From positions 62,001 to 126,000 of the forward strand of contig NZ_JAPNLH010000009.1 of the NCBI RefSeq assembly GCF_026627425.1: a stretch of 64,000 nucleotides of DNA, in the 5' to 3' direction. Shown piece after piece: positions 1-64,000 of this stretch (positions within the stretch are counted from its first letter, which is position 1; each line of letters starts with the position of its first letter). The position numbers and the translations under genes were made by a program. The notes under the pieces were generated by a model that saw only the letters and a program-made list of their open reading frames with translations, did no database searches and was not told the origin of the DNA. Source of the DNA: Arthrobacter endolithicus. GTDB taxonomy: Bacteria > Actinomycetota > Actinomycetes > Actinomycetales > Micrococcaceae.

Positions 1-356
1 CCGCGGCGCTGGCCGTTGACGCCCTCGTACATATCCGGCTGGCACCCGGTTACCAGCTGGCCGCCCCGGACGGAATAGGGGAGGGCAACCTGTTTTACCT
101 GGAATCCGCGGCCGCCATCGTGGCCGCGCTCTACGTCCTGATCCGCGGAAGCCGACCGGCATTTGGGCTGGCTCTTCTCGTCCTGGCAGCCGGATTGGCC
201 GCTGTGCTCCTGTATCACTACGTCGATGTGCCGGCGATCGGCCCGATACCGGCCATGTACGATCCGCTGTGGTTCCCGGAAAAATCCATCAGCGCCATTG
301 CCCAGGGCTTTGGTGTGGCCTTCGCAGTCGCGGGTTTGGCACGCCTGCGCCGTTAG
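1..356 (+). CDS. Membrane protein, C-terminal part (5' end outside window)
   Basis: The reading frame is open from the first complete codon at base 3 to the stop at 354-356, so the true start lies upstream of the window. The visible 117 residues contain about three hydrophobic segments (around ESAAAIVAALYVLI, FGLALLVLAAGLAAVLLYHY and AQGFGVAFAVAGLARL) and end in a short Arg-rich cytoplasmic-like tail. An internal ATG-like start near 120 would cut through the first hydrophobic segment, so it is not preferred. I do not recognise the family; it is a small integral membrane protein of unknown function. Confidence 0.65.
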   Translation, partial: AALAVDALVHIRLAPGYQLAAPDGIGEGNLFYLESAAAIVAALYVLIRGSRPAFGLALLVLAAGLAAVLLYHYVDVPAIGPIPAMYDPLWFPEKSISAIAQGFGVAFAVAGLARLRR

Positions 357-449
357 TCACAGAGCGGGCGACCAGATGGGGTGGCCGTTGGAGCGGTCCT
401 GGAGGGTAGGGAACCGAGCCGTTCGGTGACGACCGGGGCCGGTCTGGGC

Positions 450-455
450 TAAGTT
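450..455 (+). promoter_or_regulatory. Putative -10 box for leaderless acylphosphatase mRNA
   Basis: TAAGTT lies 7 nt upstream of the ATG at 463. With transcription starting 6-8 nt after a -10 box, the mRNA would begin at or next to the start codon. The same arrangement recurs before several other genes in this window. No Shine-Dalgarno sequence is seen in front of 463. Confidence 0.4.
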
Positions 456-462
456 GGGCCCC

Positions 463-765
463 ATGGCTGAAAAACCCACCGCACACGCCAGACAAAATGT
501 TCGTCTTACCGCCCGCATCACCGGAGCGGTGCAGGGCGTCGGTTTCAGATACCAGACGGCTCACCGGGCAGTGGAACTGGATCTGACGGGGACCGCCACC
601 AACCAGTTTGACGGGTCCGTGGAGGTGATAGCCGAAGGGCCGGCGGAAGCTGTGGCCGACCTCCTGGCCTGGCTGAGGTCCGCCGGCCCCCCGGGAAAAG
701 TGGCGGATGTGGTATCTGCATCCTCCCCTGCAACGGGAGCGTTCGGGAACTTTCGCGCGGTTTAG
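463..765 (+). CDS. acyP: Acylphosphatase
   Basis: Small cytoplasmic enzyme expected to hydrolyse carboxyl-phosphate bonds of acylphosphates. The 100-residue product has the family signature: a basic strand followed by [10 protein letters not shown], with the catalytic Arg in GFRY, then [20 protein letters not shown], where the N of [11 protein letters not shown] is the conserved catalytic Asn region, and [23 protein letters not shown]. The usual length is 90-100 residues. A TTG nine bases upstream (454) is in frame, but the ATG at 463 is preferred because a TAAGTT -10 box lies 7 nt upstream of it and would overlap the TTG. It stands alone, with a non-coding stretch downstream. Confidence 0.9.
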
Positions 766-1149
766 CGAGCACAGGAAGGGCGACGGCGCGCACCGGCTGC
801 ATCTTGACCCCGTCCATCCGGCTCGCATCATGTCCCCCGGCGGTCCCGGAGTTCTGCAGACCAATGGGTTGAGCGGAGGGGGGTGCCCTGAGCACGAGCG
901 GAACCATGCAGGCCCAGATTACAGGCGACGATGAACCTGCCGCAGATGACGAGAACGACGACGGTCCGGCTGGTCTGGGCGCGGTCGGCGCGGCGCGCAC
1001 CGGCTAAGGGCTACTGTCGCTGACCGCGGAGCTACTGGGTCGGACCGCAACAGCGGCACCGACGTTGCCGTCCAATAACAGGGCGGTGCCCCAGTGGCCC
1101 TCATGGGGCAGAGCGTTCCAGCGGGGGGCAGCGCCCATATGCTGGACGA
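766..1149. other. Intergenic stretch, no clear gene
   Basis: Between acylphosphatase and the response regulator. Open frames here overlap each other in several frames without a recognisable protein. The only weak candidate is a short acidic frame at 888-1007, listed separately. No RNA gene or repeat was recognised. Confidence 0.5.
888..1007 (+). CDS. Possible small acidic protein (weak)
   Basis: A frame beginning CTG AGC ACG AGC reads (M)STSGTMQAQITGDDEP followed by an acidic run and GPAGLGAVGAARTG, then a stop at 1005-1007. An ATG occurs at 906 in the same frame. A purine-rich GGAGGGGGG lies at about 874-883, suitably spaced for the CTG but too far from the ATG. No homologue is recognised. 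It may be a spurious frame; the strongly acidic composition and the ribosome-binding-like sequence are the only support. Confidence 0.2.
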   Translation: MSTSGTMQAQITGDDEPAADDENDDGPAGLGAVGAARTG

Positions 1150-1914
1150 GTGAATACCACACAGCATTCGGCCGGCACCAGTGAACTCGGTGGACGCCGG
1201 ATCCTTCTGGTGGAGGATGAGGAGATGATCGCCAATGTGGTCCGCGGCTACCTGGTTCAGGCCGGCTTTCTGGTGGACATAGCGGCGGACGGCTTCACAG
1301 CGCTGAATCTTGCCACGACGCATTCTCCCGACCTGATCATTCTCGACCGTATGCTGCCAGGTTTGGACGGGGCGGAAGTCTGCCGTCGGATCCGGGAAAC
1401 CATGGACATGCCGATCATTCTGCTCACCGCGCTGGCGACGGAGGATGACCGCATTCTGGGCCTCGAAATGGGGGCCGATGATTACGTCACCAAGCCGTTC
1501 TCGCCTCGGGAGCTAGTCCTGAGGGTCAAGTCCGTCATGCGGCGAAGCATCAAGGAATTCAGCCCGGAGCCGCCGGTGGAACTGGCCGGATTCGCCCTGA
1601 ATCCAGCGGCGCGGATCATCACCGCCGCCGGCCGGCCGTTGGGGCTGACGGTGCGGGAATTCGATCTGCTGGCATTTTTCCTCCGCCGTCCGAACCAGGT
1701 TTTCAGCAGGGAAGAGCTCATCCGCGGGGTCTGGGGCTGGGATTTCGGGGACCTGTCCACGGTGACAGTACACGTCCGCAGGGTCCGCGAGAAGATCGAA
1801 AGTGATCCGACAAATCCGAAGCTACTCAAAACAGTATGGGGAGTCGGGTATCGGTTCGACGCCGTCGTGGCTTACTCCTCCACTGCGGCAGCGGGGGCGC
1901 CTGATGTCAGCTGA
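1150..1914 (+). CDS. OmpR-family response regulator
   Basis: Cytoplasmic DNA-binding response regulator of 254 residues with a GTG start. The N-terminal receiver domain (about residues 16-130) shows the acidic pair in LLVEDEE, the phospho-acceptor Asp in LIILDRMLPG (about D66), the conserved Thr in LLTALA and the Lys in YVTKPFSPRE. The C-terminal winged-helix domain (about 150-240) ends in the typical LLKTVWGVGYRFD. It overlaps the downstream histidine kinase by 11 bp, so the pair is one operon and presumably one signalling pathway. Target genes and stimulus cannot be read from the sequence. Confidence 0.93.
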   Translation: MNTTQHSAGTSELGGRRILLVEDEEMIANVVRGYLVQAGFLVDIAADGFTALNLATTHSPDLIILDRMLPGLDGAEVCRRIRETMDMPIILLTALATEDDRILGLEMGADDYVTKPFSPRELVLRVKSVMRRSIKEFSPEPPVELAGFALNPAARIITAAGRPLGLTVREFDLLAFFLRRPNQVFSREELIRGVWGWDFGDLSTVTVHVRRVREKIESDPTNPKLLKTVWGVGYRFDAVVAYSSTAAAGAPDVS

Positions 1915-3088
1915 CGATCTAGTTATTATTGTGCGTCTGGTTCTCCTGTGGGCCGTCACGATCGGTGCCGTCACGGTGTTCCTCCAGTGGTTATTGCGCC
2001 GTGCCTCCATCGTCGTCCAGATTTGTCTGGTGGTGGTGTCCGCTGTAGGCGTCATGGTGGCCGGAATGGTCGGGGCGTTCAATGCAATGTTCATTTCCGC
2101 CCAGGACCTTGAGGTGATGTGGTACATCGTGGGTATCGCGTCGGTCGCGGCCGTCGCGGTCGCCGTCGTTCTGGGATTGGGGGTGGCCCGCAATACCCGA
2201 TCACTGGTCAGCGCAGCGCGGAGCATCGGGCGCGGCGAACCCGTCGCACCGACGCGAAATGTCAGCTCCGAACTGACGGAACTCGCTTCGGAGATGAAAT
2301 CCACCAGCGAAAAGCTGGAGGAATCCCGGAGCCGGGTCAGGGCCGCCGAGTCCGCGCGCCGGGAACTGGTCGCTTGGGTCTCGCATGACCTCCGCACACC
2401 GCTGGCCAGTATGCGGGCCATGACGGAGGCCCTGGAGGACGGAATGGCGCCCGATGTTTCCGCTTACCACCGCAAAATCCTCGCCCAGGTGGACAAAATG
2501 ACGGAGCTGGTCAACGATCTGTTGGAGCTCTCCAAATTCCAGGCCGGAACAATGGTGGTTACGAGGGAGACCATGGATCTATACGACCTGGTCAGTGACG
2601 CCATCGCGGACCTGGCACCGCTGGCCGAACGGCGGCATATCAAGATCAACGGGGACGGTGTCCAGTCCACGCTCGCCGCCGTTGATGGTGCTTCGCTCGG
2701 CAGGGCAGTGCGGAACGTGATGATGAATGCCTTGATGTACACCAGGCTTGGCAGCACCGTGCGTATTGCGGTGAACACCGAGCCCGGCTGGGCCACTGTG
2801 GTGGTGGAGGACGCCTGCGGCGGGATCCCCGCCGAGGACCTGCCGAAACTTTTCACCACGGGATGGCGAAGGTACAGCGGCCGCAGCAAGAGTGCCTTCA
2901 GCGGGGCCGGCGTGGGACTCAGCCTGGTGGCCGGGATAATTCATGCTCATCATGGGACCGTTGAGGTAGCAAACGCTGGCGACGGATGCCGCTTCAGCTT
3001 GCGCCTCCCTACCTCTTCCGAATCCGGTGTGGCGACGGCCCAGCAGCTCTATGAAGGGCCGGAGGCTGGAGAAGCCAATCGGTCATAG
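1904..3088 (+). CDS. Membrane sensor histidine kinase
   Basis: Sensor kinase of 394 residues, partner of the overlapping response regulator. Start chosen at ATG 1904 (MSADDLVIIV), which overlaps the regulator's 3' end by 11 bp; the frame is open further upstream, but that part only shadows the regulator. Three hydrophobic segments lie at about 7-30, 35-62 and 71-95, followed by a HAMP-like linker (RSIGRGEPVAPTRNVSSEL). The HisKA motif is WVSHDLRTPLASM (phospho-His about H161), then an N-box (RNVMMNALMYT) and G-boxes (EDACGGIPAEDL, GAGVGLSLV). There is little extracytoplasmic sequence, so signals are probably sensed in or near the membrane. Confidence 0.93.
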   Translation: MSADDLVIIVRLVLLWAVTIGAVTVFLQWLLRRASIVVQICLVVVSAVGVMVAGMVGAFNAMFISAQDLEVMWYIVGIASVAAVAVAVVLGLGVARNTRSLVSAARSIGRGEPVAPTRNVSSELTELASEMKSTSEKLEESRSRVRAAESARRELVAWVSHDLRTPLASMRAMTEALEDGMAPDVSAYHRKILAQVDKMTELVNDLLELSKFQAGTMVVTRETMDLYDLVSDAIADLAPLAERRHIKINGDGVQSTLAAVDGASLGRAVRNVMMNALMYTRLGSTVRIAVNTEPGWATVVVEDACGGIPAEDLPKLFTTGWRRYSGRSKSAFSGAGVGLSLVAGIIHAHHGTVEVANAGDGCRFSLRLPTSSESGVATAQQLYEGPEAGEANRS

Positions 3089-3234
3089 CTCCAATCCGGG
3101 GTGCGAAGGTACGCCGCATATAAGAGGCGAAGACGGCGCTGAACCGGATCAGCGACGAACACAGGCCGCCGCTGAATTTGCCCCGTTTCCGCCCCAAGCC
3201 ACCAAGAGCTCCCGAACCGCAGGGATCCGAGGCC

Positions 3235-3450
3235 CTATTCGTCGTGTCCCTGGTCCGTGCTCATTTGGCCCGCAGCCGGCGGTGTTTCGCCGGGAGGAAC
3301 GCCGCCTCCCGGCTCCAGTCCGGTGATATTGCCGTTGCGCGGGTCCGGATTTGCGGGAGCGGCCTTGTCATTCTTGCTCTTTCCGATCGGCTTTTCGGTG
3401 CCCGGTTGGTCCGGATTGGCCGGGTCGTTTTCCGGGTGGTAGCTGCTCAT
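3235..3450 (-). CDS. Small Pro/Gly-rich protein, DUF6480-like
   Basis: 71-residue hydrophilic protein. It contains the stretch [19 protein letters not shown], which I recognise as the core of small actinobacterial proteins annotated as DUF6480. Those proteins usually carry a C-terminal membrane helix; this copy stops soon after the motif (STDQGHDE) and has none. It sits at the 3' end of the minus-strand set with the PRC-barrel/DUF2382 protein, which suggests a general stress role. Its function is unknown. Confidence 0.6.
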
Positions 3451-3495
3451 AACGTTCTCCCTCTGATGGCGCTTATCGTTCGGGTATCGTCGGGC

Positions 3496-4209
3496 TCAGC
3501 CCTCGACCGGAGCGAAGCCGGCTTTGTCGACTTGCCGGTGGAAGTGCATCCCCGCCAGCCCGCCCAGCAGAGCTCCGCCCAAACTGACGGCTGCAACAAC
3601 CACCAACGCGAGGATGCCTGCGCCGGTGAGTTGGCCCTCATCGACGGGGATTCGCGGAAAGCTGTTCAAGTTGGCCAAAATATTGAACTTGCTCCCCGCT
3701 ACAAGACCAAGGATGGCCACCACGACGGCGATAATGATGGCCCAGATCCAGACCATGAGCCCCTGCTTGGCGCCGTTGAATCTTGCCATCCGCCCGGCCA
3801 CATATCCGCCGCAGTAGTAGGCCACGAAGAGGATGACAAGCAGAACAATGATGCCCACGACGCCGACCGTTTGCGAGTTCCTCGACGCCTGATCCAATGC
3901 CTGCGCGGCGTCGGTGTTATTCGCCACACCGACTGCGGTACCGGCCGCGGCGGCCAAGGCAGTCAGCAGAACCGCCGTGCCCGTGGCCGTCAGCCAACCG
4001 AAGAATGCCGAGCCCACCTTGATCCCGCCGTAGCGTTCCTTTTCGCGGGCCACTGTTTCTTCTCGGCTGACCCGGTCTGATCTAATGGCTCGGTCCTGCC
4101 GACCGGGCTGCGCTTCCCAATTGGCCGCCTCGGCTCGATCCTCCCGATGGCCCGGTTCCGGTGTGGGCCGATGCGAATCGGTGCTCCCGGGATCGATACT
4201 GCTGCTCAT
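3496..4209 (-). CDS. Four-helix membrane protein with charged N-terminal tail
   Basis: 237 residues: a hydrophilic, charged N-terminus (about 1-60, rich in Arg/Glu), then hydrophobic segments around FGWLTATGTAVLLTALAAAA, VGIIVLLVILFVAYYCGGYV, LMVWIWAIIIAVVVAILGLV and ILALVVVAAVSLGGALLGGL. The Gly-rich segment GGYVAGRMARFNGAKQG between helices 2 and 3 is typical of small actinobacterial membrane proteins found beside PRC-barrel proteins. Its ATG overlaps the stop of the PRC-barrel/DUF2382 gene (ATGA), so the two are translationally coupled. Function unknown; an envelope-stress role is inferred from context only. Confidence 0.8.
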   Translation of the reverse strand: MSSSIDPGSTDSHRPTPEPGHREDRAEAANWEAQPGRQDRAIRSDRVSREETVAREKERYGGIKVGSAFFGWLTATGTAVLLTALAAAAGTAVGVANNTDAAQALDQASRNSQTVGVVGIIVLLVILFVAYYCGGYVAGRMARFNGAKQGLMVWIWAIIIAVVVAILGLVAGSKFNILANLNSFPRIPVDEGQLTGAGILALVVVAAVSLGGALLGGLAGMHFHRQVDKAGFAPVEG

Positions 4210-5069
4210 GATAGGTGCCGCCCACCGGCGGCGTCCGTACCCGAGTCGTCCGTACCTGAGGCGGTGTCGTAGGCCGGAGTGTCATCGACACCGTCAGCGC
4301 TGATCTTCTCCTTGCGGACTTCCTCGTTGACCGTTTCCTCACCCGGAACGCTTTCGGTTGCCAAGCGAACCCGCTCGACGGGGACCGTTTCCTTCTCCAC
4401 CATGGGCCGCTCCGAGTGCAGCGTCACTTCGAACTCTTCCTCGGTCAAAGCCGTTCCGCTCATGGCGGCGCCGCTATGATCTTCCACGATCGGTTCCCGC
4501 TCGATCCTTATTTCTTCGTGGCTGACGGGTATGGTCTTGGTGACATTTTCCGTGACGACGTATTTGCGGAGTCTGACCCTCCCTGTTTCCTGCGATTGTG
4601 TATCGACGCGCAGCCGCTCTTCCGAACGAATCATGGCATTGTCGGTAGTCGGCCCCGACATGTCCGCTGGCCGGTCGTCGTCCTTGCCGTCGGTGCCTGT
4701 CCCTGTTACGCCAGCATTCCGGCGGCCTGCCTCGGGCGTATCACGCGTTCCTCCGGCCTGCTCGTAGTATCGGTAGAGGTCGTCTTGTTCCTCCTCGGAA
4801 AGGTGGCCGTCGGCATCGATCCGCGGCGCGTCCTTGACCTTGTCCTTGCTGAATGGGACCACAATGTCATTGCCTCGGATCGTGGCGTCGTCGAGAGGTA
4901 CAAAGGATTCTCCCGTGCCGAACAATCCGGTTTTGGCCGTGACCCAATTCGGGCGCCCCGTCTCATCATCAACATATAGCTGTCCGATCGAGCCGATCCT
5001 GTCTCCGTTATGAGTCAGGACGTTGCCTCCGCCATCCGCGACGTCAGTCAGATTTTCCGCGCTGATCAT
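4206..5069 (-). CDS. PRC-barrel and DUF2382 domain protein
   Basis: 287-residue soluble protein with two domains. The N-terminal PRC-barrel (about 1-85) reads GDRIGSIGQLYVDDETGRPNW with TGLFGTGESFVPLDDA. A C-terminal DUF2382 (YsnF/AvaK) domain (about 150-265) contains RLRKYVVTENVTKTIPVSHE and repeated Glu/Val-rich strands. An Asp/Gly-rich linker joins them. Such proteins are generally linked with stress or desiccation responses, but the molecular function is not established. It is the first gene of a minus-strand operon with the membrane protein downstream. Confidence 0.88.
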   Translation of the reverse strand: MISAENLTDVADGGGNVLTHNGDRIGSIGQLYVDDETGRPNWVTAKTGLFGTGESFVPLDDATIRGNDIVVPFSKDKVKDAPRIDADGHLSEEEQDDLYRYYEQAGGTRDTPEAGRRNAGVTGTGTDGKDDDRPADMSGPTTDNAMIRSEERLRVDTQSQETGRVRLRKYVVTENVTKTIPVSHEEIRIEREPIVEDHSGAAMSGTALTEEEFEVTLHSERPMVEKETVPVERVRLATESVPGEETVNEEVRKEKISADGVDDTPAYDTASGTDDSGTDAAGGRHLS

Positions 5070-5310
5070 GATGTTCCCGCTTTCACTGCTTGAGAAGGAT
5101 TATCGGCCTGCACCTGGGGAGCACCACTGAGGTACCCCTGGTTCAACCATAGGCCGCAATCACCACCAACTGGCAAGGGTGCTTGCTATTTTTCTTGATG
5201 TCTTTTCCTCGCATTAAGGGCCGTGGGGTCGTTCCACTTTCAGTGCTGCGCGTGCCAAAAGGCGCGTATCATATTCCTATCTATTATGCAACAGGGGAGG
5301 CGTTGCGGGT

Positions 5311-5823
5311 ATGAAAAGGATCTCGTCATGGTTGGCTGCGGTCATGCTGGCGGTGGGTCTGGGGCTCTTGGTGCCTGGACCCGCGTCGGCAGCCCCTTAC
5401 TGTGGAATTGTCTGGGGCTCGGTCGCCAAGTCCAGTCCGCTGACGACGGCGGCGCCGGTCGCCAGTGTTCGTGCAGGCCGGCATGATTGCTACGACCGTC
5501 TGGTCATTGATATCAGCGGCAAGGGAGCCGGCTTTGACGTAGCCTACGTCGATTCGGTGTATGCACAGGGTTCCGGAAAGAGCGTTCCGCTGAAGAGCGG
5601 CGCATTCCTCCGCGTGACGGTAGCGGCGCCGGGCGCAGGCGGTCATGATGTGGCGAATGTTGCCGGATTTCCTACCTTTCGCGAGGTGGCATTTGCCGGC
5701 AGCTTTGAGAATCGCACGACTTTCGGACTGGGTGTCCGAACGCGGCTGCCGTTTCAGGTCTTCACCCTGGACGGCCCTGGTGCTGGTTCAAGGCTCGTGA
5801 TCGATGTGGCACATTTTTGGTAA
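5311..5823 (+). CDS. Secreted AMIN-like domain protein
   Basis: 170 residues with a clear Sec signal peptide: MKR, a hydrophobic core, and a cleavage site after PGPASA-A. The mature part has the pattern of AMIN-like domains found in exported actinobacterial proteins: VRAGRHDCYDRLVIDISG, LRVTVAAPG, FREVAFAGSFENRTTFGLGVR and a final RLVIDVAHFW. The two Cys in the mature part may form a disulfide. The start is supported by AGGGGAGG about 10 nt upstream. There is no lipobox, so it is probably released or wall-associated. It is monocistronic, with no clear partner nearby. Confidence 0.82.
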   Translation: MKRISSWLAAVMLAVGLGLLVPGPASAAPYCGIVWGSVAKSSPLTTAAPVASVRAGRHDCYDRLVIDISGKGAGFDVAYVDSVYAQGSGKSVPLKSGAFLRVTVAAPGAGGHDVANVAGFPTFREVAFAGSFENRTTFGLGVRTRLPFQVFTLDGPGAGSRLVIDVAHFW

Positions 5824-5887
5824 GGGTTTCGCCCACGGATAGCGATGAATGGCAGACGCCCAGGTCGGGCGCTTGGAGTCCTTGAGC

Positions 5888-6046
5888 CTACCGTCTGTCG
5901 GGGTTTGGCCGATCCGTTCCAGCGTCGGAATCCTCATCCAGGTCTGCAATATCCGGATCGAGGATCTTGGAGAAGTCACCGGCCAGCGAGTCCCGGGCTT
6001 CTTCGTCTTCACTTGCAGGTTCCCGATCCTCTGGAGTTTCGCTCAT
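5888..6046 (-). CDS. Small acidic protein (52 aa), hypothetical
   Basis: A minus-strand frame from ATG (6046) to TAG (5888) encodes 52 residues beginning MSETPEDREPASEDEEARDS and continuing with an Asp/Leu-rich part (KILDPDIADLDEDSD). Composition is strongly acidic and hydrophilic, like the short acidic proteins common in Arthrobacter. A GGA-containing ribosome site is only weakly visible. No domain is recognised. It is convergent with the AMIN-like gene and divergent from the fluoride riboswitch operon. Confidence 0.45.
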   Translation of the reverse strand: MSETPEDREPASEDEEARDSLAGDFSKILDPDIADLDEDSDAGTDRPNPDRR

Positions 6047-6123
6047 GTTGGCAGCTTAGTCCTGCGGTGCGCAGGGGGGAAGGCGCGCTGGCGCGGGGTT
6101 GCGGTGGCCGGGTAAAGTCGAAA

Positions 6124-6195
6124 GCCGGTGATGGATCCCGCCGGAACCGGGTGCCCGGTTCAAACCGCCAGATGGCTGATGGTTCCTGCCTTGAT
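6124..6195 (+). promoter_or_regulatory. Fluoride (crcB-type) riboswitch aptamer
   Basis: The segment matches the crcB RNA consensus in order: GGTGATGG (6127-6134) within a stem closed by 6125-6130/6139-6144; a perfect variable hairpin (AACCGG/CCGGTT, 6145-6160); then AAACCGCC (6162-6169) paired through GCC/GGC across a 4-nt loop; and GGCTGATGGTTCCTGC (6174-6189), where canonical members have GGCTGATGACTCCTGC. It ends about 30 nt before a usp gene followed by two crcB fluoride-channel genes, the classic context. Downstream, CCTGC (6185-6189) can pair with GCAGG (6216-6220) next to the start codon, which could form part of a translational switch. Confidence 0.85.
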
Positions 6196-6221
6196 GAATG
6201 TAAGGTGGGTGAGTCGCAGGC

Positions 6222-6875
6222 ATGAATGGCCCCGAACAGCAGCGTCACAGTGGTCATCAGGAAGGTGATCACGAAGGCTGTGTCCACGACGGCAGCGTTC
6301 ACGAAGCCGGTGTCCACGAAGCCGGTGTCCACGAAGGCAGCGTTCACAAAGACAGAGCACAAGCGCCGGCCGTAATTCCGCTGGGAACCGGCCCCGTGCT
6401 GGTTGGGACGATGCCAGGCCAGCCGGCCGTCGTCGTACTCAGCGCCGCGGCCCTGGCCCGGCGCCTTGGAACCGACCTGTTGTGTGCGTACGTGGATGTG
6501 GCCGCTTACCCTGTCGCCGCCCGCAGCGGAGCGCCCGGAAGCTCGCGGCCCATCGACCCCGATGCTGTTGACGATGGTGAGGAACTAAAGGCGGCCCTCA
6601 CCGCCCGGCTGGAGCATCTGCTCACGCCTAGCCCCGTGGCTTGGGCGCTCCGATCGCTTGCTGGCGATCCGGCGCGTGCACTCGGTGCCCTGGCGTCGAG
6701 CGTTGGGGCAACCATGATCGTGGTCGGAACGCGGGAACGGGGGATTGGCGCCCGTCTGGAGGACATCCTGACAGGTTCGGTAGCGGTGCATCTGACGCAC
6801 CGGCAGGAATGTCCTGTGCTAGTGATCCCGTTGCCGCCCGGCCGGGCCGGGTCCAACGGCGGGCAGCAGCGATGA
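6222..6875 (+). CDS. Universal stress protein with His-rich repeat extension
   Basis: 217-residue UspA-fold protein. The core (about 45-205) shows PVLVGTMPGQPAVVVLSAAA, an acidic loop and the C-terminal nucleotide-binding pattern VGATMIVVGTRERG...TGSVAVHLTHRQECPVLVIPLP. The N-terminus carries an unusual extension, QQRHSGHQEGDHEGC, followed by five pentapeptides of the type VH(D/E)(G/A)(S/G). It is the first gene after a fluoride riboswitch and overlaps crcB by ATGA, so it should be induced by fluoride. The His/Asp/Glu repeats might bind metal; this is inference. A shorter protein from a downstream start is possible but would lose the coupling to the leader. Confidence 0.85.
   Translation: MNGPEQQRHSGHQEGDHEGCVHDGSVHEAGVHEAGVHEGSVHKDRAQAPAVIPLGTGPVLVGTMPGQPAVVVLSAAALARRLGTDLLCAYVDVAAYPVAARSGAPGSSRPIDPDAVDDGEELKAALTARLEHLLTPSPVAWALRSLAGDPARALGALASSVGATMIVVGTRERGIGARLEDILTGSVAVHLTHRQECPVLVIPLPPGRAGSNGGQQR
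6282..6356 (+). repeat. 15-bp tandem repeat coding VHxxx pentapeptides
   Basis: Five 15-bp units (GTCCACGAAGCCGGT-type) encode VHDGS, VHEAG, VHEAG, VHEGS and VHKDR in the N-terminal extension of the universal stress protein. A degenerate sixth unit (DHEGC) precedes them. Confidence 0.85.
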
Positions 6876-7381
6876 CATGGGTGGGTGGATCCCGTTCTCG
6901 CGCTGCTGGTGCCTTGCCGGATGATCCGGATCCCGGGCTGGAGCGCCGGAGGCCGCGAAAAGTCCACCTGCATCCCGGCTTCATTGTCCTGGTGATCACC
7001 GGCGGTGCCGTCGGGACTCTGGCGCGCTACGCCCTGACCACGCTCATTCCAGCTCCGCTCGGCTGGCCGCTGCCGACGCTACTGGTCAATGTCGCCGGAG
7101 CTTTCCTGCTGGGCCTGCTCCTGGAGTCATTGGTCCGCCATGGCGCCGACGCGGGGAAACTGCGGATCGTGCGATTGCTCGTCGGAACGGGCTTCATGGG
7201 AGCTTTTACCACCTATAGTTCGCTGGCCCTGGATGCGCATGTGCTGCTGGCGCACGGCAGGATCTTTGGGGCAGCAGGCTACCTCGGAGCGAGTTTGGTG
7301 GGCGGTTTCGGAGCAACCATCGCTGGCATCGGAGCCGGTGCGTGGCGGCACCGACAGCGGTCCGCGGCAGGGGTGCCATGA
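6872..7381 (+). CDS. crcB: Fluoride channel subunit CrcB/FluC (first copy)
   Basis: 169 residues; ATG at 6872 overlaps the usp stop (ATGA). After a hydrophilic 35-residue N-terminus come four hydrophobic segments with family motifs: GGAVGTLARYALT, the Asn in TLLVNVAGAFLLG, and GTGFMGAFTTYSSLALDA, the Phe-box/TTYSS motif that lines the fluoride pore. Fluc channels are dual-topology dimers; Gram-positive bacteria often use two paralogues, as here. The protein exports F- passively across the cytoplasmic membrane. Regulation by the upstream riboswitch is strongly suggested. Confidence 0.93.
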   Translation: MTWVGGSRSRAAGALPDDPDPGLERRRPRKVHLHPGFIVLVITGGAVGTLARYALTTLIPAPLGWPLPTLLVNVAGAFLLGLLLESLVRHGADAGKLRIVRLLVGTGFMGAFTTYSSLALDAHVLLAHGRIFGAAGYLGASLVGGFGATIAGIGAGAWRHRQRSAAGVP

Positions 7382-7746
7382 CGGTGTTGCTGCTCGCATT
7401 GGCTGGCGGGGTTGGTGCAGGCACCCGGTTTTTGCTTGACGGTCTGATCCGCTCGTGGTTCCGCACGTCGCTGCCTTTGGGGACGATTGCCATTAACCTC
7501 ACGGGTTCGCTGGCCTTGGGCTTCGTTGCCGGCCTGGTCCTGACGCAGCACGTCGGATCGGATTTTCAGCTCGTGACCGGCACCGGCTTTCTGGGCGGCT
7601 ATACGACGTTCAGCACCGCCAGCTTCGAAACTGTCCGGCTGATTCAGGCGGGCAGGACGTGGTACGCCGTCATTAATGGATTGGGCACCATGGTGCTGGC
7701 CGTTGCCGCGGCAGGTGCAGGGGTCGCGCTGGCGGATCTGCTCTAG
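7378..7746 (+). CDS. crcB: Fluoride channel subunit CrcB/FluC (second copy)
   Basis: 122 residues; ATG at 7378 overlaps the stop of the first copy (ATGA). Motifs: GGVGAGTRFLLDGLI, TIAINLTGSLALGF, GTGFLGGYTTFSTASFET. It is shorter than the first copy because it lacks the N-terminal tail. The tight coupling of the two genes fits a heterodimeric channel, as known for Gram-positive FluC pairs. It is the last gene of the riboswitch operon. Confidence 0.93.
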   Translation: MTVLLLALAGGVGAGTRFLLDGLIRSWFRTSLPLGTIAINLTGSLALGFVAGLVLTQHVGSDFQLVTGTGFLGGYTTFSTASFETVRLIQAGRTWYAVINGLGTMVLAVAAAGAGVALADLL

Positions 7747-7818
7747 TGGACAGGTGATCGTGCTGTGCTCCCGGTGTTTTCGCACTGCCGGTGGCAAGGA
7801 ATGAAGGAAAGGAGCACC

Positions 7819-8934
7819 TTGCTTAAACTCAACAACCTGCGGGTACCTCTGCTGGCGGCACCGATGGCCGGCGGACCATCCACACCGGCTCTGGTAGCCG
7901 CCGCTGCTCGGGCCGGGGGACTCGGAATGCTGGCCGCCGGCTATAAGACTGCTGCGGCGATGGCGAACGAAATTGAGGTCGGCCGTGAACTGACAGGTAA
8001 TCGACTGGGGGTTAACGTTTTTGTACCGGCGGCCATGGCTGGATCATCCCCTCCGCCCGGCGGTTCCGGCGCGGCGGGCGATGCCGGCGAGGCCGACCGC
8101 GCCGACGAGGCCGCCCGCGCCGCCCGCGTGGCCGACTACGCGCACGTCCTCGAAGCGGAGGCGCAAAGGTATACGGTGACGTTTCCGGCACCAAACCCGG
8201 CTGACACCGACGGCTACGCCGAGAAGATCGACTACCTTCTCCGGCATCCGCTGCCGCTGGTCAGCTTCACCTTCGGGCTCCCGGAGCCGGAGATCGTCGA
8301 ACGACTGCACGACGCCGGAACGCACCTGACGCTGACTGTGACCAACGCTGCCGAGGCGCGCGCCGCCGTCGCCCGCGGAGCGGACAGTCTGTGTGTGCAG
8401 GGGCCGGACGCCGGCGGTCACCGTGGAACCCACGAGGAGGGAAGCCCACCCGGCAGTCGGTCCCTGACCGCGCTTCTGGCGGAATTGGCGCACGTCACCG
8501 GGCTGCCGCTGATCGCCGCCGGCGGGGTCGGGACCGGTGCCGATGTCAGGATGCTCGTGGCTGCCGGCGCGAGCGCTGTGCAACTGGGGACCCTGCTGCT
8601 GCGCTCTCCCGAGTCCGGGGCGCAGCAAGCGCACAAGGACGCCCTGGCCTCGGGCCGGTACACCGGCACGAGCGTGACCCGGGCGTTCTCCGGCCGCCTT
8701 GCGCGCGGTCTGACCAACCGGTTCATCCGTGAGCACGATGGTCAGGCTCCCGCGGCATACCCGGAGGTCAATCAACTCACCCGGCCGCTTCGTGCTGCCG
8801 CGGCACTGGCCGGCGATCCCGATGGCCTGGCACTGTGGGCAGGAACGGGATTTATGCATAGCCGCGCAGAGCCGGCGGAAAAAATCATGGCCGACCTGTG
8901 GCGGGCTGCCTGCCGTCAGCAGACCGCCGATTAG
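7819..8934 (+). CDS. Nitronate monooxygenase family flavoprotein
   Basis: 371-residue FMN TIM-barrel enzyme related to nitronate monooxygenase (2-nitropropane dioxygenase), which oxidises alkyl nitronates. Visible motifs: VPLLAAPMAGGPSTPALVAA at the N-terminus, LGMLAAGYK, VSFTFGLP, DSLCVQGPDAGGHRGTH (phosphate-binding Gly region and the conserved His), LIAAGGVGTGADVRMLVAAGA and GTLLLRSPES. Start set at TTG 7819 because AAAGGAG (7808-7814) is correctly spaced; a longer in-frame start at 7765 has no such site. Real substrates of bacterial members are often unknown. Confidence 0.88.
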   Translation: MLKLNNLRVPLLAAPMAGGPSTPALVAAAARAGGLGMLAAGYKTAAAMANEIEVGRELTGNRLGVNVFVPAAMAGSSPPPGGSGAAGDAGEADRADEAARAARVADYAHVLEAEAQRYTVTFPAPNPADTDGYAEKIDYLLRHPLPLVSFTFGLPEPEIVERLHDAGTHLTLTVTNAAEARAAVARGADSLCVQGPDAGGHRGTHEEGSPPGSRSLTALLAELAHVTGLPLIAAGGVGTGADVRMLVAAGASAVQLGTLLLRSPESGAQQAHKDALASGRYTGTSVTRAFSGRLARGLTNRFIREHDGQAPAAYPEVNQLTRPLRAAAALAGDPDGLALWAGTGFMHSRAEPAEKIMADLWRAACRQQTAD

Positions 8935-8976
8935 CGCAGTAACTCCCGCTGGGGCTCATTGTGGCGGCCCGGGCTC

Positions 8977-10614
8977 TCAGCGCCGCGGGCCTCCGGAAAG
9001 CTCCTCCTCCAGCACCCTGCTCTGTGCCGGTACATCGAGGCGGTTGTTGGTCATGCCGTCAATTTCCAGTGATTCCGGCAGGATATCGCGTTCGATCGTA
9101 GTGGCCAATGGGATTTCCCTGACGAAGCAGAGCAGGACGACGGCGACAAGGACCAGCGGGACCATGTACAGGAACACCGGTGTCAGGGCATCGTTGTAAG
9201 CACCGATGATGACATTGCGGGCCGCGGACGGCAGCTCCCGGACGATGGCAGGGGTGAAGGAGTTGCTGGCATCTGCTGCGCCGGCGCCGGGAGCGGGCAT
9301 GCGTTCGGTCAGCAAAGTGGTCAATCTGGCAACAAACAGGCTTCCCACGATGGCGGAGCCCAAGGACGCACCGATCTGCCGGAAGTAATTGTTAGACGCG
9401 GTTGCCGTCCCGACCTGGGAGATCGGGAACGAGTTCTGCACGATCAAAATGAGAATCTGCATGCTCATCCCGAGCCCGACGCCCATGACTGCCAGATAGC
9501 TGCACAGTACCCAAATAGCGAGTGCGGGAGTCATCGTGGAGAGCAGGACCAACGCGACGGCAACGATGACAGTTCCCACCAGTGGCAGCCATTTGTAGCG
9601 CCCGGTCTTGCTCACCAGCTGGCCGGAGATGATCGAGGTGGCCAGCAGGCCCACCATCATTGGAATCATCAGGAACCCCGCCTCTGTGGCATTGGCCCCC
9701 GTGACCATCTGCAGGTAGGTCGGCAGGTACGCGAGGGCGCCGAACATCGCGATCCCGATGATCAGACCCGCCCCAGTAGTGAGGTTGAAGTTTCGGTCCT
9801 TGAACAGATGCAGCGGCATGATCGGTTCGGCGGCGCGTTGCTCCACGAGCACAAAGGCTGTCCCTGCAATGACAGTGCCGACGATCAGGGCGATGATGGT
9901 CGCGGAGTTCCAGTCGTAGGTGGTCCCGCCCCACGTGGTGACCAGGACGAGGCAGGTCGAAGCGATCGCCAGCAGGCCGATGCCGGCGGCATCCAGGCGC
10001 GGCTTCCTTTTGGCAACCTCGGGCAGGCGGAGGAAGAACATCGCCGAGGCGATGGCCAGGATCCCCAGCGGGATGTTCATCCAGAATGCCCAGCGCCAGC
10101 CGATGCCTTCGGTGAACCAGCCGCCCAGCAGGGGGCCGGCAACTGAGGACAGAGCGAACACGCCGCCCATGATGCCCATGTACTTACCGCGCTCCCGCGC
10201 CGGAACAACGTCGGCAATGATGGCTTGAGAGAGGATCATCAGACCGCCGCCACCAAGGCCCTGGACCGCGCGCCCGATAATGAGCCAGGTCATGTTTTGG
10301 GCAAGACCGCCGACTACGGAACCGACGATGAACAGTGCAATGGCACCGATGAACAGGCCCTTGCGTCCGACCAGGTCGCCAAGCTTGCCGTAGACGGGCA
10401 GCATGATGGTGGATGCCAGGATGTAGGCCGTGGTGACCCAGAGCATGTGGTTCACGCCGTGCAATTCGCCGACGATGGTCGGCAGGGCGGTGCTGAAAAT
10501 TGTCTGGTCTAACGATGCCAACAGCATCGTGACCATCAGCCCGGCGAAAACGAGCAGAATGTTGCGCTTATTCGCTGCCGCCACGGATCGCGGAACTGTC
10601 GGTAACTCGGTCAT
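8977..10614 (-). CDS. DHA2-family MFS drug exporter
   Basis: 545 residues, about 14 membrane segments, EmrB/QacA type. The N-terminal helix carries the family signature LASLDQTIFSTALPTIVGELHG; motif A-like KLGDLVGRKGLF follows helix 2, and GRAVQGLGGGGLMILSQAII lies in helix 4. The ATG at 10614 (MTELPTVPRS) is preferred over an upstream in-frame start because it matches typical family starts. It is divergent from a TetR-family gene, with two operator-like palindromes in the shared promoter region, so repression by that TetR is likely. The substrate is unknown. Confidence 0.93.
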   Translation of the reverse strand: MTELPTVPRSVAAANKRNILLVFAGLMVTMLLASLDQTIFSTALPTIVGELHGVNHMLWVTTAYILASTIMLPVYGKLGDLVGRKGLFIGAIALFIVGSVVGGLAQNMTWLIIGRAVQGLGGGGLMILSQAIIADVVPARERGKYMGIMGGVFALSSVAGPLLGGWFTEGIGWRWAFWMNIPLGILAIASAMFFLRLPEVAKRKPRLDAAGIGLLAIASTCLVLVTTWGGTTYDWNSATIIALIVGTVIAGTAFVLVEQRAAEPIMPLHLFKDRNFNLTTGAGLIIGIAMFGALAYLPTYLQMVTGANATEAGFLMIPMMVGLLATSIISGQLVSKTGRYKWLPLVGTVIVAVALVLLSTMTPALAIWVLCSYLAVMGVGLGMSMQILILIVQNSFPISQVGTATASNNYFRQIGASLGSAIVGSLFVARLTTLLTERMPAPGAGAADASNSFTPAIVRELPSAARNVIIGAYNDALTPVFLYMVPLVLVAVVLLCFVREIPLATTIERDILPESLEIDGMTNNRLDVPAQSRVLEEELSGGPRR

Positions 10615-10674
10615 CGGGTTCTTTCTTCTCCTGTGAGTTGCTGGCATTGCGGTGGGGCTAGAATTGTGTCGGCC

Positions 10675-10715
10675 TTACCGCTCGGTTAGTATCGTACTTA
10701 CCGACCGGTCAGTTA
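10675..10715. promoter_or_regulatory. Paired operator-like palindromes between MFS and TetR genes
   Basis: Two sites with core ACCG-NN-CGGT: TTACCGCTCGGTTA (10675-10688) and TTACCGACCGGTCAGTTA (10698-10715). The cores start 23 bp apart, about two helical turns. They lie in the divergent promoter region of the exporter (minus) and the tetR gene (plus), the usual place for TetR operators. Confidence 0.6.
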
Positions 10716-10756
10716 GCAAGTTGGTCTACCAACCTAAAAAACAAGGGAGGGTCACA

Positions 10757-11329
10757 ATGGGCGCTGCGGCAGCACGCAAAATGGGCGGCACCCGGGCACA
10801 GATCCAAACGGTGGCGCTGCGGCTATTTGCCGACCACGGCTACGAAGCGACCTCCATGCGGGCGATCGCGGAGCAGCTTAGTATCACCAAAGCTGCTTTG
10901 TATTATCACTTCGCCAGCAAGGAAGACATTGTCCGCGCCCTGATCGCGGCGATGCTGGTCCGCACCGCAGAACTCGTCCAGTGGGCCGAGGAGCAGGAAC
11001 CGGGCCCGGCGCTGCGCCGGGAAGTGCTCTCCAGATGGGCCGACATTATGCAGGACCAGGGATTGCGGATGTTTCGTTTTCTCAGTGCCAATCAGGTGGC
11101 GATGCGGGAAATTACCCCGGACAAATCGGGCATGGCAGCGCAGCTGAAACGGCTCTTTGCCATTCTTACTCCACCCAATGCCAGTGTGGCAGACCAGCTG
11201 CGGGCCCGGCTGTCCTTGGCCGTCATCAATATGGTGGGGATGACTGCCTCAGACCTGGATGCCAGCGAGGACGAAATCCTCGCCGCTGCCCGACTGATCT
11301 CCGCCGAACTCCTTCCCAAGCAGTCCTAG
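10757..11329 (+). CDS. TetR-family repressor
   Basis: 190 residues. The N-terminal HTH (about 12-60) reads RAQIQTVALRLFADHGYEATSMRA...LSITKAALYYHFASKEDIV, the TetR signature. The C-terminal ligand domain is unassigned. The ATG at 10757 has AAGGGAGG 8 nt upstream; the frame is open further 5', but that part overlaps the operators. Divergent orientation to the DHA2 exporter suggests it represses that gene and itself, with an exported compound as inducer. Confidence 0.92.
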   Translation: MGAAAARKMGGTRAQIQTVALRLFADHGYEATSMRAIAEQLSITKAALYYHFASKEDIVRALIAAMLVRTAELVQWAEEQEPGPALRREVLSRWADIMQDQGLRMFRFLSANQVAMREITPDKSGMAAQLKRLFAILTPPNASVADQLRARLSLAVINMVGMTASDLDASEDEILAAARLISAELLPKQS

Positions 11330-11376
11330 CGGCACATCGCGTAGAGTCACGAGATCCGCTACCGGAAGGATTTTTC

Positions 11377-12051
11377 ATGACGAAGGCCCAGGACAAGACG
11401 GTCGCCGTGCTGCTGGAACGCCATGGACGAACCTACGCGCAGGAAGCCGGGATCACCGTCAAGGACACTCCGGCCCCGTTGTACCAGCTGCTGGTGTTGT
11501 GCACGCTGTTGTCGGCAAGAATTAGTGCATCCGTGGCGGTCGCTGCGGCGCACGAGCTGTTCGCCGCCGGGTACCGCACGCCGCGGGCGATGAGCGCGGC
11601 CAGCAGGCAGCAGCGTGTTGACGCGTTGGGACGGGGTCACTACCGCCGCTACGACGAGCGGACAGCGACCATGCTGGGCGAGGGGGCTGAGCTCTTGACG
11701 GCGAAATACCGCGGCGACCTGCGCCGGCTCCACGATGCAACGGACAGTACGCCGGAGCTGATCAGGGGTCTGCAGGAATTTCCCGGCATTGGACCCGTGG
11801 GTGCGGCTATTTTTTGCCGCGAGGTCCAAGCCGTCTGGATGGATGTGGCGCCGTTTCTGGATCAAAAGGTGGCCGACGGTGCCTCCCGGCTTGGGCTGCC
11901 AGCCGCTGAACGGGCGCTGGCCGGGCTGGTCAGCCCCGCGGACCTTCCGAGGCTGGCAGCTGCCTGCGTCCGGGCGGCCTTGGAGAAGGGTGTTGCCGAC
12001 GAGGTTATGGCCCATGTCGTTGACCACTCCACGAGCGCCGGGCAAGGCTGA
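11377..12051 (+). CDS. HhH-GPD-type DNA glycosylase/endonuclease III-like protein
   Basis: 224 residues. The layout is that of endonuclease III-like proteins: LYQLLVLCTLLSARIS (substrate-pocket helix), a helix-hairpin-helix (LQEFPGIGPVGAAIFCREV) and an Asp six to seven residues later (WMDVAPFLDQKV). The canonical catalytic Lys of bifunctional members is not evident after the HhH Gly motif, and the C-terminal four-Cys Fe-S cluster is absent. A monofunctional or degenerate base-excision enzyme is therefore more likely than true Nth. GGAAGG lies just upstream of the ATG. Confidence 0.75.
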   Translation: MTKAQDKTVAVLLERHGRTYAQEAGITVKDTPAPLYQLLVLCTLLSARISASVAVAAAHELFAAGYRTPRAMSAASRQQRVDALGRGHYRRYDERTATMLGEGAELLTAKYRGDLRRLHDATDSTPELIRGLQEFPGIGPVGAAIFCREVQAVWMDVAPFLDQKVADGASRLGLPAAERALAGLVSPADLPRLAAACVRAALEKGVADEVMAHVVDHSTSAGQG

Positions 12052-12163
12052 GTGCAGCACTCATCCCGGCACGGCTGGGCACCGCTGAACGTGCAGGTTT
12101 CAGCCTGCCTGCGCCGCGCCGCACGCGCAGGCCAGTGTGCGGAACCAGCTGGATAATTGAGTC

Positions 12164-12179
12164 TTCACAAATTTGTGAA
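12164..12179. promoter_or_regulatory. Perfect 16-bp palindrome, probable MarR operator
   Basis: TTCACAAATTTGTGAA is a perfect inverted repeat ending 19 bp before the ABC exporter ATP-binding gene. The operon's third gene encodes a MarR-like regulator, so autoregulation through this site is the simplest reading. Confidence 0.65.
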
Positions 12180-12198
12180 ACAAGCGTAGCTTGAGCTT

Positions 12199-13188
12199 AT
12201 GAGCGGCATGAGCGGCGTAAATGAGGCAGGCACTACGTCCGGCGATTTGATCATCGACGTACGCGGACTCGGCAAACGGTTTGGGCGGGTGCGGGCGCTG
12301 GACGGGCTGGACCTGAGTGTATCCGCCGGCGAAGTGCATGGTTTCCTGGGGCCCAATGGGGCGGGTAAATCCACCACCCTCCGGGTGCTGCTTGGGCTGG
12401 CCCGTGCCAGTTTCGGCTCCGTGACGGTCTTCGGCCAAGACCCATGGAAGGATGCCGCGAAACTTCATCGGCGCCTTGCCTATGTCCCCGGAGATGTCAG
12501 CCTGTGGCCAAACCTTTCCGGCGGAGAGGCCATTGATCTGATCAGCCGGCTGCGCGGCGGAACAGCAGACCGCGCTGCCTACGCCCGCGCCAAGGACAGG
12601 CTAACGCGGACCTTCGCTTTGGATCCGGGCAAAAAGGGCCGGACCTATTCAAAGGGAAACCGGCAAAAGGTCGCCCTCGTTGCTGCTTTCGCTACGCCGG
12701 CGGAACTCTATATCTTAGACGAACCCTCCAGCGGTCTAGACCCGCTGATGGAGGCAGTTTTCGGTCAAGAAATCCAGCGCGTGTCGGCGGCGGGAGCTAC
12801 CGTGCTTCTGTCCAGTCATATCCTTTCGGAAGTGGAACATCTGTGCAGCCGGGTGAGCATTATCCGCGCAGGCAAAACCGTGGAGACCGGCACACTTGCC
12901 CAAATGCGACACCTGACGCGGACCGGGATTTCTTTCGCCGCCGAAGGCCTTGGCCAGGAACAACTCGGCCGCATTCCAGGGGCCCACGAGCTTACCGTTA
13001 GCGGCGGGCGGGTCAGCTTCACGACCGACACGGATGAAGTCAGCGCCGTTCTGCCGATGCTGGCTGCGCTAAAGGTCCAGGGACTGACCGTGCAGCCCCC
13101 GTCTCTGGAAGAGCTTTTCCTGCGGCACTATGGCGATGAAGCCGAAGGCCCCAAAGGCCGCCGGGCAGCAGAGGCCGCGGCGCGATGA
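12199..13188 (+). CDS. ABC exporter ATP-binding protein
   Basis: 329 residues. Walker [11 protein letters not shown]-loop region [10 protein letters not shown], a weak signature (YSKGNRQK in place of LSGGQ), Walker [13 protein letters not shown] and the switch His ([14 protein letters not shown]). This pattern matches ATPases of the ABC-2/DrrA-like exporters. The gene overlaps the permease by 4 bp. It probably energises export of a hydrophobic compound together with the permease; the substrate is unknown. Confidence 0.93.
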
Positions 13189-14801
13189 GCACGCTATCAG
13201 CACTCCTGCGCCAGCGTGCACGCCGCGACCGGTGGCAGTTAATCATCTGGATTGCCGGTACCGGGCTTCTGGCCCTGGTTTCGGCCTCGGCGGTCGCGCA
13301 GACGTACGGCGATTATGCGGGGCGGGTCAGCATCCTGCGCCTCGCCATCGCCAATCCCGCCATTTTGATGTTGCGGGGGACCCCGCGGGGGGCCGGGCTC
13401 GATGCCTTTGTCTTCTTCGAAATTTTCACGTTCCTGGCGCTACTGGCCGGCTTGATGAGCACTTTCCTGGCCGTCCGGCACTCCCGGGCCGAGGAAGAAT
13501 CGGGGCGTGCCGAAATGGTTTCCGCGACACCGGCGGCCAGGCTGACGCCGACCGTGGCGACGCTCATTCACGGTGTCCTGGCAAATGTGCTGCTCGGGAT
13601 CGTCGTGGCCCTTGCCTTTATCGTCGGGAATCTCGAACCCTATGGATCGTTCGTCACCGGGGCCGCCGTCGCAGCGACCGGTGTGGCCTTCCTCGCTGTC
13701 GGCCTGCTCGCTGCCCAGTTTATGCGCACCTCACGTGGTGCAAACGGGACCGCGGCAGCCGTCGTTGGCATTGCCTACGTACTGCGCGGTCTCGGCGACG
13801 CGCTGGGTACTGCGGGCGCGGACGGGATACAGATGAGCCCGGCGTGGCCAAGCTGGCTCTCCCCGATTGGCTGGGGGCAGCAGTCGGCTGCGTACACAGC
13901 GAACAACGCCGCGCCGATGCTGCTGAACATTGTCCTCGCTGCCGTGTGCCTGCTGGCCGTGTTCGGTTTGCAGGCTCATCGGGACAGCGGCGCAAGCCTG
14001 CTGGCAGGCACGACCGGGCGGATCAACGCCCGTTCCGTGCTGTCGGGCCCGTTGGCGCTGGGCTGGCGGCTGCAGCTGCCGTCGATCATCGGCTGGTGTC
14101 TGGGAGGAGCGTTCACCGGCCTGTTCGCCGGCACGTTGTCCAAGCTTGTCGAGCAGGCGGCCAGCGCAAATCCTACCGTCAGCGCGGTGCTGCATGACAT
14201 GGTGCAGGGGGGTGGCTCAATGGACCAAATCCTGATCTCGGTCATGTTCTCCCTGATTGGCATCCTCGCCGCCGCCTGCGCGGCCCAGACCATTATCCGG
14301 ATGCGCCAGGAGGAAACAGCAGGTACAGCCGAGCTTATTCTGGCGTCGCCGGTTTCCCGGACGCGTTGGTTTCGGGACTATTTGCTGCTGGGACTGTCAG
14401 CGATTGTCTTGGTGCTGCTCTCGGGGGCGGTCGTGTCGGGATTAAGTGCCCTTGCCGTGGGCAGCGATCCTGCGGGGATCGGCGATTCGTTCACCGCCGC
14501 GGCCGCCCAGCTGCCGGCAGCGCTGGTCTATCTCGGGGTACTCGCCCTGCTCTTCGTCGTCCTGCCCCGTTTAACCATTAGCCTGGCGTGGAGCAGCATT
14601 GGAATCGGCGTCTTCCTCGGCTTTTTCGGCGGACTGATCGGCGTGCCGCAATGGGCGCGGGACATCTCCCCCTTTACGCACACTCCTGTTCCTTCCAGCG
14701 GCGCGGACTACAGCGGGGCAGTGTGGATGCTGGTCGTCGCGGTGGCCGTTACTGCTTGTGCAGTGGTGGCCATGCGCCGCCGCGAGTTTCAAACCACCTG
14801 A
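13185..14801 (+). CDS. ABC exporter permease, polyketide-antibiotic exporter type
   Basis: 538 residues with about 12 hydrophobic segments in two halves; each half contains a cytoplasmic motif rich in EE and Arg ([19 protein letters not shown] and [18 protein letters not shown]). This duplicated organisation is that of permeases annotated as exporters of polyketide antibiotics. The start overlaps the ATPase gene (ATGA). A MarR-family gene follows 39 bp downstream, completing a regulator-linked efflux operon. Confidence 0.9.
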
Positions 14802-14840
14802 TGAAGAAACCGCAACCCGAGGACTAGGACACCAGTACAG

Positions 14841-15311
14841 ATGGCACGAGATGAACAAGCGTTGCGGACCGCAGTCGAGCAATCGGCGGCGGTACTCACC
14901 TCGGCAGGGTTGCCCAAAATGCCGGCCCGGGTACTAATGGCACTCATGGTGTCCGACGACGGCGCCCTGACTGCGGCGGAGCTTGCCGGGCAGTTGGGTG
15001 CCAGCCCCGCGGCCGTTTCCGGTGCCGTCAGATATCTGCAGACCATAGGAATACTGCGGCGCGTTGCGCAGTCCGGGAGCCGCCGGGACCGCTACGAACT
15101 TCCGGATGACCCCTGGTATACCGCGGCGGCCAGTGAGAGTCCTGTCTATGGCGCTTTGGCTTCACTGGCGGATAAGGCCGTCGAGGCGTTGGCGGATCCA
15201 ACGTCCCCGGTGACGAAGCGGGTGCACGAAATGGCGCGCTTCTACCGTTTCCTAGCTGCCAGGCTGCCGGGACTCATGGCCGAATGGGCCAGCATCCGCG
15301 GGCAGGATTAG
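14841..15311 (+). CDS. MarR/GbsR-type transcriptional regulator
   Basis: 156 residues. A winged HTH is visible: LTAAELAGQLGASPAAVSGAVRYLQTIGILRRVAQSGSRRDRYEL (about 50-95), with the GSRRDRY wing. A helical C-terminus is expected to dimerise. It is the third gene of the ABC-exporter operon and likely represses it through the palindrome at 12164-12179. Confidence 0.88.
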   Translation: MARDEQALRTAVEQSAAVLTSAGLPKMPARVLMALMVSDDGALTAAELAGQLGASPAAVSGAVRYLQTIGILRRVAQSGSRRDRYELPDDPWYTAAASESPVYGALASLADKAVEALADPTSPVTKRVHEMARFYRFLAARLPGLMAEWASIRGQD

Positions 15312-15461
15312 CCTTGGTCCGGGCTGGCCGTCCCGGGACCCTGCGGTCCGGTCCTCCTCACACGCGTGGTGCGCAGCCCCGTGCTCATTTCCCTGCCCTG
15401 TTCATTGAGTTCGACGGGCACCTGCACCTGGCCATGCGGCAACGCGTGAGAGTCTGGACCA

Positions 15462-15959
15462 ATGACTCATTCAGCATCCCCGGCGGCCGGTGCCCAGCCG
15501 CATCCAATGGGCCCGCGTGACCTGGGGGATGCCTGGGTGGAGGGCGAGCGCGGCAGATTCTGGGGACGGTTCGGTGCGGCCGGCCTGTTGGTGCACGATG
15601 CTGATCGAGGTGTTCTGCTGCAGCACCGCGCGCTGTGGAGCGACCACGGCGGGACATGGGGCCTGCCGGGCGGAGCTCTGCACCTGGATGAGGATCCCGT
15701 GGCCGGGGCTCTGCGCGAAGCGCACGAAGAAGCCGCGGTTCCCGCAGCCGCGCTGCAGATCCTTGCCACCTCCGTCCTGGATCTGGGCTACTGGCGGTAC
15801 ACCACCGTCATCGCTCGGGTCTGCGCGCCGTTCGAGCCGGTCGTTTCGGATCCGGAGAGCATCGAGCTGTGCTGGGTTGCGGTGGACGCCGTCGCTGGCC
15901 TGCCGCTGCATCCCGGGTTGGCTAAAGCCTGGCCGGTACTGGCAAAGTGGATTCAGTGA
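15462..15959 (+). CDS. Nudix hydrolase
   Basis: 165 residues. The Nudix box is seen as GALHLDEDPVAGALREAHEE (about 67-86), with the REAHEE metal ligands; the Gly that usually follows is Ala. The N-terminal sequence contains GRFGAAGLLVHDADRGVLLQ, typical of NUDIX family strands. The substrate cannot be predicted. The stop overlaps the start of tex (GTGA), so the two are co-translated. Confidence 0.9.
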   Translation: MTHSASPAAGAQPHPMGPRDLGDAWVEGERGRFWGRFGAAGLLVHDADRGVLLQHRALWSDHGGTWGLPGGALHLDEDPVAGALREAHEEAAVPAAALQILATSVLDLGYWRYTTVIARVCAPFEPVVSDPESIELCWVAVDAVAGLPLHPGLAKAWPVLAKWIQ

Positions 15960-18205
15960 CAGAAACGACCGAACGCTCGAGTACCTGCACCGATACCATC
16001 CACAGCCGAATCGCCGCTGAACTCGGGGTAAAAACCTGGCAGGTCAAGGCGGCAGTTGAACTGCTCGACGGCGGCGCTACCGTCCCGTTTGTGGCCCGCT
16101 ACCGCAAGGAAGCCACGGGCACCTTGAACGATACGCAGCTGCGCGAACTCGACGAACGGCTGCGCTACCTCCGGGAACTGCAGGAGCGTCGGCGGGCAGT
16201 CCTGGAGGCCATCGACGGTCAAGGAAAACTGACCGATCAACTCAGGGCCGCCGTCGCCACCGCCGGGACCAAGTCCGCACTGGAAGATCTGTACCTCCCG
16301 TTCAAATCCAAGCGACAGACCAAGGCGCAGATCGCCCGTGCTGCGGGACTGGAGCCGCTGGCTAACGCGCTGTTGCGGAACCCGCTGCTGGATCCGCAGC
16401 GGGAAGCGGCCAAATACCTAAGCACGGAGTATCACGTCAGCGATCCGGCCGCTGCCCTGGCCGGCGCCCGGGCTATCCTGACTGAGCGGGCCGGCCAGGA
16501 CGTCAAGCTCGTGACGGGGCTGCGCGAGCGGCTCTGGCAGCAGGGCCGGCTGCGCGCACAGGTCAAGCCCGGCCGGGAAACTGCGGGCGCGAAGTTCAAA
16601 GACTATTTCGACTTCGTCCAACCGCTGCGGTCGCTGCCCTCGCACCGGGTGCTCGCTCTTTTGCGCGGTGAAAAGGAAGGCGTGCTCACCCTGGACGTGA
16701 CGGAGGGGGATCCCCGAGATCCCGAGGGCCTGGCCGCCTCCCGTGCGCGCTATGAAAGCGCCGTCGCGCGGTCCTTTCGCATTGACGAGCGCGTTTTACG
16801 CAGCGATCACCGGCCCGCGGATGCCTGGTTGGCCCAGACCGTCCGGGTGACCTGGCGGTCCCGGCTGCTCGCCCGGTTTGCCGGCGATCTGCGGACCCGG
16901 CTGTTTCTGGCTGCGGAGGAAGCAGCCCTACGGGTCTTCGCGGCAAACCTGCGTGACGTGCTGCTGGCCGCACCGGCGGGAAACCGATGCACTCTGGGCC
17001 TGGACCCGGGGCTTCGGACGGGCGTCAAGGTCGCCGTGGTGGACGGCACCGGGAAGGTAGTGGCCACGGATACCATCTATCCGCACGCGCCGGCCCGGAA
17101 ATGGGCTGACGCTTTGGCGACCCTGACGCGCCTGGCCCGGGACCACGCCATCGAGCTGATTGCCATCGGTAACGGGACGGCATCGCGGGAAACGGACAAA
17201 CTTGCCGAAGAGCTAATCACCGAACTCAACGGGCAAAATCCCGCCAGAACGGTGGCCAGGCTGGTGGTCTCCGAAGCGGGAGCCTCGGTGTATTCTGCGT
17301 CCGCGCTGGCCTCCGCGGAGCTGCCGGACCTGGACGTTTCGCTGCGCGGCGCCGTCTCTATTGCCCGCAGACTGCAGGACCCGTTGGCCGAATTGGTCAA
17401 GATCGAGCCGAAGTCCATCGGGGTGGGCCAATACCAGCACGACCTGACGCCGATACTGCTGGAACGGTCGCTGGATGCGGTGGTGGAGGACTGCGTGAAC
17501 GCCGTCGGTGTGGACGCGAACACCGCCTCGCCCGCGCTGTTGGCCCGTGTGGCCGGCGTCGGGACGCTACTCAGCGGGAACATCGTGGCGCATCGCAACG
17601 TCCACGGACCGTTCACCAAGCGCTCCGATCTGCTGAAAGTGCCCAGGCTCGGCCCGAAGGCCTATGAACAGTGTGCCGGTTTCCTGCGCATCAACGGGGG
17701 AACGGAGCCGCTGGATTGCACCAGCATCCATCCCGAGGCCTACGGCGCGGCCCGGAAGGTCCTTGCTGCTGCCGGCGCTGCAATGAACGACGTCGTAGCC
17801 GGCGTGGGCGCGGTCGCCGCCTTGGAGCCGCAGGACTTCACGGACGAGGCATTCGGACTGCCCACAGTCCGGGACATCATGACCGAGCTGGTCAAACCTG
17901 GCCGTGACCCGCGCCCGGAGTTCGCGACGGCCGCCTTTGCCGAGGGCATCGAAAAGATCGGCGATCTGGACGTTGGCATGGTTCTGGAGGGAACGGTCAG
18001 CAACGTTGCAGCCTTCGGCGCGTTCGTTGACATCGGCGTGCACCAGGACGGACTGATCCACGTCTCCGCGATGGCCAACCGCTTCGTCTCCGATCCGCAC
18101 GAGGTGGTGAAGTCCGGGCAGGTGGTCCGCGTCAGGGTGCTCGAAGTCGATCCGGTCCGAAAGCGGATTTCGCTGACGCTGCGACTGGACCAGGAACGCG
18201 GTTAG
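15956..18205 (+). CDS. tex: Tex-family S1 RNA-binding transcription accessory protein
   Basis: 749 residues from GTG 15956, which overlaps the Nudix stop; another GTG at 15947 adds three residues. Domains in order: N-terminal Tex HTH region (TVPFVARYRKEATGTLND), a YqgF/RNase H-like domain (TLGLDPGLRTGVKVAVVDG), helix-hairpin-helix modules (LLARVAGVGTLLSGNIV, LLKVPRLGPKAYEQCAGFLR) and a C-terminal S1 domain (VGMVLEGTVSNVAAFGAFVD). Tex proteins bind nucleic acid and RNA polymerase in transcription and stress contexts. It converges with the NDH-2 gene, their stop codons overlapping. Confidence 0.95.
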   Translation: MTETTERSSTCTDTIHSRIAAELGVKTWQVKAAVELLDGGATVPFVARYRKEATGTLNDTQLRELDERLRYLRELQERRRAVLEAIDGQGKLTDQLRAAVATAGTKSALEDLYLPFKSKRQTKAQIARAAGLEPLANALLRNPLLDPQREAAKYLSTEYHVSDPAAALAGARAILTERAGQDVKLVTGLRERLWQQGRLRAQVKPGRETAGAKFKDYFDFVQPLRSLPSHRVLALLRGEKEGVLTLDVTEGDPRDPEGLAASRARYESAVARSFRIDERVLRSDHRPADAWLAQTVRVTWRSRLLARFAGDLRTRLFLAAEEAALRVFAANLRDVLLAAPAGNRCTLGLDPGLRTGVKVAVVDGTGKVVATDTIYPHAPARKWADALATLTRLARDHAIELIAIGNGTASRETDKLAEELITELNGQNPARTVARLVVSEAGASVYSASALASAELPDLDVSLRGAVSIARRLQDPLAELVKIEPKSIGVGQYQHDLTPILLERSLDAVVEDCVNAVGVDANTASPALLARVAGVGTLLSGNIVAHRNVHGPFTKRSDLLKVPRLGPKAYEQCAGFLRINGGTEPLDCTSIHPEAYGAARKVLAAAGAAMNDVVAGVGAVAALEPQDFTDEAFGLPTVRDIMTELVKPGRDPRPEFATAAFAEGIEKIGDLDVGMVLEGTVSNVAAFGAFVDIGVHQDGLIHVSAMANRFVSDPHEVVKSGQVVRVRVLEVDPVRKRISLTLRLDQERG

Positions 18206-19542
18206 TGCTTGCCGGCGGATTCGACGCTGCGCCGGAACGCCTCCCGCGGATGTTCGGTCGCACTCATCGGGGATAGATCCCGCTTGGCAAAGGCGTGCGT
18301 GATCCAGGTGGAGAAAATGTGCCACTTTCGGTTGTAGGTCGGCGTGGCCAGGCCATGGTAAATACGGTCCACGTACCAGGCCGCCCGGTTCTTCAGTTCC
18401 ACCCCCAGGATGATCGCAGCACCCCGTCCCACACCATAGGAAGCAACCGCACCGAGCGACTTGTACCGGTACTCTGCGACGGGTTTACCGTATATATCGG
18501 CAGCGATGTTCTTGGCGAGCAGCTTGGCCTGCCGGACGGCGTTCTGGGCATTCGGCGGATAATAGGCCGGCTGGTTCTCGGCGGTAAGGTCGGGGATCTG
18601 GGCGTTATCGCCGGCTGCCCACGCCCCGGGAACTGGCGTGCCGTCGTCGTCAATCACCTGCAGCCGTGCGCTGGCATTGACATGTCCCTTTGGGCCGCGC
18701 GGGACGTTGGTCCCGTCAAGTGCGGGATTGGGCTTCACTCCGGCGGTCCACACGATCGTATTGGCATGGAACGAATCCCCGTCGCTGAGGACTACCTCGG
18801 CGTCGATGCAGGACTTCATGGTGGTTTTGAGCCGTACGTCAATGCCGCGCTGGCGGAGCAGGCCCAGTGTCCAGCCGGAGAGCCGCACACCGACCTCCGG
18901 GGCAACTCTGTCCAGCGCCTCGATCAGCACCCATCGCAGATCGGATCTTTGCAGCGATGGGTATTGATCGATGGCAAGTTTTGATAGATCGCTCAGTTCG
19001 GACAGGGCCTCCACACCGGTGTACCCGGCGCCGACAAAGACGAACGTCAGCGCGCTGGCACGCTCGGCCGGATCATCGGTGGCCGCAGCCAGGGCTACAT
19101 TCTGCAGCACCAGATCACGGAGGTACACGGCCTCTTCGAGCGTCTTGAAGCCCACAGCGTTCTCGCCGAGGCCTGGCGTAGGGAAGGTTCTGGTGACCGC
19201 ACCAATAGCGAACACCACATGGTCATAAGCCATGCTGACGGCGGCACCCGTGATGGATATAAGGACAGCGTTTTTTGTGTGCACATCCAGGGAGGTCAAC
19301 CGGCCCCGAAACAGGTCCACGTTCTTCAGGGCACTGGCCAGATCAACGGCGACGCTGCGCGCATCCAGCTCCCCGCCTGCCACTTCCGGAAGCAGGGGCT
19401 GGTAGGTCATATACGCGTTCGGCTCGACGACGGTGATCTTCAGCTGCGCCGCCGTGAACTCTTTACGCAGCCCCCATGCCGTGTAAAGGCCAACATAGCC
19501 GCCGCCGAGAATAAGGACATGTGGTGTCTTTGTCGGTGACAT
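18202..19542 (-). CDS. ndh: Type II NADH dehydrogenase (NDH-2-like)
   Basis: 446 residues. FAD-binding GxGxxG motif HVLILGGGYVGLYTAWGL at the N-terminus; second dinucleotide fold TFVFVGAGYTGVEALSEL (about 165-182); AVDLASALKN and NAYMTYQPLLPEVAGGELD as in NDH-2 enzymes; FAD-contact motif AAGDNAQIPDL. Such enzymes pass electrons from NADH to quinone at the inner face of the membrane without pumping protons. The C-terminal segment (AAWYVDRIYHGLATPTYNRK) may be amphipathic and membrane-associated. A ferredoxin-type reductase is less likely given the quinone-oxidoreductase pattern. Confidence 0.9.
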   Translation of the reverse strand: MSPTKTPHVLILGGGYVGLYTAWGLRKEFTAAQLKITVVEPNAYMTYQPLLPEVAGGELDARSVAVDLASALKNVDLFRGRLTSLDVHTKNAVLISITGAAVSMAYDHVVFAIGAVTRTFPTPGLGENAVGFKTLEEAVYLRDLVLQNVALAAATDDPAERASALTFVFVGAGYTGVEALSELSDLSKLAIDQYPSLQRSDLRWVLIEALDRVAPEVGVRLSGWTLGLLRQRGIDVRLKTTMKSCIDAEVVLSDGDSFHANTIVWTAGVKPNPALDGTNVPRGPKGHVNASARLQVIDDDGTPVPGAWAAGDNAQIPDLTAENQPAYYPPNAQNAVRQAKLLAKNIAADIYGKPVAEYRYKSLGAVASYGVGRGAAIILGVELKNRAAWYVDRIYHGLATPTYNRKWHIFSTWITHAFAKRDLSPMSATEHPREAFRRSVESAGKH

Positions 19543-19687
19543 GTGCGCTCCCTGCTGCTGGGGGTTCGATTACCTGGATCTGCCCTGTGCCTGAAATCAG
19601 CATTGTCTTCATTCCTCCGCGCGTCAACCGTTGACAGCGGGCCCGCACCTTTGGCTAATGGAAAGAAACGCCGAAAGGACCGTTGTG

Positions 19688-21139
19688 ATGATTCGTTGGC
19701 CCGGGCATGCAGTGGCATCTCCCGCCCGGCAGCCCGCACGGGAGACCATCCCGCCAGTCCCGGTGGAGCGGACGGTGCTGGTGGTTGCCATCCTCGCCTC
19801 TTTCGTGGCATTCCTCGACGGCGCCATTGTGACTGTTGCACTGCCGGCCATCACGGCCGATCTGGGCGGCGGCCTCGTGCTGCAGCAGTGGGTGGTTGAC
19901 GCCTATCTGCTCTCGCTGGGTGCGCTGATTCTGATTGCCGGCGCCGTCTCCGACGCTTTCGGCCGGGCCCGGATCCTCCGGTCGGGACTGATCTTATTCG
20001 GGATCGCATCTGTGGGGTGCGCACTCGCCCCGGGAGGTGAGCTGCTGGTCGCTTCCCGTGCTGTGCAGGGAGCCGGCGCCGCCATGCTGGTTCCCAGTTC
20101 CCTTGCCATGATCACCGAAACCTTCAGCGGAGCGGAACGGGCCCGGGCGATCGGAACCTGGACCGGGTGGACCGGCACGGCGTTCATCGCGGGCCCGTTG
20201 GTGGGCGGCCTGCTGGTAGATTCGGTGAGCTGGCGGCTGATCTTTGCTATCAACGTCATTCCCATCGGGGCCACGCTTGTGCTCCTGCAGCGCATCAAAA
20301 GCGCGGGCCCGGTGGGGCGGCGGCCCCGGATCGACTTTGTTGGCGCGCTACTGGCCGCAGCAGGCCTTGGCGGCCCGGTCTTTGCACTCATCGAACAACT
20401 CCAGCTGGGTTGGCTCAACCCGACCGTCCTCGTCCCGTTCATCCTCGGCGTATTCTGCTTCGGTGGTTTCCTGTGGTGGGAACATCGGACACCGCAGCCA
20501 ATGATGCCGCTGGGGCTGTTTGGGACCCGGAACTTCGGTATCGGGAACCTGGCCACAGCATTCATCTACGCCGGCGTGTCGCTGGGCCAGCTGGTGGTGG
20601 TGCTCTTTCTGCAGGAAGTTGCGGGGCTCTCCGCTTTTTGGACGGGGCTGGCCATGATCCCGGTGGCGCTGCTGTCCCTGCTGCTCGCAGGGGTCTTCGG
20701 TGGCCTGGCAGGCAAACACGGACCCCGCTTGTTCATGACCGCAGGGCCGCTGGTGGCCGGGTCCGGATACCTGCTGATGCTCACCGCGCACCTGCCGTTC
20801 AGTTTCTGGTCACAGGTGCTGCCTGGTCTGATCCTTTTCGGACTGGGACTGGCCATCACGGTTGCCCCGCTGACAGCGGCCATTCTGGGCGCGGTGCCGC
20901 CCGGACAGAGCGGCATCGGCTCGGCGGTCAATAACGCGGTCTCCCGAGTGGCCGGGCTGGTTGCCGTCGCCTTTGCAGGAGTCATCATCAACGGCACGCT
21001 CGACGTCGGCGGTTTCCATCGCGTGCTGACTGTCACATCGGTGCTTTTCGCCGTCGGCGGCATCATTTCCGCGCTGGGCATCAGCAACCATAGTAGTGTG
21101 CCGCCTGTGGCAGAGCGACGGTTTGCTGAGGAAGGCTGA
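19688..21139 (+). CDS. DHA2-family MFS transporter
   Basis: 483 residues, about 14 membrane segments. N-terminal helix: FVAFLDGAIVTVALPAITADLG; motif A region AVSDAFGRARIL; GAGAAMLVPSSLAMI in helix 4. The start at ATG 19688 follows GAAAGGA by 8 nt; a GTG directly before it is an alternative. It is divergent from the NDH-2 gene. No regulator sits beside it. The substrate is unknown; homologues export drugs or small metabolites. Confidence 0.92.
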   Translation: MIRWPGHAVASPARQPARETIPPVPVERTVLVVAILASFVAFLDGAIVTVALPAITADLGGGLVLQQWVVDAYLLSLGALILIAGAVSDAFGRARILRSGLILFGIASVGCALAPGGELLVASRAVQGAGAAMLVPSSLAMITETFSGAERARAIGTWTGWTGTAFIAGPLVGGLLVDSVSWRLIFAINVIPIGATLVLLQRIKSAGPVGRRPRIDFVGALLAAAGLGGPVFALIEQLQLGWLNPTVLVPFILGVFCFGGFLWWEHRTPQPMMPLGLFGTRNFGIGNLATAFIYAGVSLGQLVVVLFLQEVAGLSAFWTGLAMIPVALLSLLLAGVFGGLAGKHGPRLFMTAGPLVAGSGYLLMLTAHLPFSFWSQVLPGLILFGLGLAITVAPLTAAILGAVPPGQSGIGSAVNNAVSRVAGLVAVAFAGVIINGTLDVGGFHRVLTVTSVLFAVGGIISALGISNHSSVPPVAERRFAEEG

Positions 21140-21523
21140 ACCCCCGGCAGCTCCATTGCGGCTTGGATTTGGACCTGTCACTGAACGAGACAGGTCTGTT
21201 GGGTTGTGGACGGTTTTACAAGAGCAGCGGGGACACCGGATGGGTAGAGTGCACAGCCGACGACGGTGGGGCTGCAGGCCGCTGTGCTCCTGCCGGATCG
21301 CTGCGGGGTTGGGGGTTGGATGCGTGGCAGCGGCAGGAGGCTGCGGCATCGATGACGGCGGAACCAAGGCAACCCAACGCTGAAGGCCGCCGGCGCTCAT
21401 CACCCGCGGCTGGAATGTCCGAGGCCACAGCGCAAAAGACCAGTGGCTGGTATTGCGCATTCGTTGACACGGCGATTCCTGCGCGACGCCTCCTCCCGAT
21501 GGCGCAGGGCATAGGCTTTCCCT
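21140..21523. other. Intergenic stretch, no clear gene
   Basis: Open frames cross this region, but none shows a recognisable domain or a ribosome-binding site. Only the -10-like TAGGCT at its end (21512-21517) could be assigned. Confidence 0.5.
21512..21517 (+). promoter_or_regulatory. Putative -10 box for leaderless methyltransferase mRNA
   Basis: TAGGCT is 6 nt before ATG 21524, with no Shine-Dalgarno sequence between them, the same arrangement as polA, coaE and uvrB in this window. Confidence 0.45.
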
Positions 21524-22129
21524 ATGCATCAGGAATCGTTATGGCAGGCGCAAAAGCGCACAAATCCCGGGCACTCCGCCTGGTACATCCAGCGGTTCGA
21601 GCAAATGCGGGCTGACGGTGCCGATCTGAACGGTGAGGCGAGACTGATAGACGCCATTGCGCCGCGGGGAAGCCGGATTTTGGATGCCGGCTGCGGCCCC
21701 GGGCGGGTAGGCGGGGAACTGAGCCGGCGGGGGCACCTGGCGCTGGGTATTGATGCCGATACCGAGCTGATTGCCGCCGCACGCAAGGACTTCCCTGATG
21801 TTCCCTGGCTGGTGGGGGATCTGGCCGACCTGGAGCTGCCCGCAACCGGTAGTGCTGAACCGTTCGATGTCATCGTCTGCGCGGGAAACGTCCTGACCTT
21901 CCTTGCTCCAGGAACGGCACCGGCAGTGCTCCGCAACTTCGCCAGGCATCTCGCGCCCGGGGGTAGGGTCGTGACGGGGTTTGGCGCGGGGCGGGGGTAT
22001 GCTTTCGACGATTTTTTCGCCGATGCGCAGGAAGCTGGGCTTTCCTGTCAGAGCCGGTTTGCCACCTGGGATCTGAAACCGTGGACGCCGTCGGCTGATT
22101 TTTTGGTAGCCATCTTCACTATCGATTAA
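21524..22129 (+). CDS. Class I SAM-dependent methyltransferase
   Basis: 201 residues. SAM motif I is clear: RILDAGCGPGRVGGELSRRG, followed by the acidic residue of motif II (LGIDADTELIAAA), then VGDLADLEL and the motif-IV-like FDVIVCAGNVLTFLAPG. The C-terminus is short and lacks a substrate-specific domain, so the target is unknown. The promoter appears to sit immediately before the ATG. Confidence 0.9.
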   Translation: MHQESLWQAQKRTNPGHSAWYIQRFEQMRADGADLNGEARLIDAIAPRGSRILDAGCGPGRVGGELSRRGHLALGIDADTELIAAARKDFPDVPWLVGDLADLELPATGSAEPFDVIVCAGNVLTFLAPGTAPAVLRNFARHLAPGGRVVTGFGAGRGYAFDDFFADAQEAGLSCQSRFATWDLKPWTPSADFLVAIFTID

Positions 22130-22214
22130 CGGCCTTAACCACTAACAGCTGTACGGGTCGGCATTCACGCAAAACAACATCCGGGGCGCAGACGCGATGG
22201 GTCGCTCAGCGGGT

Positions 22215-23780
22215 TCATCGGGCAGCGGGTTCCGCCGGCGTCTGGTTCTCTGTGGTCTGGGCTGGTGGCTCCGCGGGGTGGAGTGCGTCCCGGATCCGCT
22301 GGAGCACGGCCGTCGTCGACTGTTCTGGAACGTAGTCCAGAATGCGTACTTGGCCGCCATACGCCTGGACAGTTGCTGTTTCCTCCAGCATGTCAGGGGT
22401 GTAATCGCCGCCTTTCGCATAGATATCCGGCTGCAGGGCAGCGAGGAGGGGGATCGGCGTCGGCGAGTCAAAGACGGTGACGTAGTCCACGCAGCTCAGC
22501 GCTGCGATGACGGCGGCCCTGTCGCCCACGGCGTTGATCGGCCGGTCCGCACCTTTGAGGCGTCGCACGGAGTCATCGCTGTTCAGCGCGACGATGAGGA
22601 TATCTCCGAGCTGCTTGGCCTGGTTGAGGTAACGGGTGTGTCCGCGGTGCAGCACATCGAAGCATCCGTTGGTCAGCACGATCCGGCGCCCCTGGGCCCG
22701 CTCGGCGGTGATCCTGGCCGCCAGTTCAACTGCCTCCAGCGCAGTGTCCGCGAACCCGGCCAGATGCTGTGTCAGGTCATCGGTGCTGCAGACCGACGTT
22801 CCTTGCCGTAGCACGACGACGTCGGCAGCGGCCTGCGCCAGGTCGACGCAGGTGCTCATCGGCAGTCCGGCAGCCCGCGCAAGGGTCAGCGCCGCGACGA
22901 AGGTATCGCCCGCTCCGGAGGCCTGTTTTTCGGCGGCGGGCCGGGCCCACGTGCGGTGGAAGGGTCCGTCCCGGGTGAGCAGCACAGTACCTTCCCGATC
23001 AAGGGTGACGACGGCCGCGTTAGTGCCGGTTACGGTAAGCAGTTGCTGTTGATGCCCGACGAAAAGGTCCACCCTGGCATGGCCGGCTGTCATTGAATGG
23101 CCGATCACCCGGGCGGCTTCGGCGGCATTCGGTGTGATGAGATCCGGCTCCAGCCCGGCCCAGAGACGAGGATCGTGTGCGTCCACAAGCACCAGCGGCC
23201 GTGCGGATTCGGCCGGTTCTGCCGGTTTCGCCAGCTGGGTGAACACGGCCCCAGCCACGGCCCCGGTGAGTGCTCCGAGGCCGTAGTCGCAGATCACTGC
23301 GGCGTCGGCCCCGGCCAGGAGTTCGGGGAGCTGCTGGGCCAGCAGGTCCAGGGCCTCCGGATCGGGACTTCTGAGCGGCTCATCCAGGCGCAGCATCACC
23401 TGTCCGGCGCTGACCACGCGGTACTTGGTTGTGGTGACGAGACCCGGATAGGGCAACAGCCCCGAGACGTCCACGCCCGCATCCCGCAGCAGCGCCGTGA
23501 GCGTGTCTCCCGCCTGGTCCTTACCGACCAGGCCCACCAGCCGCACTTTGGCACCGAGCGCTGCAAGGTTCATGGCGGTGTTAGCGGCGCCGCCCGGAGC
23601 GAACTGGCGGTGCTGAATTTGTACCACCGGTGCCGGGGCCTCGCGGCATAGCCTTTCAACGGTGCCGTTCCACCAGCCGTCCAGGATGACATCGCCGATC
23701 ACGGTGACGCTTGGACCCAGCTCAGCCAGCTGGCGGGGGACCGATTCGGTGAGCCCCCGCTGATCCCGCAAGGGCTTCAC
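22215..23780 (-). CDS. HldE-like bifunctional heptose-7-P kinase / heptose-1-P nucleotidyltransferase
   Basis: 521 residues with a GTG start. The N-terminal PfkB/ribokinase-type kinase (about 20-330) shows GGAANTAMNLAALG and the catalytic ASGAGDTFVAAL. The C-terminal cytidylyltransferase-like domain (about 365-500) shows TNGCFDVLHRGHTRYL (HxGH site), LNSDDSVRRLKGADRP and AKGGDYTPDMLEE. In the known pathway such enzymes make heptose 1,7-bisphosphate and later ADP-heptose. It follows the aldehyde dehydrogenase gene with 1-bp overlap (TAGTGA-like). It is the first of two such paralogues here; a Pro/Glu/Thr-rich tail ends it. Confidence 0.85.
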   Translation of the reverse strand: MKPLRDQRGLTESVPRQLAELGPSVTVIGDVILDGWWNGTVERLCREAPAPVVQIQHRQFAPGGAANTAMNLAALGAKVRLVGLVGKDQAGDTLTALLRDAGVDVSGLLPYPGLVTTTKYRVVSAGQVMLRLDEPLRSPDPEALDLLAQQLPELLAGADAAVICDYGLGALTGAVAGAVFTQLAKPAEPAESARPLVLVDAHDPRLWAGLEPDLITPNAAEAARVIGHSMTAGHARVDLFVGHQQQLLTVTGTNAAVVTLDREGTVLLTRDGPFHRTWARPAAEKQASGAGDTFVAALTLARAAGLPMSTCVDLAQAAADVVVLRQGTSVCSTDDLTQHLAGFADTALEAVELAARITAERAQGRRIVLTNGCFDVLHRGHTRYLNQAKQLGDILIVALNSDDSVRRLKGADRPINAVGDRAAVIAALSCVDYVTVFDSPTPIPLLAALQPDIYAKGGDYTPDMLEETATVQAYGGQVRILDYVPEQSTTAVLQRIRDALHPAEPPAQTTENQTPAEPAAR

Positions 23781-25204
23781 TACGGCTCCTGGCCCGGAGC
23801 ACGCCGGGGAGTTCCCACCCGCGCAATGCTGACATGGACCACCTTGACGCGGGTGAATTCGTCCAACAACTCCGGCCCGTACCCGAAGCCGTCGCCGCTG
23901 GCCCCCCGTGGCTGGGCGGAACCTCCGGGTGCGCCGCCGAAGACGGCATTGACTTTAACCGTCCCAACCGGCAGGACAGCCGCTGCCCGGTGGGCGTGCT
24001 CGATGCTGGTGGTCAGGACGGTGGCAGCCAGGCCGTAGCGTCCGGCCGAAGCGAGCCGAAGACCTTCCTCGAAATCGGCGACCACTTGCACCGGTGCCAC
24101 TGGCCCAAACGTTTCCTCGGTCATGATCTCCATCTGTTCGGTGCAGTCGAGCAGTACGGTGGCCGGGTAGTAGGCTCCCGGACCGGACGGAACGATCCCG
24201 CCAGACGTAGCGTGTGCACCGAGCGCAATTGCCTGGGTGACTTGTGCATGGACCACGTCCCGCAGCCGGGTATCCACCAGCGGAGCCAGCGGCTGCTCCG
24301 TATTGCGCCGGCGTGCCTCTTGGGTCAAAGCGGAGCAGAAGCGATCGGCAATGTCCTGGTGAACGTATATCCGTTCCACCGCAGTGCAGATTTGCCCGCT
24401 GTTGCTGAAGGCTCCAACCGCTGCTTGCTCCGCGGCCCATCCGGGGTCGACATCGGCATCCACCAGAAGGGGATCATTGCCACCGTTTTCGCGGACGACG
24501 TGCGCCCCGGTCAGCACCGCTGCCCTGGCTATCCGCAGCCCCGACGCGGTGGAGCCAACGTGGGCCACAACATCAGCGTCGGCGCTGGTCAGCATGGCCC
24601 CTACTTCCGGCCCCCCGGTTACGGTCAGTAGTACGCCGGGCTCAAACACGTCGCTGAGCAGTTCGCCGAGCAGCAGACCCAGATGCGGGCAGCGTTCGCT
24701 CGGCTTATGGATCACGGTGTTGCCCGTGACCAAGGCTGCACCGATCAACCCCGCAGCGACGGCCACCGGATCATTCCAAGGGGTCAGCAGCACGGCGACG
24801 CCGCGCGGCTCGGCGACGGTGTAGTCGGCCGCTAAGGCGCTGCCGCGCAGACTGTGTCCGCGGTGTACCGGACCCAACTGGGCGTATTGCTCAAGCGTTG
24901 ACACCGCAGCCGCAATACCGGCGAGCGCTTCGTCAACGGGACGGCCAGTTTCCCGACTGTTCATTTCCGCCAACTCCGCTGCGCCATCCGCCAAAGCACG
25001 GGCAGCCGCCACCAACAACGCGCCGCGCTGCTGGGGGTCAGTGCCAGCCCAGCCGGGCAGGGCCGTCCTGGCGGCGGAGAACGCCAACGCCATGTCCTCG
25101 CGGGTGTCCGCCGCGAGCGTTCCGACGAGGGACCCGGACCGTGGGTCGTAAACAGTCAGGCCACGCGCTGCGGCCGAAATGGCGGGTTCGATCAACGATG
25201 TCAT
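23780..25204 (-). CDS. Aldehyde dehydrogenase family protein
   Basis: 474 residues from ATG 25204 (GTGAGGA about 6 nt upstream). The NAD-binding region and fold are visible: VAVLLTPWNDPVAVAAGLIGAALVTGNTVIHKPSERCPH, TGGPEVGAML, VAHVGSTASG, the general-base Glu in VVRENGGNDPLLV, the catalytic Cys in FSNSGQICTAVERIYV and EETFGPVAPV. It oxidises an aldehyde to an acid with NAD(P). It is co-transcribed with the HldE-like gene, so a sugar- or glycan-related substrate is possible but unproven. Confidence 0.9.
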   Translation of the reverse strand: MTSLIEPAISAAARGLTVYDPRSGSLVGTLAADTREDMALAFSAARTALPGWAGTDPQQRGALLVAAARALADGAAELAEMNSRETGRPVDEALAGIAAAVSTLEQYAQLGPVHRGHSLRGSALAADYTVAEPRGVAVLLTPWNDPVAVAAGLIGAALVTGNTVIHKPSERCPHLGLLLGELLSDVFEPGVLLTVTGGPEVGAMLTSADADVVAHVGSTASGLRIARAAVLTGAHVVRENGGNDPLLVDADVDPGWAAEQAAVGAFSNSGQICTAVERIYVHQDIADRFCSALTQEARRRNTEQPLAPLVDTRLRDVVHAQVTQAIALGAHATSGGIVPSGPGAYYPATVLLDCTEQMEIMTEETFGPVAPVQVVADFEEGLRLASAGRYGLAATVLTTSIEHAHRAAAVLPVGTVKVNAVFGGAPGGSAQPRGASGDGFGYGPELLDEFTRVKVVHVSIARVGTPRRAPGQEP

Positions 25205-25220
25205 GGCATCCTCACGATTC

Positions 25221-25309
25221 GCTCCGGTCAACACTGTTTTCGCGGCCAAGGGTTCTGTGGACTTCGTACCCGCTCCGTCAACACTTTAGACACGTGCTGC
25301 CGAAGTGTT
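25221..25309. promoter_or_regulatory. Repeated and inverted motifs in divergent promoter region
   Basis: GCTCCGGTCAACACT (25221-25235) and GCTCCGTCAACACT (25272-25285) are near-identical direct repeats about 51 bp apart. The second begins an inverted repeat AACACTT (25280-25286) / AAGTGTT (25303-25309). They lie between the divergent ALDH/hldE operon and the family-9 glycosyltransferase gene. A regulator-binding role is inferred. Confidence 0.35.
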
Positions 25310-25374
25310 TTCCGGTGGCGGGAAGTCGGGGCAACGGCCTAAGGTAAGCGGAAGAATCGATGGCGGGAGAGTAG

Positions 25375-26538
25375 ATGATTCACGAGCCGATGGCAGATTT
25401 TGCTGCCGGAGCGATCCGGGGAATTGGTATCGGTCCACTGCTGGAGCGGTTTCCGGACGTCCGCAAAATCGCGGTCCTGCGGGGCGGCGGGCTGGGGGAT
25501 TTGATGTTCGCGCTCCCGGCGCTGCAGTCGCTGGCTGTCTGCTATCCAAAGGCCGAGGTGGTGCTGCTTGGTACGCCGGTGCACGCGGCGCTGCTGGCCC
25601 AGACACACAGCCCGGTGCATCGGGTTCATGTGGTGCCCTTCGCCCAGGGAGTGCGTCCGGGACCGGAAGATCCGGCGGCGCAGACGGGCTTTTTCGCTCG
25701 AATGCGGGCAGAGAACTTTGACCTGGCCGTCCAGCTGCATGGCGGTGGGCGCTATTCCAACCCATTTCTCCTGCGCCTCGGTGCCCGGCACACCGTCGGG
25801 ATGCGGACCCCGGACGCAGCCCGGCTGGACCGGACAATTCCTTATGTTTATTATCAACACGAGCCTCTGCGGGCACTGGAAGTCGCCGGGCTTGCCGGTG
25901 CCGTTCCCGTGGACCTGGAGGCCAGGCTGCGCCCCCGGGAGGAGATCCGGAACGCCGTCGGAGAGCTGCTGGGCGCGAATGAAACGAGCTGGCGCGCACT
26001 GGTGGCTATTCACCCGGGGGCGACGGATCCGCGGCGTCGCTGGCCGGCGGAATCGTTCGCCCAGGTGGCCGCGTCCGCAGCTGCGGACGGCAGCCGAGTG
26101 CTGATCGTCGGGGATGCGGCCGATAAAGCACTGGCGGAGGACATCGTCGCCCTGGCGGACTCGGGCGATGGCGCGGTCAGCTCCATGGCCGGTCGGCTCT
26201 CTCTCGGTGAGCTGACCGCCCTTCTGGCCGCCAGCGATGTCATGGTCGGCAACGACAGCGGGCCACGGCACCTTGCGCAGGCCGTGGGGACGCCGACGGT
26301 AGGGATTTATTGGGTCGGCAACGCCCTGAGTGCAGGCCCGCTTGGGCGGACCCTGCACCGGCTTCATCTATCCTGGGTGACGAACTGCAGCGTATGCGGC
26401 GTGGACTTAACACAGGTGGGCTGGACGGCGCAGCGCTGCGTACACGACGAGTCCCTTGTTGCCCAGGTTAGGCCCGAGGAAGTTTACGCGGATGTGCAGG
26501 ACCTCACGGCCATGAGCCTTCTTCTTCGTGACAAATGA
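25375..26538 (+). CDS. Family-9 glycosyltransferase (heptosyltransferase-like), copy 1
   Basis: 387 residues. N-terminal acceptor-domain motif IAVLRGGGLGDLMFALPALQSL and C-terminal nucleotide-sugar site AIHPGATDPRRRWPAESFA, ADKALAEDI and MVGNDSGPRHLAQAVGTPTVGIY are typical of GT9 (WaaC/WaaF-type) enzymes. The linkage and acceptor are unknown. The start is preceded by GGGAGAG. The 3' end overlaps the convergent SDR gene by 35 bp. It stands in a region rich in ADP-heptose pathway genes, so heptose is the expected donor. Confidence 0.9.
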   Translation: MIHEPMADFAAGAIRGIGIGPLLERFPDVRKIAVLRGGGLGDLMFALPALQSLAVCYPKAEVVLLGTPVHAALLAQTHSPVHRVHVVPFAQGVRPGPEDPAAQTGFFARMRAENFDLAVQLHGGGRYSNPFLLRLGARHTVGMRTPDAARLDRTIPYVYYQHEPLRALEVAGLAGAVPVDLEARLRPREEIRNAVGELLGANETSWRALVAIHPGATDPRRRWPAESFAQVAASAAADGSRVLIVGDAADKALAEDIVALADSGDGAVSSMAGRLSLGELTALLAASDVMVGNDSGPRHLAQAVGTPTVGIYWVGNALSAGPLGRTLHRLHLSWVTNCSVCGVDLTQVGWTAQRCVHDESLVAQVRPEEVYADVQDLTAMSLLLRDK

Positions 26539-27214
26539 GCATCTCCCGTATCTCGCAACCGACGGGCTGGGACAGCGCAAAGAGGATCGCTTGTGCCACC
26601 CTCGCCGGATCATTGAGCCGCGAGTCATCCTGCGGCTTATATTGCTCATCCCGATCGTCAAAGAAGTGCGTGTTCATGCCGCCCGGAATGATGGTGGTCA
26701 CGCCCATCCGGCCGCCGGTTTCCGCTGCTAACGCCTGGCTGAATCCGAGCACGCCGAACTTTGAGGCACAGTAGGCCGTCGCGTCGGAAACGCCGCGCTT
26801 GGCCAGGGTGGAAGCGATGGTGATCACCCGGCCGTGAGAGGCCAGCAGAAAGGGCATCGCTGCGCGTACCACGGAGACCGTACCGAGCAGATTGACGCCG
26901 ATCACCTTTTCCCACTCGTCCGCCGGAACGTCGTCGAGCCTACCGCAACGGTCCGTTCCGGCTGCCGTGACGACGGCGTCAAGACCACCAAGGGTCTTGG
27001 CGGCCTCTTCAACTGCCACAGTGACCGCGGCCCTGTCCGAAACGTCCACCTCGAAGGCTTTGACTCCGCTCACCTGTGAAATATCCCGGTCCAGTACCAC
27101 CGGCGTCCCTCCGGCTTCCAGTACAGCGCTGACGACGGCGGCACCGAGTCCCGACGCGCCGCCGGTCACCACTATCCGCCCGCCGTTGGCGAGACTAATT
27201 GTCTTTGCGTTCAT
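26504..27214 (-). CDS. Short-chain dehydrogenase/reductase
   Basis: 236 residues from ATG 27214 (GTGAGGA upstream). Classical SDR: cofactor motif VTGGASGLGAAVVSA, structural AGT (VVTAAGTDRCG), catalytic Ser region ITIASTLAKRG and YCASKFGVLGFSQ (YxxxK). It is too short for, and lacks the features of, the extended-SDR ADP-heptose epimerase HldD. It probably acts on a small alcohol/ketone or sugar. It is the last minus-strand gene after the heptose operon, 45 bp from it. Confidence 0.9.
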   Translation of the reverse strand: MNAKTISLANGGRIVVTGGASGLGAAVVSAVLEAGGTPVVLDRDISQVSGVKAFEVDVSDRAAVTVAVEEAAKTLGGLDAVVTAAGTDRCGRLDDVPADEWEKVIGVNLLGTVSVVRAAMPFLLASHGRVITIASTLAKRGVSDATAYCASKFGVLGFSQALAAETGGRMGVTTIIPGGMNTHFFDDRDEQYKPQDDSRLNDPARVAQAILFALSQPVGCEIREMLICHEEEGSWP

Positions 27215-27259
27215 CTGATTCCTCACTTTTGGTCTGTGTACTTAGTTCCTGAGAAGGCG

Positions 27260-28672
27260 TTACCCGGTTGCGGAAAGCGCAGCCGCGAGTTTGCTGGTGG
27301 AATGGTCTGGATAGAAAGGGACGGTGACGGTTTGGCCGCCCCAGGAGCGGACCAGGTCGGCTTCCGGCAGTTCTTCGGTGTCGTAGTCGGCACCCTTGAC
27401 CCAAAGATCCGGGCGCAAGCGGTCCAGAGCGACAACCGGGGAATCCTCGTCGAAGACGAGTACCGCGTCGACACATTCGAGCGAAAGCAGCAGTTCCGCG
27501 CGATCGCGCTGACCTACGATTGGGCGTTGGTTCCCTTTGAGCCGCCGGACCGAGGCATCGGAATTCAGGCAGACGATCAGGCAATCGCCCAGTCCCCGGG
27601 CGGCCGTAAGGCTGCGCGAGTGGCCCGCATGCAGGAGGTCAAAGCAACCTCCGGTCGCCACCACGGTTCCTCCCTTATCGCGGGTTTCTTGGACCACCCG
27701 AAGTGCATCGACGCCGTCCGAATGTATCTGCACCGGCGGAGCCTGCTGTTCAAGTGTTTGCACGCCACCGCAAGCCAGGAAGGCGGCTGCCTCACGCACG
27801 GCGATCTGTGCCGCCGCCGCCAGGTCCGTCCCGTTTCCCAGCTGTACTGCCAAACTGGCAGCGAACCGGTCGCCCGCCCCGCAGGGATCCGTGACGGCGA
27901 TGTTGGGTGCCGGCACAAGGTGCCCGACGGCGCCATCACCGGTCAGCAGCAAGGCACCCTCGGCACCAAGGGTGACCAGCACGGACCTGCTTTGCCACTG
28001 GGCCAGCAGTGCGGACCCGGCCCTGGCGGCGGCCACGAGAGATCCGACTGCGAGGGATCCGGCCGCGGCACGGTCGGCTGGTCCGGCAGCAGCGGCCGCG
28101 GCCTTTCCGGCCTCCGCAAGGTTCGGGGTGACAACCGCGACACCTGGTACGGGATCGGCACCGGACGGATGCGGATCCCAAACCACCGGAATTTCGCGGG
28201 CCCGGCGACGTATCAGCTCACGGAGGGACGCGTTAGCGGTCAGGCCCCTTCCGTAATCGGACACCAGCAGGATGTCCGCGGCATCGACAGCTGCCAGCAT
28301 CGACTCCGTCACCTCGGGGACGGTCGCGCTGCCGCAGCCTTCATCGAATCTGACAACGGGCTGGCCCTGTGCACGGACACGGGTTTTGACCGGCGTCGCG
28401 ACGCGGGATGGGCCGGCAACGACATCCAGTCCGGTGAGCGTTCCGAGCGCCCCGCGCAGTTCCTCCGCCGCCCGGTCATCGGAGAGCACGGTCACAAGAG
28501 TGACCCGGTGGCCGTCCCGGACGAGGATGGCCGCGACCAAACCGGCACCGCCGGGCCTGCGCCCTACCTGCTCTACATCGACCACCGGAACGGGAGCATC
28601 TGGACACAACCTGGTGGCCGGGCCGTTCATGTCGACGTCGAGCAAGACGTCTCCCAGTACTACGATGTTCAT
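27260..28672 (-). CDS. Second HldE-like kinase/nucleotidyltransferase
   Basis: 470 residues from ATG 28672, which overlaps the SIS-domain gene (ATGA). Kinase domain: IVVLGDVLLDVDMNGPATRL, GGAGLVAAILVRDG, catalytic CGAGDRFAASLAVQLG. Nucleotidyltransferase domain: TGGCFDLLHAGHSRSL, LNSDASVRRLKGNQRP, VKGADYDTEELPE. It is about 50 residues shorter than the paralogue at 22215 and more diverged (GAGDR instead of GAGDT). Sitting directly after the GmhA-like gene it is probably the dedicated enzyme of the core heptose operon. Confidence 0.87.
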   Translation of the reverse strand: MNIVVLGDVLLDVDMNGPATRLCPDAPVPVVDVEQVGRRPGGAGLVAAILVRDGHRVTLVTVLSDDRAAEELRGALGTLTGLDVVAGPSRVATPVKTRVRAQGQPVVRFDEGCGSATVPEVTESMLAAVDAADILLVSDYGRGLTANASLRELIRRRAREIPVVWDPHPSGADPVPGVAVVTPNLAEAGKAAAAAAGPADRAAAGSLAVGSLVAAARAGSALLAQWQSRSVLVTLGAEGALLLTGDGAVGHLVPAPNIAVTDPCGAGDRFAASLAVQLGNGTDLAAAAQIAVREAAAFLACGGVQTLEQQAPPVQIHSDGVDALRVVQETRDKGGTVVATGGCFDLLHAGHSRSLTAARGLGDCLIVCLNSDASVRRLKGNQRPIVGQRDRAELLLSLECVDAVLVFDEDSPVVALDRLRPDLWVKGADYDTEELPEADLVRSWGGQTVTVPFYPDHSTSKLAAALSATG

Positions 28673-29424
28673 CGGATTTTCCTTGCGTCGTCCGGCACTG
28701 GCATCGTCGAGGACAAAGGCTGCGCTGCCATCGAAACGATTGAGGGAACCGACCGGGCACGGAGGACTTCGCAGTCGAAGGCACGGCATAGCGCGTGCAG
28801 GGCGATCAGATGCCCCTCCTGGGCATTCGCGGGGAGGGCATCAACCGCAATGGAATCGTCACAGCTGCGGGTCAGCGGATTCGGACCGCGTCCGGTCAGG
28901 GCCCAGCTGGTCACTCCTATTGCTCGGGCCGCTTGCACCGCTTCCAGCAGATTCGGGCTCCGACCGCTGGTGGAGATCAAAATCAGCACATCACCGCTCC
29001 TCCCATGCGCCCGGACCTGCCGGGCAAAGACCTGGTCATATCCATAGTCATTGCCGATGGCAGTCAAGGCGGAAGATTCCGCGTGCAGGGCGATCGCCGA
29101 AAAGGGTTCACGCTCGGCATCGAACCGGCCTACTAGTTCTGCGCTCAAGTGCTGTGCCTCGGCCGCGGACCCACCGTTGCCAGCGGTCAGTAGCCGCTGC
29201 CCACTCATGAGCTGCCGGGCCAATTCGGTTCCCCAGTGGGATAGGTGCCGAGCCTCCTTCCGCAGCGACTCCAGTGCCGGCGCGACGCTGTCCAAGTGCT
29301 GCAGGACGGTGGTCAGAGCGGCATGTACCGGCGCATCCGCCACAACGTCGGCAGGAAGGAAGGATCTTGGCTCAACAGCTGCCGTGAGCCGAGACCGTTG
29401 GGCAGCCAGGGGTTCCGGGCTCAT
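28669..29424 (-). CDS. gmhA: SIS-domain phosphoheptose isomerase (GmhA-like)
   Basis: 251 residues from ATG 29424, which overlaps the upstream glycosyltransferase (ATGA). A SIS domain is seen with LLTAGNGGSAAEAQHLSAEL, GNDYGYDQVFARQV, LILISTSGRSPNLLEAV and EGHLIALHALC, matching sedoheptulose-7-phosphate isomerases, the first step of heptose nucleotide synthesis. It has about 55 extra residues at the N-terminus and a 25-residue tail compared with GmhA (about 190). The frame stays open far upstream, but that part lies inside the glycosyltransferase gene. Confidence 0.87.
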   Translation of the reverse strand: MSPEPLAAQRSRLTAAVEPRSFLPADVVADAPVHAALTTVLQHLDSVAPALESLRKEARHLSHWGTELARQLMSGQRLLTAGNGGSAAEAQHLSAELVGRFDAEREPFSAIALHAESSALTAIGNDYGYDQVFARQVRAHGRSGDVLILISTSGRSPNLLEAVQAARAIGVTSWALTGRGPNPLTRSCDDSIAVDALPANAQEGHLIALHALCRAFDCEVLRARSVPSIVSMAAQPLSSTMPVPDDARKIR

Positions 29425-30758
29425 AGCGCCGTACCTTCCATTCTTTGTAAATACCCTTGGGGTAAATATCTCTGGGGTAAATAGTCCGGGGTCAGGTATT
29501 CCCCGGCCAGGCCTGCCGACGGTGAGTCGCCACGGGCAAGCATGGAGTTGAGCGTCGTTTGATAGAACTTTTCCGTCTCGGCCGCAATACGGTCCCAGGA
29601 GTATCGTGACCGTACCCGTAGCTGGCCGGCCCGCCCCAGCCGTATCCGCAGCTGCGGATCCCGGAGAAGTTCCCCTACAGCGGCGGCGATGGCGTCCGGA
29701 TCCATCGGCGGGACGTGCAGTCCGGTGGAACGATCCACCACGGTGTCGATGAGACCGCCGACGGCGGCGGCGACCACCGGAACGCCACAGGCCATGGCCT
29801 CCAGCGGGACAATGCCGAACGGTTCGTACCATGGCGCGCAGACGATGGCATCGGCACTACGCAGCAGCGCCGGCATGTTTTCCCGGGGGACCTGTCCCCG
29901 CAAGCTCACCCGATCGGCTACGCCAAGTTCGGCGGCTAAGGCCAGCAGCCGTCGGGCCTCCAGATCGGAATCCAGGGCATCCGAGGCACCGGCCCCGCCG
30001 ACGACAATGAGCTCGACGTCGTCGAACCCTGCGGCCCGGAGCAGGGGAAGCGAGCGAATAACCAGATCCACGCCCTTACGGGGAACCAGCCTCCCCACAC
30101 TGACGATCCGGTGCCGCCGTGTCCTTTCGTCCGCCGGCCCTTCGGCGCGGAATAGGTCCAGATCCACCCCGCAGGGTGCAATCGAGACCTTTGAACCGGA
30201 GACGCCCATCGCCTTGAGTTCGAAGAGTTCGTCAGAACAGGTTGCTATGACCCGGTCGACTGCCCGTCCCACCGAGGCCTCCAGCCACTGCCGCTCGACC
30301 GGGCTGGTGTCCTGCACACCCTGATGGCGCCGTTTGACGGTACCTAAGGCGTGGAAAGTCTGAACCACCGGGACCGGGTATCCGCCGCCCGAATAGCGCC
30401 TGGCCGCGTCCAGCGCCGCGACGCCGGACATCCAGAAGTGCGCATGCACCACGCCGGGCGGATAATTTCCCCAATCCTCGACGATGCCATCAGCCAGTGC
30501 CCCCATAAACGGCAGCAGGCCATCCTTGGGAAGATGATCCGCCGGGCCGGCGTCGAGATGGACCACGTCCAACCCTTGGCGCACATGCACGCGATGGGCC
30601 AGGTCCGGATTGTCCCGACGGGTATAGACGGTGACTCGGTGCCCGCGTTCGGCCAGGGCTATGGATAACGCGGCCACATGGACGTTCTGTCCGCCGGCGT
30701 CCACACCGCCCAAGGCGGCCAGTGGACTTGCATGTTCGGAAACCATGGCTATTTTCAC
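29421..30758 (-). CDS. Family-4 glycosyltransferase
   Basis: 445-residue GT-B enzyme. N-terminus: MVSEHASPLAALGGVDAGGQ, typical of the MshA/sucrose-synthase-like GT4 group; LDVVHLDAG; VVHAHFWMSG. C-terminal donor site: ISVGRL-like RIVSVGRLVPRKGVDLVI, then CAPWYEPFGIVPLEAMACGVPVVAAAVGG (EX7E motif). Retaining mechanism expected. It is coupled by ATGA to both neighbours. The C-terminus carries three degenerate YLPQ pentapeptide units of 15 bp. The sugar and acceptor cannot be read from sequence. Confidence 0.9.
   Translation of the reverse strand: MKIAMVSEHASPLAALGGVDAGGQNVHVAALSIALAERGHRVTVYTRRDNPDLAHRVHVRQGLDVVHLDAGPADHLPKDGLLPFMGALADGIVEDWGNYPPGVVHAHFWMSGVAALDAARRYSGGGYPVPVVQTFHALGTVKRRHQGVQDTSPVERQWLEASVGRAVDRVIATCSDELFELKAMGVSGSKVSIAPCGVDLDLFRAEGPADERTRRHRIVSVGRLVPRKGVDLVIRSLPLLRAAGFDDVELIVVGGAGASDALDSDLEARRLLALAAELGVADRVSLRGQVPRENMPALLRSADAIVCAPWYEPFGIVPLEAMACGVPVVAAAVGGLIDTVVDRSTGLHVPPMDPDAIAAAVGELLRDPQLRIRLGRAGQLRVRSRYSWDRIAAETEKFYQTTLNSMLARGDSPSAGLAGEYLTPDYLPQRYLPQGYLQRMEGTAL
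29448..29492 (-). repeat. 15-bp tandem repeat coding YLPQx at GT4 C-terminus
   Basis: TATTTACCCCA-type units recur with exact 15-bp spacing (plus-strand TAAATA at 29448, 29463 and 29478) and encode YLPQR, YLPQG and YLQRM at the end of the glycosyltransferase. Confidence 0.75.
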
Positions 30759-31876
30759 AACGTGGTCCTTTCACCTGGCGAAGCGAGTCCTGGCGAGGCC
30801 TGTTTTGCCGAAGCGAGCCCTGCCGGAGCGATTATGGCCTCAGTTATTCCGGCCGTGGATGGCCCGGGTGCCTCTGCCACAGTGCCGGTAGGGGCGCGGC
30901 GGCGTCCCGGGCCCCGTGTGGTGACGTCGCCCAGCACCCGGTCCCAGGCAGCGAGGAACCCTGCCAGGCTGTAACGGTCCAAGGCTGCCTCCCTGGCAAT
31001 CCTGCCGCGGCGGCGCGCTTCTTCCGTGTCGAGGATCAACGTCGAGGCGGCTCGATGAAGATCATGAACATTGGTGGACACGGCGCCGGCTTCGGGCGGG
31101 ACTGCCCGGGCCGCCTCGGTGCTGGCCAGCGCCAGCACCGGCATGCCCAGATGCATCGCTTCCAGCAGTGCAAGACCCAGTGAAGTCCAGCGCAGCGGGT
31201 GGAGATACACCCGGCAGCCGCTGAGTTCCCGGTGCAGCCGGGCTGTCGGGAGGTCGCCCCGGATCGTCAGGTCGGCCGGCCCAAGCCCGAGGGGCCCGGA
31301 CAGGGCTTCGGTGCCCATGCCGAAGACCTCCAGTGGGGCGATGCCGGCAAAGGAAGGAAGTAGATCCGTTCCGGTAACACGCCACCTGCGCACGGGTTCG
31401 TTGATCACCACGCCGAGGTGGGGGCGCTCGCCGGTATAGAGATAACCGGGGTCAACGATGCCGTGCTCAATCACCACAGTTGCGGCGTTGCCGGTATCCC
31501 AGAAGAGATCATTGAAGTGCGTCACATGCACCACGGGAATGTCGGAACGGTCTGCCAGCGGATGCAGCGACGCTGGTACATTGCCCTTGGGCGTATTGTG
31601 CTCCAGATAGACGGCCGGAATATCCCTGCCGGGGTGCCGGCCCAGAAGCTCCCCACACACAGGGATTTCTTCGGGACGCTGCAAAACGACGACGTCCACC
31701 TCGGCCTGTCGAAGGCTGCCCGGATCCACGTCCCGGACATTGGCAGGCCAGTTCCGGCCGCCGCGCCCCAACCCCCATGGGGCCCCCTCGGACGTAGCCG
31801 GCAGCAGATAGTCATGGGCGCCTTGCACGAACGCGTCGGTCCAACCTCCGTGCACATGCCACAAGAGAACTTTCAC
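30755..31876 (-). CDS. Glycosyltransferase (GT-B type)
   Basis: 373 residues. N-terminal MKVLLWHVHGGWTDAFVQGAHDYLLP, then VDVVVLQRPEEI, YLEHNTPKGN and VIEHGIVDPGYLYTG; C-terminal donor region YLHPLRWTSLGLALLEAMHLGMPVLALA with the E-rich segment of GT1/GT4-like transferases. The last 40 residues are low complexity (APAGLASAKQASPGLASPGE), a 15-bp repeat. Both ends overlap neighbours by ATGA. Probably adds one residue to the operon's glycan. Confidence 0.82.
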   Translation of the reverse strand: MKVLLWHVHGGWTDAFVQGAHDYLLPATSEGAPWGLGRGGRNWPANVRDVDPGSLRQAEVDVVVLQRPEEIPVCGELLGRHPGRDIPAVYLEHNTPKGNVPASLHPLADRSDIPVVHVTHFNDLFWDTGNAATVVIEHGIVDPGYLYTGERPHLGVVINEPVRRWRVTGTDLLPSFAGIAPLEVFGMGTEALSGPLGLGPADLTIRGDLPTARLHRELSGCRVYLHPLRWTSLGLALLEAMHLGMPVLALASTEAARAVPPEAGAVSTNVHDLHRAASTLILDTEEARRRGRIAREAALDRYSLAGFLAAWDRVLGDVTTRGPGRRRAPTGTVAEAPGPSTAGITEAIIAPAGLASAKQASPGLASPGERTTL

Positions 31877-32955
31877 CGTTGCCTCACTTCCCTTCGTGTC
31901 CGCAGCGAAGAAACTCCGTTGAGCAGTCTTTCAACGGCGTCGACGACGTCATCGGGGGAAACCGACGACAGACACGGGTGGCCAGGCACCGGGCATTCGC
32001 GCGCCCTGCTGAGCCGGCAGGGTGCGGTTTGATCGCCGAGGAGTTCCAACGGGACACCGTATGGGGCCCAGCGGACTGCGGGGACCACCGGTGAGAACAG
32101 CGAAACTACCGGCGTGCCCACCGCTGCTGCCAAATGCGCAGGTCCGGTATTACCAGTGATCAGCACGCAAGCTCCGGAAACTACACCGGCAAGTGTTGCC
32201 AGATCCGTCTGGCCGCCCAAGTCCAGCCCGGCAACTCCTGCCACCGTTGCCGTTAAATGAGCCTCGGCAGCGGAACCGGTCACCACGACGCGATATCCGC
32301 TCCCGGTCAGTAACTCCACCACGGCCGCGTGGTGCAAGGCCGGCCACCGGCGCGAAGGCACCGCGGCACCGGGATGGATGGCTATATAGGGCGCGGCGCC
32401 AACAAGGGCACTGACATCGGGTGAATCCTTTACCCTTAGCTTTCCATCATCGCCGGCACCCAGTTGGTAACCGGCAGCACAGGCGATAGTCAGTGCCCGT
32501 TCCGGCTCCGGCTGGTCCTCAGGAAAGTCCTCGCCCGGGCGGAGCCGGACATCGAGCAATGAGCCGGCATAATCCGTGGAGGCAGCCGTGATGAACGGGA
32601 CGCCAGCCAGACGCAGTGCCAAGGCCAGGGGCAGGGGCGATTGATGGAAAGAGGTCAGAATGATGGCTTCGTCCAGGGCTGCTCCGCGGATAAAGTCGCC
32701 CAGCTTTTGCATCCGTGCCGTATTCGCTGCCGGTGCGGGGGAGCTGATCCAAGGGCACTCCCAGGTGAACTGAGCGGCAACTCCCGGCAACAGTGAACCC
32801 GCCGCTTCGCCCTGCGGTCCGTTGAGAAGTATCACCTCCGTCGGCTCTGCGCCATGGCGGGCACCCGCTCCACCGGCGATGGCACGCACCGCGGGGCCGG
32901 CCAGCAGCACGTCGCCGGCGCTGTCCAAACGGGCAACCAGAACGCGCCGGGTCAT
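31873..32955 (-). CDS. Family-9 glycosyltransferase (heptosyltransferase-like), copy 2
   Basis: 360 residues from ATG 32955 (MTRRVLVARLDSAGDVLLAG), overlapping the upstream phosphatase gene by ATGA; the frame is open another 95 codons but those lie within the phosphatase gene. GT9 motifs: LVARLDSAGDVLLAGPAVRA, YIAIHPGAAVPSRRWPA, VVTGSAAEAHL, LITGNTGPAHLAAAVGTPVV. The Cys-rich CRLSRARECPVPGHPCL near the end is also typical for GT9 heptosyltransferases. It belongs to the core operon with gmhA/gmhB-like genes. Confidence 0.9.
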   Translation of the reverse strand: MTRRVLVARLDSAGDVLLAGPAVRAIAGGAGARHGAEPTEVILLNGPQGEAAGSLLPGVAAQFTWECPWISSPAPAANTARMQKLGDFIRGAALDEAIILTSFHQSPLPLALALRLAGVPFITAASTDYAGSLLDVRLRPGEDFPEDQPEPERALTIACAAGYQLGAGDDGKLRVKDSPDVSALVGAAPYIAIHPGAAVPSRRWPALHHAAVVELLTGSGYRVVVTGSAAEAHLTATVAGVAGLDLGGQTDLATLAGVVSGACVLITGNTGPAHLAAAVGTPVVSLFSPVVPAVRWAPYGVPLELLGDQTAPCRLSRARECPVPGHPCLSSVSPDDVVDAVERLLNGVSSLRTRREVRQR

Positions 32956-33593
32956 CGGGTACTTCCCGATGATGCCCCGAGTAGAAGCTGGAGCGCTGCA
33001 GCGAGGTCCTTGGCGACCAACGCGGCCTGCACTACCTCTTCGGGCCGAGTCACCGCTGTGGGCACGAGGACCCCGGTGGCTCCAGCGGCATGGGCGGCGC
33101 CCATATCCGAGCCGATGTCCCCGATGTATGCGGTTCGAAATGGCGATATCCCCAAGGTGCTGCAGGCATCCAAAATCATGCCGGGGGCTGGCTTTCGGCA
33201 GCGGCAACCGGCGGCTGGCCCGTGTGGACAGATTTTCCACACGTCAAAGGGGCCAAATATATCGTCCACGCGGCGGTTGACGGCGCGCACCTGCACTGCA
33301 GTGAGGAGTCCACGGGCGATTCCGGATTGGTTAGTGAGGACGCCGGTGTGCAGACCCGCCCGGCGTGCCGCGGCGACAGCAGCAACCGCACCGGGAACCG
33401 GAATGACCAGCTCCGGATCGGCGTTGTAGGGCTGATCCAGTACCAGTGTTCCGTCACGATCGAAGAAAATGGCGTCAAAAAGTGCCGTGTCGAAAACTGC
33501 GGAGGGACTTTCAGTCAACGGATCGCCAGCCGCGGCAGCCGACGGCCAAGTGCTGGCTGTGGGGACCTTCGCGCCCTCGTCGATATTCGGCAT
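32952..33593 (-). CDS. gmhB: HAD-IIIA phosphatase, GmhB-like (heptose-1,7-bisphosphate 7-phosphatase)
   Basis: 213 residues from ATG 33593; a TTG at 33626 in frame is an alternative start. HAD motifs: AIFFDRDGTLVLDQPYNADP (nucleophile Asp), LTNQSGIARG, and YIGDIGSDMGAAHAAG. The Zn-binding loop CPHGPAAGCRCRKPAPGMI matches GmhB and related histidinol-phosphatase-like enzymes. First gene of the minus-strand heptose operon. In the known pathway it removes the 7-phosphate from heptose 1,7-bisphosphate. Confidence 0.88.
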   Translation of the reverse strand: MPNIDEGAKVPTASTWPSAAAAGDPLTESPSAVFDTALFDAIFFDRDGTLVLDQPYNADPELVIPVPGAVAAVAAARRAGLHTGVLTNQSGIARGLLTAVQVRAVNRRVDDIFGPFDVWKICPHGPAAGCRCRKPAPGMILDACSTLGISPFRTAYIGDIGSDMGAAHAAGATGVLVPTAVTRPEEVVQAALVAKDLAAALQLLLGASSGSTR

Positions 33594-33809
33594 ATAAGGA
33601 CTGTTCCCCAATGGACGCTGTGCCAAACCAAGGCCGCAGGAATTCTTTTCCCCCGTCCACCTTTTTAAGACCTGCCCCGGTCAATATGTGCACCTCTAAG
33701 TACGTGCGCACGAGCTGCGGCCGGAATGAAGTCCGGCGCAGTAAAGTGTGGCCATAAGACTGTAGGCGTTTTGCAGATTTTGCTCCGAACGAGTGAGTAA
33801 AGGAGCGGC

Positions 33810-34754
33810 ATGGAGAGTCTTCCTTCTGACGGCAGACCCGAGGTACTCGCTCTTCGCGCACTTAAATTGGGGGATTTGTTGGTGGCAGTTCCGGCGCTGC
33901 ACGCCCTACGACGGGCATATCCTAGGCATCGGCTTATTTATGCCGCGCAGCCCTGGCTTGCCCCGGCACTCGCACTTGTTGGCGGAGTTGACACGCTCTT
34001 GGCGACACCGGGCCTCGACGACCCGCTGACGCTGTCCGCGGGCCGTGTCGAGGTGGCCGTCAATCTGCACGGAAGCGGACCCGAAAGTACGCGCCGCCTG
34101 GACGAACTGGCTCCAAAACAGCGGATCGGGCACCTCGGCCCGGGCTGGGACGGACCTCACTGGCGGGACGGTCTACATGAACGCGAACGCTGGGCGGAGT
34201 TGCTGCAGTGGCACGGAATTCCAGCCGACCCGCTGGACTACCGTCTGCAACCGCCCAAAGTGCGGAACCCGTTACCCGGCGCGGCCGTGATCCATGTGGG
34301 CGCCGCCTACGGCAGCAGGCTCTGGCCCCAGGAGCGGTTTGCGGCGGTGGCCTGCGCACTTGAGTCCGCCGGACACGTCGTTGCGTTTACCGGCAGCGAG
34401 GGGGAGCGTCCGCGGGCCCTGCGGGTTGCGGCTCTGGCCCGTCTGCCGCGCGAGCGGGTGGTCGCTGGCACCCTCGGCCTGGACGAATTCGCCGCCGCTA
34501 TCGCAGGCGCCAAGCTCGTTGTGTCAGCGGATACCGGCGCAGCGCACCTGGCATCGGCGTATGGGCGCCGGTCCATCGTCATTTTTGGCCCTGCTCCGGT
34601 TTCCGAATGGGGCCCGCCGCCGGGTCCGCACATAGTCCTCACCAAAGCGGAACTTCGTCGGGGTGATACTTTCTCGGCCATCCCTGACCCTGCCCTGCTG
34701 GCCGTATCCGCAGCAGACGTGCTGGCCGCTGCCCGCGAGCTCGGCTGCCTTTAG
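33810..34754 (+). CDS. Family-9 glycosyltransferase (heptosyltransferase-like), copy 3
   Basis: 314 residues; start supported by AAAGGAG 8 nt upstream. GT9 motifs: EVLALRALKLGDLLVAVPAL, VIHVGAAYGSRLWPQERFA, FTGSEGERPRAL, VVSADTGAAHLASAYGRRSIVIFG. Smaller than the other two GT9 copies. Divergent from the heptose operon across a 200-bp intergenic region, and probably part of the same surface-glycan pathway. Confidence 0.9.
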   Translation: MESLPSDGRPEVLALRALKLGDLLVAVPALHALRRAYPRHRLIYAAQPWLAPALALVGGVDTLLATPGLDDPLTLSAGRVEVAVNLHGSGPESTRRLDELAPKQRIGHLGPGWDGPHWRDGLHERERWAELLQWHGIPADPLDYRLQPPKVRNPLPGAAVIHVGAAYGSRLWPQERFAAVACALESAGHVVAFTGSEGERPRALRVAALARLPRERVVAGTLGLDEFAAAIAGAKLVVSADTGAAHLASAYGRRSIVIFGPAPVSEWGPPPGPHIVLTKAELRRGDTFSAIPDPALLAVSAADVLAAARELGCL

Positions 34755-34796
34755 CCGCATCGAGGCTGGCAGCAGCATGATGGAATTGCCTCGGCG

Positions 34797-35090
34797 ACAA
34801 CGGGGTCAGCGTGGCGCAGGGCAAGGACGTAATATTTACGGCCGACATGGGCATGTGCGACGTCTGGACTGCACGGTACATCGATCCGTTGGGGGACCAG
34901 GCTTCTGCTCGGTTCCTTTCTGCACGGGTCGATGGCTAATGCCTTACCGCGGGCGATCGGTGCGCAGCTTGCCTACCCTAAACGTCGGGTCATTTCGGTC
35001 TCGGGGGAGGGGAAGCCTGTCCATGCTGCTGGACTACCAATCCGGCGGGTCTTCGGCTCTGTCACTGCCACGTCCAAGGTTGTCCTGAAC
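34797..35090 (+). pseudogene. poxB-like pyruvate dehydrogenase (quinone) remnant
   Basis: Fragments of a thiamine-diphosphate enzyme occur in successive frames. One frame reads FTADMGMCDVWTARYIDPLG; after a frame change comes HGSMANALPRAIGAQLAYP followed by RRVISVSGEG; another frame reads LSMLLDYQ. Together these follow the order of the cofactor-binding part of PoxB-type enzymes (the DTGM...ARYI, FLHGSMANALP, SGDGGLSML region). The rest of the roughly 580-residue enzyme is absent. A decayed gene with at least two frame changes; no intact copy lies in the window. Confidence 0.75.
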
Positions 35091-35304
35091 AAGGACGCTG
35101 GAGGGGTGGTCAGCAAGAGTGGGAGCAACCCGCGCAACGTGCCGAGGCGTTAGTGCCCGGGAGCGGAGGTGCTGATCGGCCCGGGCACTCGAATTCATCG
35201 GCCCGCCGGGCTACGCTGGCGGGAAGACCAGCAAACAGTTCGGTTCGGCTCAGTTCAGGGCAGGCCAGCAATCTGGTTCGATTCGGTTCAAGGAGCGTGA
35301 CGCG

Positions 35305-35658
35305 ATGAGCTTATTGGAGCTGGTGGACAGGGGCATGCGGGTGGTTGACGCGAGCGGCAAGATGATCGGAAAGGTCGATCACGTCAAGGGGCCGAATCCG
35401 AAGGCCGCGGCGTTCGAAGAGGTGTATTCCACGGCGGCGCAGAACGTACTCTTTGTGGGACTGAACTCGCTGGTGGGAACCGAACCCAGAGTTCCTGAGG
35501 AGATGGCGCGCAGGCTCTTCCAGACGGGCTACGTCAAAATCGACGGCAAGGGTTTCCTTGCGCGAAACTCTTACGTGGCCGCGGATGAACTCGAACGCAT
35601 TGAGGACGGGAAACTATATTTACGCCTGAGCCAGCACGAACTCCCGCTCCAGGAATAA
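35305..35658 (+). CDS. PRC-barrel-like small protein
   Basis: 117 residues. LVDRGMRVVDASGKMIGKVDHVKGP resembles the N-terminal strand pattern of PRC-barrel/DUF2171-like proteins, and the C-terminal half (GYVKIDGKGFLARNSYVAADELERI) resembles their second strand set. AAGGAG lies 10-15 nt upstream of the ATG. Just upstream are GGTTCGGTTC-like degenerate repeats. Function unknown; similar proteins occur with stress genes. Confidence 0.7.
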   Translation: MSLLELVDRGMRVVDASGKMIGKVDHVKGPNPKAAAFEEVYSTAAQNVLFVGLNSLVGTEPRVPEEMARRLFQTGYVKIDGKGFLARNSYVAADELERIEDGKLYLRLSQHELPLQE

Positions 35659-35669
35659 CGGGGCCTGGG

Positions 35670-36923
35670 CTACAGCAGGGGACGTAACGGTGCGAGGATC
35701 GATTCGCTGAACCGGGCTGCCACTCGGCGGCCCTCCCATTCCTCCAGGGTCAGGATACGGCTGTTGGCGCTGTCGATGGCGAAAATGGTCTCCAGATCGG
35801 CCGCGAGGTTGGCATCGTAGATTTCCATGTTGATTTCGTAGTTGCCGGTCAGGCTGAGCCGGTCAATATTCGCTGTGCCAACGGTGGACCATTGGCCGTC
35901 AACCGTGGCGGTTTTCGCGTGGACCATAGCATTTTGGTACAGCAGTATCGTGACACCGTCGCGTAAGAGTGCCGTGTAAAAGCCACGGGAGAGCCAGTCG
36001 GAAAGGATGTGATTGGACTCTTCGGGAAGGATAACCCGCACATCGACCCCCCGCCTGCTGGCGCTGAGCAGCGAATCGAGAATCTGCTGGTCAGGAATGA
36101 AGTAGGCCATGGTGATGTAAATGTGATGGCTGGCCCGATCGATGGCATCGAGATAGACGCCTCGAATGGGAAATACCAGGCTGGACGGAATGTTGTTGAC
36201 GGCCCGGACACGTGGTTCCCAGAAGTTTGCGTTAGTCTCACGCAGCTCTGGAAGATTCTTGCGGTAGTGATTCCAGACCGTGGCGAACGCCTGTCGCAGT
36301 TCCCATACGGACGGTCCGGAGATCTTCAGGTGCGTGTCCCGCCATTGGGTGGCGTAGAGCGATCCGATGTTGTAGCCGCCGACGAAACCGATCTCGTCGT
36401 CCACGATCAGGAGCTTGCGGTGGTCCAGTCCAGTGCCGCGAACATTGGTGAAGACAATGGAGGGCCGAAGAACGGGAAAAGGCAATACATGGATCGCCGG
36501 ATGGAAACGGAAAAACGATCGTGGTACCACCAAATTAGCGAACACATCGTAAATTACGAAGATTTCCACGCCGCGTTCCGCCGCTTCGGCCAGGGCGGCT
36601 TTGAATTCCTGGCCGACCTTGTCGTCCTTCCAGATGTAGGTTTCCATGAGGATCCGCTTCTTGGCCTGCCGGATCTGCGCCAGCATCTCCTTATACAGGT
36701 CCTCACCAAAGGTATAGATCGTGGTGCTGGAACCGGCCACCTCGCTTTTGAACGTGCCCGGACGCGGAAAGCCGACACGCTTGCTTCGGCCGTGCTTGCG
36801 AAGGGTGTCCATGATGACCAGTGCTGCGATGACTGCGCCTTGGAGCGCGAGAAAGCCCAGTGCCGTGCGTTGGACGGTGCGTTTGAGGATCCCGGATGCG
36901 CTCTTGAGTTGGTGCAGTCTCAT
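35670..36923 (-). CDS. Phospholipase-D superfamily, cardiolipin synthase-like
   Basis: 417 residues. N-terminal hydrophobic segment about 21-40 (ALGFLALQGAVIAALVIMDT) anchors it. Two HKD motifs: LDHRKLLIVDDE (about H168, K170, D175) and VHAKTATVDGQ (about H335, K337, D342), each followed by the usual GG(Y)NI/GTANID. Such enzymes condense phosphatidylglycerol to cardiolipin. Only one N-terminal helix is seen instead of two, so another PLD transphosphatidylase role cannot be excluded. Convergent with the PRC-like gene, 12 bp between stops. Confidence 0.9.
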   Translation of the reverse strand: MRLHQLKSASGILKRTVQRTALGFLALQGAVIAALVIMDTLRKHGRSKRVGFPRPGTFKSEVAGSSTTIYTFGEDLYKEMLAQIRQAKKRILMETYIWKDDKVGQEFKAALAEAAERGVEIFVIYDVFANLVVPRSFFRFHPAIHVLPFPVLRPSIVFTNVRGTGLDHRKLLIVDDEIGFVGGYNIGSLYATQWRDTHLKISGPSVWELRQAFATVWNHYRKNLPELRETNANFWEPRVRAVNNIPSSLVFPIRGVYLDAIDRASHHIYITMAYFIPDQQILDSLLSASRRGVDVRVILPEESNHILSDWLSRGFYTALLRDGVTILLYQNAMVHAKTATVDGQWSTVGTANIDRLSLTGNYEINMEIYDANLAADLETIFAIDSANSRILTLEEWEGRRVAARFSESILAPLRPLL

Positions 36924-37172
36924 GAAGAAACCTTAGCAAGCCCGCAGGCGCATCCGGCGACGGTGCTCTGGCAGACGACGGACACCACTACCGGTCGGCT
37001 GTTACCGGACCGGCGTCCATGCCGCGGCTTTCCATCCGGGGCCGGTGGAACGCGTTTGTGGGAAGCATCCTGTCCTTGCGCCCGGGGCGATGCTAGCGTT
37101 AAAGCGAGCGGGCATGCGGGCCTCTTTTAGCGGGTCGGCTGCGCGGCCGTCCTGCGGAAAGGGAGCAATGCC

Positions 37173-37391
37173 ATGAGCCAGCACGTGTTCGGCATCATTG
37201 AATGGATTTTCTGGATTGTAGCAATCGGGAGCGCGTGTCTGGCCTTGTTCCGCGCGGAGGTCGTATCGGCCGGAAGCTCACCGGGAGTACGCCAGCGCAA
37301 CGGTCTCCTCATGGGCTTGTGGATCCTGGCAGCAGTGACCGGACTGCTCGGTCTGGTCACCGCTGCTCTGGCCATGCGCGCCTCTCTCTAG
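37173..37391 (+). CDS. Small two-helix membrane protein
   Basis: 72 residues with two hydrophobic segments (IIEWIFWIVAIGSACLALF and LLMGLWILAAVTGLLGLV) and a short polar loop. GGAAAGGGAG lies 5-15 nt upstream of the ATG, a good ribosome site. No family recognised. Divergent from the PLD gene and convergent with the SDR gene. Confidence 0.7.
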   Translation: MSQHVFGIIEWIFWIVAIGSACLALFRAEVVSAGSSPGVRQRNGLLMGLWILAAVTGLLGLVTAALAMRASL

Positions 37392-37414
37392 TCCCCGGCC
37401 GGCCGGGGACGGGC

Positions 37415-38191
37415 CTACGCGGTGCCCCCGGCGGCCAGCAGGCCGCCGTCGAGGTTCAACACCTGACCGGTGATCCAGGCGGCATCGCTGCTGGCCAGAA
37501 ACGCGACGGCGGCTGCAACGTCCTCCGGCGTCCCCAGCCGGCCGAGCGGATAGTGTGCGGCAACGGCGGCCTCGCGCCCGACGTAGAGCGCCCGCGCGAA
37601 CTGTGTCTTGACCACGGCAGGAGCGACCGCGTTGACCCGGACCCTCGGTCCCATCTCGGCAGCAAGGGAACGTGTCAGGTGTTCTATCGCGGCCTTACTG
37701 ACGCCGTAAAAGCCGAGGCCAGAGGCGGGCGTCTGCCCGGAGACAGAGGATATATTGATCACGGAACCGCCGCGTGCGGCGAAGTCGAGTTCCGGATGAT
37801 GATAGGCATCCTGCACCCAGGCCAAGGCACCAAAAATATTGACCTCGGCGATCTTTCTGGCGGCGGCAAGGTCCAACTCCATCAGTGTTCCGTAGACCGG
37901 ATTAATGCCGGCGTTGTTGACCAGAATGTCCAGCCGGCTAAAACTACGGGCGACGGCGTCCAGCACCTCACATCGATGCCGCGGATCATCGGCTGCTCCG
38001 GCGAGAGCGAGTACCGACCCTTCGGGGAATTGTGCGGCCGCCGCCGCGAGCGGTTCCGGTGTCCGTGCCGTGATGCAGACCCGGGCACCCTCGGCTACCA
38101 GCCGATGCGCCACCGCCAGCCCGATGCCCCGGCTCGCCCCCGTGACGATCGCTGTCAGTCCGCTGAGTCGGTGCGAATCGGTGGCGCTCAT
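37415..38191 (-). CDS. Short-chain dehydrogenase/reductase (FabG-like)
   Basis: 258 residues. Cofactor motif VTGASRGIGLAVAHRL, LVNNAGINPVYG, catalytic Ser in INISSVSGQ, YGVSKAAIEHL (YxxxK) and the C-terminal GTPEDVAAAVAFLASSDAAWITGQVLNLDGG typical of classical SDRs. NADP(H) preference is suggested by the Arg in ARTPEP after strand 2. Substrate unknown. Single gene upstream of a convergent small membrane protein. Confidence 0.92.
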   Translation of the reverse strand: MSATDSHRLSGLTAIVTGASRGIGLAVAHRLVAEGARVCITARTPEPLAAAAAQFPEGSVLALAGAADDPRHRCEVLDAVARSFSRLDILVNNAGINPVYGTLMELDLAAARKIAEVNIFGALAWVQDAYHHPELDFAARGGSVINISSVSGQTPASGLGFYGVSKAAIEHLTRSLAAEMGPRVRVNAVAPAVVKTQFARALYVGREAAVAAHYPLGRLGTPEDVAAAVAFLASSDAAWITGQVLNLDGGLLAAGGTA

Positions 38192-38347
38192 GGTCTGCTC
38201 TTTCGGGGGTCGGTCGGCCAGCGTTGTCAGTCTAATCCGGCACTGACGGGGTTGCGCTGTGGGAAGTGTGCTGACCCGCTAAGCGGTCGCGACCCACGCT
38301 TAAGGCAAATCACCGCCCGAAGGCTGATGCCAGCCGTGGGTCAGCGG

Positions 38348-38608
38348 CTACGCAGCGGGAGCGTGGTTCCGGACCGTGGCTAGAGCGTTTGCTTGCTGCT
38401 TATTTTCATCTGTGGCTGACTGCGTCTGGCGGCTGTGGTCCAGCACCAGGCCCGTCCCGCCGATTTCGCGAAGCACGTCTATGCCGCGCACCGCCGCTTC
38501 CTTGCTGGGGTATGAAACAGAGACCGCCAGGAGAGAACCGCTGCCGGTCAGCATCTTGATCCGATACCCGCCGTCGGACGCGTCAACTAATTCGAAACAG
38601 CCTGCCAT
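38348..38608 (-). CDS. DUF1508 / YegP-like protein
   Basis: 86 residues from ATG 38608 (MAGCFELVDASDGGYRIKML); GGAG lies about 9 nt upstream. The order FELVDASDGGYRIKML...GSLLAVSVSYPSKEAAVRGIDVLREIG fits the DUF1508 fold seen in YegP. The C-terminal third is polar and variable. Function unknown. Confidence 0.8.
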   Translation of the reverse strand: MAGCFELVDASDGGYRIKMLTGSGSLLAVSVSYPSKEAAVRGIDVLREIGGTGLVLDHSRQTQSATDENKQQANALATVRNHAPAA

Positions 38609-38706
38609 GTTGGGCTCCAAACCTCAGCGAGGAAACATTATCTTGCTAACAATAAGCATACTTGCTACCTTGGCACGAATCGTGAGCGGCTGGCCGCACG
38701 CCCGTG

Positions 38707-38776
38707 CTCAGCCACATGTGCCCAGCCAAATATGCCCAGCCCAATGTGCCCAGCCCAATGTGCCCAGCCACACACG
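38707..38776. repeat. 14-bp tandem repeat, five copies
   Basis: Units CCCAGCCCAATGTG and close variants start at 38707, 38721, 38735, 38749 and 38763 with exact 14-bp spacing. It lies between the DUF1508 gene and a membrane-protein gene. Because 14 is not a multiple of three it cannot code a simple peptide repeat. Confidence 0.85.
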
Positions 38777-38790
38777 TGACGCCACAAACG

Positions 38791-39351
38791 TCAGGCATAC
38801 CCAAGCAGGACAGCGGCGAGGCCGCCGGCAATCAAGGCTTCCGCTAGCCCTTGTGGCTTAGCCACCGGCCGTGCCGAGGTGTCCTGCCGCGGTGTGGCAA
38901 AGCTGGCAAGGAGCCAGATGACCGCTGCGATCACCAAAAGCACCGCGCCGTAAACAGACAGCAGGATAGAACCGAGAAGGTGGGTAGCTGGGCCGGGATT
39001 GCCGGGGCCAGGGGCTGCCGACGTGAGAATCCAAAAGCTCAAGGCCAGCTGGACGGCGCGGTAAATCAACCAGGCGCGGTGCTGGTGATTAGCCCATTGG
39101 GGACGCCGGGGGAGAACCTGCATCAGAAACCAGGCGGCCGCGACCAGCATGATGGAGCCGGCTGCCGTCTCGACGCCGCCGGGCATCAGGTGGAGTGCAA
39201 CCAGTGCCAGTGCTAACGCCATCAGCGCGGTCAGCAATTGGTTGATCCGGGCAGCCCAGGGATGCGGAGGAACCATGCTGGCCACGGAATGCAGTGCAGA
39301 CAGAAGGAAGGCCACGGCCACAATGGACCAAGAATCGAAGCTGAACTGCAC
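38791..39351 (-). CDS. Hypothetical membrane protein
   Basis: 186 residues with a GTG start (AAAGGA 8 nt upstream). Five or six hydrophobic segments: SIVAVAFLLSALHSVASM, LLTALMALALALVAL, GSIMLVAAAWFLMQVL, AVQLALSFWILTSA, LLGSILLSVYGAVLLVIAAVIWLL and a final AEALIAGGLAAVLLGYA. No conserved catalytic motif or known family recognised. Confidence 0.75.
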   Translation of the reverse strand: MQFSFDSWSIVAVAFLLSALHSVASMVPPHPWAARINQLLTALMALALALVALHLMPGGVETAAGSIMLVAAAWFLMQVLPRRPQWANHQHRAWLIYRAVQLALSFWILTSAAPGPGNPGPATHLLGSILLSVYGAVLLVIAAVIWLLASFATPRQDTSARPVAKPQGLAEALIAGGLAAVLLGYA

Positions 39352-39491
39352 TAAAGGCGTCCTTTACGCACGGGCCCCAGACGCACCGGCTCAGGCGCGA
39401 ACACCGGCAGGTGTTAAGAGCGTCCTACTGTTATAGCCGAATAAGATATGAATCTGCTGGCAGTGGCGCGGGCCACTGAAAGGAGGCGTCA

Positions 39492-39716
39492 ATGGCCCAG
39501 GTGCTCGGTGTTACTGGCGTGGTAGCGGGAAAGGTGTCGGACATGTCCTCTAACCCCGCCAACGCCCTCGGGTACGCTATGGCCAAGCCCGTGCCCAGGT
39601 TATGGCGGAATTTCCGAAACGGCGAGGGCGCCGAACCTGTAGTCGCCGTCGTTGGCATTTGGACGGTTCGCCGCGTGCGGTCTGTCGGAAGGGACGGTCG
39701 TCTGTATGGCCGGTGA
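39492..39716 (+). CDS. Small protein coupled to coiled-coil gene
   Basis: 74 residues (MAQVLGVTGVVAGKVSDMSS...). A strong AAGGAGG ends 6-7 nt before the ATG, and the stop lies 11 bp inside the next gene, implying translational coupling. The N-terminus is mildly hydrophobic, the C-terminus basic (WRNFRN, RRVRSVGRDGRLYGR). No family recognised; it might act mainly as a leader-type frame for the following gene. Confidence 0.5.
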   Translation: MAQVLGVTGVVAGKVSDMSSNPANALGYAMAKPVPRLWRNFRNGEGAEPVVAVVGIWTVRRVRSVGRDGRLYGR

Positions 39717-40617
39717 GCAGGCACAGGCGAACGACGACGAGGCGCTGGCAGAGCACACCGCGCGGCTCTATGGCTTACCGGCTTCGGATTTTACGGCCGC
39801 CCGCAATGCTGACGCTGCTGCGGTGCGCTCCGCCGGGAGGACGACGTTGGCCCGGCGGATCGGCGCCCTGGCGAAACCTTCGGCGGCGGCCTGGCTGGTG
39901 AACATGCTGGTCATCCATCGGGCGCAGGAAGTCGAGGGACTTCTGCAAGTGGGTGAAGAGCTCCGGAGGGCCCAGTCGGAGCTGGATCAGGAGAAGATGC
40001 GCAGCCTGAGCCGGGAGCGCCGCGAGCTGCTCGCCAAGCTGTTGAAGTCCGGCCGGGAGTTGGCCGCTGACCTGGGCTCGAAGGCAAGTGATGCCGTACT
40101 CCGGGACATTGAACAGACGCTGCGGGCCGCCACGGCTGATGCGTGGGCCGCCGCCGCTGTCCGGACCGCAACGCTGACCCGCGCTCTATCGGCAGACGGT
40201 TGGGGCGCGGTGGACCTTTCGGGAGCCGTGGCGGCGCAGAGGCACCTGGCAGGAAAGGCTGCATCCGGTAAAAAAGAGGACGAATCTGCAGGCGGAGAAT
40301 CTGCAGGTGCACAGTTGACGGGCAGGATGCGGGAAGCGGCGCAACGAAAGGCCGAAGCAGCCGAGCGCACCGCAGAGAAAGCGGAAAGGACCGCGGAGGG
40401 CCTGCGGCAACAGAACTGCGAACTAACAGCAACGCGCACGGCTTTGATCACCCGGCTCGGTGAGCTGACGGACTTGGCCGAAGAAGCCAAGCGCAAAATT
40501 GCCGCCGCGGACCGGGAAGTGGACCGTCTGCGGCGCCAGCAGGAACTGGCGGTGCGCGCCGCAGCCACGGCCCGTAGCGCCGCCGATCGCGCGGCGGACC
40601 GCCTGAGGGGGCACTAA
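39706..40617 (+). CDS. Coiled-coil protein of unknown function
   Basis: 303 residues from ATG 39706 (GGAAGGGA upstream). The N-terminal 70 residues (ARLYGLPASDFTAARNADAAAV...IGALAKPSAAAWLVNML) resemble proteins in Arthrobacter of unknown function. The remainder is Ala/Glu/Arg-rich helix, with heptad-like stretches from about 90 onward, including MREAAQRKAEAAERTAEKAE and a long terminal coiled coil. Soluble, probably structural or regulatory. Coupled to the small upstream frame. Confidence 0.75.
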   Translation: MAGEQAQANDDEALAEHTARLYGLPASDFTAARNADAAAVRSAGRTTLARRIGALAKPSAAAWLVNMLVIHRAQEVEGLLQVGEELRRAQSELDQEKMRSLSRERRELLAKLLKSGRELAADLGSKASDAVLRDIEQTLRAATADAWAAAAVRTATLTRALSADGWGAVDLSGAVAAQRHLAGKAASGKKEDESAGGESAGAQLTGRMREAAQRKAEAAERTAEKAERTAEGLRQQNCELTATRTALITRLGELTDLAEEAKRKIAAADREVDRLRRQQELAVRAAATARSAADRAADRLRGH

Positions 40618-40649
40618 ACAGCACCGGCGTAGGGAAGGCGTGTGGAAGG

Positions 40650-40750
40650 AACGGGTGCCAGGGGAGCCGGGCGGATGGAACGTGTGCCAGGGGAGCCGGG
40701 CGGATGGAACGTGTGCCAGGGGAGCCGGGCGGATGGAACGTGTGCCAGTT
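40650..40750. repeat. 29-bp tandem repeat, three copies plus partial
   Basis: Units starting AACGTGTGCCAGGGGAGCCG begin at 40650, 40679, 40708 and 40737 (29-bp spacing); the last is truncated. They fill the gap between the coiled-coil gene and the aminotransferase. No spacers separate the units. Confidence 0.9.
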
Positions 40751-40801
40751 GGCAGTTTTGGACGCCGGGGCACGCAAAGCCCGGGTGTGAAAAGATTGAG
40801 C

Positions 40802-42076
40802 ATGCCCCAGATGCAATATTCCAGCAAACTCCGAGACGTCCGGTATGAACTCCGCGGCCCCATTCTTCAGGCGGCAAAAGAAATGGAGGCGCAGGGGCAC
40901 CGGATTCTGCGCATGAACCTCGGTGACCCGGCACCTTTTGGTCTGGAAGCGCCGGAATCGATCGTGGTGGACATGATTCATCACTTACGCAGGTCCCAGG
41001 GATACAGCGATTCCAAGGGCATTTTCTCCGCGCGGACCGCGATCTCGCAGTACTACCAAACACAGGGCCTGATGCAGATCGGCGTCGAGGATATCTTTAT
41101 CGGCAACGGCGTGAGCGAACTGATCTCGATGACCCTCCAGGCCTTCTTGGAGAATGGCGACGAAATCCTGATCCCTGCTCCCGACTACCCGCTCTGGACG
41201 GCTGCAGTGACGCTGACCGGCGGCCACCCGGTGCATTACCTGTGCGATGAAGCCAATCATTGGTGGCCGGACATGGCAGATGTCGAGGCCAAAATCACCG
41301 GTCGGACCAAGGGCATTGTCATCATCAATCCCAATAATCCAACCGGAGCCGTTTATCCGCGGCACATCCTGGAGCAGTTTGCCGCCCTGGCCCGCAAGCA
41401 TGACCTAGTGCTGTTTTCCGACGAAATCTACGAGAAGATCCGTTACGAGGACGCCGTGCACGTGCACACCGCCTCGGTGGCCACCGACGTGTGCACATTG
41501 ACATTCAGCGGATTGTCCAAGGCCTACCGGATGCCGGGTTACCGGTCCGGCTGGGTAGCCCTGAACGGCCCGCGCGCTGCCATGTCTGCGTACCGCGAAG
41601 CGCTGGAGTTGCTCGCTTCGCTGCGGCTGTGCGCCAATGTCCCGGCCCAGCACGCCATTCAGACGTCCTTGGGTGGCTACCAAACAATCGATGATCTGGT
41701 TGCTCCGGGCGGCAGACTGCGCCAGCAGCGAGACCGTGCCCACGAATTACTCACAGCGATTCCTGGTGTCAGCGCCGTCCCTGCCGCTGGGGCGATGTAC
41801 CTGTTCGCGCGACTGGACCCGCAGCTTTACCCGATCGAGAACGACGAGCAGTTCGTTATTGACCTGCTTCAGGAACAAAAAATCCTCATCTCGCACGGGA
41901 CGGCGTTTAACTGGCCGACGCCGGACCACTTCCGCTTCGTGATTCTGCCGGCCTTGGAGGACATTGAAGAAGCGGTCCGCCGGATTTCTGCCTTCCTTGG
42001 CTCCTACCGGCGCTCGTCGGCGGCGCGTCTCAGCGGACGGTCCGGGACCATCCAGAGCAGCGCGACGACGGTATAG
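40802..42076 (+). CDS. Alanine aminotransferase-like PLP enzyme
   Basis: 424 residues from ATG 40802 (MPQMQYSSKLRDVRYELRGP); the frame is open further 5' only through the tandem repeat. Fold-type I aminotransferase: LRMNLGDPAPFG, IFIGNGVSELISM, PNNPTGAVYP, LFSDEIYEKI and the PLP Lys in FSGLSKAYRMPGYRSGW. The pattern is that of AlaA/AlaT (pyruvate-glutamate) aminotransferases, which usually end near FLGSYRR; this copy has about 20 extra C-terminal residues (SSAARLSGRSG...), suggesting the original stop was lost. Confidence 0.9.
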   Translation: MPQMQYSSKLRDVRYELRGPILQAAKEMEAQGHRILRMNLGDPAPFGLEAPESIVVDMIHHLRRSQGYSDSKGIFSARTAISQYYQTQGLMQIGVEDIFIGNGVSELISMTLQAFLENGDEILIPAPDYPLWTAAVTLTGGHPVHYLCDEANHWWPDMADVEAKITGRTKGIVIINPNNPTGAVYPRHILEQFAALARKHDLVLFSDEIYEKIRYEDAVHVHTASVATDVCTLTFSGLSKAYRMPGYRSGWVALNGPRAAMSAYREALELLASLRLCANVPAQHAIQTSLGGYQTIDDLVAPGGRLRQQRDRAHELLTAIPGVSAVPAAGAMYLFARLDPQLYPIENDEQFVIDLLQEQKILISHGTAFNWPTPDHFRFVILPALEDIEEAVRRISAFLGSYRRSSAARLSGRSGTIQSSATTV

Positions 42077-42121
42077 GCGGCCAGGTCCAGCAGCGGCTGG
42101 GTCCAGCCTTCTCTTGTTCAT
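42004..42121 (-). pseudogene. Possible remnant of a small membrane-protein gene
   Basis: On the minus strand ATG 42121 gives MNKR, and after a one-base frame change the sequence reads WTQPLLDLAAYTVVALLWMV then PDRPLRRAADERR and a stop at 42004. A single hydrophobic helix followed by PDR and basic residues resembles very short actinobacterial membrane proteins. It overlaps the extended 3' end of the aminotransferase gene, which supports that extension being secondary. Confidence 0.35.
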
Positions 42122-42244
42122 TGGCTCACTAGTTCCGGCGGTCAGTGAGTATTCCGGGGCTATGGAAATTGCCAAGCGGCAGAGACAGCAGCAAGAGCGG
42201 GCGCTGTCAGGCTCAAATGAGGAATTACAACGGCGAGGGCCAGG

Positions 42245-42411
42245 GTGTCGGGGATGCTGACCATCGTGATTGCGTTTGGCGCCAACCTTTTGGTCGCCGT
42301 GGCGAAATCGGTGGCCGCCGCGCTCACTGGCCCGGCGTCGATGACGGCCGAAGCGGCCCACTCCTGGGCGGATACCAGCAATGAGGTCTTCCTGATCATT
42401 GCGGACAAAAG
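42245..42411 (+). pseudogene. Cation diffusion facilitator, 5' fragment
   Basis: GTG 42245 or ATG 42254 begins MLTIVIAFGANLLVAVAKSV followed by AAALTGPASMTAEAAHSWAD and NEVFLIIADK. This is the first helix and the AEAAHSWAD metal-site helix of a CDF transporter (divalent-metal/proton antiporter). The frame runs into the inserted element at 42412. The missing continuation lies at 48188-48940. Joining 42411 to 48193 gives DKRSKKKGDRAHPYG in frame. Confidence 0.88.
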
Positions 42412-42412
42412 G

Positions 42413-42450
42413 GGGGTCGCTTCAGGAAGCGGAAAAATCGACTCTTCTAT
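42413..42450 (+). repeat. Left terminal inverted repeat of the element
   Basis: About 38 bp starting GGGGTCGCTTCAGGAAGCGG. Aligned with the right repeat, 17 of the first 22 positions agree, and AAATCG aligns after a 1-nt gap. Confidence 0.75.
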
Positions 42451-42455
42451 GTCTG

Positions 42456-42900
42456 TCAAGCGGCGTTTTGGTGGTTTTTGTTCTTTGCTGAGGCGTTCAG
42501 GATCCGGAAGACTCGGCGGGCCATGTAGCGTTTGATACAGCGGCGGATTTCTTTGTCGGTTTTGCCTTGAGCGCGGCGTTTCTCGATGTACTCCCGAGTT
42601 TCCTCGTGGTGGGTGGCTCGGCTGATCGCAGCCATATGCAGTGCGCTGTTCAATGCCCTGTCACCGCCCCGGTTGAGCCTGTGCCTGGTCGTGTTACCCG
42701 ATGATGCGGGGATGGGGTTCACGCCAGCTAAACAGGCGAAAGCTGCTTCGCTACGGACCCGCCCCTCGTGCGACCACGCCACCAAGCACTTCGCAGCCGT
42801 CACGGCCCCGAAACCCTTCTTCTGGAGCAGCGGTGCTGCCTCGCTGACCTTGACCAGTTCATCGAGCTTTTTGTCATTGGAATCAAGCTGCTCGTGAGCT
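42456..42900 (-). pseudogene. IS110-family transposase, C-terminal fragment
   Basis: The frame reads (upstream of the first Met) LDSNDKKLDELV, then GFGAVTAAKCLVAWSHEGRV, FACLAGVNPIPASSGNTTRH, LNRGGDRALNSALHMAAISR, and ends in RRVFRILNASAKNKNHQNAA. This is the C-terminal transposase_20 part of IS110/IS116/IS902 transposases (GVNPIPASSG and RGGDRALN motifs). The N-terminal DEDD catalytic half is missing, and a stop lies just before LDSNDK, so the gene is truncated and inactive. It begins only a few bases inside the left terminal repeat. Confidence 0.88.
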
Positions 42901-42904
42901 AGTC

Positions 42905-43067
42905 AGCAAGGCTACCGCAATGACAAAAACTTTTACACCGTGCTTACTCTGGCCGGCGGCCTGCTGATGCTCCTGGGACTTGTCCTTAAGACTGTGAGCA
43001 TCCTTAGGACACCCCGCAAGCAATTCCAACGGGCCCCGCGGCTGATGAAGCCCACGAGGACCCTCAA
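42905..43067 (+). pseudogene. 3' fragment of an unidentified membrane-protein gene
   Basis: A frame without start reads SQQGYRNDKNFYTVLTLAGG, a hydrophobic helix (LLMLLGLVLKTVSIL), and a basic tail ending at TGA 43065-43067. The TGA overlaps the ATG of the next frame (ATGA), the usual operon overlap, which suggests a real gene end whose 5' part was removed by the IS110 event. Family unknown. Confidence 0.45.
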
Positions 43068-43388
43068 ATGACGACTCGTCAGCGCGTAGTACGTCTTTCA
43101 ATGCTCGCACTTGGGTTGGTCTTGATCGCGTGGATCGGCTCAGTTGCCTGGAGCGCCATAGATGAAGGGGCGTTCCATCCGACCCGGCTTTCCGCGCTAT
43201 TCCGCCACCCAGCGAAGCGGGGAAATTTCCGAGGGGTGTGGTTCAGGAGGCTGTTGGCGGGAAATGGTTGTGGAAATCAAACCGCCGCAGACGGCACCAT
43301 CGCTTGCTGCCGAGATGGGGCTGGCATCGGAACGTTGCGAGCCCCTGAACCTATGGACGTTGCGAAAGACCTGCACTGGGATCTCTAA
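43068..43388 (+). CDS. Short membrane protein, probably truncated
   Basis: 106 residues. The first 45 (MTTRQRVVRLSMLALGLVLI then AWIGSVAWSAIDEGAFHPTR) look like a genuine N-terminal membrane segment; the remainder (GNGCGNQTAADGTIACCRDG) reads like out-of-frame or junction sequence. It is coupled by ATGA to the preceding fragment. Probably a gene whose 3' part was lost near 43210. Confidence 0.4.
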   Translation: MTTRQRVVRLSMLALGLVLIAWIGSVAWSAIDEGAFHPTRLSALFRHPAKRGNFRGVWFRRLLAGNGCGNQTAADGTIACCRDGAGIGTLRAPEPMDVAKDLHWDL

Positions 43389-43487
43389 TGACCGCGAGGA
43401 GCTCAAGATCTACTTGCGGTATTCCTTGTTAATTTCCTAGTACTAGAGTGCGCCGCTCGGGCCGCCTCTTGCACTTAAGACGATGGG

Positions 43488-43998
43488 TTATCGTTCTTCT
43501 GTCGTCCCGGAGGAGTCGAGCGACTTCAGATACTCGGCGTTCCCACGCATGGCCGCCTTGTACCGGTCGAGCTTGTCTGAGTGCACGTGATCTGCAAGCA
43601 AAGCCAAGAGGCTCCCGAGGGCGGTATTGACCCGGCCGGCCGCGTGCAGAGTCAGGGACTCGAACGCGCCGAGGGCAACCGAGTCGGGGAACTCCTCACG
43701 AGCGCGGACAAAGACGGCCACCGATTCGTCAAGACGGCCAAGATTGCGAAGAGTGCTGCAGGTAGCACCGGCGACGCACATCACCTTCAAGCCCCGCAGT
43801 CATGGCTCGTTCGTAGAAGCCGAGTGCGGTGGCTTCTTCGCCGGCAGTGTCGTACGCGCCGCCGACTTCGTAGATCACCCGCGGCTCCTCCGAGTGCTGC
43901 TCGTAGAGGGGCAGGAGGGCGGCGATGGTCGGGGCCATGTTGTTCCGATCGCGGGCCGCATAGATTCGGTCAAGCTCGGCGTGCAGTGCTGCGCTCAT
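43488..43998 (-). pseudogene. Tetratricopeptide-repeat protein with frameshift
   Basis: From ATG 43998 the product reads MSAALHAELDRIYAARDRNN with TPR-like EPRVIYEVGGAYDTAGEEAT and ALGFYERAMTAGLEGDVRRR up to CYLQ near 43755. The continuation is in another frame: STLRNLGRLDESVAVFVRAR, DSVALGAFESLTLHAAGRVN, LDRYKAAMRGNAEYLKSLD. The two halves match one continuous protein family of about 165 residues; an 8-bp loss at a GCAG repeat near 43755-43765 would explain the shift (inference). Confidence 0.7.
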
Positions 43999-44553
43999 GG
44001 TGAGTGTCTCCTAGGTTTGCGTGCTCGGGCTCCCCCGCCTGTTGTACGGTACCGACCGCTAGTCGTCTCGCTGGCCGATCGGCTTCCGACACGTCCGGAT
44101 TTGCCGATGGGCCGCTGCGGATCGTCCGCATCGCGTGGGGAATGTCCCTCAATCTCTTTGGTCGTCAGCTCATTTCGGTGACGAGCCGGAACCGCTGGAG
44201 GACTAGCGGGGTTGCGTCATTAGCTGTGAAGGCGGGATCGCCGAGCTCTGCGCAGACCCGGAAATGAGAACTCAAAGATCGGAAGCGTCTTTCCCGGATC
44301 CTAACAGGGAGCACACCACTCGTCGGGCATCGCGGTGGTCAAGTCCGGGAGCGCGCGAGCGGCACCGTCTTTGCCCACCCCGCGTGAGTGCGCAGATCTG
44401 TCGCGATAGCCGAACCCCTACGCGACGATTGAGTCCGGTCCTGAGCATTCAGTGAAATCAAGGCTAGCTCCTGACTGAATTGCACTGCCCGGCGCCGCTC
44501 ACATGAATGGGCCTTATATATACGTACCCCTTTCACATGCACAAGGATGGTCC
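43999..44553. other. Non-coding or unrecognisable stretch inside element
   Basis: Lower-GC sequence with only short open frames. A minus-strand frame near 44180-44270 reads FRVCAELGDPAFTANDATPL and LVLQRFRLVTEMS, perhaps the end of a lost gene. A TATATA-rich promoter-like segment (44514-44523) precedes the CPBP remnant. Nothing else assigned. Confidence 0.4.
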
Positions 44554-45162
44554 TATGACTATCAGTTCGCCGCTTACATCCCAATTCCCTGGCACCTTCC
44601 CAGTGGCCTTCCGGTCCCCGCTAAACTTGCGCCAGCTTGGTTCTCCTCGCAGCTGTCTTGGTGGTCACAATCCTGACGTTCGGTGTAGCCGTGCTTGCCA
44701 TTCTTCTGATACCGGGCGCAAAAGGAGTCGGTCTTGCAGTACTTGGAGTGACTCTTCCCGTTCAAGCTGCGCTGTTACTGATCACTATCCACTGGCGGCT
44801 GCGACGAGAAGACACTGGATGGCGGCAATTGGGCTTCACACGTCCAACGGCGTGCATCCTTCATCTGCTCTAACAGATTCCTTTGATTTTCGTCGCACTC
44901 CTGACTACGCAATTGCTCGCATTTGCCATCACTGGAAATCAACCCGTGCCAGCGAGTAACACAGTTGATTCGCTGGCTGCTGGAACAGAACCGGTGGTCA
45001 CACTCATGCTGTTCATTGGCGTTGCCCTCCTGACCCCGATCTGGGAGGAGGCGATCTTTCGCGGCGTCATTGTTCCACCAGACCCTTTGGGCACCCGCCA
45101 TCATGCACGTCACCCTAAACAGCCTTGTCACCGGCGCCTTGGTCATATCACTTCTGACCTGA
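44554..45162 (+). pseudogene. CPBP (CAAX-like) intramembrane metalloprotease remnant
   Basis: Pieces in different frames follow the order of a CPBP protease: an N-terminal start at ATG 44554, then LVLLAAVLVVTILTFGVAVL (from 44637), LRREDTGWRQLGFTRP, a stop near 44873, then PLIFVALLTTQLLAFAITGN, VTLMLFIGVALLTPIWEEAI with the EExxxR motif (EEAIFRGVI), and in a third frame WAPAIMHVTLNSLVTGALVI ending at TGA 45160-45162. The segment between FRGVI and WAPAIMH is shortened. Multiple frameshifts make it inactive. Confidence 0.7.
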
Positions 45163-45418
45163 TTCGGAGTGTGGTCCCTTGCTACGTAACTTCGATTTCA
45201 TCGAGGCAGAGAAAACCTGATCCATTTCGCGCTAGTCACTTTCAGAAGTCGTCTGCACGAATTAGAGTATTTCTCCGCACTGCATGTCCGTGTGCGTAGG
45301 GGAACGTTCAGCGGCCGATATTTCGCTCTGCAGCGAGATCGTGATCGAGAAGCTCATGCCGCAATATCGTCTCGAATCCGCCGAAAGGTTAAAGGGCGCA
45401 ATTCAACCAGTGGCTGGA
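45163..45418. other. Gap between CPBP remnant and panE-like gene
   Basis: No gene recognised. Short frames on the plus strand continue into the antisense of the panE-like gene and are not believed. Confidence 0.4.
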
Positions 45419-46327
45419 TTACTGGGATTTGGCGAAGAGGCGCTCCAGTTGAGGTGGGGCAGTACCGCCCAACAGGGATCGTACGTCGTGTTGCAGGACT
45501 GGCAGTTCGCTGTGCCGGGAAGCGATTGAGTGCGGGGCGAGTGCCAGACGCCCGAGCTCGCCATCCAACTGGCGGGCCCAATATCGCGTAGCGAACCAGA
45601 CCGGCATCGTCTGGAAGATGACCCGCAACGCAGCCGGGGTAATCGAAACGCCGCGGCTGTCCAGTGCGGTAAACCCCTCACGTACTGCAAGCACAAGTTT
45701 ACGCACGGCAACGCTGTCTGATGCGAGAGCATGCGCATCACCCGACACGGCCGCAAGCGCCGACTCGAACGCCGAAACAAAGACTGCGTGGGTTTTCAGC
45801 CAAGCATCCATATCTTTCGTAGTTGCCACCGGAAACCCGGCGGACTTCAAGACGGAAACAACCATGTCGCCGGCTCTCCCCCAACCGACGGCAGTAGGTT
45901 GTTGACTCACCTGGACGTAATGTACTGTTCCTTGGTTCCCGAGTCGGCCCGCGACGCCGGGGAACACGGCCACGAACCTATCCGCGCCAATCGCTTGCAG
46001 CAACCGGTCTGTGCCCAGAGGAAGGTTGATGAAGCTTGCGACTACATCGGCATCCAACGCACCAAGTGAGACGAGTGCGGCATCAACCTGGTCAAGGCGT
46101 ATGGCTACGAATACAAGATCAGCGTGCCCCGCATCTCCCAAGGTCTCGACGACGCGAGGGAACCCCTGAAGGTCATTAACACCCTCACGCACCAGACGGA
46201 TTCCGTTGGTTCGGAGGTCATCCGTAGCCGCTCCACGGCTGAGTATCGAAACCTCGTGCCCGGCTGAGAGCAGTCGAACTGCGTAAATACGGCCGATCAC
46301 TCCCGCACCGAAAATTAGTATCCGCAC
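45419..46327 (-). CDS. Ketopantoate reductase (PanE/ApbA)-family protein
   Basis: 302 residues. N-terminal NADP-binding motif MRILIFGAGVIGRIYAVRLL, then LVFVAIRLDQVDAAL and VVASFINLPLGTDRL, with the central Lys-like position in MDAWLKTHAVFVSAFESALA. The family reduces 2-dehydropantoate to pantoate, but many members act on other 2-keto or 2-hydroxy acids. In the inward part of the motifs the catalytic Lys is plausible (WLKTH). One of only two intact genes in the element. An upstream 175-bp gap separates it from the SDR gene. Confidence 0.82.
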   Translation of the reverse strand: MRILIFGAGVIGRIYAVRLLSAGHEVSILSRGAATDDLRTNGIRLVREGVNDLQGFPRVVETLGDAGHADLVFVAIRLDQVDAALVSLGALDADVVASFINLPLGTDRLLQAIGADRFVAVFPGVAGRLGNQGTVHYVQVSQQPTAVGWGRAGDMVVSVLKSAGFPVATTKDMDAWLKTHAVFVSAFESALAAVSGDAHALASDSVAVRKLVLAVREGFTALDSRGVSITPAALRVIFQTMPVWFATRYWARQLDGELGRLALAPHSIASRHSELPVLQHDVRSLLGGTAPPQLERLFAKSQ

Positions 46328-46502
46328 GCGAGTCCTTCGGTTCGGGCAGACGATACGCCAGGCGTCGGCGCCTTATATCAGCCTGCTATGGGCCACACGC
46401 AACACATCGTATATCGCATCCGATGGGGATGCCAGAAGCGCCCGCACCGGGAACCACAAGCGGGCATGATTTCGGTTGCTCGAAAACGGTGAACTGGACT
46501 GT

Positions 46503-47261
46503 TTACTTCAGTACCGCTCCGCCGGCGATGTCGAGGATGATGCCGGTAACCCATTCCGCTTGATCACTTGCCAGGTAGACGGCGGCGCGCGCGACATCCT
46601 GTGGAGAACCAAGTCGTCGAAGTGGGTGGGTTTGGGCGAGACGTTCCTGCACCTCGGCGGGGATCATTTGCTCGTTGCGTTCGGTCATTATTGTTTCCGG
46701 GGCGATGCAGTTTACGCGCACTCCCGATGGCCCCGCCTCCGCCGCCAACCATTTGGTCAGCACCTCGATACCGGCCTTCGCCGCCGCATACGCAACCGGG
46801 GACTGTGGAGTTGGGCGGCGAGATGCAGCCGAGGACAACGTCACGATCGACCCACGACCGCGTTGCTTCATCCCGGGCAGGATGGCCGCGATTGTGACGA
46901 ACGTGGCCGTGAGGTTCGCATCAACTGCGGCGCGCCATTCATCCAGACTCATCCGCTCGAGCGGCCCTGGCCTCGTCGGGTTGCCGCCGGCGTTAGCCAC
47001 CAGCACGTCCAATGGCCCGAGGGCGGACCCGATCTCCGTACTAATGCGATCGACAACTTCCGGGGAGGTCACGTCGCCGAGGACCATCACCGCGCGGCCG
47101 CCCGCCGCGATGATGCGATCCCGGACCGCTGCGGTAGCGGCCTCATCACGACCATGCACCGCAACGGCTGCACCTTCTGCTGCGAACTCCGTAGCGATCG
47201 CGGATCCGATTCCCCGCGAGCTTCCGGTCACCAAGGCGACCCGTCCCATCAGCACGCCCAT
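46503..47261 (-). CDS. Short-chain dehydrogenase/reductase inside element
   Basis: 252 residues; ATG 47261 has AAAGGA about 7 nt upstream. Motifs: VALVTGSSRGIGSAIATEFA, LVANAGGNPTRPG (NAG), IVTLSSAASRR, YAAAKAGIEVLTKWL (YxxxK) and DVARAAVYLASDQAEWVTG with a final DIAGGAVLK. Classical NAD(P) SDR. Co-oriented with the PanE-like gene; together they may be a small catabolic cargo. Substrate unknown. Confidence 0.9.
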   Translation of the reverse strand: MGVLMGRVALVTGSSRGIGSAIATEFAAEGAAVAVHGRDEAATAAVRDRIIAAGGRAVMVLGDVTSPEVVDRISTEIGSALGPLDVLVANAGGNPTRPGPLERMSLDEWRAAVDANLTATFVTIAAILPGMKQRGRGSIVTLSSAASRRPTPQSPVAYAAAKAGIEVLTKWLAAEAGPSGVRVNCIAPETIMTERNEQMIPAEVQERLAQTHPLRRLGSPQDVARAAVYLASDQAEWVTGIILDIAGGAVLK

Positions 47262-48149
47262 GGCTGGTCCTTTCCGAGCCTCTCAAACTCATAATGCCAT
47301 CGAGCGGAGAGAGTTCGAACCTCCCGTCGGTGTCACTTGGCTACATCGGCGGGAGTACCTGCCACCGCGAAACCACGCTCCCTCGCGGCGGCATGCCGCG
47401 CACGAACACAAGTGAACCCGCCCTGAAGCGGAACCGCCAACGACGCGGTTCGAGCTGTTGGGTTTGGCGCACGTCGCCTCGGCAAGCTCTCGCCGCCGCG
47501 AGAATCGCGAGCAAGAGGGCCAGATCACAGTGGTCTCTGGGGTACAGCACGATGGCAAGGAGTGCACTACTCCCTGCCCATCTAAAACTATTGCAGGAGG
47601 GGGGGCTTGTCGCAAGACCCCCCTGTGCAGGCAGAATGGTCGATCGCGGCGGCGTACGCGGACATTCGGGACGCTCGCGCCCCGGATATCACGGGCGTTG
47701 ATTGCCGTGAAGCATGCCAAGCGAATGGCGTGCGGTCTCCAGTTCTTTCGGCAACGCCCACTTCGACGTCTACGTCAACCGGGCGGCCGCGAAAGCCGCC
47801 CGTCCCGAATCCTTCAGCGGTTCACAGCCTACCCGCCTCTACGAAATGCACCCACGCAAATGAACTGACGCCTTGAAGTAGGGAGCTCCTGGCATGCAAG
47901 GTCGCGTCCACAATGCTTGGCAGGGCCACCACCTCGCAAGTGCCCGCAAGCGGGTCCTCCACCGAACACGTCATCCGTTGACCTGCTGCTTTGTAAATGC
48001 TGGCTCATGAAGTGTCCGTATGGGGCGTTCGGTGATAAGTCCGGTGAAGGGGCCGCGGGCGCTATACGGGACACTATTTGAGGCCTATCTCGGCTGGTGT
48101 AGCTGCAGTCGTCAAGCGTCGAGCATATGCGGAACGCCGTTCCGAACGT
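47262..48149. other. Degenerate right part of element
   Basis: About 0.9 kb without a convincing gene. One frame near 47735-47865 reads SSFGNAHFDVYVNRAAAKAA then RPESFSGSQPTRLYEMHPRK and a stop; the family is not recognised. An inverted repeat AGTGTCCGTAT (48011-48021) / ATACGGGACACT (48064-48075), listed separately, may be a recombination site. No transposase or resolvase motifs are visible. Confidence 0.45.
48011..48075. repeat. Inverted repeat near right end of element
   Basis: AGTGTCCGTAT and ATACGGGACACT are inverted copies differing by one inserted base, with about 42 bp between them. Resolution sites of Tn3 elements contain inverted TGTC...GACA-type half sites, so this could be a res remnant; a regulatory or chance palindrome is also possible. 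Confidence 0.35.
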
Positions 48150-48187
48150 TTTATTGTACGATTTATTCCGTTTTCTGTGGCGACCCC
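48150..48187 (-). repeat. Right terminal inverted repeat of the element
   Basis: Read inward on the minus strand it starts GGGGTCGCCACAGAAAACGG and continues AATAAATCG. The CAGAAAACGGAA core is shared with known Tn3/Tn21-type terminal repeats. Confidence 0.78.
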
Positions 48188-48940
48188 AAGAGATCAAAAA
48201 AGAAGGGCGACCGGGCCCACCCCTATGGCTAAAGCCGTGAGGCGTACTTCTGGTCGATGCTCGCTGCGTGCGGGCTCTTCACCGCCGGTGCCGTCGTGTC
48301 CATCATGCACGGGGTCCAGCAGCTTTTCGCACCGGAACCGGCCTCGGATTTCCTGATTGCCTATCTCGTCCTGGCGGTTTCGTTTGTGCTGGAGGGTACC
48401 TCCTTTCTACAGGCCCTGCGCCAGGCCAGGAAGCTCGCGGCGCGGCACCAGCGGGGCCTTCTCGAGGACGTTGTGCTCGGCTCCGATCCCACCTTGCGGG
48501 CCGTGTTTGCCGAGGATTTGGCTGCCTTGGTTGGCATAGCCATGGCTTCCGCGGGGATCTTCCTGCACCAAGTGACTGGATCGCCGGTCCCAGACGCGCT
48601 GGGGTCGATCCTGGTTGGCCTCCTGCTGGCCGTCGTCGCCGTCGTCCTCATCGACAGGAACCGCCGCTTCCTGGTTGGGCAGGCTGTTACTCCCGAGCTT
48701 GAGCGATCCGCCCTCCGGATGATGCTGGAGCATGAGGACATAGAGCGCGTCACCTATATTCACCTTGAGTTTGTGGGCCCTAACCGGCTGTACCTGGTGG
48801 CCGCTGTGGACATGGCGGGCAACTGTCCGGAGAGCAGCGTCGCTCTTGCGCTTCGCCGGGTGGCAAAAGAAGTTCAGGCCAATGATCTGGTCGAAGAGGC
48901 CGTCCTGACACTGGCGACCGGCGAAGAGATCTCGCTTTAG
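48188..48940 (+). pseudogene. Cation diffusion facilitator, 3' fragment
   Basis: Continues the CDF transporter cut at 42411. After the target duplication the frame reads KKKGDRAHPYG, then an in-frame TAA at 48230 where family members have Tyr, then SREAYFWSMLAACGLFTAGA. Further helices (YLVLAVSFVLEGTSFLQALR, DLAALVGIAMASAGIFLHQV, GSILVGLLLAVVAVVLID) and the soluble C-terminal domain (GPNRLYLVAAVDM, LATGEEISL) follow. Apart from the TAA the 3' part is open, so a shortened protein from an internal start near 48257 is conceivable but would lack the first metal site. Confidence 0.88.
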
Positions 48941-49022
48941 GAGGATGCGCTGTAGCCAGCCCGGACGGGGCTGAGTAGGGTGGCTGAAAGGAAACAGCAG
49001 CAGCCATCGGAAAGGTTGAAGT

Positions 49023-49517
49023 ATGAGCGAAGATAACATTCCCGACGGACAGGTTCACGAAATGGGACTGAACATATTCAGCGATACCTCTGACATGCCG
49101 GATGCCGCTGGTCCCGGAACAGCAGACCCGGCAGCGGACGATGATCCGTCAACGCCCGGGGCGAACGGCCTCGATCCGCTCAGCGGGCGCGGCCCGGATG
49201 ATTATCCCGGCGCAGCCGAAAACAACCCTGATCGCTGGCGCGACGATCCGCTGATCCAAGGCGATACCCTGTCGGCGGATTACTTTAGTTCCGAGCAGTA
49301 TCTTCAGGATCAGACGGATGAAGCCCGTTATGAATCAGGCGAAGAGCAGATCCCATCCGACGAACCGACAATCGGTGAGGCATCCGCAGACATTGACTTT
49401 GGTGAAACTCCCACGGGAGATGAAGCCGATGGCAGTGACGACGAGGCAAACTTCGGCGGCTCAGGGTTGGGTCGTTTCGGAGCAGAGATCCCGGATCCGG
49501 ATGATCTTCAGGCGTAA
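49023..49517 (+). CDS. Acidic low-complexity protein, hypothetical
   Basis: 164 residues rich in Asp, Glu, Gly and Pro, predicted largely disordered. Recognisable parts: VHEMGLNIFSDTSDMPDAAG, DPLSGRGPDDYPGAAENNPD, DRWRDDPLIQGDTLSADYFS. AAAGGTTG-type site just upstream of the ATG. Similar acidic proteins are common in Arthrobacter genomes without assigned function. Confidence 0.75.
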   Translation: MSEDNIPDGQVHEMGLNIFSDTSDMPDAAGPGTADPAADDDPSTPGANGLDPLSGRGPDDYPGAAENNPDRWRDDPLIQGDTLSADYFSSEQYLQDQTDEARYESGEEQIPSDEPTIGEASADIDFGETPTGDEADGSDDEANFGGSGLGRFGAEIPDPDDLQA

Positions 49518-49680
49518 TCCTGCGGACCGGGGCGCAGCGCGGAAAGGGGCGCCTTTGGTGCGAAGCTGCCCGCGACATAAGATCATTACTGTTTGGTGAA
49601 ATCCCGGCCGGCACGATCCGCGGGTAAGGACATCCAGACAGTTTGACAGTCCGCAGTTGACCTCTCAGATTGGATCACGG

Positions 49681-51087
49681 GTGGATCTCACCTTCATGGT
49701 CGTGCTTGTCATAGCGCTGGCTCTCTTTTTCGATTTTACGAACGGGTTTCACGACACGGCCAATGCCATGGCCACGCCCATCGCCACCGGAGCCATTAAA
49801 CCGAAAACGGCAGTGGCGCTGGCAGCGGTGCTCAACCTGATCGGCGCCTTCCTCTCCACCGAGGTGGCCAAGACCATATCCGGCGGTCTAATCCGGGAGG
49901 GCAGCGAAGGAGTGCACATAACGCCTGTGCTGATTTTTGCCGGCCTGATGGGGGCGGTGTTGTGGAACCTTGTCACTTGGCTGTTCGGATTGCCTTCCAG
50001 TTCCTCGCATGCCCTCTTTGGCGGCCTCATCGGTGCAGCCGTCGTGGGGATCGGCTTGCACGCGGTGGACCTCAGCGTGCTGCTTTCCAAGATCATCCTG
50101 CCCGCCGTAGTGGCCCCGCTGATTGCCGGGGGTGTTGCGTATCTATGTACCCGGCTCGCTTACGGCATTACTCGACGGACGGACCCGGACTCCGGGGACA
50201 AGCTGGTGCAAAAGCGCGGCGGATTCCGCTATGCCCAGGTCTTCTCCTCCTCGTTGGTGGCGCTGGCACACGGCACCAACGATGCGCAGAAGACCATGGG
50301 CGTCATTACCCTTGTGCTGATTTCCGCGAACATGCAAAAGGTGGGATCGGGTCCGGAGCTCTGGGTGGTCGGCGCCTGCGCTCTGGCCATCGCTTTGGGA
50401 ACCTACACGGGAGGCTGGCGGATCATCCGCACTCTCGGCAGCGGTCTGACAGACGTTAAGCCGGCCCAGGGCTTTGCCGCGGAAACCAGTACCGCCGCAG
50501 CCATTCTGGCCTCATCGCACCTCGGCTTTGCGCTGTCCACCACCCATGTGGCTTCGGGGTCAGTGATCGGTTCCGGTCTCGGACGGACGGGTTCCACCGT
50601 GCGGTGGGGGGCCATCGGGAAGATTGCACTGGGCTGGCTTTTTACCCTTCCGGCTGCGGCCATTGTGGGTGCGCTGGCCGCGCTTATTGCGAGCCTGGGG
50701 ACGACCGGGGTGCTGATTGACGCCGTCGTCGGACTTGGCGCTATTCTCTTTATCTTCTTTCGGTCCCAGCGTGGCCGCGTGGACCATGCGAACGCCATCA
50801 GCGACGTCGACGCCGTCGGCGAGACGGTCCACATCCCGAGTAAGAAAGAGCGCGACAGGCTTGCGGCCAAGGCCCGTCTCGCCGAACGGGCGGCGGAAAA
50901 GGCCGCTGCCAAGGCAGTGGAGAAAGCGGCGGCCAAGGTCGCGGCACAAGAAGCGGCAGAGCGTGCCGCAAGAGCCGCAGACGGTGCGTATGCGACCGGG
51001 AACGTGGCACCGGCGCGGGTGACGCCGAAAGTTCCGAAGGCGCCGCAGCCCGATCAATCCGCCGCCAAGCAGGAAGGTACACCATGA
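49681..51087 (+). CDS. pit: Low-affinity inorganic phosphate transporter (PiT family)
   Basis: 468 residues from GTG 49681 (MDLTFMVVLVIALALFFDFT); a TTG 24 bases upstream is less typical. The duplicated PiT signature is present: FDFTNGFHDTANAMATPIAT near the N-terminus and SLVALAHGTNDAQKTMGVIT in the second half; GLPSSSSHALFGGLIGA and LSTTHVASGSVIGSG follow each. About ten membrane helices, then a charged Ala/Lys-rich tail of about 110 residues (KARLAERAAEKAAAKAVEKA), likely cytoplasmic. Imports phosphate (with metal) by proton symport. Confidence 0.93.
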   Translation: MDLTFMVVLVIALALFFDFTNGFHDTANAMATPIATGAIKPKTAVALAAVLNLIGAFLSTEVAKTISGGLIREGSEGVHITPVLIFAGLMGAVLWNLVTWLFGLPSSSSHALFGGLIGAAVVGIGLHAVDLSVLLSKIILPAVVAPLIAGGVAYLCTRLAYGITRRTDPDSGDKLVQKRGGFRYAQVFSSSLVALAHGTNDAQKTMGVITLVLISANMQKVGSGPELWVVGACALAIALGTYTGGWRIIRTLGSGLTDVKPAQGFAAETSTAAAILASSHLGFALSTTHVASGSVIGSGLGRTGSTVRWGAIGKIALGWLFTLPAAAIVGALAALIASLGTTGVLIDAVVGLGAILFIFFRSQRGRVDHANAISDVDAVGETVHIPSKKERDRLAAKARLAERAAEKAAAKAVEKAAAKVAAQEAAERAARAADGAYATGNVAPARVTPKVPKAPQPDQSAAKQEGTP

Positions 51088-51338
51088 TCAATTGGGGAGC
51101 TTTTCTCGTCGTGGCCGTGACCACGCTGATTTCAGCCGTGTTCGTGGTTGGCGTGTACGCAACAGGCGTACGGCTCTACGCGGTGAGCGTGGACGGTCAG
51201 GTGCCCAGCACCAAGGTGGCACGAGCAGCGGCGTATCTTTGCTTCGTCGTTTGCATCGCGGCGGTACTGCTCGGGGTCGCCCTCGTCGTGCCGGCACTAT
51301 CCGGACCGATTTTGCAGTTCTTTGGTTTTCCGGCCTGA
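51084..51338 (+). CDS. Small membrane protein coupled to pit
   Basis: 84 residues, ATG overlaps the pit stop (ATGA). Two hydrophobic segments: FLVVAVTTLISAVFVVGVYA and YLCFVVCIAAVLLGVALVVP. It is probably co-translated with the phosphate transporter and may be an accessory subunit (inference from position). No named family. Confidence 0.75.
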   Translation: MINWGAFLVVAVTTLISAVFVVGVYATGVRLYAVSVDGQVPSTKVARAAAYLCFVVCIAAVLLGVALVVPALSGPILQFFGFPA

Positions 51339-51420
51339 CGGTGCCCGGACTGCATTAGCCAAACTGGCCTGCTAACGGCCGCGGGTGGGGGGCAAAGCCC
51401 GACGGCTGCGGGCGAATGGG

Positions 51421-51903
51421 CTAGCGGGACGTGGCAGCAGCGTCCGGTTTTTGCCTGATCATATTGGTGATCCGTGCGGTGGAAAGGCGTCGGCCGGCTT
51501 CGTCCCGTATGACGATCTCGTGGGTGGCCAGCGTGCGCCCCAAATGGAGTGCCGTGCACGTGCCGGTGACCAGTCCGGTCGCAATACCCCGGTGGTGCGT
51601 GGCGCCGATTTCTATACCCAGCGCCTGACCGCCGGCGCCGGCGTGCACCCCGGCGGAAAAAGAGCCCAGCGTTTCTGCCAGCACCAGATGTGCGCCGCCG
51701 TGCAGAATACCGGCCACCTGAGTGTTCCCTTCGACCGGCATTGTGGCCACCGAAAGCTGCGCGCTGATTTGTTGGAAGCGGATGCCCATTTTCTCCACCA
51801 GCGCGCCGATCCCATAGCCGCTGAGCCATTCGTGCATGTCCTCCGGGACGCCGGCCGCCCGCAGGACCGCGGTAAATGGGTTCGGTGTGAGTTTGTCGGT
51901 CAT
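51421..51903 (-). CDS. PaaI-like hotdog thioesterase
   Basis: 160 residues from ATG 51903; the frame is open upstream but that part overlaps polA. Hotdog-fold motif: GNTQVAGILHGGAHLVLAET, with HGGAHLVLAET corresponding to the conserved HGG..AL.D/E of PaaI thioesterases, then LGIEIGATHHRGIATGLVTG. Hydrolyses acyl-CoA, often phenylacetyl- or hydroxybenzoyl-CoA. Divergent from polA across only 19 bp. Confidence 0.88.
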   Translation of the reverse strand: MTDKLTPNPFTAVLRAAGVPEDMHEWLSGYGIGALVEKMGIRFQQISAQLSVATMPVEGNTQVAGILHGGAHLVLAETLGSFSAGVHAGAGGQALGIEIGATHHRGIATGLVTGTCTALHLGRTLATHEIVIRDEAGRRLSTARITNMIRQKPDAAATSR

Positions 51904-51909
51904 GATGAC

Positions 51910-51915
51910 TAGGCT
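51910..51915 (+). promoter_or_regulatory. Putative -10 box for leaderless polA mRNA
   Basis: TAGGCT lies 7 nt upstream of the polA GTG at 51923. No ribosome-binding sequence fits between. The whole intergenic space to the divergent thioesterase gene is 19 bp. Confidence 0.5.
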
Positions 51916-51922
51916 GGCACCT

Positions 51923-54691
51923 GTGAGCGAAACTACCAAAACGGCCCCTGAAGCAACCGCACTGCCTGCAGTATCCGACGTGGCACCGGTGGCCATTCCT
52001 GCCGGTTCAGATCCGGGCCGTCTGCTGGTCATTGACGGCCATTCCATGGCCTTCCGGGCGTTTTATGCCCTTCCACCCGAGAACTTCTCGACGGACACCG
52101 GCCAGCATACCAACGCCGTCTATGGATTCACCTCAATGCTGCTGACCATGATCCGCCAGCACAAACCGACGCACGTGGTCGTCGCCTTTGATCTGGACAC
52201 GCCCACCTTCCGGTCGGTCGAGTACACCGAATACAAAGCCGGCCGTTCCAAGACGCCGCAGGAATTCCACGGCCAGGTCGACCTCATCATCAAGGTGATG
52301 GACGCCATGCGGATTCCCACCATCTCCCTGGATGGCTATGAGGCGGATGATATCATTGCCACCTTGGCGGCACAGGGAGAGGCTGCCGCGTGGGATGTTC
52401 TGGTCGTCTCGGGGGACCGGGACGCGTTCCAGCTCATCACGGACAAGGTCTCCGTGCTCTATCCGAAAAAAGGTATTTCCGACATCCCGCCGATGGACGC
52501 CGCAGCCGTCGAGGCAAAGTATTTTGTCCGGCCGGACAGGTATTCCGATCTTGCAGCACTGGTGGGGGAGAGTGCGGACAATCTGCCGGGCGTACCCGGC
52601 GTCGGGCCGAAGACGGCGGCCAAGTGGATAAACCTGTACGGCGGCCTGGACGGCATTCTGGCGAACATCGGGTCCATCGGCGGCAAAGTCGGTGCTGCGC
52701 TGCGTGAACATGAGGAAAGCGTCAAGCGTAACCGCCGGTTGAACCACCTGCTGCGCGATCTTCAGTTGCCGGTGCAGCTGGAGGCGATGGTGCTGCAGCG
52801 TCCGGACCGCGGCGACATCGAGGAGCTCTTTGATGCGTTGCAGTTCAACACTTTGCGTAAACGGCTCTTTGATCTTTTCGAGGACGAGGCGGAAGTCGTC
52901 GAGAACGATGGCCACACGCCTCCGGTGCACAGCACACTGCGCAGAGCCGCCGAGCTGACCGCGTGGTTCACCGCGACAAACGAATCCACCGTCGGGCTGG
53001 CCTTGGTCAGTGAGAGCGCAGCTGCGGGGCTTAGCGCCGTCGGGCCTGACGTCGTCGGCCTGGCGTTTTGCACCAACAGTTCGGCGGCCTACGTCGGGTT
53101 AGCCGACCTGGACGCCGCCGCTGATGCCACTCTTGGCCAGTGGCTGGGGAGCCGGGACGCACCCAAGGCCGTTCATGATTTCAAGTCCGCGTACAAGGCG
53201 CTGTCCGCACGAGGACACGAACTTGCCGGCGTTGTCGATGACACTGCACTCTCCGCCTACCTGATCCAGCCGGACCGGCGCAGCTACGATCTGGCCGACC
53301 TGAGTGAAGTCCATCTGAAAATCACGGTGGGCGCGTCGGCTGCCGATGCCGGCGGCCAGCTGGAGCTGGGGCTGGAGGATACGACGGCGGCGGATGCCGT
53401 GCTGAAGGCGTACGTGACGCTTCAGCTTAGCGAGCACTTTGTCGGCCAGCTGCTGGAGCGCGGGGCCAACAAGCTCCTGGGCGAACTTGAGCTTCCGCTG
53501 GCGAAGGTGCTGGCCGGAATGGAGATGACCGGAATAGCGGTATCGTCCCCGAAGCTGGACCGGCTGCTGGCCGACTTCAGCGCCACCATCAGCGCCGCTC
53601 AGGCCGCTGCCTTCGAGGCGATTGGCCACGAGGTTAATCTTGGCTCGCCGAAGCAGCTGCAGACCGTGCTGTTCGATGAGCTGGGCATGCCGAAAACAAA
53701 AAAGATCAAGACGGGGTTCTCCACGGATGCCGATGCCTTGGCGGATTTGGCAGTGAAGACCGGGCATCCCTTCCTGCTCCAGCTCCAGGCATACCGTGAC
53801 GCGTCGAAACTGCGGCAAACGGTGGAGGGCCTGAACAAGGCAACCGCCGAGGACGGCCGCGTCCACACCACGTACGCGCAGAATGTGGCCGCAACCGGGC
53901 GGCTGTCCTCCACAAATCCGAATCTGCAGAACATTCCGATCAGAAGTGAAGAAGGCCGCCGCATCCGCGAGGTATTCGTTGTGGGGGATGGATACGAAAC
54001 GCTGCTGACGGCGGATTATTCGCAGATTGAAATGCGGATCATGGCCCATCTCTCGGGAGACCAAAGTTTGATTCAAGCGTTCCGTGAGGGTGAGGACCTG
54101 CACCGGTTCGTGGGCTCGCACGTCTTCCACGTCGCCACCGAGGACGTCACCAGCGCTATGCGTTCGAAGGTCAAGGCGATGTCCTATGGTCTGGTCTACG
54201 GGCTGAGTTCGTTCGGGCTATCCAAGCAGCTGAGTATTTCGGTGGACGAGGCGCGCACGCTCATGAAGGACTACTTCGACCGCTTCGGTGCCGTACGGGA
54301 TTACCTTCGCGGCGTGGTCGAGCAGGCCAGGAGCGACGGGTTTACTGCCACCATCGAGGGCCGTCGCCGTTACCTGCCGGATCTCTCCAGCGATCACCGG
54401 CAGCTGCGGGAAATGGCGGAACGGGCCGCGCTTAATGCGCCCATTCAGGGCTCGGCTGCGGACATCATCAAGAAAGCCATGCTGGGCGTTGATGCTGCGC
54501 TGCGGGCACAACGGCTGTCCTCCCGTATGCTGCTGCAGGTTCACGATGAGTTGGTGCTGGAGGTCGCGCCGGGCGAGCGCGAGGCGGTAGAGGAGCTGGT
54601 GGTGGCCCAGATGGGCCAGGCGGCAGAACTTTCCGTGCCGCTGGATGTCCAGATCGGCGTCGGGGCGAGCTGGCATGAGGCCGGGCACTAA
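51923..54691 (+). CDS. polA: DNA polymerase I
   Basis: 922 residues from GTG 51923, set by the TAGGCT box; an ATG-type start further upstream lies inside the thioesterase gene. 5'-nuclease domain (about 30-330): LLVIDGHSMAFRAFYAL, YEADDIIATLA, VGESADNLPGVPGVGPKTAA. The 3'-5' exonuclease-like domain (about 360-540) lacks the catalytic DxE, as in other actinobacterial PolA. Polymerase domain: motif A LLTADYSQIEMRIMAHLSGD, motif B RSKVKAMSYGLVYG, motif C QVHDELVLEV. Its stop overlaps that of the convergent FetB-like gene. Confidence 0.96.
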   Translation: MSETTKTAPEATALPAVSDVAPVAIPAGSDPGRLLVIDGHSMAFRAFYALPPENFSTDTGQHTNAVYGFTSMLLTMIRQHKPTHVVVAFDLDTPTFRSVEYTEYKAGRSKTPQEFHGQVDLIIKVMDAMRIPTISLDGYEADDIIATLAAQGEAAAWDVLVVSGDRDAFQLITDKVSVLYPKKGISDIPPMDAAAVEAKYFVRPDRYSDLAALVGESADNLPGVPGVGPKTAAKWINLYGGLDGILANIGSIGGKVGAALREHEESVKRNRRLNHLLRDLQLPVQLEAMVLQRPDRGDIEELFDALQFNTLRKRLFDLFEDEAEVVENDGHTPPVHSTLRRAAELTAWFTATNESTVGLALVSESAAAGLSAVGPDVVGLAFCTNSSAAYVGLADLDAAADATLGQWLGSRDAPKAVHDFKSAYKALSARGHELAGVVDDTALSAYLIQPDRRSYDLADLSEVHLKITVGASAADAGGQLELGLEDTTAADAVLKAYVTLQLSEHFVGQLLERGANKLLGELELPLAKVLAGMEMTGIAVSSPKLDRLLADFSATISAAQAAAFEAIGHEVNLGSPKQLQTVLFDELGMPKTKKIKTGFSTDADALADLAVKTGHPFLLQLQAYRDASKLRQTVEGLNKATAEDGRVHTTYAQNVAATGRLSSTNPNLQNIPIRSEEGRRIREVFVVGDGYETLLTADYSQIEMRIMAHLSGDQSLIQAFREGEDLHRFVGSHVFHVATEDVTSAMRSKVKAMSYGLVYGLSSFGLSKQLSISVDEARTLMKDYFDRFGAVRDYLRGVVEQARSDGFTATIEGRRRYLPDLSSDHRQLREMAERAALNAPIQGSAADIIKKAMLGVDAALRAQRLSSRMLLQVHDELVLEVAPGEREAVEELVVAQMGQAAELSVPLDVQIGVGASWHEAGH

Positions 54692-55446
54692 CGCCCGGCA
54701 GCAGCATGCCGCCACGCGCCGTGGTTGCTCAGCAGCATGGTGACCCAGGCCGCCGAGGTGTTCACCAGCAACAAGGAAATGAGCACCAGCAGCTGAATCA
54801 GGCCAGCGTCGAGGGGGCTGGCCCCGCCCAGAATAAGACCGACGAAGGCACCCGGCAGCGTAACCAGGCCCGAGGTCCGCGTCTGGTCGATGCTGGGCAG
54901 TACGGCCTCGCCGGCCACCGGCTTGGCCACCATTGACCGGGCCTCAGACCAGAGGAAACCCAGGGCCACGCCGGCTTCCACCTCACCCCGGCGCGTGATC
55001 AGCTCAGCTTCCACCCGGCGCCCCGCAAGTGTTGTGCTGGCCATCGCGCCGCCAATCTGCTGGCCCAGAACTGCTATGACGGCCAGCGCGTTCCACGGCA
55101 GGACCGAGCTGACAAACATAAGGGCCGCCGTAGGCAGCACACCTGCGGCTATCGGGATGCCGGCGAGCCACCACCGCCCCGTTGGCGCAACGCGGTGCCC
55201 GGACGTCCAGACCGACACTGCAAACATCAGCGCCACAAACGCCAGGGCGAGCCCGGGATGCCCGGCCAGCCGGGAAATCAGCAGCGCCACGACGGCGAGT
55301 TGAACGAGTGCCCGCAGACCGGCAATGATCACTTCCGAGGCGCGGCGCTCCAGTGCGGCACGCCACACCGTTGCGGCGAGAGCCAACAACAGGGCCAGCA
55401 GAACCCAGCTCGCCGGCCCGGTGTTCAGCAGAGTTGAATTGTCCAC
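54688..55446 (-). CDS. FetB/UPF0014-type ABC permease
   Basis: 252 residues, about 7 hydrophobic segments. The family hallmarks are seen: LRALVQLAVVALLISRL in the first part, LPTAALMFVSSVLPW, VLGQQIGGAMASTTLAGRRV, RRGEVEAGVALGFLW and LVTLPGAFVGLILGGASPLDA. FetB with the ATPase FetA exports iron in E. coli; no fetA is adjacent here, so function and partner are uncertain. Convergent overlap with polA (3 bp shared at the stops). Confidence 0.87.
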   Translation of the reverse strand: MDNSTLLNTGPASWVLLALLLALAATVWRAALERRASEVIIAGLRALVQLAVVALLISRLAGHPGLALAFVALMFAVSVWTSGHRVAPTGRWWLAGIPIAAGVLPTAALMFVSSVLPWNALAVIAVLGQQIGGAMASTTLAGRRVEAELITRRGEVEAGVALGFLWSEARSMVAKPVAGEAVLPSIDQTRTSGLVTLPGAFVGLILGGASPLDAGLIQLLVLISLLLVNTSAAWVTMLLSNHGAWRHAAAGR

Positions 55447-55488
55447 GAAGTGAATTATCCCTGCTGGCGGGAGAGGATCAGACTGATC

Positions 55489-55494
55489 TACGCT
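55489..55494 (+). promoter_or_regulatory. Putative -10 box for leaderless acetyltransferase mRNA
   Basis: TACGCT is 8 nt before GTG 55503, with no Shine-Dalgarno site between. Confidence 0.4.
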
Positions 55495-55502
55495 GGGAAA
55501 CT

Positions 55503-56819
55503 GTGACGATCATTGTGGAACCCACCGACGACTTTCCCTACGAGATCCGCAGCTTCCCGGCAAAGTTTGCCGCCGGCGGTGCCGATCCGGCGTCGAGGAA
55601 ATGGGAGGAAGCCGTCGACTTTGGCTTTCATGGCAGCGCACCGGAAGACTCGGACATCGAAAAATCCCTGATTTCCGAGGAAAAAGACGGGCGGGTCCAC
55701 ACCGGCGCTTATGCGGCGTCAGCGCCGCACGGAGCCTGGGACGCCGCCTACCCGGTGGCCACCTATGCGAGCTACCGCAAGACCCTCAATGTAGGAGCAG
55801 GCAAGCTGCTGCCGGCGCATTTGATCAGCGCTGTGACGGTCCGGCCCACACACCGGCGGCGTGGACTGTTGCGTGCCATGATCACCGAAGACCTTCGCCG
55901 TGCCAAAGCCGATGGGCTGGCGATCGCCGCGTTGACGGCGTCAGAGGCCACCATTTATGGTCGCTTCGGATTTGGCGCGGCCACGCACGCCGCCACCATC
56001 GAGGTGGACAGCGGCCACGGTTTTGCGCTCAAGGCTGCCCGGCTGGGCCGCGGATTTGTAGAGATCGCGGAGCCGGGCGAATTGCGGGGGCTGGAGCCCG
56101 GCCTTTTTGACCGTGTCCACGCCCGCACCTTCGGATCGATCGGCCGGCAGGACTCCTACCGCCACCGGGTGTCCGGCTACTGGAATTTCGGCAAACCCGG
56201 CCGGGACAGGACCGTGCGGGCGGCGTTGTATTACGCCGCGGACGGAACGTGCCAGGGCTATGTTTCCTACCGGGTGCAAGAGAGTGAAACGCCGCCCACC
56301 CTGAAGGTGATAGATCTGTTGGCTACCGACAGCGACGCCCACCTGGCCCTGTGGCACTTCCTGGGGTCCGTGGACCTGGTGCAGCGGATCCGCAGGGAGG
56401 GCGTTCCATTGGCCGATCCGCTGCCCTGGGCGCTGGCGGACAAGCGCCGGTACCAGGTCAAGGAGGTGGAGGATCATCTGTGGCTTCGGATCCTTGACAC
56501 GGTGGCGGCTCTGCAGGCCCGGCACTACTGGCTGGACGGCACCGTGACGTTTAGGGTGACGGACGCACTGGGTTTCGCCGGCGGTGTTTTCCGGCTGCAC
56601 ACGCTCGACGGCGTCGGAACCGTCACCCAGCTGGCCGCGAGTGAACCGGCGGACCTGGAGTTGGGCGCGGCGGAGCTGGCGCAACTGTATCTGGCCGGAG
56701 TCGGCGCACAGACGCTGCTGGCGGCCGGTACGGTCCGCGAGCTGCGCACCGGCGGGGCCGCCGCCGTCGACGCCGTATTTGCGGCACCCGTACCCGCGCA
56801 CTCCCTGACAGACTTCTAG
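55503..56819 (+). CDS. Eis-like GNAT N-acetyltransferase
   Basis: 438 residues from GTG 55503 (MTIIVEPTDDFPYEIRSF). GNAT core: ISAVTVRPTHRRRGLLRAMI (CoA-binding RxxG/A), DGLAIAALTASEATIYGRFG FGAAT (motif B); a C-terminal domain with repeated strands (VIDLLATDSDAHLALWHFLG and YHxxxDGTVTFRVTD-like) resembles Eis family proteins, which fuse GNAT domains with a sterol-carrier-type domain. Eis enzymes acetylate amines such as aminoglycosides; substrates here are unknown. Confidence 0.88.
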   Translation: MTIIVEPTDDFPYEIRSFPAKFAAGGADPASRKWEEAVDFGFHGSAPEDSDIEKSLISEEKDGRVHTGAYAASAPHGAWDAAYPVATYASYRKTLNVGAGKLLPAHLISAVTVRPTHRRRGLLRAMITEDLRRAKADGLAIAALTASEATIYGRFGFGAATHAATIEVDSGHGFALKAARLGRGFVEIAEPGELRGLEPGLFDRVHARTFGSIGRQDSYRHRVSGYWNFGKPGRDRTVRAALYYAADGTCQGYVSYRVQESETPPTLKVIDLLATDSDAHLALWHFLGSVDLVQRIRREGVPLADPLPWALADKRRYQVKEVEDHLWLRILDTVAALQARHYWLDGTVTFRVTDALGFAGGVFRLHTLDGVGTVTQLAASEPADLELGAAELAQLYLAGVGAQTLLAAGTVRELRTGGAAAVDAVFAAPVPAHSLTDF

Positions 56820-56851
56820 ACCGGGCGTGACCTGACGCGGTCGTCCGTTTT

Positions 56852-56880
56852 TTGCGATCGATTGGCGAAGTGACTAGACT
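56852..56880 (+). promoter_or_regulatory. rpsA promoter
   Basis: TTGCGA (56852-56857) and TAGACT (56875-56880) separated by 17 bp form a good housekeeping promoter. It implies an untranslated leader of about 150 nt before rpsA. Confidence 0.65.
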
Positions 56881-56909
56881 CAAAAGGCGCGTAATGCGCG
56901 AATTGCCTT

Positions 56910-56932
56910 GTGCAGTCAGTGTTTGACTGCAC
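56910..56932 (+). promoter_or_regulatory. Hairpin in rpsA leader
   Basis: GTGCAGTCA and TGACTGCAC form a perfect 9-bp stem with a 5-nt loop in the untranslated leader, about 105 nt before the rpsA start. It has no U-run, so a terminator is unlikely. A shorter GCGC/GCGC hairpin lies just upstream (56887-56900). S1 is known to autoregulate in other bacteria; a role here is inference. Confidence 0.55.
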
Positions 56933-57037
56933 ACACCATGTCACTGCACAATCCATAATCCGGAGTCATCAGGCGCCGCCGAAGCGTCGCCGCGTGAGTC
57001 TGGCTCAATTTACTATCCACAACGGAGCCCCTACTAC

Positions 57038-58522
57038 ATGACCATCACGACCCCCGAGAAGACCAGCACCCCCGTTGTCGCCATTAACGACATCGGTTCG
57101 GCTGAGGACTTCCTCGCAGCTGTTGACGCCACCATCAAGTACTTCAACGACGGAGATCTTGTTGAAGGTACCGTCGTCAAGGTTGACCGCGACGAAGTCC
57201 TGCTCGACATCGGTTACAAGACCGAAGGCGTCATTCCTTCCCGCGAACTGTCCATCAAGCACGATGTTGATCCCGGAGACGTTGTTTCCGTTGGCGATCT
57301 CGTCGAAGCCCTGGTTCTGACCAAGGAAGACAAAGAAGGACGCCTGATCCTCTCCAAGAAGCGCGCGCAGTACGAGCGCGCCTGGGGAGACATCGAGAAG
57401 GTCAAGGAAGAAGACGGCGTCGTTACCGGTACCGTTATCGAGGTTGTCAAGGGTGGACTTATCCTCGACATCGGCCTGCGCGGCTTCCTGCCCGCTTCCC
57501 TGGTCGAGATGCGCCGCGTCCGCGACTTGGCTCCGTACATTGGTCAGAAGATCGAAGCCAAAATCATCGAGCTGGACAAGAACCGCAACAATGTGGTCCT
57601 GTCCCGCCGTGCCTGGCTCGAGCAGACCCAGTCCGAGGTTCGTTCCACGTTCCTCAACAAGCTGGAAAAGGGTCAGGTCCGTCCCGGCGTCGTTTCCTCC
57701 ATCGTCAACTTCGGTGCCTTCGTGGACCTGGGCGGCGTAGACGGTCTGGTACACGTTTCGGAACTGTCCTGGAAGCACATCGACCACCCGTCCGAGGTCG
57801 TCGAAGTCGGCCAGGAAGTCACTGTCGAGGTGCTCGAAGTGGATCTGGACCGCGAGCGTGTTTCGCTCTCGCTCAAGGCTACGCAGGAAGATCCGTGGCA
57901 GACCTTCGCCCGGACGCACGCTCTGGGTCAGGTTGTCCCCGGTAAGGTCACCAAGCTTGTTCCGTTCGGCGCGTTTGTCCGCGTTGAAGACGGCATCGAG
58001 GGCCTGGTGCACATCTCCGAGCTGGCCGTGCGCCACGTGGAGCTGGCCGAGCAGGTTGTCTCCGTGGGCGACGAGCTGTTCGTCAAGGTCATCGACATCG
58101 ACCTGGAGCGTCGTCGGATTTCGCTCTCACTCAAGCAGGCCAACGACGGCGTCGACGCCGACAGCACCGAGTTCGACCCGGCACTGTACGGCATGGCGGC
58201 CGAGTACGACGAAGAGGGCAACTACAAGTACCCGGAGGGCTTCGACCCGGAGTCCAACGAGTGGCTGGAGGGCTACGAGACGCAGCGCGCCGTGTGGGAG
58301 CAGCAGTACGCTGATGCCCAGGCCCGCTGGGAAGCGCACAAGAAGCAGGTTGTCCAGCACGCCGCCGACGATGTCGCAGCTGCCATGACCACCAGCGAAA
58401 GCGATTCCGGCTCGTCCTCGTCCAGCTACTCCTCGGAGCCGGTAGCTACCGATTCGGGTGCCGGCACGCTGGCCTCCGATGAGGCACTCGCGGCTCTGCG
58501 CGAAAAGCTCACCGGCAACTAG
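57038..58522 (+). CDS. rpsA: 30S ribosomal protein S1
   Basis: 494 residues with four S1 domains: about 35-105 (DLVEGTVVKVDRDEVLLDIG), 120-190 (DGVVTGTVIEVVKGGLILDI), 208-280 (GVVSSIVNFGAFVDLGGVDG) and 295-365 (VPGKVTKLVPFGAFVRVEDG), followed by an acidic, Ser-rich C-terminus of about 120 residues (EYDEEGNYKYPEGFDPESNE), the usual actinobacterial form. It delivers mRNA to the 30S subunit. A strong promoter and a structured leader precede it, and a strong terminator follows. Confidence 0.97.
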   Translation: MTITTPEKTSTPVVAINDIGSAEDFLAAVDATIKYFNDGDLVEGTVVKVDRDEVLLDIGYKTEGVIPSRELSIKHDVDPGDVVSVGDLVEALVLTKEDKEGRLILSKKRAQYERAWGDIEKVKEEDGVVTGTVIEVVKGGLILDIGLRGFLPASLVEMRRVRDLAPYIGQKIEAKIIELDKNRNNVVLSRRAWLEQTQSEVRSTFLNKLEKGQVRPGVVSSIVNFGAFVDLGGVDGLVHVSELSWKHIDHPSEVVEVGQEVTVEVLEVDLDRERVSLSLKATQEDPWQTFARTHALGQVVPGKVTKLVPFGAFVRVEDGIEGLVHISELAVRHVELAEQVVSVGDELFVKVIDIDLERRRISLSLKQANDGVDADSTEFDPALYGMAAEYDEEGNYKYPEGFDPESNEWLEGYETQRAVWEQQYADAQARWEAHKKQVVQHAADDVAAAMTTSESDSGSSSSSYSSEPVATDSGAGTLASDEALAALREKLTGN

Positions 58523-58592
58523 CGTGCACCGCTGGCCCTTCCGTGTCGACTCCGTCGCCACGTAGGGACCCGGCAGCGCTGCACTTGCACTG

Positions 58593-58624
58593 AGAGGACC
58601 TCCGCCCGCGGGCGGGGGTCCTCT
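58593..58624 (+). terminator. Rho-independent terminator after rpsA
   Basis: AGAGGACC (58593-58600) pairs with GGTCCTCT (58617-58624), with an inner CCGCCCG/CGGGCGG palindrome, followed by TTT. It lies 71 bp after the rpsA stop. Confidence 0.85.
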
Positions 58625-58685
58625 TTGCATGCCGGATGGGGTCTACCCGGTTCAGGAGTTCGCGGGAACGCATGGCGGCATCGAT

Positions 58686-59408
58686 TCAGCTGACGTCTAC
58701 CCATGTTGTGGTGCCGAAGGTCGGCTCTGCCGTGCCAGCAGACAACGCCGCGACGAGTTGCCGGGCGGCGGCGATGGCTTCTGGTGTGTCTTTCAGAGCC
58801 ACTTCCAGCTGGACACCCGCGGGACCGTAATTGCTCCCGCGAAGCGTCATTCCAGCCGCGCGTAGCCCATGCTCCAGCCGGCCTGCTTCGGCGTGGATGA
58901 CGGTCACGGTGAACAGACGTAGCCGTTGTCGGCGTACCAGAACGGCGGCGTCCAGCGCCAGGGAAACGGACGATGAGTACGCCCGGACCAGGCCGCCGGC
59001 GCCGAGCAACACCCCGCCAAAATACCTGACGACGACGGCACACACGTCACTGAGGTCAGCGGCGGCGCCGCTGGCGCCCGTCCTGCGGGCTGCATGCCTG
59101 CGCAGCACCTCAAGCATCGGCGCGCCGGCAGTTCCGGACGGCTCGCCGTCGTCGTGAGCGCGCTGAATGTTCCGGTCCGGACCCAATATCAGCGCCGAAC
59201 AATGGTGGCGGGCGTCGCGGAATTCCCTGCGCACGGAGCCCAGCACGTCAGCGGCCGCTTCTTCGGTCCCGACGCGGCGTAGCACAGTGATGAAGCGGGA
59301 GCGTTTGATTTCGAGTTCATGCCGGAATTCCCTGCCCGCGACGGGAACAGTGTATTCCGCCACTGCGCCCGTACCGTCGAACGGCTGCGCACTGGCGGGA
59401 AGGCTCAC
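58686..59408 (-). CDS. yigZ: YigZ/IMPACT-family protein
   Basis: 240 residues with a GTG start at 59408 preceded by TAAGCT (minus strand) 6 nt away. Family motifs: HELEIKRSRFITVLRRVGTE, ARHHCSALILGPDRNIQRAH, DDGEPSGTAGAPMLEVLRRH, CAVVVRYFGGVLLGAGGLVRAYSS. Members bind nucleic acid or ribosomes; their exact role in bacteria is unsettled. Divergent from coaE; the two -10 boxes overlap. Confidence 0.9.
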   Translation of the reverse strand: MSLPASAQPFDGTGAVAEYTVPVAGREFRHELEIKRSRFITVLRRVGTEEAAADVLGSVRREFRDARHHCSALILGPDRNIQRAHDDGEPSGTAGAPMLEVLRRHAARRTGASGAAADLSDVCAVVVRYFGGVLLGAGGLVRAYSSSVSLALDAAVLVRRQRLRLFTVTVIHAEAGRLEHGLRAAGMTLRGSNYGPAGVQLEVALKDTPEAIAAARQLVAALSAGTAEPTFGTTTWVDVS

Positions 59409-59414
59409 CGGATC

Positions 59415-59424
59415 AGCTTAGTGT
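59415..59424. promoter_or_regulatory. Overlapping divergent -10 boxes of yigZ and coaE
   Basis: Plus strand TAGTGT (59419-59424) is 6 nt before the coaE ATG (59431). Minus strand TAAGCT (59415-59420) is 6 nt before the yigZ GTG (59408). The two boxes share two bases, so both leaderless promoters may exclude each other. Confidence 0.5.
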
Positions 59425-59430
59425 GTAGGT

Positions 59431-60663
59431 ATGCTCAAAATAGGCCTGACCGGCGGGATTGCCAGCGGAAAGTCACTGTCGGCACGGTATCTGCAAAGTC
59501 TTGGTGCAGTCCTGATCGATGCGGATGAGCTGGCCCGAGCGGTGGTGGCGCCGGGCAGCAAGGGTCTGGCGGCGGTGGTGCAGCGGTTTGGTCCAGGGGT
59601 TCTTGGGCCAGACGGTGCGCTCTACCGGGCAGCGCTGGGAGCGCTGATTTTTGCCGATTCCTCAGAGCGCGATGCCTTGAACGCCATCATCCATCCGCTG
59701 GTCCGCGCCCGTGCCGCAGAATTAGTGCAGGCCGCCGCTGCGGACGACGATAATGCGGTCGTGGTGCAGGACATTCCCTTGCTGGTGGAGACGGGCCAGG
59801 GCAGCTCATTCCACCTGGTGCTGGTGGTGGATGCGCCGGTGGAACTGCAGATTGCGCGCATCGTGGCGCACCGCGGGCTCAACGAAGCGGATGCTGCGGC
59901 GCGGATTGCTGCGCAGGCCCCGCGCGGGGACCGGCTGGCCGCGGCCGACGCCGTCATCGATAACAGCGGGACCGTCGAAGGGACGCTTCGCCAGATGGAT
60001 CGATTGTGGGAGCAACGGCTGCTGCCCTTCGTGGACAACCTAAGGCACGGCAGGGTAGCGGGACGGGCCGGACCGGCAGTATTGGTACCGCCGAATCCGC
60101 TATGGCAAACCCAAGCGGCCAGACTCTCCGCACGGATTGCCGCGGCCGCCCCGGGGGAGGTGCTGGCCGTGGACCACATTGGTTCCACCGCGGTGCCCGG
60201 CCTTCCCGCGAAGGATGTCCTGGATCTGCAGGTCCGGGTCCGTTCGCTGGCAGCGGCGGACCGGTTGGCTCCGGCTCTGGCTGCTGCCGGCTTTCCGCGG
60301 CTGCCCGGGGTCTTGCACGATACCCCGCATGCCCCGTTCCTTGATCTGGCGCAGTGGCAAAAGCGGTTGCATGCTTCTGCAGACCCGGGGCGCGCGGCGA
60401 ATGTCCATGTCAGAGTGGAGGGATCCGCCGGCGCACTTTTCGCGCTGGCCTTTCGTGATTGGCTGCGGGCAGAGCCCGCGGCCTGTGCCGAGTATCTGAG
60501 CATCAAACGAGGTGCAGCAGCACAGCACAGTGCTGATCTGGGAACCGGCGGCTATGCCGTAGCGAAGGAACCGTGGTTCAGGGACGTTGCCTTCCCGGCA
60601 GTATCACGCTGGACAGCCGCTATGGAATGGACTCCGCCCTTGGACCACTTCCCGCTGCCGTAG
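59431..60663 (+). CDS. coaE: Dephospho-CoA kinase fused to GrpB domain
   Basis: 410 residues. N-terminal CoaE (about 1-200): P-loop IGLTGGIASGKS, DADELARAVV, VVQDIPLLVETG, APRGDRLAAADAVIDNSG; performs the last step of CoA synthesis. C-terminal GrpB/UPF0157 domain (about 215-400): VDHIGSTAVPGLPAKDVLDL, LHDTPHAPFLDLAQWQKRLH, LAFRDWLRAEPAACAEYLSI. The same fusion is known in Mycobacterium CoaE. The added domain belongs to the nucleotidyltransferase superfamily by fold. Leaderless promoter. Confidence 0.95.
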   Translation: MLKIGLTGGIASGKSLSARYLQSLGAVLIDADELARAVVAPGSKGLAAVVQRFGPGVLGPDGALYRAALGALIFADSSERDALNAIIHPLVRARAAELVQAAAADDDNAVVVQDIPLLVETGQGSSFHLVLVVDAPVELQIARIVAHRGLNEADAAARIAAQAPRGDRLAAADAVIDNSGTVEGTLRQMDRLWEQRLLPFVDNLRHGRVAGRAGPAVLVPPNPLWQTQAARLSARIAAAAPGEVLAVDHIGSTAVPGLPAKDVLDLQVRVRSLAAADRLAPALAAAGFPRLPGVLHDTPHAPFLDLAQWQKRLHASADPGRAANVHVRVEGSAGALFALAFRDWLRAEPAACAEYLSIKRGAAAQHSADLGTGGYAVAKEPWFRDVAFPAVSRWTAAMEWTPPLDHFPLP

Positions 60664-60696
60664 CGGGGTACGTGTCCACGTGTCCGAAGTTGAAAA

Positions 60697-60726
60697 GAGC
60701 CGTCGCTGCGGATGCAGCGGCGGCTC
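60697..60726. terminator. Bidirectional terminator between coaE and DUF4190-like gene
   Basis: GAGCCGTCGCTGC (60697-60709) and GCAGCGGCGGCTC (60714-60726) form a 13-bp stem with a 4-nt loop, flanked by AAAA on the left and TTT on the right. It serves convergent genes. Confidence 0.85.
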
Positions 60727-60753
60727 CTTTCGGTCCCTGATCAGTTCCAGGGC

Positions 60754-61245
60754 CTATTGCTTCACAGCGGGGCAGGCCTGCTGCACACCGTTGAATACGA
60801 AGGTGGGCTGCCCGTTGCCGCAGGCATCTTGAAGTTCGTTGGTCAGGTTCACCAGCGCAATCGCGACGATGATGATTCCGGCGATCCACAGCACCGAGAC
60901 AATGATGCTGACAAAGATTCCTACCTTGGCCGGGGTATTCTTGAAACCCGCGGCCTTGGACTTCTGAAGCGCAATGATGCTGACGACGAGGCCGGCGATG
61001 CTGATCAGGAAGGCCAAGACCAGGCCGATGATGCCGAGCGTTTTGCCCGGATCCTGCACGGTGGCGCCCTGGTAGCTTTGTTGTGGCTGCTGGCCGTAGG
61101 GAGCCGGCGGCTGGGCGCCGTAGGCAGGCGGGGCCGCTTGCTGGTAGGGGGGCGGAGCAAACTGACCGAAGGCCGGAGTTGGCTGATCGGACTTCGCGGA
61201 CTCCTGGCCGTAGGGTGTGGGCTGCTGCGGATTGCTGTCAGTCAT
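60754..61245 (-). CDS. Pro/Gln-rich membrane protein, DUF4190-like
   Basis: 163 residues from ATG 61245 (MTDSNPQQPTPYGQ), with GAGGATATT just upstream. The N-terminal 70 residues are Pro/Gln/Tyr/Gly-rich; two hydrophobic helices (LGIIGLVLAFLISIAGLVVS, VGIFVSIIVSVLWIAGIIIV) follow, joined by SIIALQKSKAAGFKNTPAKV, which matches the DUF4190 arrangement. A short extracytoplasmic C-terminus has two Cys (CGNGQPTFVFNGVQQACP). Function unknown. Confidence 0.82.
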   Translation of the reverse strand: MTDSNPQQPTPYGQESAKSDQPTPAFGQFAPPPYQQAAPPAYGAQPPAPYGQQPQQSYQGATVQDPGKTLGIIGLVLAFLISIAGLVVSIIALQKSKAAGFKNTPAKVGIFVSIIVSVLWIAGIIIVAIALVNLTNELQDACGNGQPTFVFNGVQQACPAVKQ

Positions 61246-61384
61246 AATATCCTCTGTCTTAGGTGCCGAGCAGATACGGGTGGTTCCCCGGCCATTCTTC
61301 CACCCAACCAGCGTACCGGGCTGGGGACAACGGAGTTCCACCGCTGCGGCACCCGTATGCCTTACCCGTGTCGGTGGCACGCGG

Positions 61385-61390
61385 TAGCGT
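61385..61390 (+). promoter_or_regulatory. Putative -10 box for leaderless uvrB mRNA
   Basis: TAGCGT lies 6 nt before the uvrB ATG (61397). The intervening TAGGGT could be a second -10-like sequence but is too close to the ATG to act. Confidence 0.45.
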
Positions 61391-61396
61391 TAGGGT

Positions 61397-63484
61397 ATGA
61401 GTCTTGCGCAGGAAATCAACCGTATTGTGGCACCCTTTGAAGTCATTAGCGACTATCAGCCGGCGGGCGATCAGCCTGCTGCGATCAAGGAACTGACGGA
61501 GCGGATCAACAACGGCGAGAAGGATGTTGTCCTCTTGGGCGCCACGGGAACCGGTAAATCGGCGACGACGGCGTGGCTGATCGAACAGGTCCAGCGGCCC
61601 ACGCTGGTGATGGTGCAAAACAAAACGCTGGCCGCGCAGTTAGCGAACGAGTTCCGCGAGCTGCTGCCGAACAACGCCGTAGAATACTTTGTTTCGTATT
61701 ACGACTACTACCAGCCGGAAGCGTACGTTCCGCAGACGGACACTTTTATCGAGAAGGATTCTTCGGTCAACGAAGAGGTTGAGCGGCTGCGGCACTCGGC
61801 AACCAACACCCTGCTGACCCGCCGGGATGTGATTGTGGTGGCCACCGTCTCCTGCATCTATGGACTGGGTACGCCGGAGGAGTACGTGGCCGGCATGGTG
61901 ACTTTGCGTCGCGGTGCCGAGATGAGTAGGGACAATCTGCTGCGAAAGTTTGTCAGCATGCAGTACGCGCGCAATGACATCGATTTCCACCGAGGCACAT
62001 TCCGGGTGCGCGGGGACACGGTGGAAATTATCCCTATGTATGAGGAACAAGCAATTCGGATCGAGTTCTTCGGCGACGAGATTGAAAAGATCTACACCCT
62101 GCACCCGTTGACCGGCGAGGTCATCCGCGAAGAGACCGAAATGTATGTTTTTCCGGCCTCGCATTATGTTGCCGGCCCGGAGCGGATGAATCGTGCTGTT
62201 AAGCAGATCGAGGATGAGCTGGCCGTACGGCTCCAGGAGCTGGAGGGGCAAAACAAACTGCTGGAAGCCCAGCGGCTGCGCATCAGGACCACCTACGATC
62301 TGGAAATGATGCAGGAGATGGGGTTCTGCAACGGCATTGAGAACTATTCGCGGCACATTGATGGACGCGGCTCCGGGACCGCCCCGCACTGCCTGCTGGA
62401 TTACTTCCCGGACGATTTCCTGCTGGTCATCGATGAATCGCACGTCACGGTCCCGCAGATTGGGGCGATGTATGAGGGGGACATGTCGCGGAAGCGCACA
62501 TTGGTGGATCACGGATTCCGGCTGCCCTCGGCAATGGACAACCGGCCGCTGAAATGGGACGAATTCCTCGAACGGGTGGGCCAGACGGTCTACCTGTCCG
62601 CGACGCCGGGCAAGTACGAGCTGGCCAAGGCGGACGGTACGGTGCAGCAAATCATTCGCCCCACCGGACTGATCGATCCGGAAATCATCGTTAAACCCAG
62701 CAAGGGACAGATTGATGATCTGCTGGCCGAGATCCGGGTCCGGGTGGAGCGGAACGAGCGTGTTCTGGTCACTACGCTGACCAAGCGGATGTCTGAGGAC
62801 CTCACCGAGTATCTCCTGGGACACGGCGTCAAGGTCCAATACCTGCACTCCGACGTGGATACGTTGCGGCGCGTTGAACTGTTGCGCGAACTCCGGATGG
62901 GCACCTTCGACGTGCTGGTGGGAATTAACCTCCTCCGCGAGGGCCTGGACCTGCCGGAAGTGTCCCTGGTGAGCATTCTGGATGCGGACAAGGAAGGCTT
63001 CCTGCGCTCCGCCACCTCGCTGATCCAGACCATTGGGCGTGCAGCCCGGAATGTCTCGGGTCAGGTGCACATGTATGCGGACCGGATCACGGACTCGATG
63101 GCCAAAGCCATCGATGAAACGAACCGCCGGCGCGTTATTCAGGTCGAGTACAACACGGAGCACGGGATAGATCCGACGCCGCTGCGGAAGCGGATCGCGG
63201 ACATCACGGACACGTTGAACCGTGAGGATGCCGATACCAGAGAACTGCTGGAGGCTGCGGGTAAGGGACGCGGCAAAGCGCGCGGTAAAGCACCGGTCCC
63301 GGTCCGCCACGATGGACTTGCTGCCGTGCCGGCCGAGAACCTGCTGGATCTTATATCTCAGCTGACGGAACAGATGCATTCCGCGGCCGCGGATCTGCAC
63401 TTTGAACTGGCGGCCAGACTGCGTGACGAGGTGGGGGACTTGAAAAAGGAACTGCGTCAGATGCAGTCCGCCGGGCACGCCTAG
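61397..63484 (+). CDS. uvrB: Excinuclease ABC subunit B
   Basis: 695 residues. Walker [12 protein letters not shown] (about 47-57), the beta-hairpin region [17 protein letters not shown], helicase motif [13 protein letters not shown], motif VI region [14 protein letters not shown], and a C-terminal UVR motif [20 protein letters not shown] that binds UvrC. It loads onto damaged DNA with UvrA and directs incision. Its length is normal for the family. Confidence 0.97.
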
Positions 63485-63504
63485 GCCTGCCCCGCTGCGG
63501 CCGG

Positions 63505-64000
63505 CTACAGTCCTCGGCACATCCCCAATAACCGGGCGAAGATTTCTTCGCCGTCTTCGGTGATGCCGTCATGATGGTAGTCGGCTGTTTCCCAGGCCTG
63601 TAGTCCGCGCACGGCGGCAGCCGTCTCCATCGACAGATCATGATCAACATAGATGTCGTCGAGATACACGGCCGCGGCCACCGGCACGGAGTTCCGGGCC
63701 AGCTGGGTCGGATCATACAGCGGAGGCCAAGCTGGCCGGGCGGCCAGCAGCTCCGCCACGTCCGCCAGCGGCACGAGCGCCGGGTCCTGGTCGAAGTACC
63801 AGGGGTAGACCATTTCACCGGTCAGCAGCGGCGCCTCGCCGCCCGGCTGGAAGTCAGGGTATTGGTCCAGCACCCGCCACGCGGCCCAGTTGGTGGCCCC
63901 GCCCTGGGCGTAGATCGACTCGTGCAGCAGCGCATAGAGCGGGTTCGAACTGCGGCTGACCTGGGATCCTACCTGGGCCATGAACACATCCGACAGGCGC
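63505..64000 (-). CDS. Proline iminopeptidase-like hydrolase, C-terminal part
   Basis: The frame runs from beyond the right edge of the window to the stop at 63505; the N-terminal part and nucleophile are outside. Visible: MAQVGSQVSRSSNPLYALLH, ESIYAQGGATNWAAWRVLDQ, LTGEMVYPWYFDQDPAL, and the acid/His region VYLDDIYVDHDLSMETAAAV with AWETADYHHDGITEDGEEIF. This pattern fits peptidase family S33 (proline iminopeptidase) C-termini. Convergent with uvrB. Confidence 0.82.
   Translation of the reverse strand, partial: RLSDVFMAQVGSQVSRSSNPLYALLHESIYAQGGATNWAAWRVLDQYPDFQPGGEAPLLTGEMVYPWYFDQDPALVPLADVAELLAARPAWPPLYDPTQLARNSVPVAAAVYLDDIYVDHDLSMETAAAVRGLQAWETADYHHDGITEDGEEIFARLLGMCRGL

Follow-up and report, generated by a model that had tools for sequence, protein, structure and literature searches.

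In Arthrobacter endolithicus, a gene for a cation diffusion facilitator (CDF) transporter is split in two by an insert of 5,776 bp. The window analysed here is a 64-kb stretch (C72:62001-126000) of a genome of 3.96 Mb in 72 contigs, and coordinates refer to the window unless another source is named. The 5' part of the gene lies at 42245-42406 and the 3' part, which has its own stop inside, at 48193-48940, both on the forward strand. Both halves match Pfam Cation_efflux (PF01545), at 42245-42535 (E 4.5e-07) and at 48257-48940 (E 6.3e-14). DNA matches to the right part were present in 22 of 148 genomes, the own genome counted, and the best of the others came from Arthrobacter terrae Z1-20 (G004), with 87% identity over all 748 bases. 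There, the aminotransferase-CDF-PiT neighbourhood is contiguous and the CDF gene is uninterrupted. This gene is 93.6% identical to the left part over 42251-42406 and 86.8% identical to the right part over 745 bases, in which the window has one stop and no indel. An earlier note on this DNA had assigned both halves to one gene, and this holds, since each half carries PF01545 and aligns to the same uninterrupted gene. Among plasmids, the 5' flank of the CDF gene found distant matches only, in 5 records.

The A. terrae genome also provides the empty site. Window positions 41001-42411 (88.2%) and 48187-49700 (84.5%) align to abutting DNA there, and the intervening element is missing. The empty site reads ...ATTGCGGAC-AAGAG-ATCCAAAAAG..., with the core GCGGAC-AAGAG-ATCC. 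At the left border of the insert, the window has GCGGAC-AAAAG followed by GGGGGTCGC, and at the right border it has GCGACCCC-AAGAG-ATC. Because AAGAG is single in the empty site and the insert has a copy at each border, the 5-bp target duplication is real; the right copy (48188-48192) is exact and the left copy (42407-42411) reads AAAAG, with one base changed. The insert has a run of five Gs at its left end versus four at its right end, and thus spans 42412-48187, or starts at 42413 if the extra G belongs to the flank. The earlier note had proposed exact boundaries, a duplication with one altered base, and a restored DK/RSKKKGD junction, and had suggested seeking an intact CDF gene in related genomes with the CDF sequence. 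A search with the right CDF part led to the A. terrae gene, and its empty site bears out the boundaries, the duplication, and the junction.

How recently was the gene broken? The CDF frame holds an additional TAA stop at 48230-48232, where A. terrae encodes Tyr. Compared with A. terrae, the right part differs at 17 first, 12 second, and 69 third positions of codons (69 of 98 at the third); 61 codons differ synonymously and 27 non-synonymously. The 10 differences in the left part (5, 0, and 5 by codon position) are too few to judge. For the neighbours, the synonymous and non-synonymous counts are 74 and 17 in the aminotransferase gene, 65 and 5 in the PiT gene, and 43 and 32 in a short ORF at 49023. 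From these codon comparisons, we infer that coding constraint still held while most of the CDF divergence arose, and that the break is late compared with the split from A. terrae.

The insert has the ends of a Tn3-family element. We took the plasmid pAG1 and the genomes of relatives as the reference for comparing repeats. The right terminal inverted repeat (48150-48187, reverse strand, GGGGTCGCCACAGAAAACGGAATAAATCGTAC...) was located by pattern and weight-matrix match and is complete, at about 38 bp beginning with GGGG. The left repeat (42413-42439, forward strand), located by comparing the ends, retains 27 bp, with a further G at 42412, and is cut at 42440 by the end of an IS110-family element. 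The two inverted ends pair over 25 bp with 80% complementarity. A weight matrix made from repeats of other genomes gave 21.8 for the left end and 46.7 for the right end; when the window was shuffled 10 times by mononucleotide, the top site per shuffle scored 6.0-13.8. A pattern made from both ends matched 5 sites in the own genome, these two and three others (up to 3 mismatches), and the reversed pattern matched 0.

Directly abutting the left repeat is the 3' terminus of the IS110-family element, of which the 3' part remains (42440-42893, reverse strand). It carries the Transposase_20 domain (PF02371, E 3.4e-16 in 42456-42803) and the conserved terminus of its subfamily, ...GACAGACATAGAAGAGTC, which ends at 42440. 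The same terminus occurs in homologues: the motif was present in 29 of 30 homologous loci, with variants allowed and the whole locus searched, and the flanks of these loci are unrelated (a 31st locus, L048, was omitted because its match does not reach the end). IS4321 and IS5075 target Tn21-type repeats. We considered similar targeting of Tn3 repeats by this subfamily and rejected it: the best similarity of a flank to three Tn3 repeats was 15 of 28 positions, and the others had 5-12. Given this low similarity, the landing of the IS110-family element looks like chance rather than target choice.

The rest of the interior consists mostly of broken genes. A TPR-protein gene (43488-43998, reverse strand; PF12688, E 1.8e-06 in 43729-43998) has an interrupted frame and 75% DNA identity to genome G294 over 43514-44024. 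A small-gene remnant (44077-44358, reverse strand) is missing a 285-bp internal segment and is otherwise 92-93% identical to A. terrae contig C15. The ORF at 44883-45299 (forward strand) may preserve part of a CPBP/Rce1-type protease gene, with a PF02517 match below the cut-off (E 0.0009) in residues 40-65 only. Two oxidoreductase frames are open. One is ketopantoate-reductase-like (PanE-like; 45419-46327, reverse strand, 302 aa; PF02558, E 6e-12, below NCBIfam cut-offs), and the other belongs to the SDR family (46503-47261, reverse strand, 252 aa; PF13561, E 1.6e-58, with NF005559 above its cut-off). The cargo as a whole unit was not found in relatives, and single genes or pieces of it occur in 25 of 296 genomes, the own genome counted. 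With an interior of mostly broken genes and two open oxidoreductase frames, and a CDF gene with a stop of its own, the element is a fossil.

Near the right end lies a res-like site (47940-48075, forward strand) with subsites I, II, and III, whose limits were drawn by eye; site I is at 47940-47967 and site III is on the side of the right repeat. Its homology with the res of pAG1 and with the tnpR-adjacent res of A. terrae and genome G154 makes it a putative res. A spacer (48076-48149), common to other tnpA-less copies, separates it from the right repeat at the place expected for tnpR and tnpA. By-eye comparison of the spacer with tnpA and tnpR gave no recognisable likeness. The element contains neither a gene for a DDE transposase (TnpA) nor a resolvase gene, and tblastn with TnpA and TnpR of pAG1 (E 1e-3) found no match in the 64-kb window. 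In the own genome, there is a single PF01526 match, covering 37 profile positions, on another contig, and its PF00239 matches are on other contigs. The earlier note's description as a Tn3-like element with Tn3-type ends stands, with two refinements: the element is a non-autonomous derivative that lacks tnpA and tnpR rather than a complete transposon, and an IS110-family insertion has cut its left repeat.

Tn3-derived mobile insertion cassettes (MICs) have Tn3 repeats, a target duplication, and cargo genes, and no transposase. The window element is like MICs in all of these features, with Tn3 repeats and a duplication around cargo, and unlike them in its res, its IS110 scar, and the decay of most of its cargo. 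It is not a TIME in the sense of a short, geneless element, as it is 5,776 bp long and has two open frames that match protein families. In the available portions of two papers (PMC4133298; PMC13367494), TIMEs, TIME-RES, and TIME-COMPs have non-autonomous Tn3-type ends and 5-bp duplications, as the window element does, and IS101 and TIME244 also contain res or res-like sites. The window element differs in size from TIMEs (5.8 kb versus 262 bp), lacks the resolvase gene of TIME-RES, and has one recognised module, next to a left end truncated by IS110, where TIME-COMPs have a pair of miniature elements.

The right end is a module that recurs in other surroundings. We define it as the repeat, the spacer of about 75 bp, and the three-part res, together the last ~245 bp of the element. 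In the own genome, contig C24 has it nearly whole (77%) and C22 has it without the repeat (84%), while C21 and C12 have res only (72% and 71%) and C44 has the repeat only. Across 296 genomes, 14 (the own genome counted) have matches, in at least 20 places, counting the window itself, four places with the repeat only, and three with short pieces; this survey is a lower bound, with two candidates scored per genome. Among plasmids, the right end of the window element had no match. When seven copies were aligned, the repeat was recognisable in the window, Paenarthrobacter sp. Z7-10 (G001), own C24, and contig C42 of Paenarthrobacter sp. PH39-S1 (G002), and not in own C22, A. terrae C56, and genome G185. 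The match stops at base 245 in 10 of the 15 copies compared, just within the outer edge of site I (221-248 in window numbering). In the copies of the window, Z7-10, and C24, some 75-80 bp of spacer lie between res and the repeat, where tnpR and tnpA are expected; in G154 and A. terrae C19, such a res adjoins the start of tnpR.

Which transposon could have supplied these ends? The pAG1 transposon of Corynebacterium glutamicum (NC_001415, L156:3924-7823) has terminal repeats of the same kind as the window element and a three-subsite res, in the order IR-res-tnpR-tnpA-IR. Unlike the window element, it carries both tnpR and tnpA, without further annotated cargo, and its res sits close to the left repeat and before tnpR, whereas the res of the window element is at the right end. 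A. terrae carries a tnpA that has decayed and that ends, on its 3' side, in a repeat of this kind; over 260 residues, the start of the open stretch of this TnpA and the TnpA of pAG1 are 81% identical. Among the 26 of 30 tnpA loci of relatives that were scanned, 1.5 kb on either side, a matching repeat was seen at two places only (A. terrae and G221), both remnants. Complete transposase-bearing relatives were seen on plasmids only, and NZ_CP047205 has an identical left end.

Since genes for a transposase and a resolvase are missing and the end module recurs with other surroundings, we interpret the element as a non-autonomous Tn3-family cassette (IR - cargo - res - spacer - IR, without tnpA and tnpR). 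It is MIC/TIME-like, inserted in the CDF gene with a 5-bp duplication, and was probably moved in trans; we place the probability of this reading at about 77%. A Tn3 transposase of the pAG1 or A. terrae type, supplied in trans, would have pasted the element by replicative transposition, and a matching TnpR would have resolved the cointegrates at res. The end module would most likely derive from a pAG1-like ancestor with the order IRL-res-tnpR-tnpA-IRR, in which a deletion removed tnpR and tnpA and brought res site III close to the right repeat; this origin is suggested by gene order, the spacer sequence itself being unrecognisable. The cargo adjoins res site I and could probably be exchanged there by TnpR. 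The IS110-family element truncated the left repeat, and decay reached most of the cargo genes, in one order or the other. The element cannot move itself and is probably no longer movable. The search yielded one further tnpA-less element of this group with IRs at both ends, in Z7-10.

An unlikely alternative is that a complete Tn3 transposon inserted and then lost tnpR and tnpA in place through IS110 activity and deletion. The interior is indeed decayed and mosaic, and an IS110 element did enter the left repeat. However, the missing genes are expected between res and the right repeat, yet the shortened module there is common to copies with other cargo, so that the genes should have been lost before this insertion. 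Little decay is seen in the CDF halves, too, with one stop, no frameshift, and mostly third-position changes in the right part. It is less probable still that ordinary chromosomal DNA was moved as a TIME-COMP, a composite between two miniature Tn3 elements, as described in the available portions of PMC4133298 and PMC13367494. The right end does resemble a miniature element with res, and the interior resembles assorted host-type DNA. However, only one spacer-res module is recognised in the element, and comparison with the rest of the window yields no second one at the IS110-shortened left end, where IS110 may have removed one; moreover, the other end of the Z7-10 element is of a different type, resembling the left end of pAG1. 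A split by recombination or assembly error has next to nothing to commend it, as no supporting point was found and the 5-bp duplication, the Tn3-type inverted ends exactly at the borders, and the contiguous empty site in a congener all argue against it.

In an Arthrobacter-like actinobacterium, the insertion of a transposase-less Tn3 cassette is here located to the base and proven by an empty site. Such cassettes are also linked to a single end module that is found with various cargoes. The literature compared (available portions of PMC4133298, PMC13367494, PMC7157771, PMC3414803, and PMC10214605) takes its non-autonomous examples from Pseudomonas and Enterobacteriaceae, and a search judged by titles found no work on non-autonomous Tn3 elements in Arthrobacter. 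Elements of this type (MICs and TIMEs) and cargo exchange at res are already known.

Can cargo be exchanged between elements of this group? The element in Z7-10 is 4,151 bp long (L108:8739-12889), has two repeats and the same right module, and lacks tnpA; the draft genome has no PF01526 match. It carries genes for ApeA (PF18862, E 3.2e-49, and PF18739), DUF2975, and DUF3800. GAGGG borders it on both sides, the run of Gs being slightly altered on the left. The right flank was found in 0 of 58 other genomes searched, so that its borders are drawn from the repeat pair and GAGGG alone. Positions 224-2764 of this element, which hold ApeA and DUF2975 and not DUF3800, differ from A. terrae C19 by 5 substitutions and one gap (99.8% identity). 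In contrast, 18 of 102 sites differ in the adjoining res (positions 122-223; 82% identity). The nearest differences on either side of the switch are at 223 and 305, which confines it to 224-304, and this interval holds the centre of site I (227/228; site I at 214-241). This pattern suggests resolvase (TnpR)-mediated cargo exchange at site I, and homologous recombination within 224-304 may be an alternative. Exchange of a transposon left end at res site I is described for other Tn3 transposons in the available portion of PMC7157771, with an identity break at site I between two elements as seen here. Unlike that case as reported there, one partner of our pair is tnpA-less and the shared cargo includes an ApeA gene. 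With this pair, the exchange of cargo at res site I can be tested directly.

At the other end, the Z7-10 element, own C22, and own C12 are pAG1-like and, by eye, run into a site-I-like palindrome before the cargo. These are 3 of the 10 other repeat-bearing ends compared, and cargo between two site-I-like sequences is not clear in the remaining 7. BLAST supports this arrangement weakly in C22 and C12 (E 0.007 each) and not in Z7-10. A C. occultum plasmid aligns to the pAG1 query over bases 1-102 of 214, so that here, too, the match breaks off within site I (80-107 of the query). As a tentative idea that we hold to be somewhat doubtful, the window element may belong to a cargo-shuffling pool in Arthrobacter and Paenarthrobacter, in which tnpA-less ends (IR-spacer-res) and autonomous transposons would swap cargo through crossovers that TnpR makes midway in site I. 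Cargo between site-I-like sequences would then behave like cassettes between attachment sites, and the ApeA antiphage cargo could have moved in this way between two species.

The own genome also retains a relative of the pAG1 resolvase. On contig C11, a TnpR relative is 69% identical to it over residues 9-189, and identity to pAG1 TnpR is 32-34% for the other serine recombinases compared. The C11 gene is interrupted after codon 8, and resolvase genes in this group are a landing site of another element.

A miniature element, roughly 235 bp long, sits inside serine resolvase genes. Its insertion point is nearly constant and lies after approximately codon 8 of the gene, at a GY|ARVS motif. The genome from which the window comes has such an insertion (contig C11, 344089-344320). 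Across 296 genomes, with two candidates scored per genome, the search found at least seven places of this kind (loci L183-L189), four of them with whole copies and three with a single end only. All seven places found adjoin a resolvase frame whose match starts at residue 9-11, and these resolvases share 32-86% identity with TnpR of the Tn3-family transposon on the Corynebacterium glutamicum plasmid pAG1. In Arthrobacter terrae Z1-20, this same resolvase point is occupied by an insert of about 8.2 kb (locus L122, about 2895-11076). The insert carries an ABC transporter gene and three large ORFs in succession, of which one matches Phage_integrase above the cut-off, one matches below it, and one has no match. 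It resembles recombinase-in-trio elements.

The tnpA-less Tn3 element of Paenarthrobacter sp. Z7-10 carries an ApeA-type HEPN antiphage gene as cargo (locus L108, 9211-10683). The stretch with this gene is common to two species, recurring in A. terrae (contig C19) with 99.8% DNA identity.

Elsewhere in the window's own genome, a lone Tn3-type repeat (locus L015, 6968) appears to break a reading frame that we labeled glutaredoxin-like by eye. Within the window, a fluoride riboswitch (RF01734, 40.4 bits) lies on the plus strand at 6118-6195. There are also two tandem repeats, one of 14 bp in 4.8 copies (38704-38770) and one of 29 bp in 3.6 copies with 97% matches (40644-40748), the latter located where an ORF holding an aminotransferase begins.
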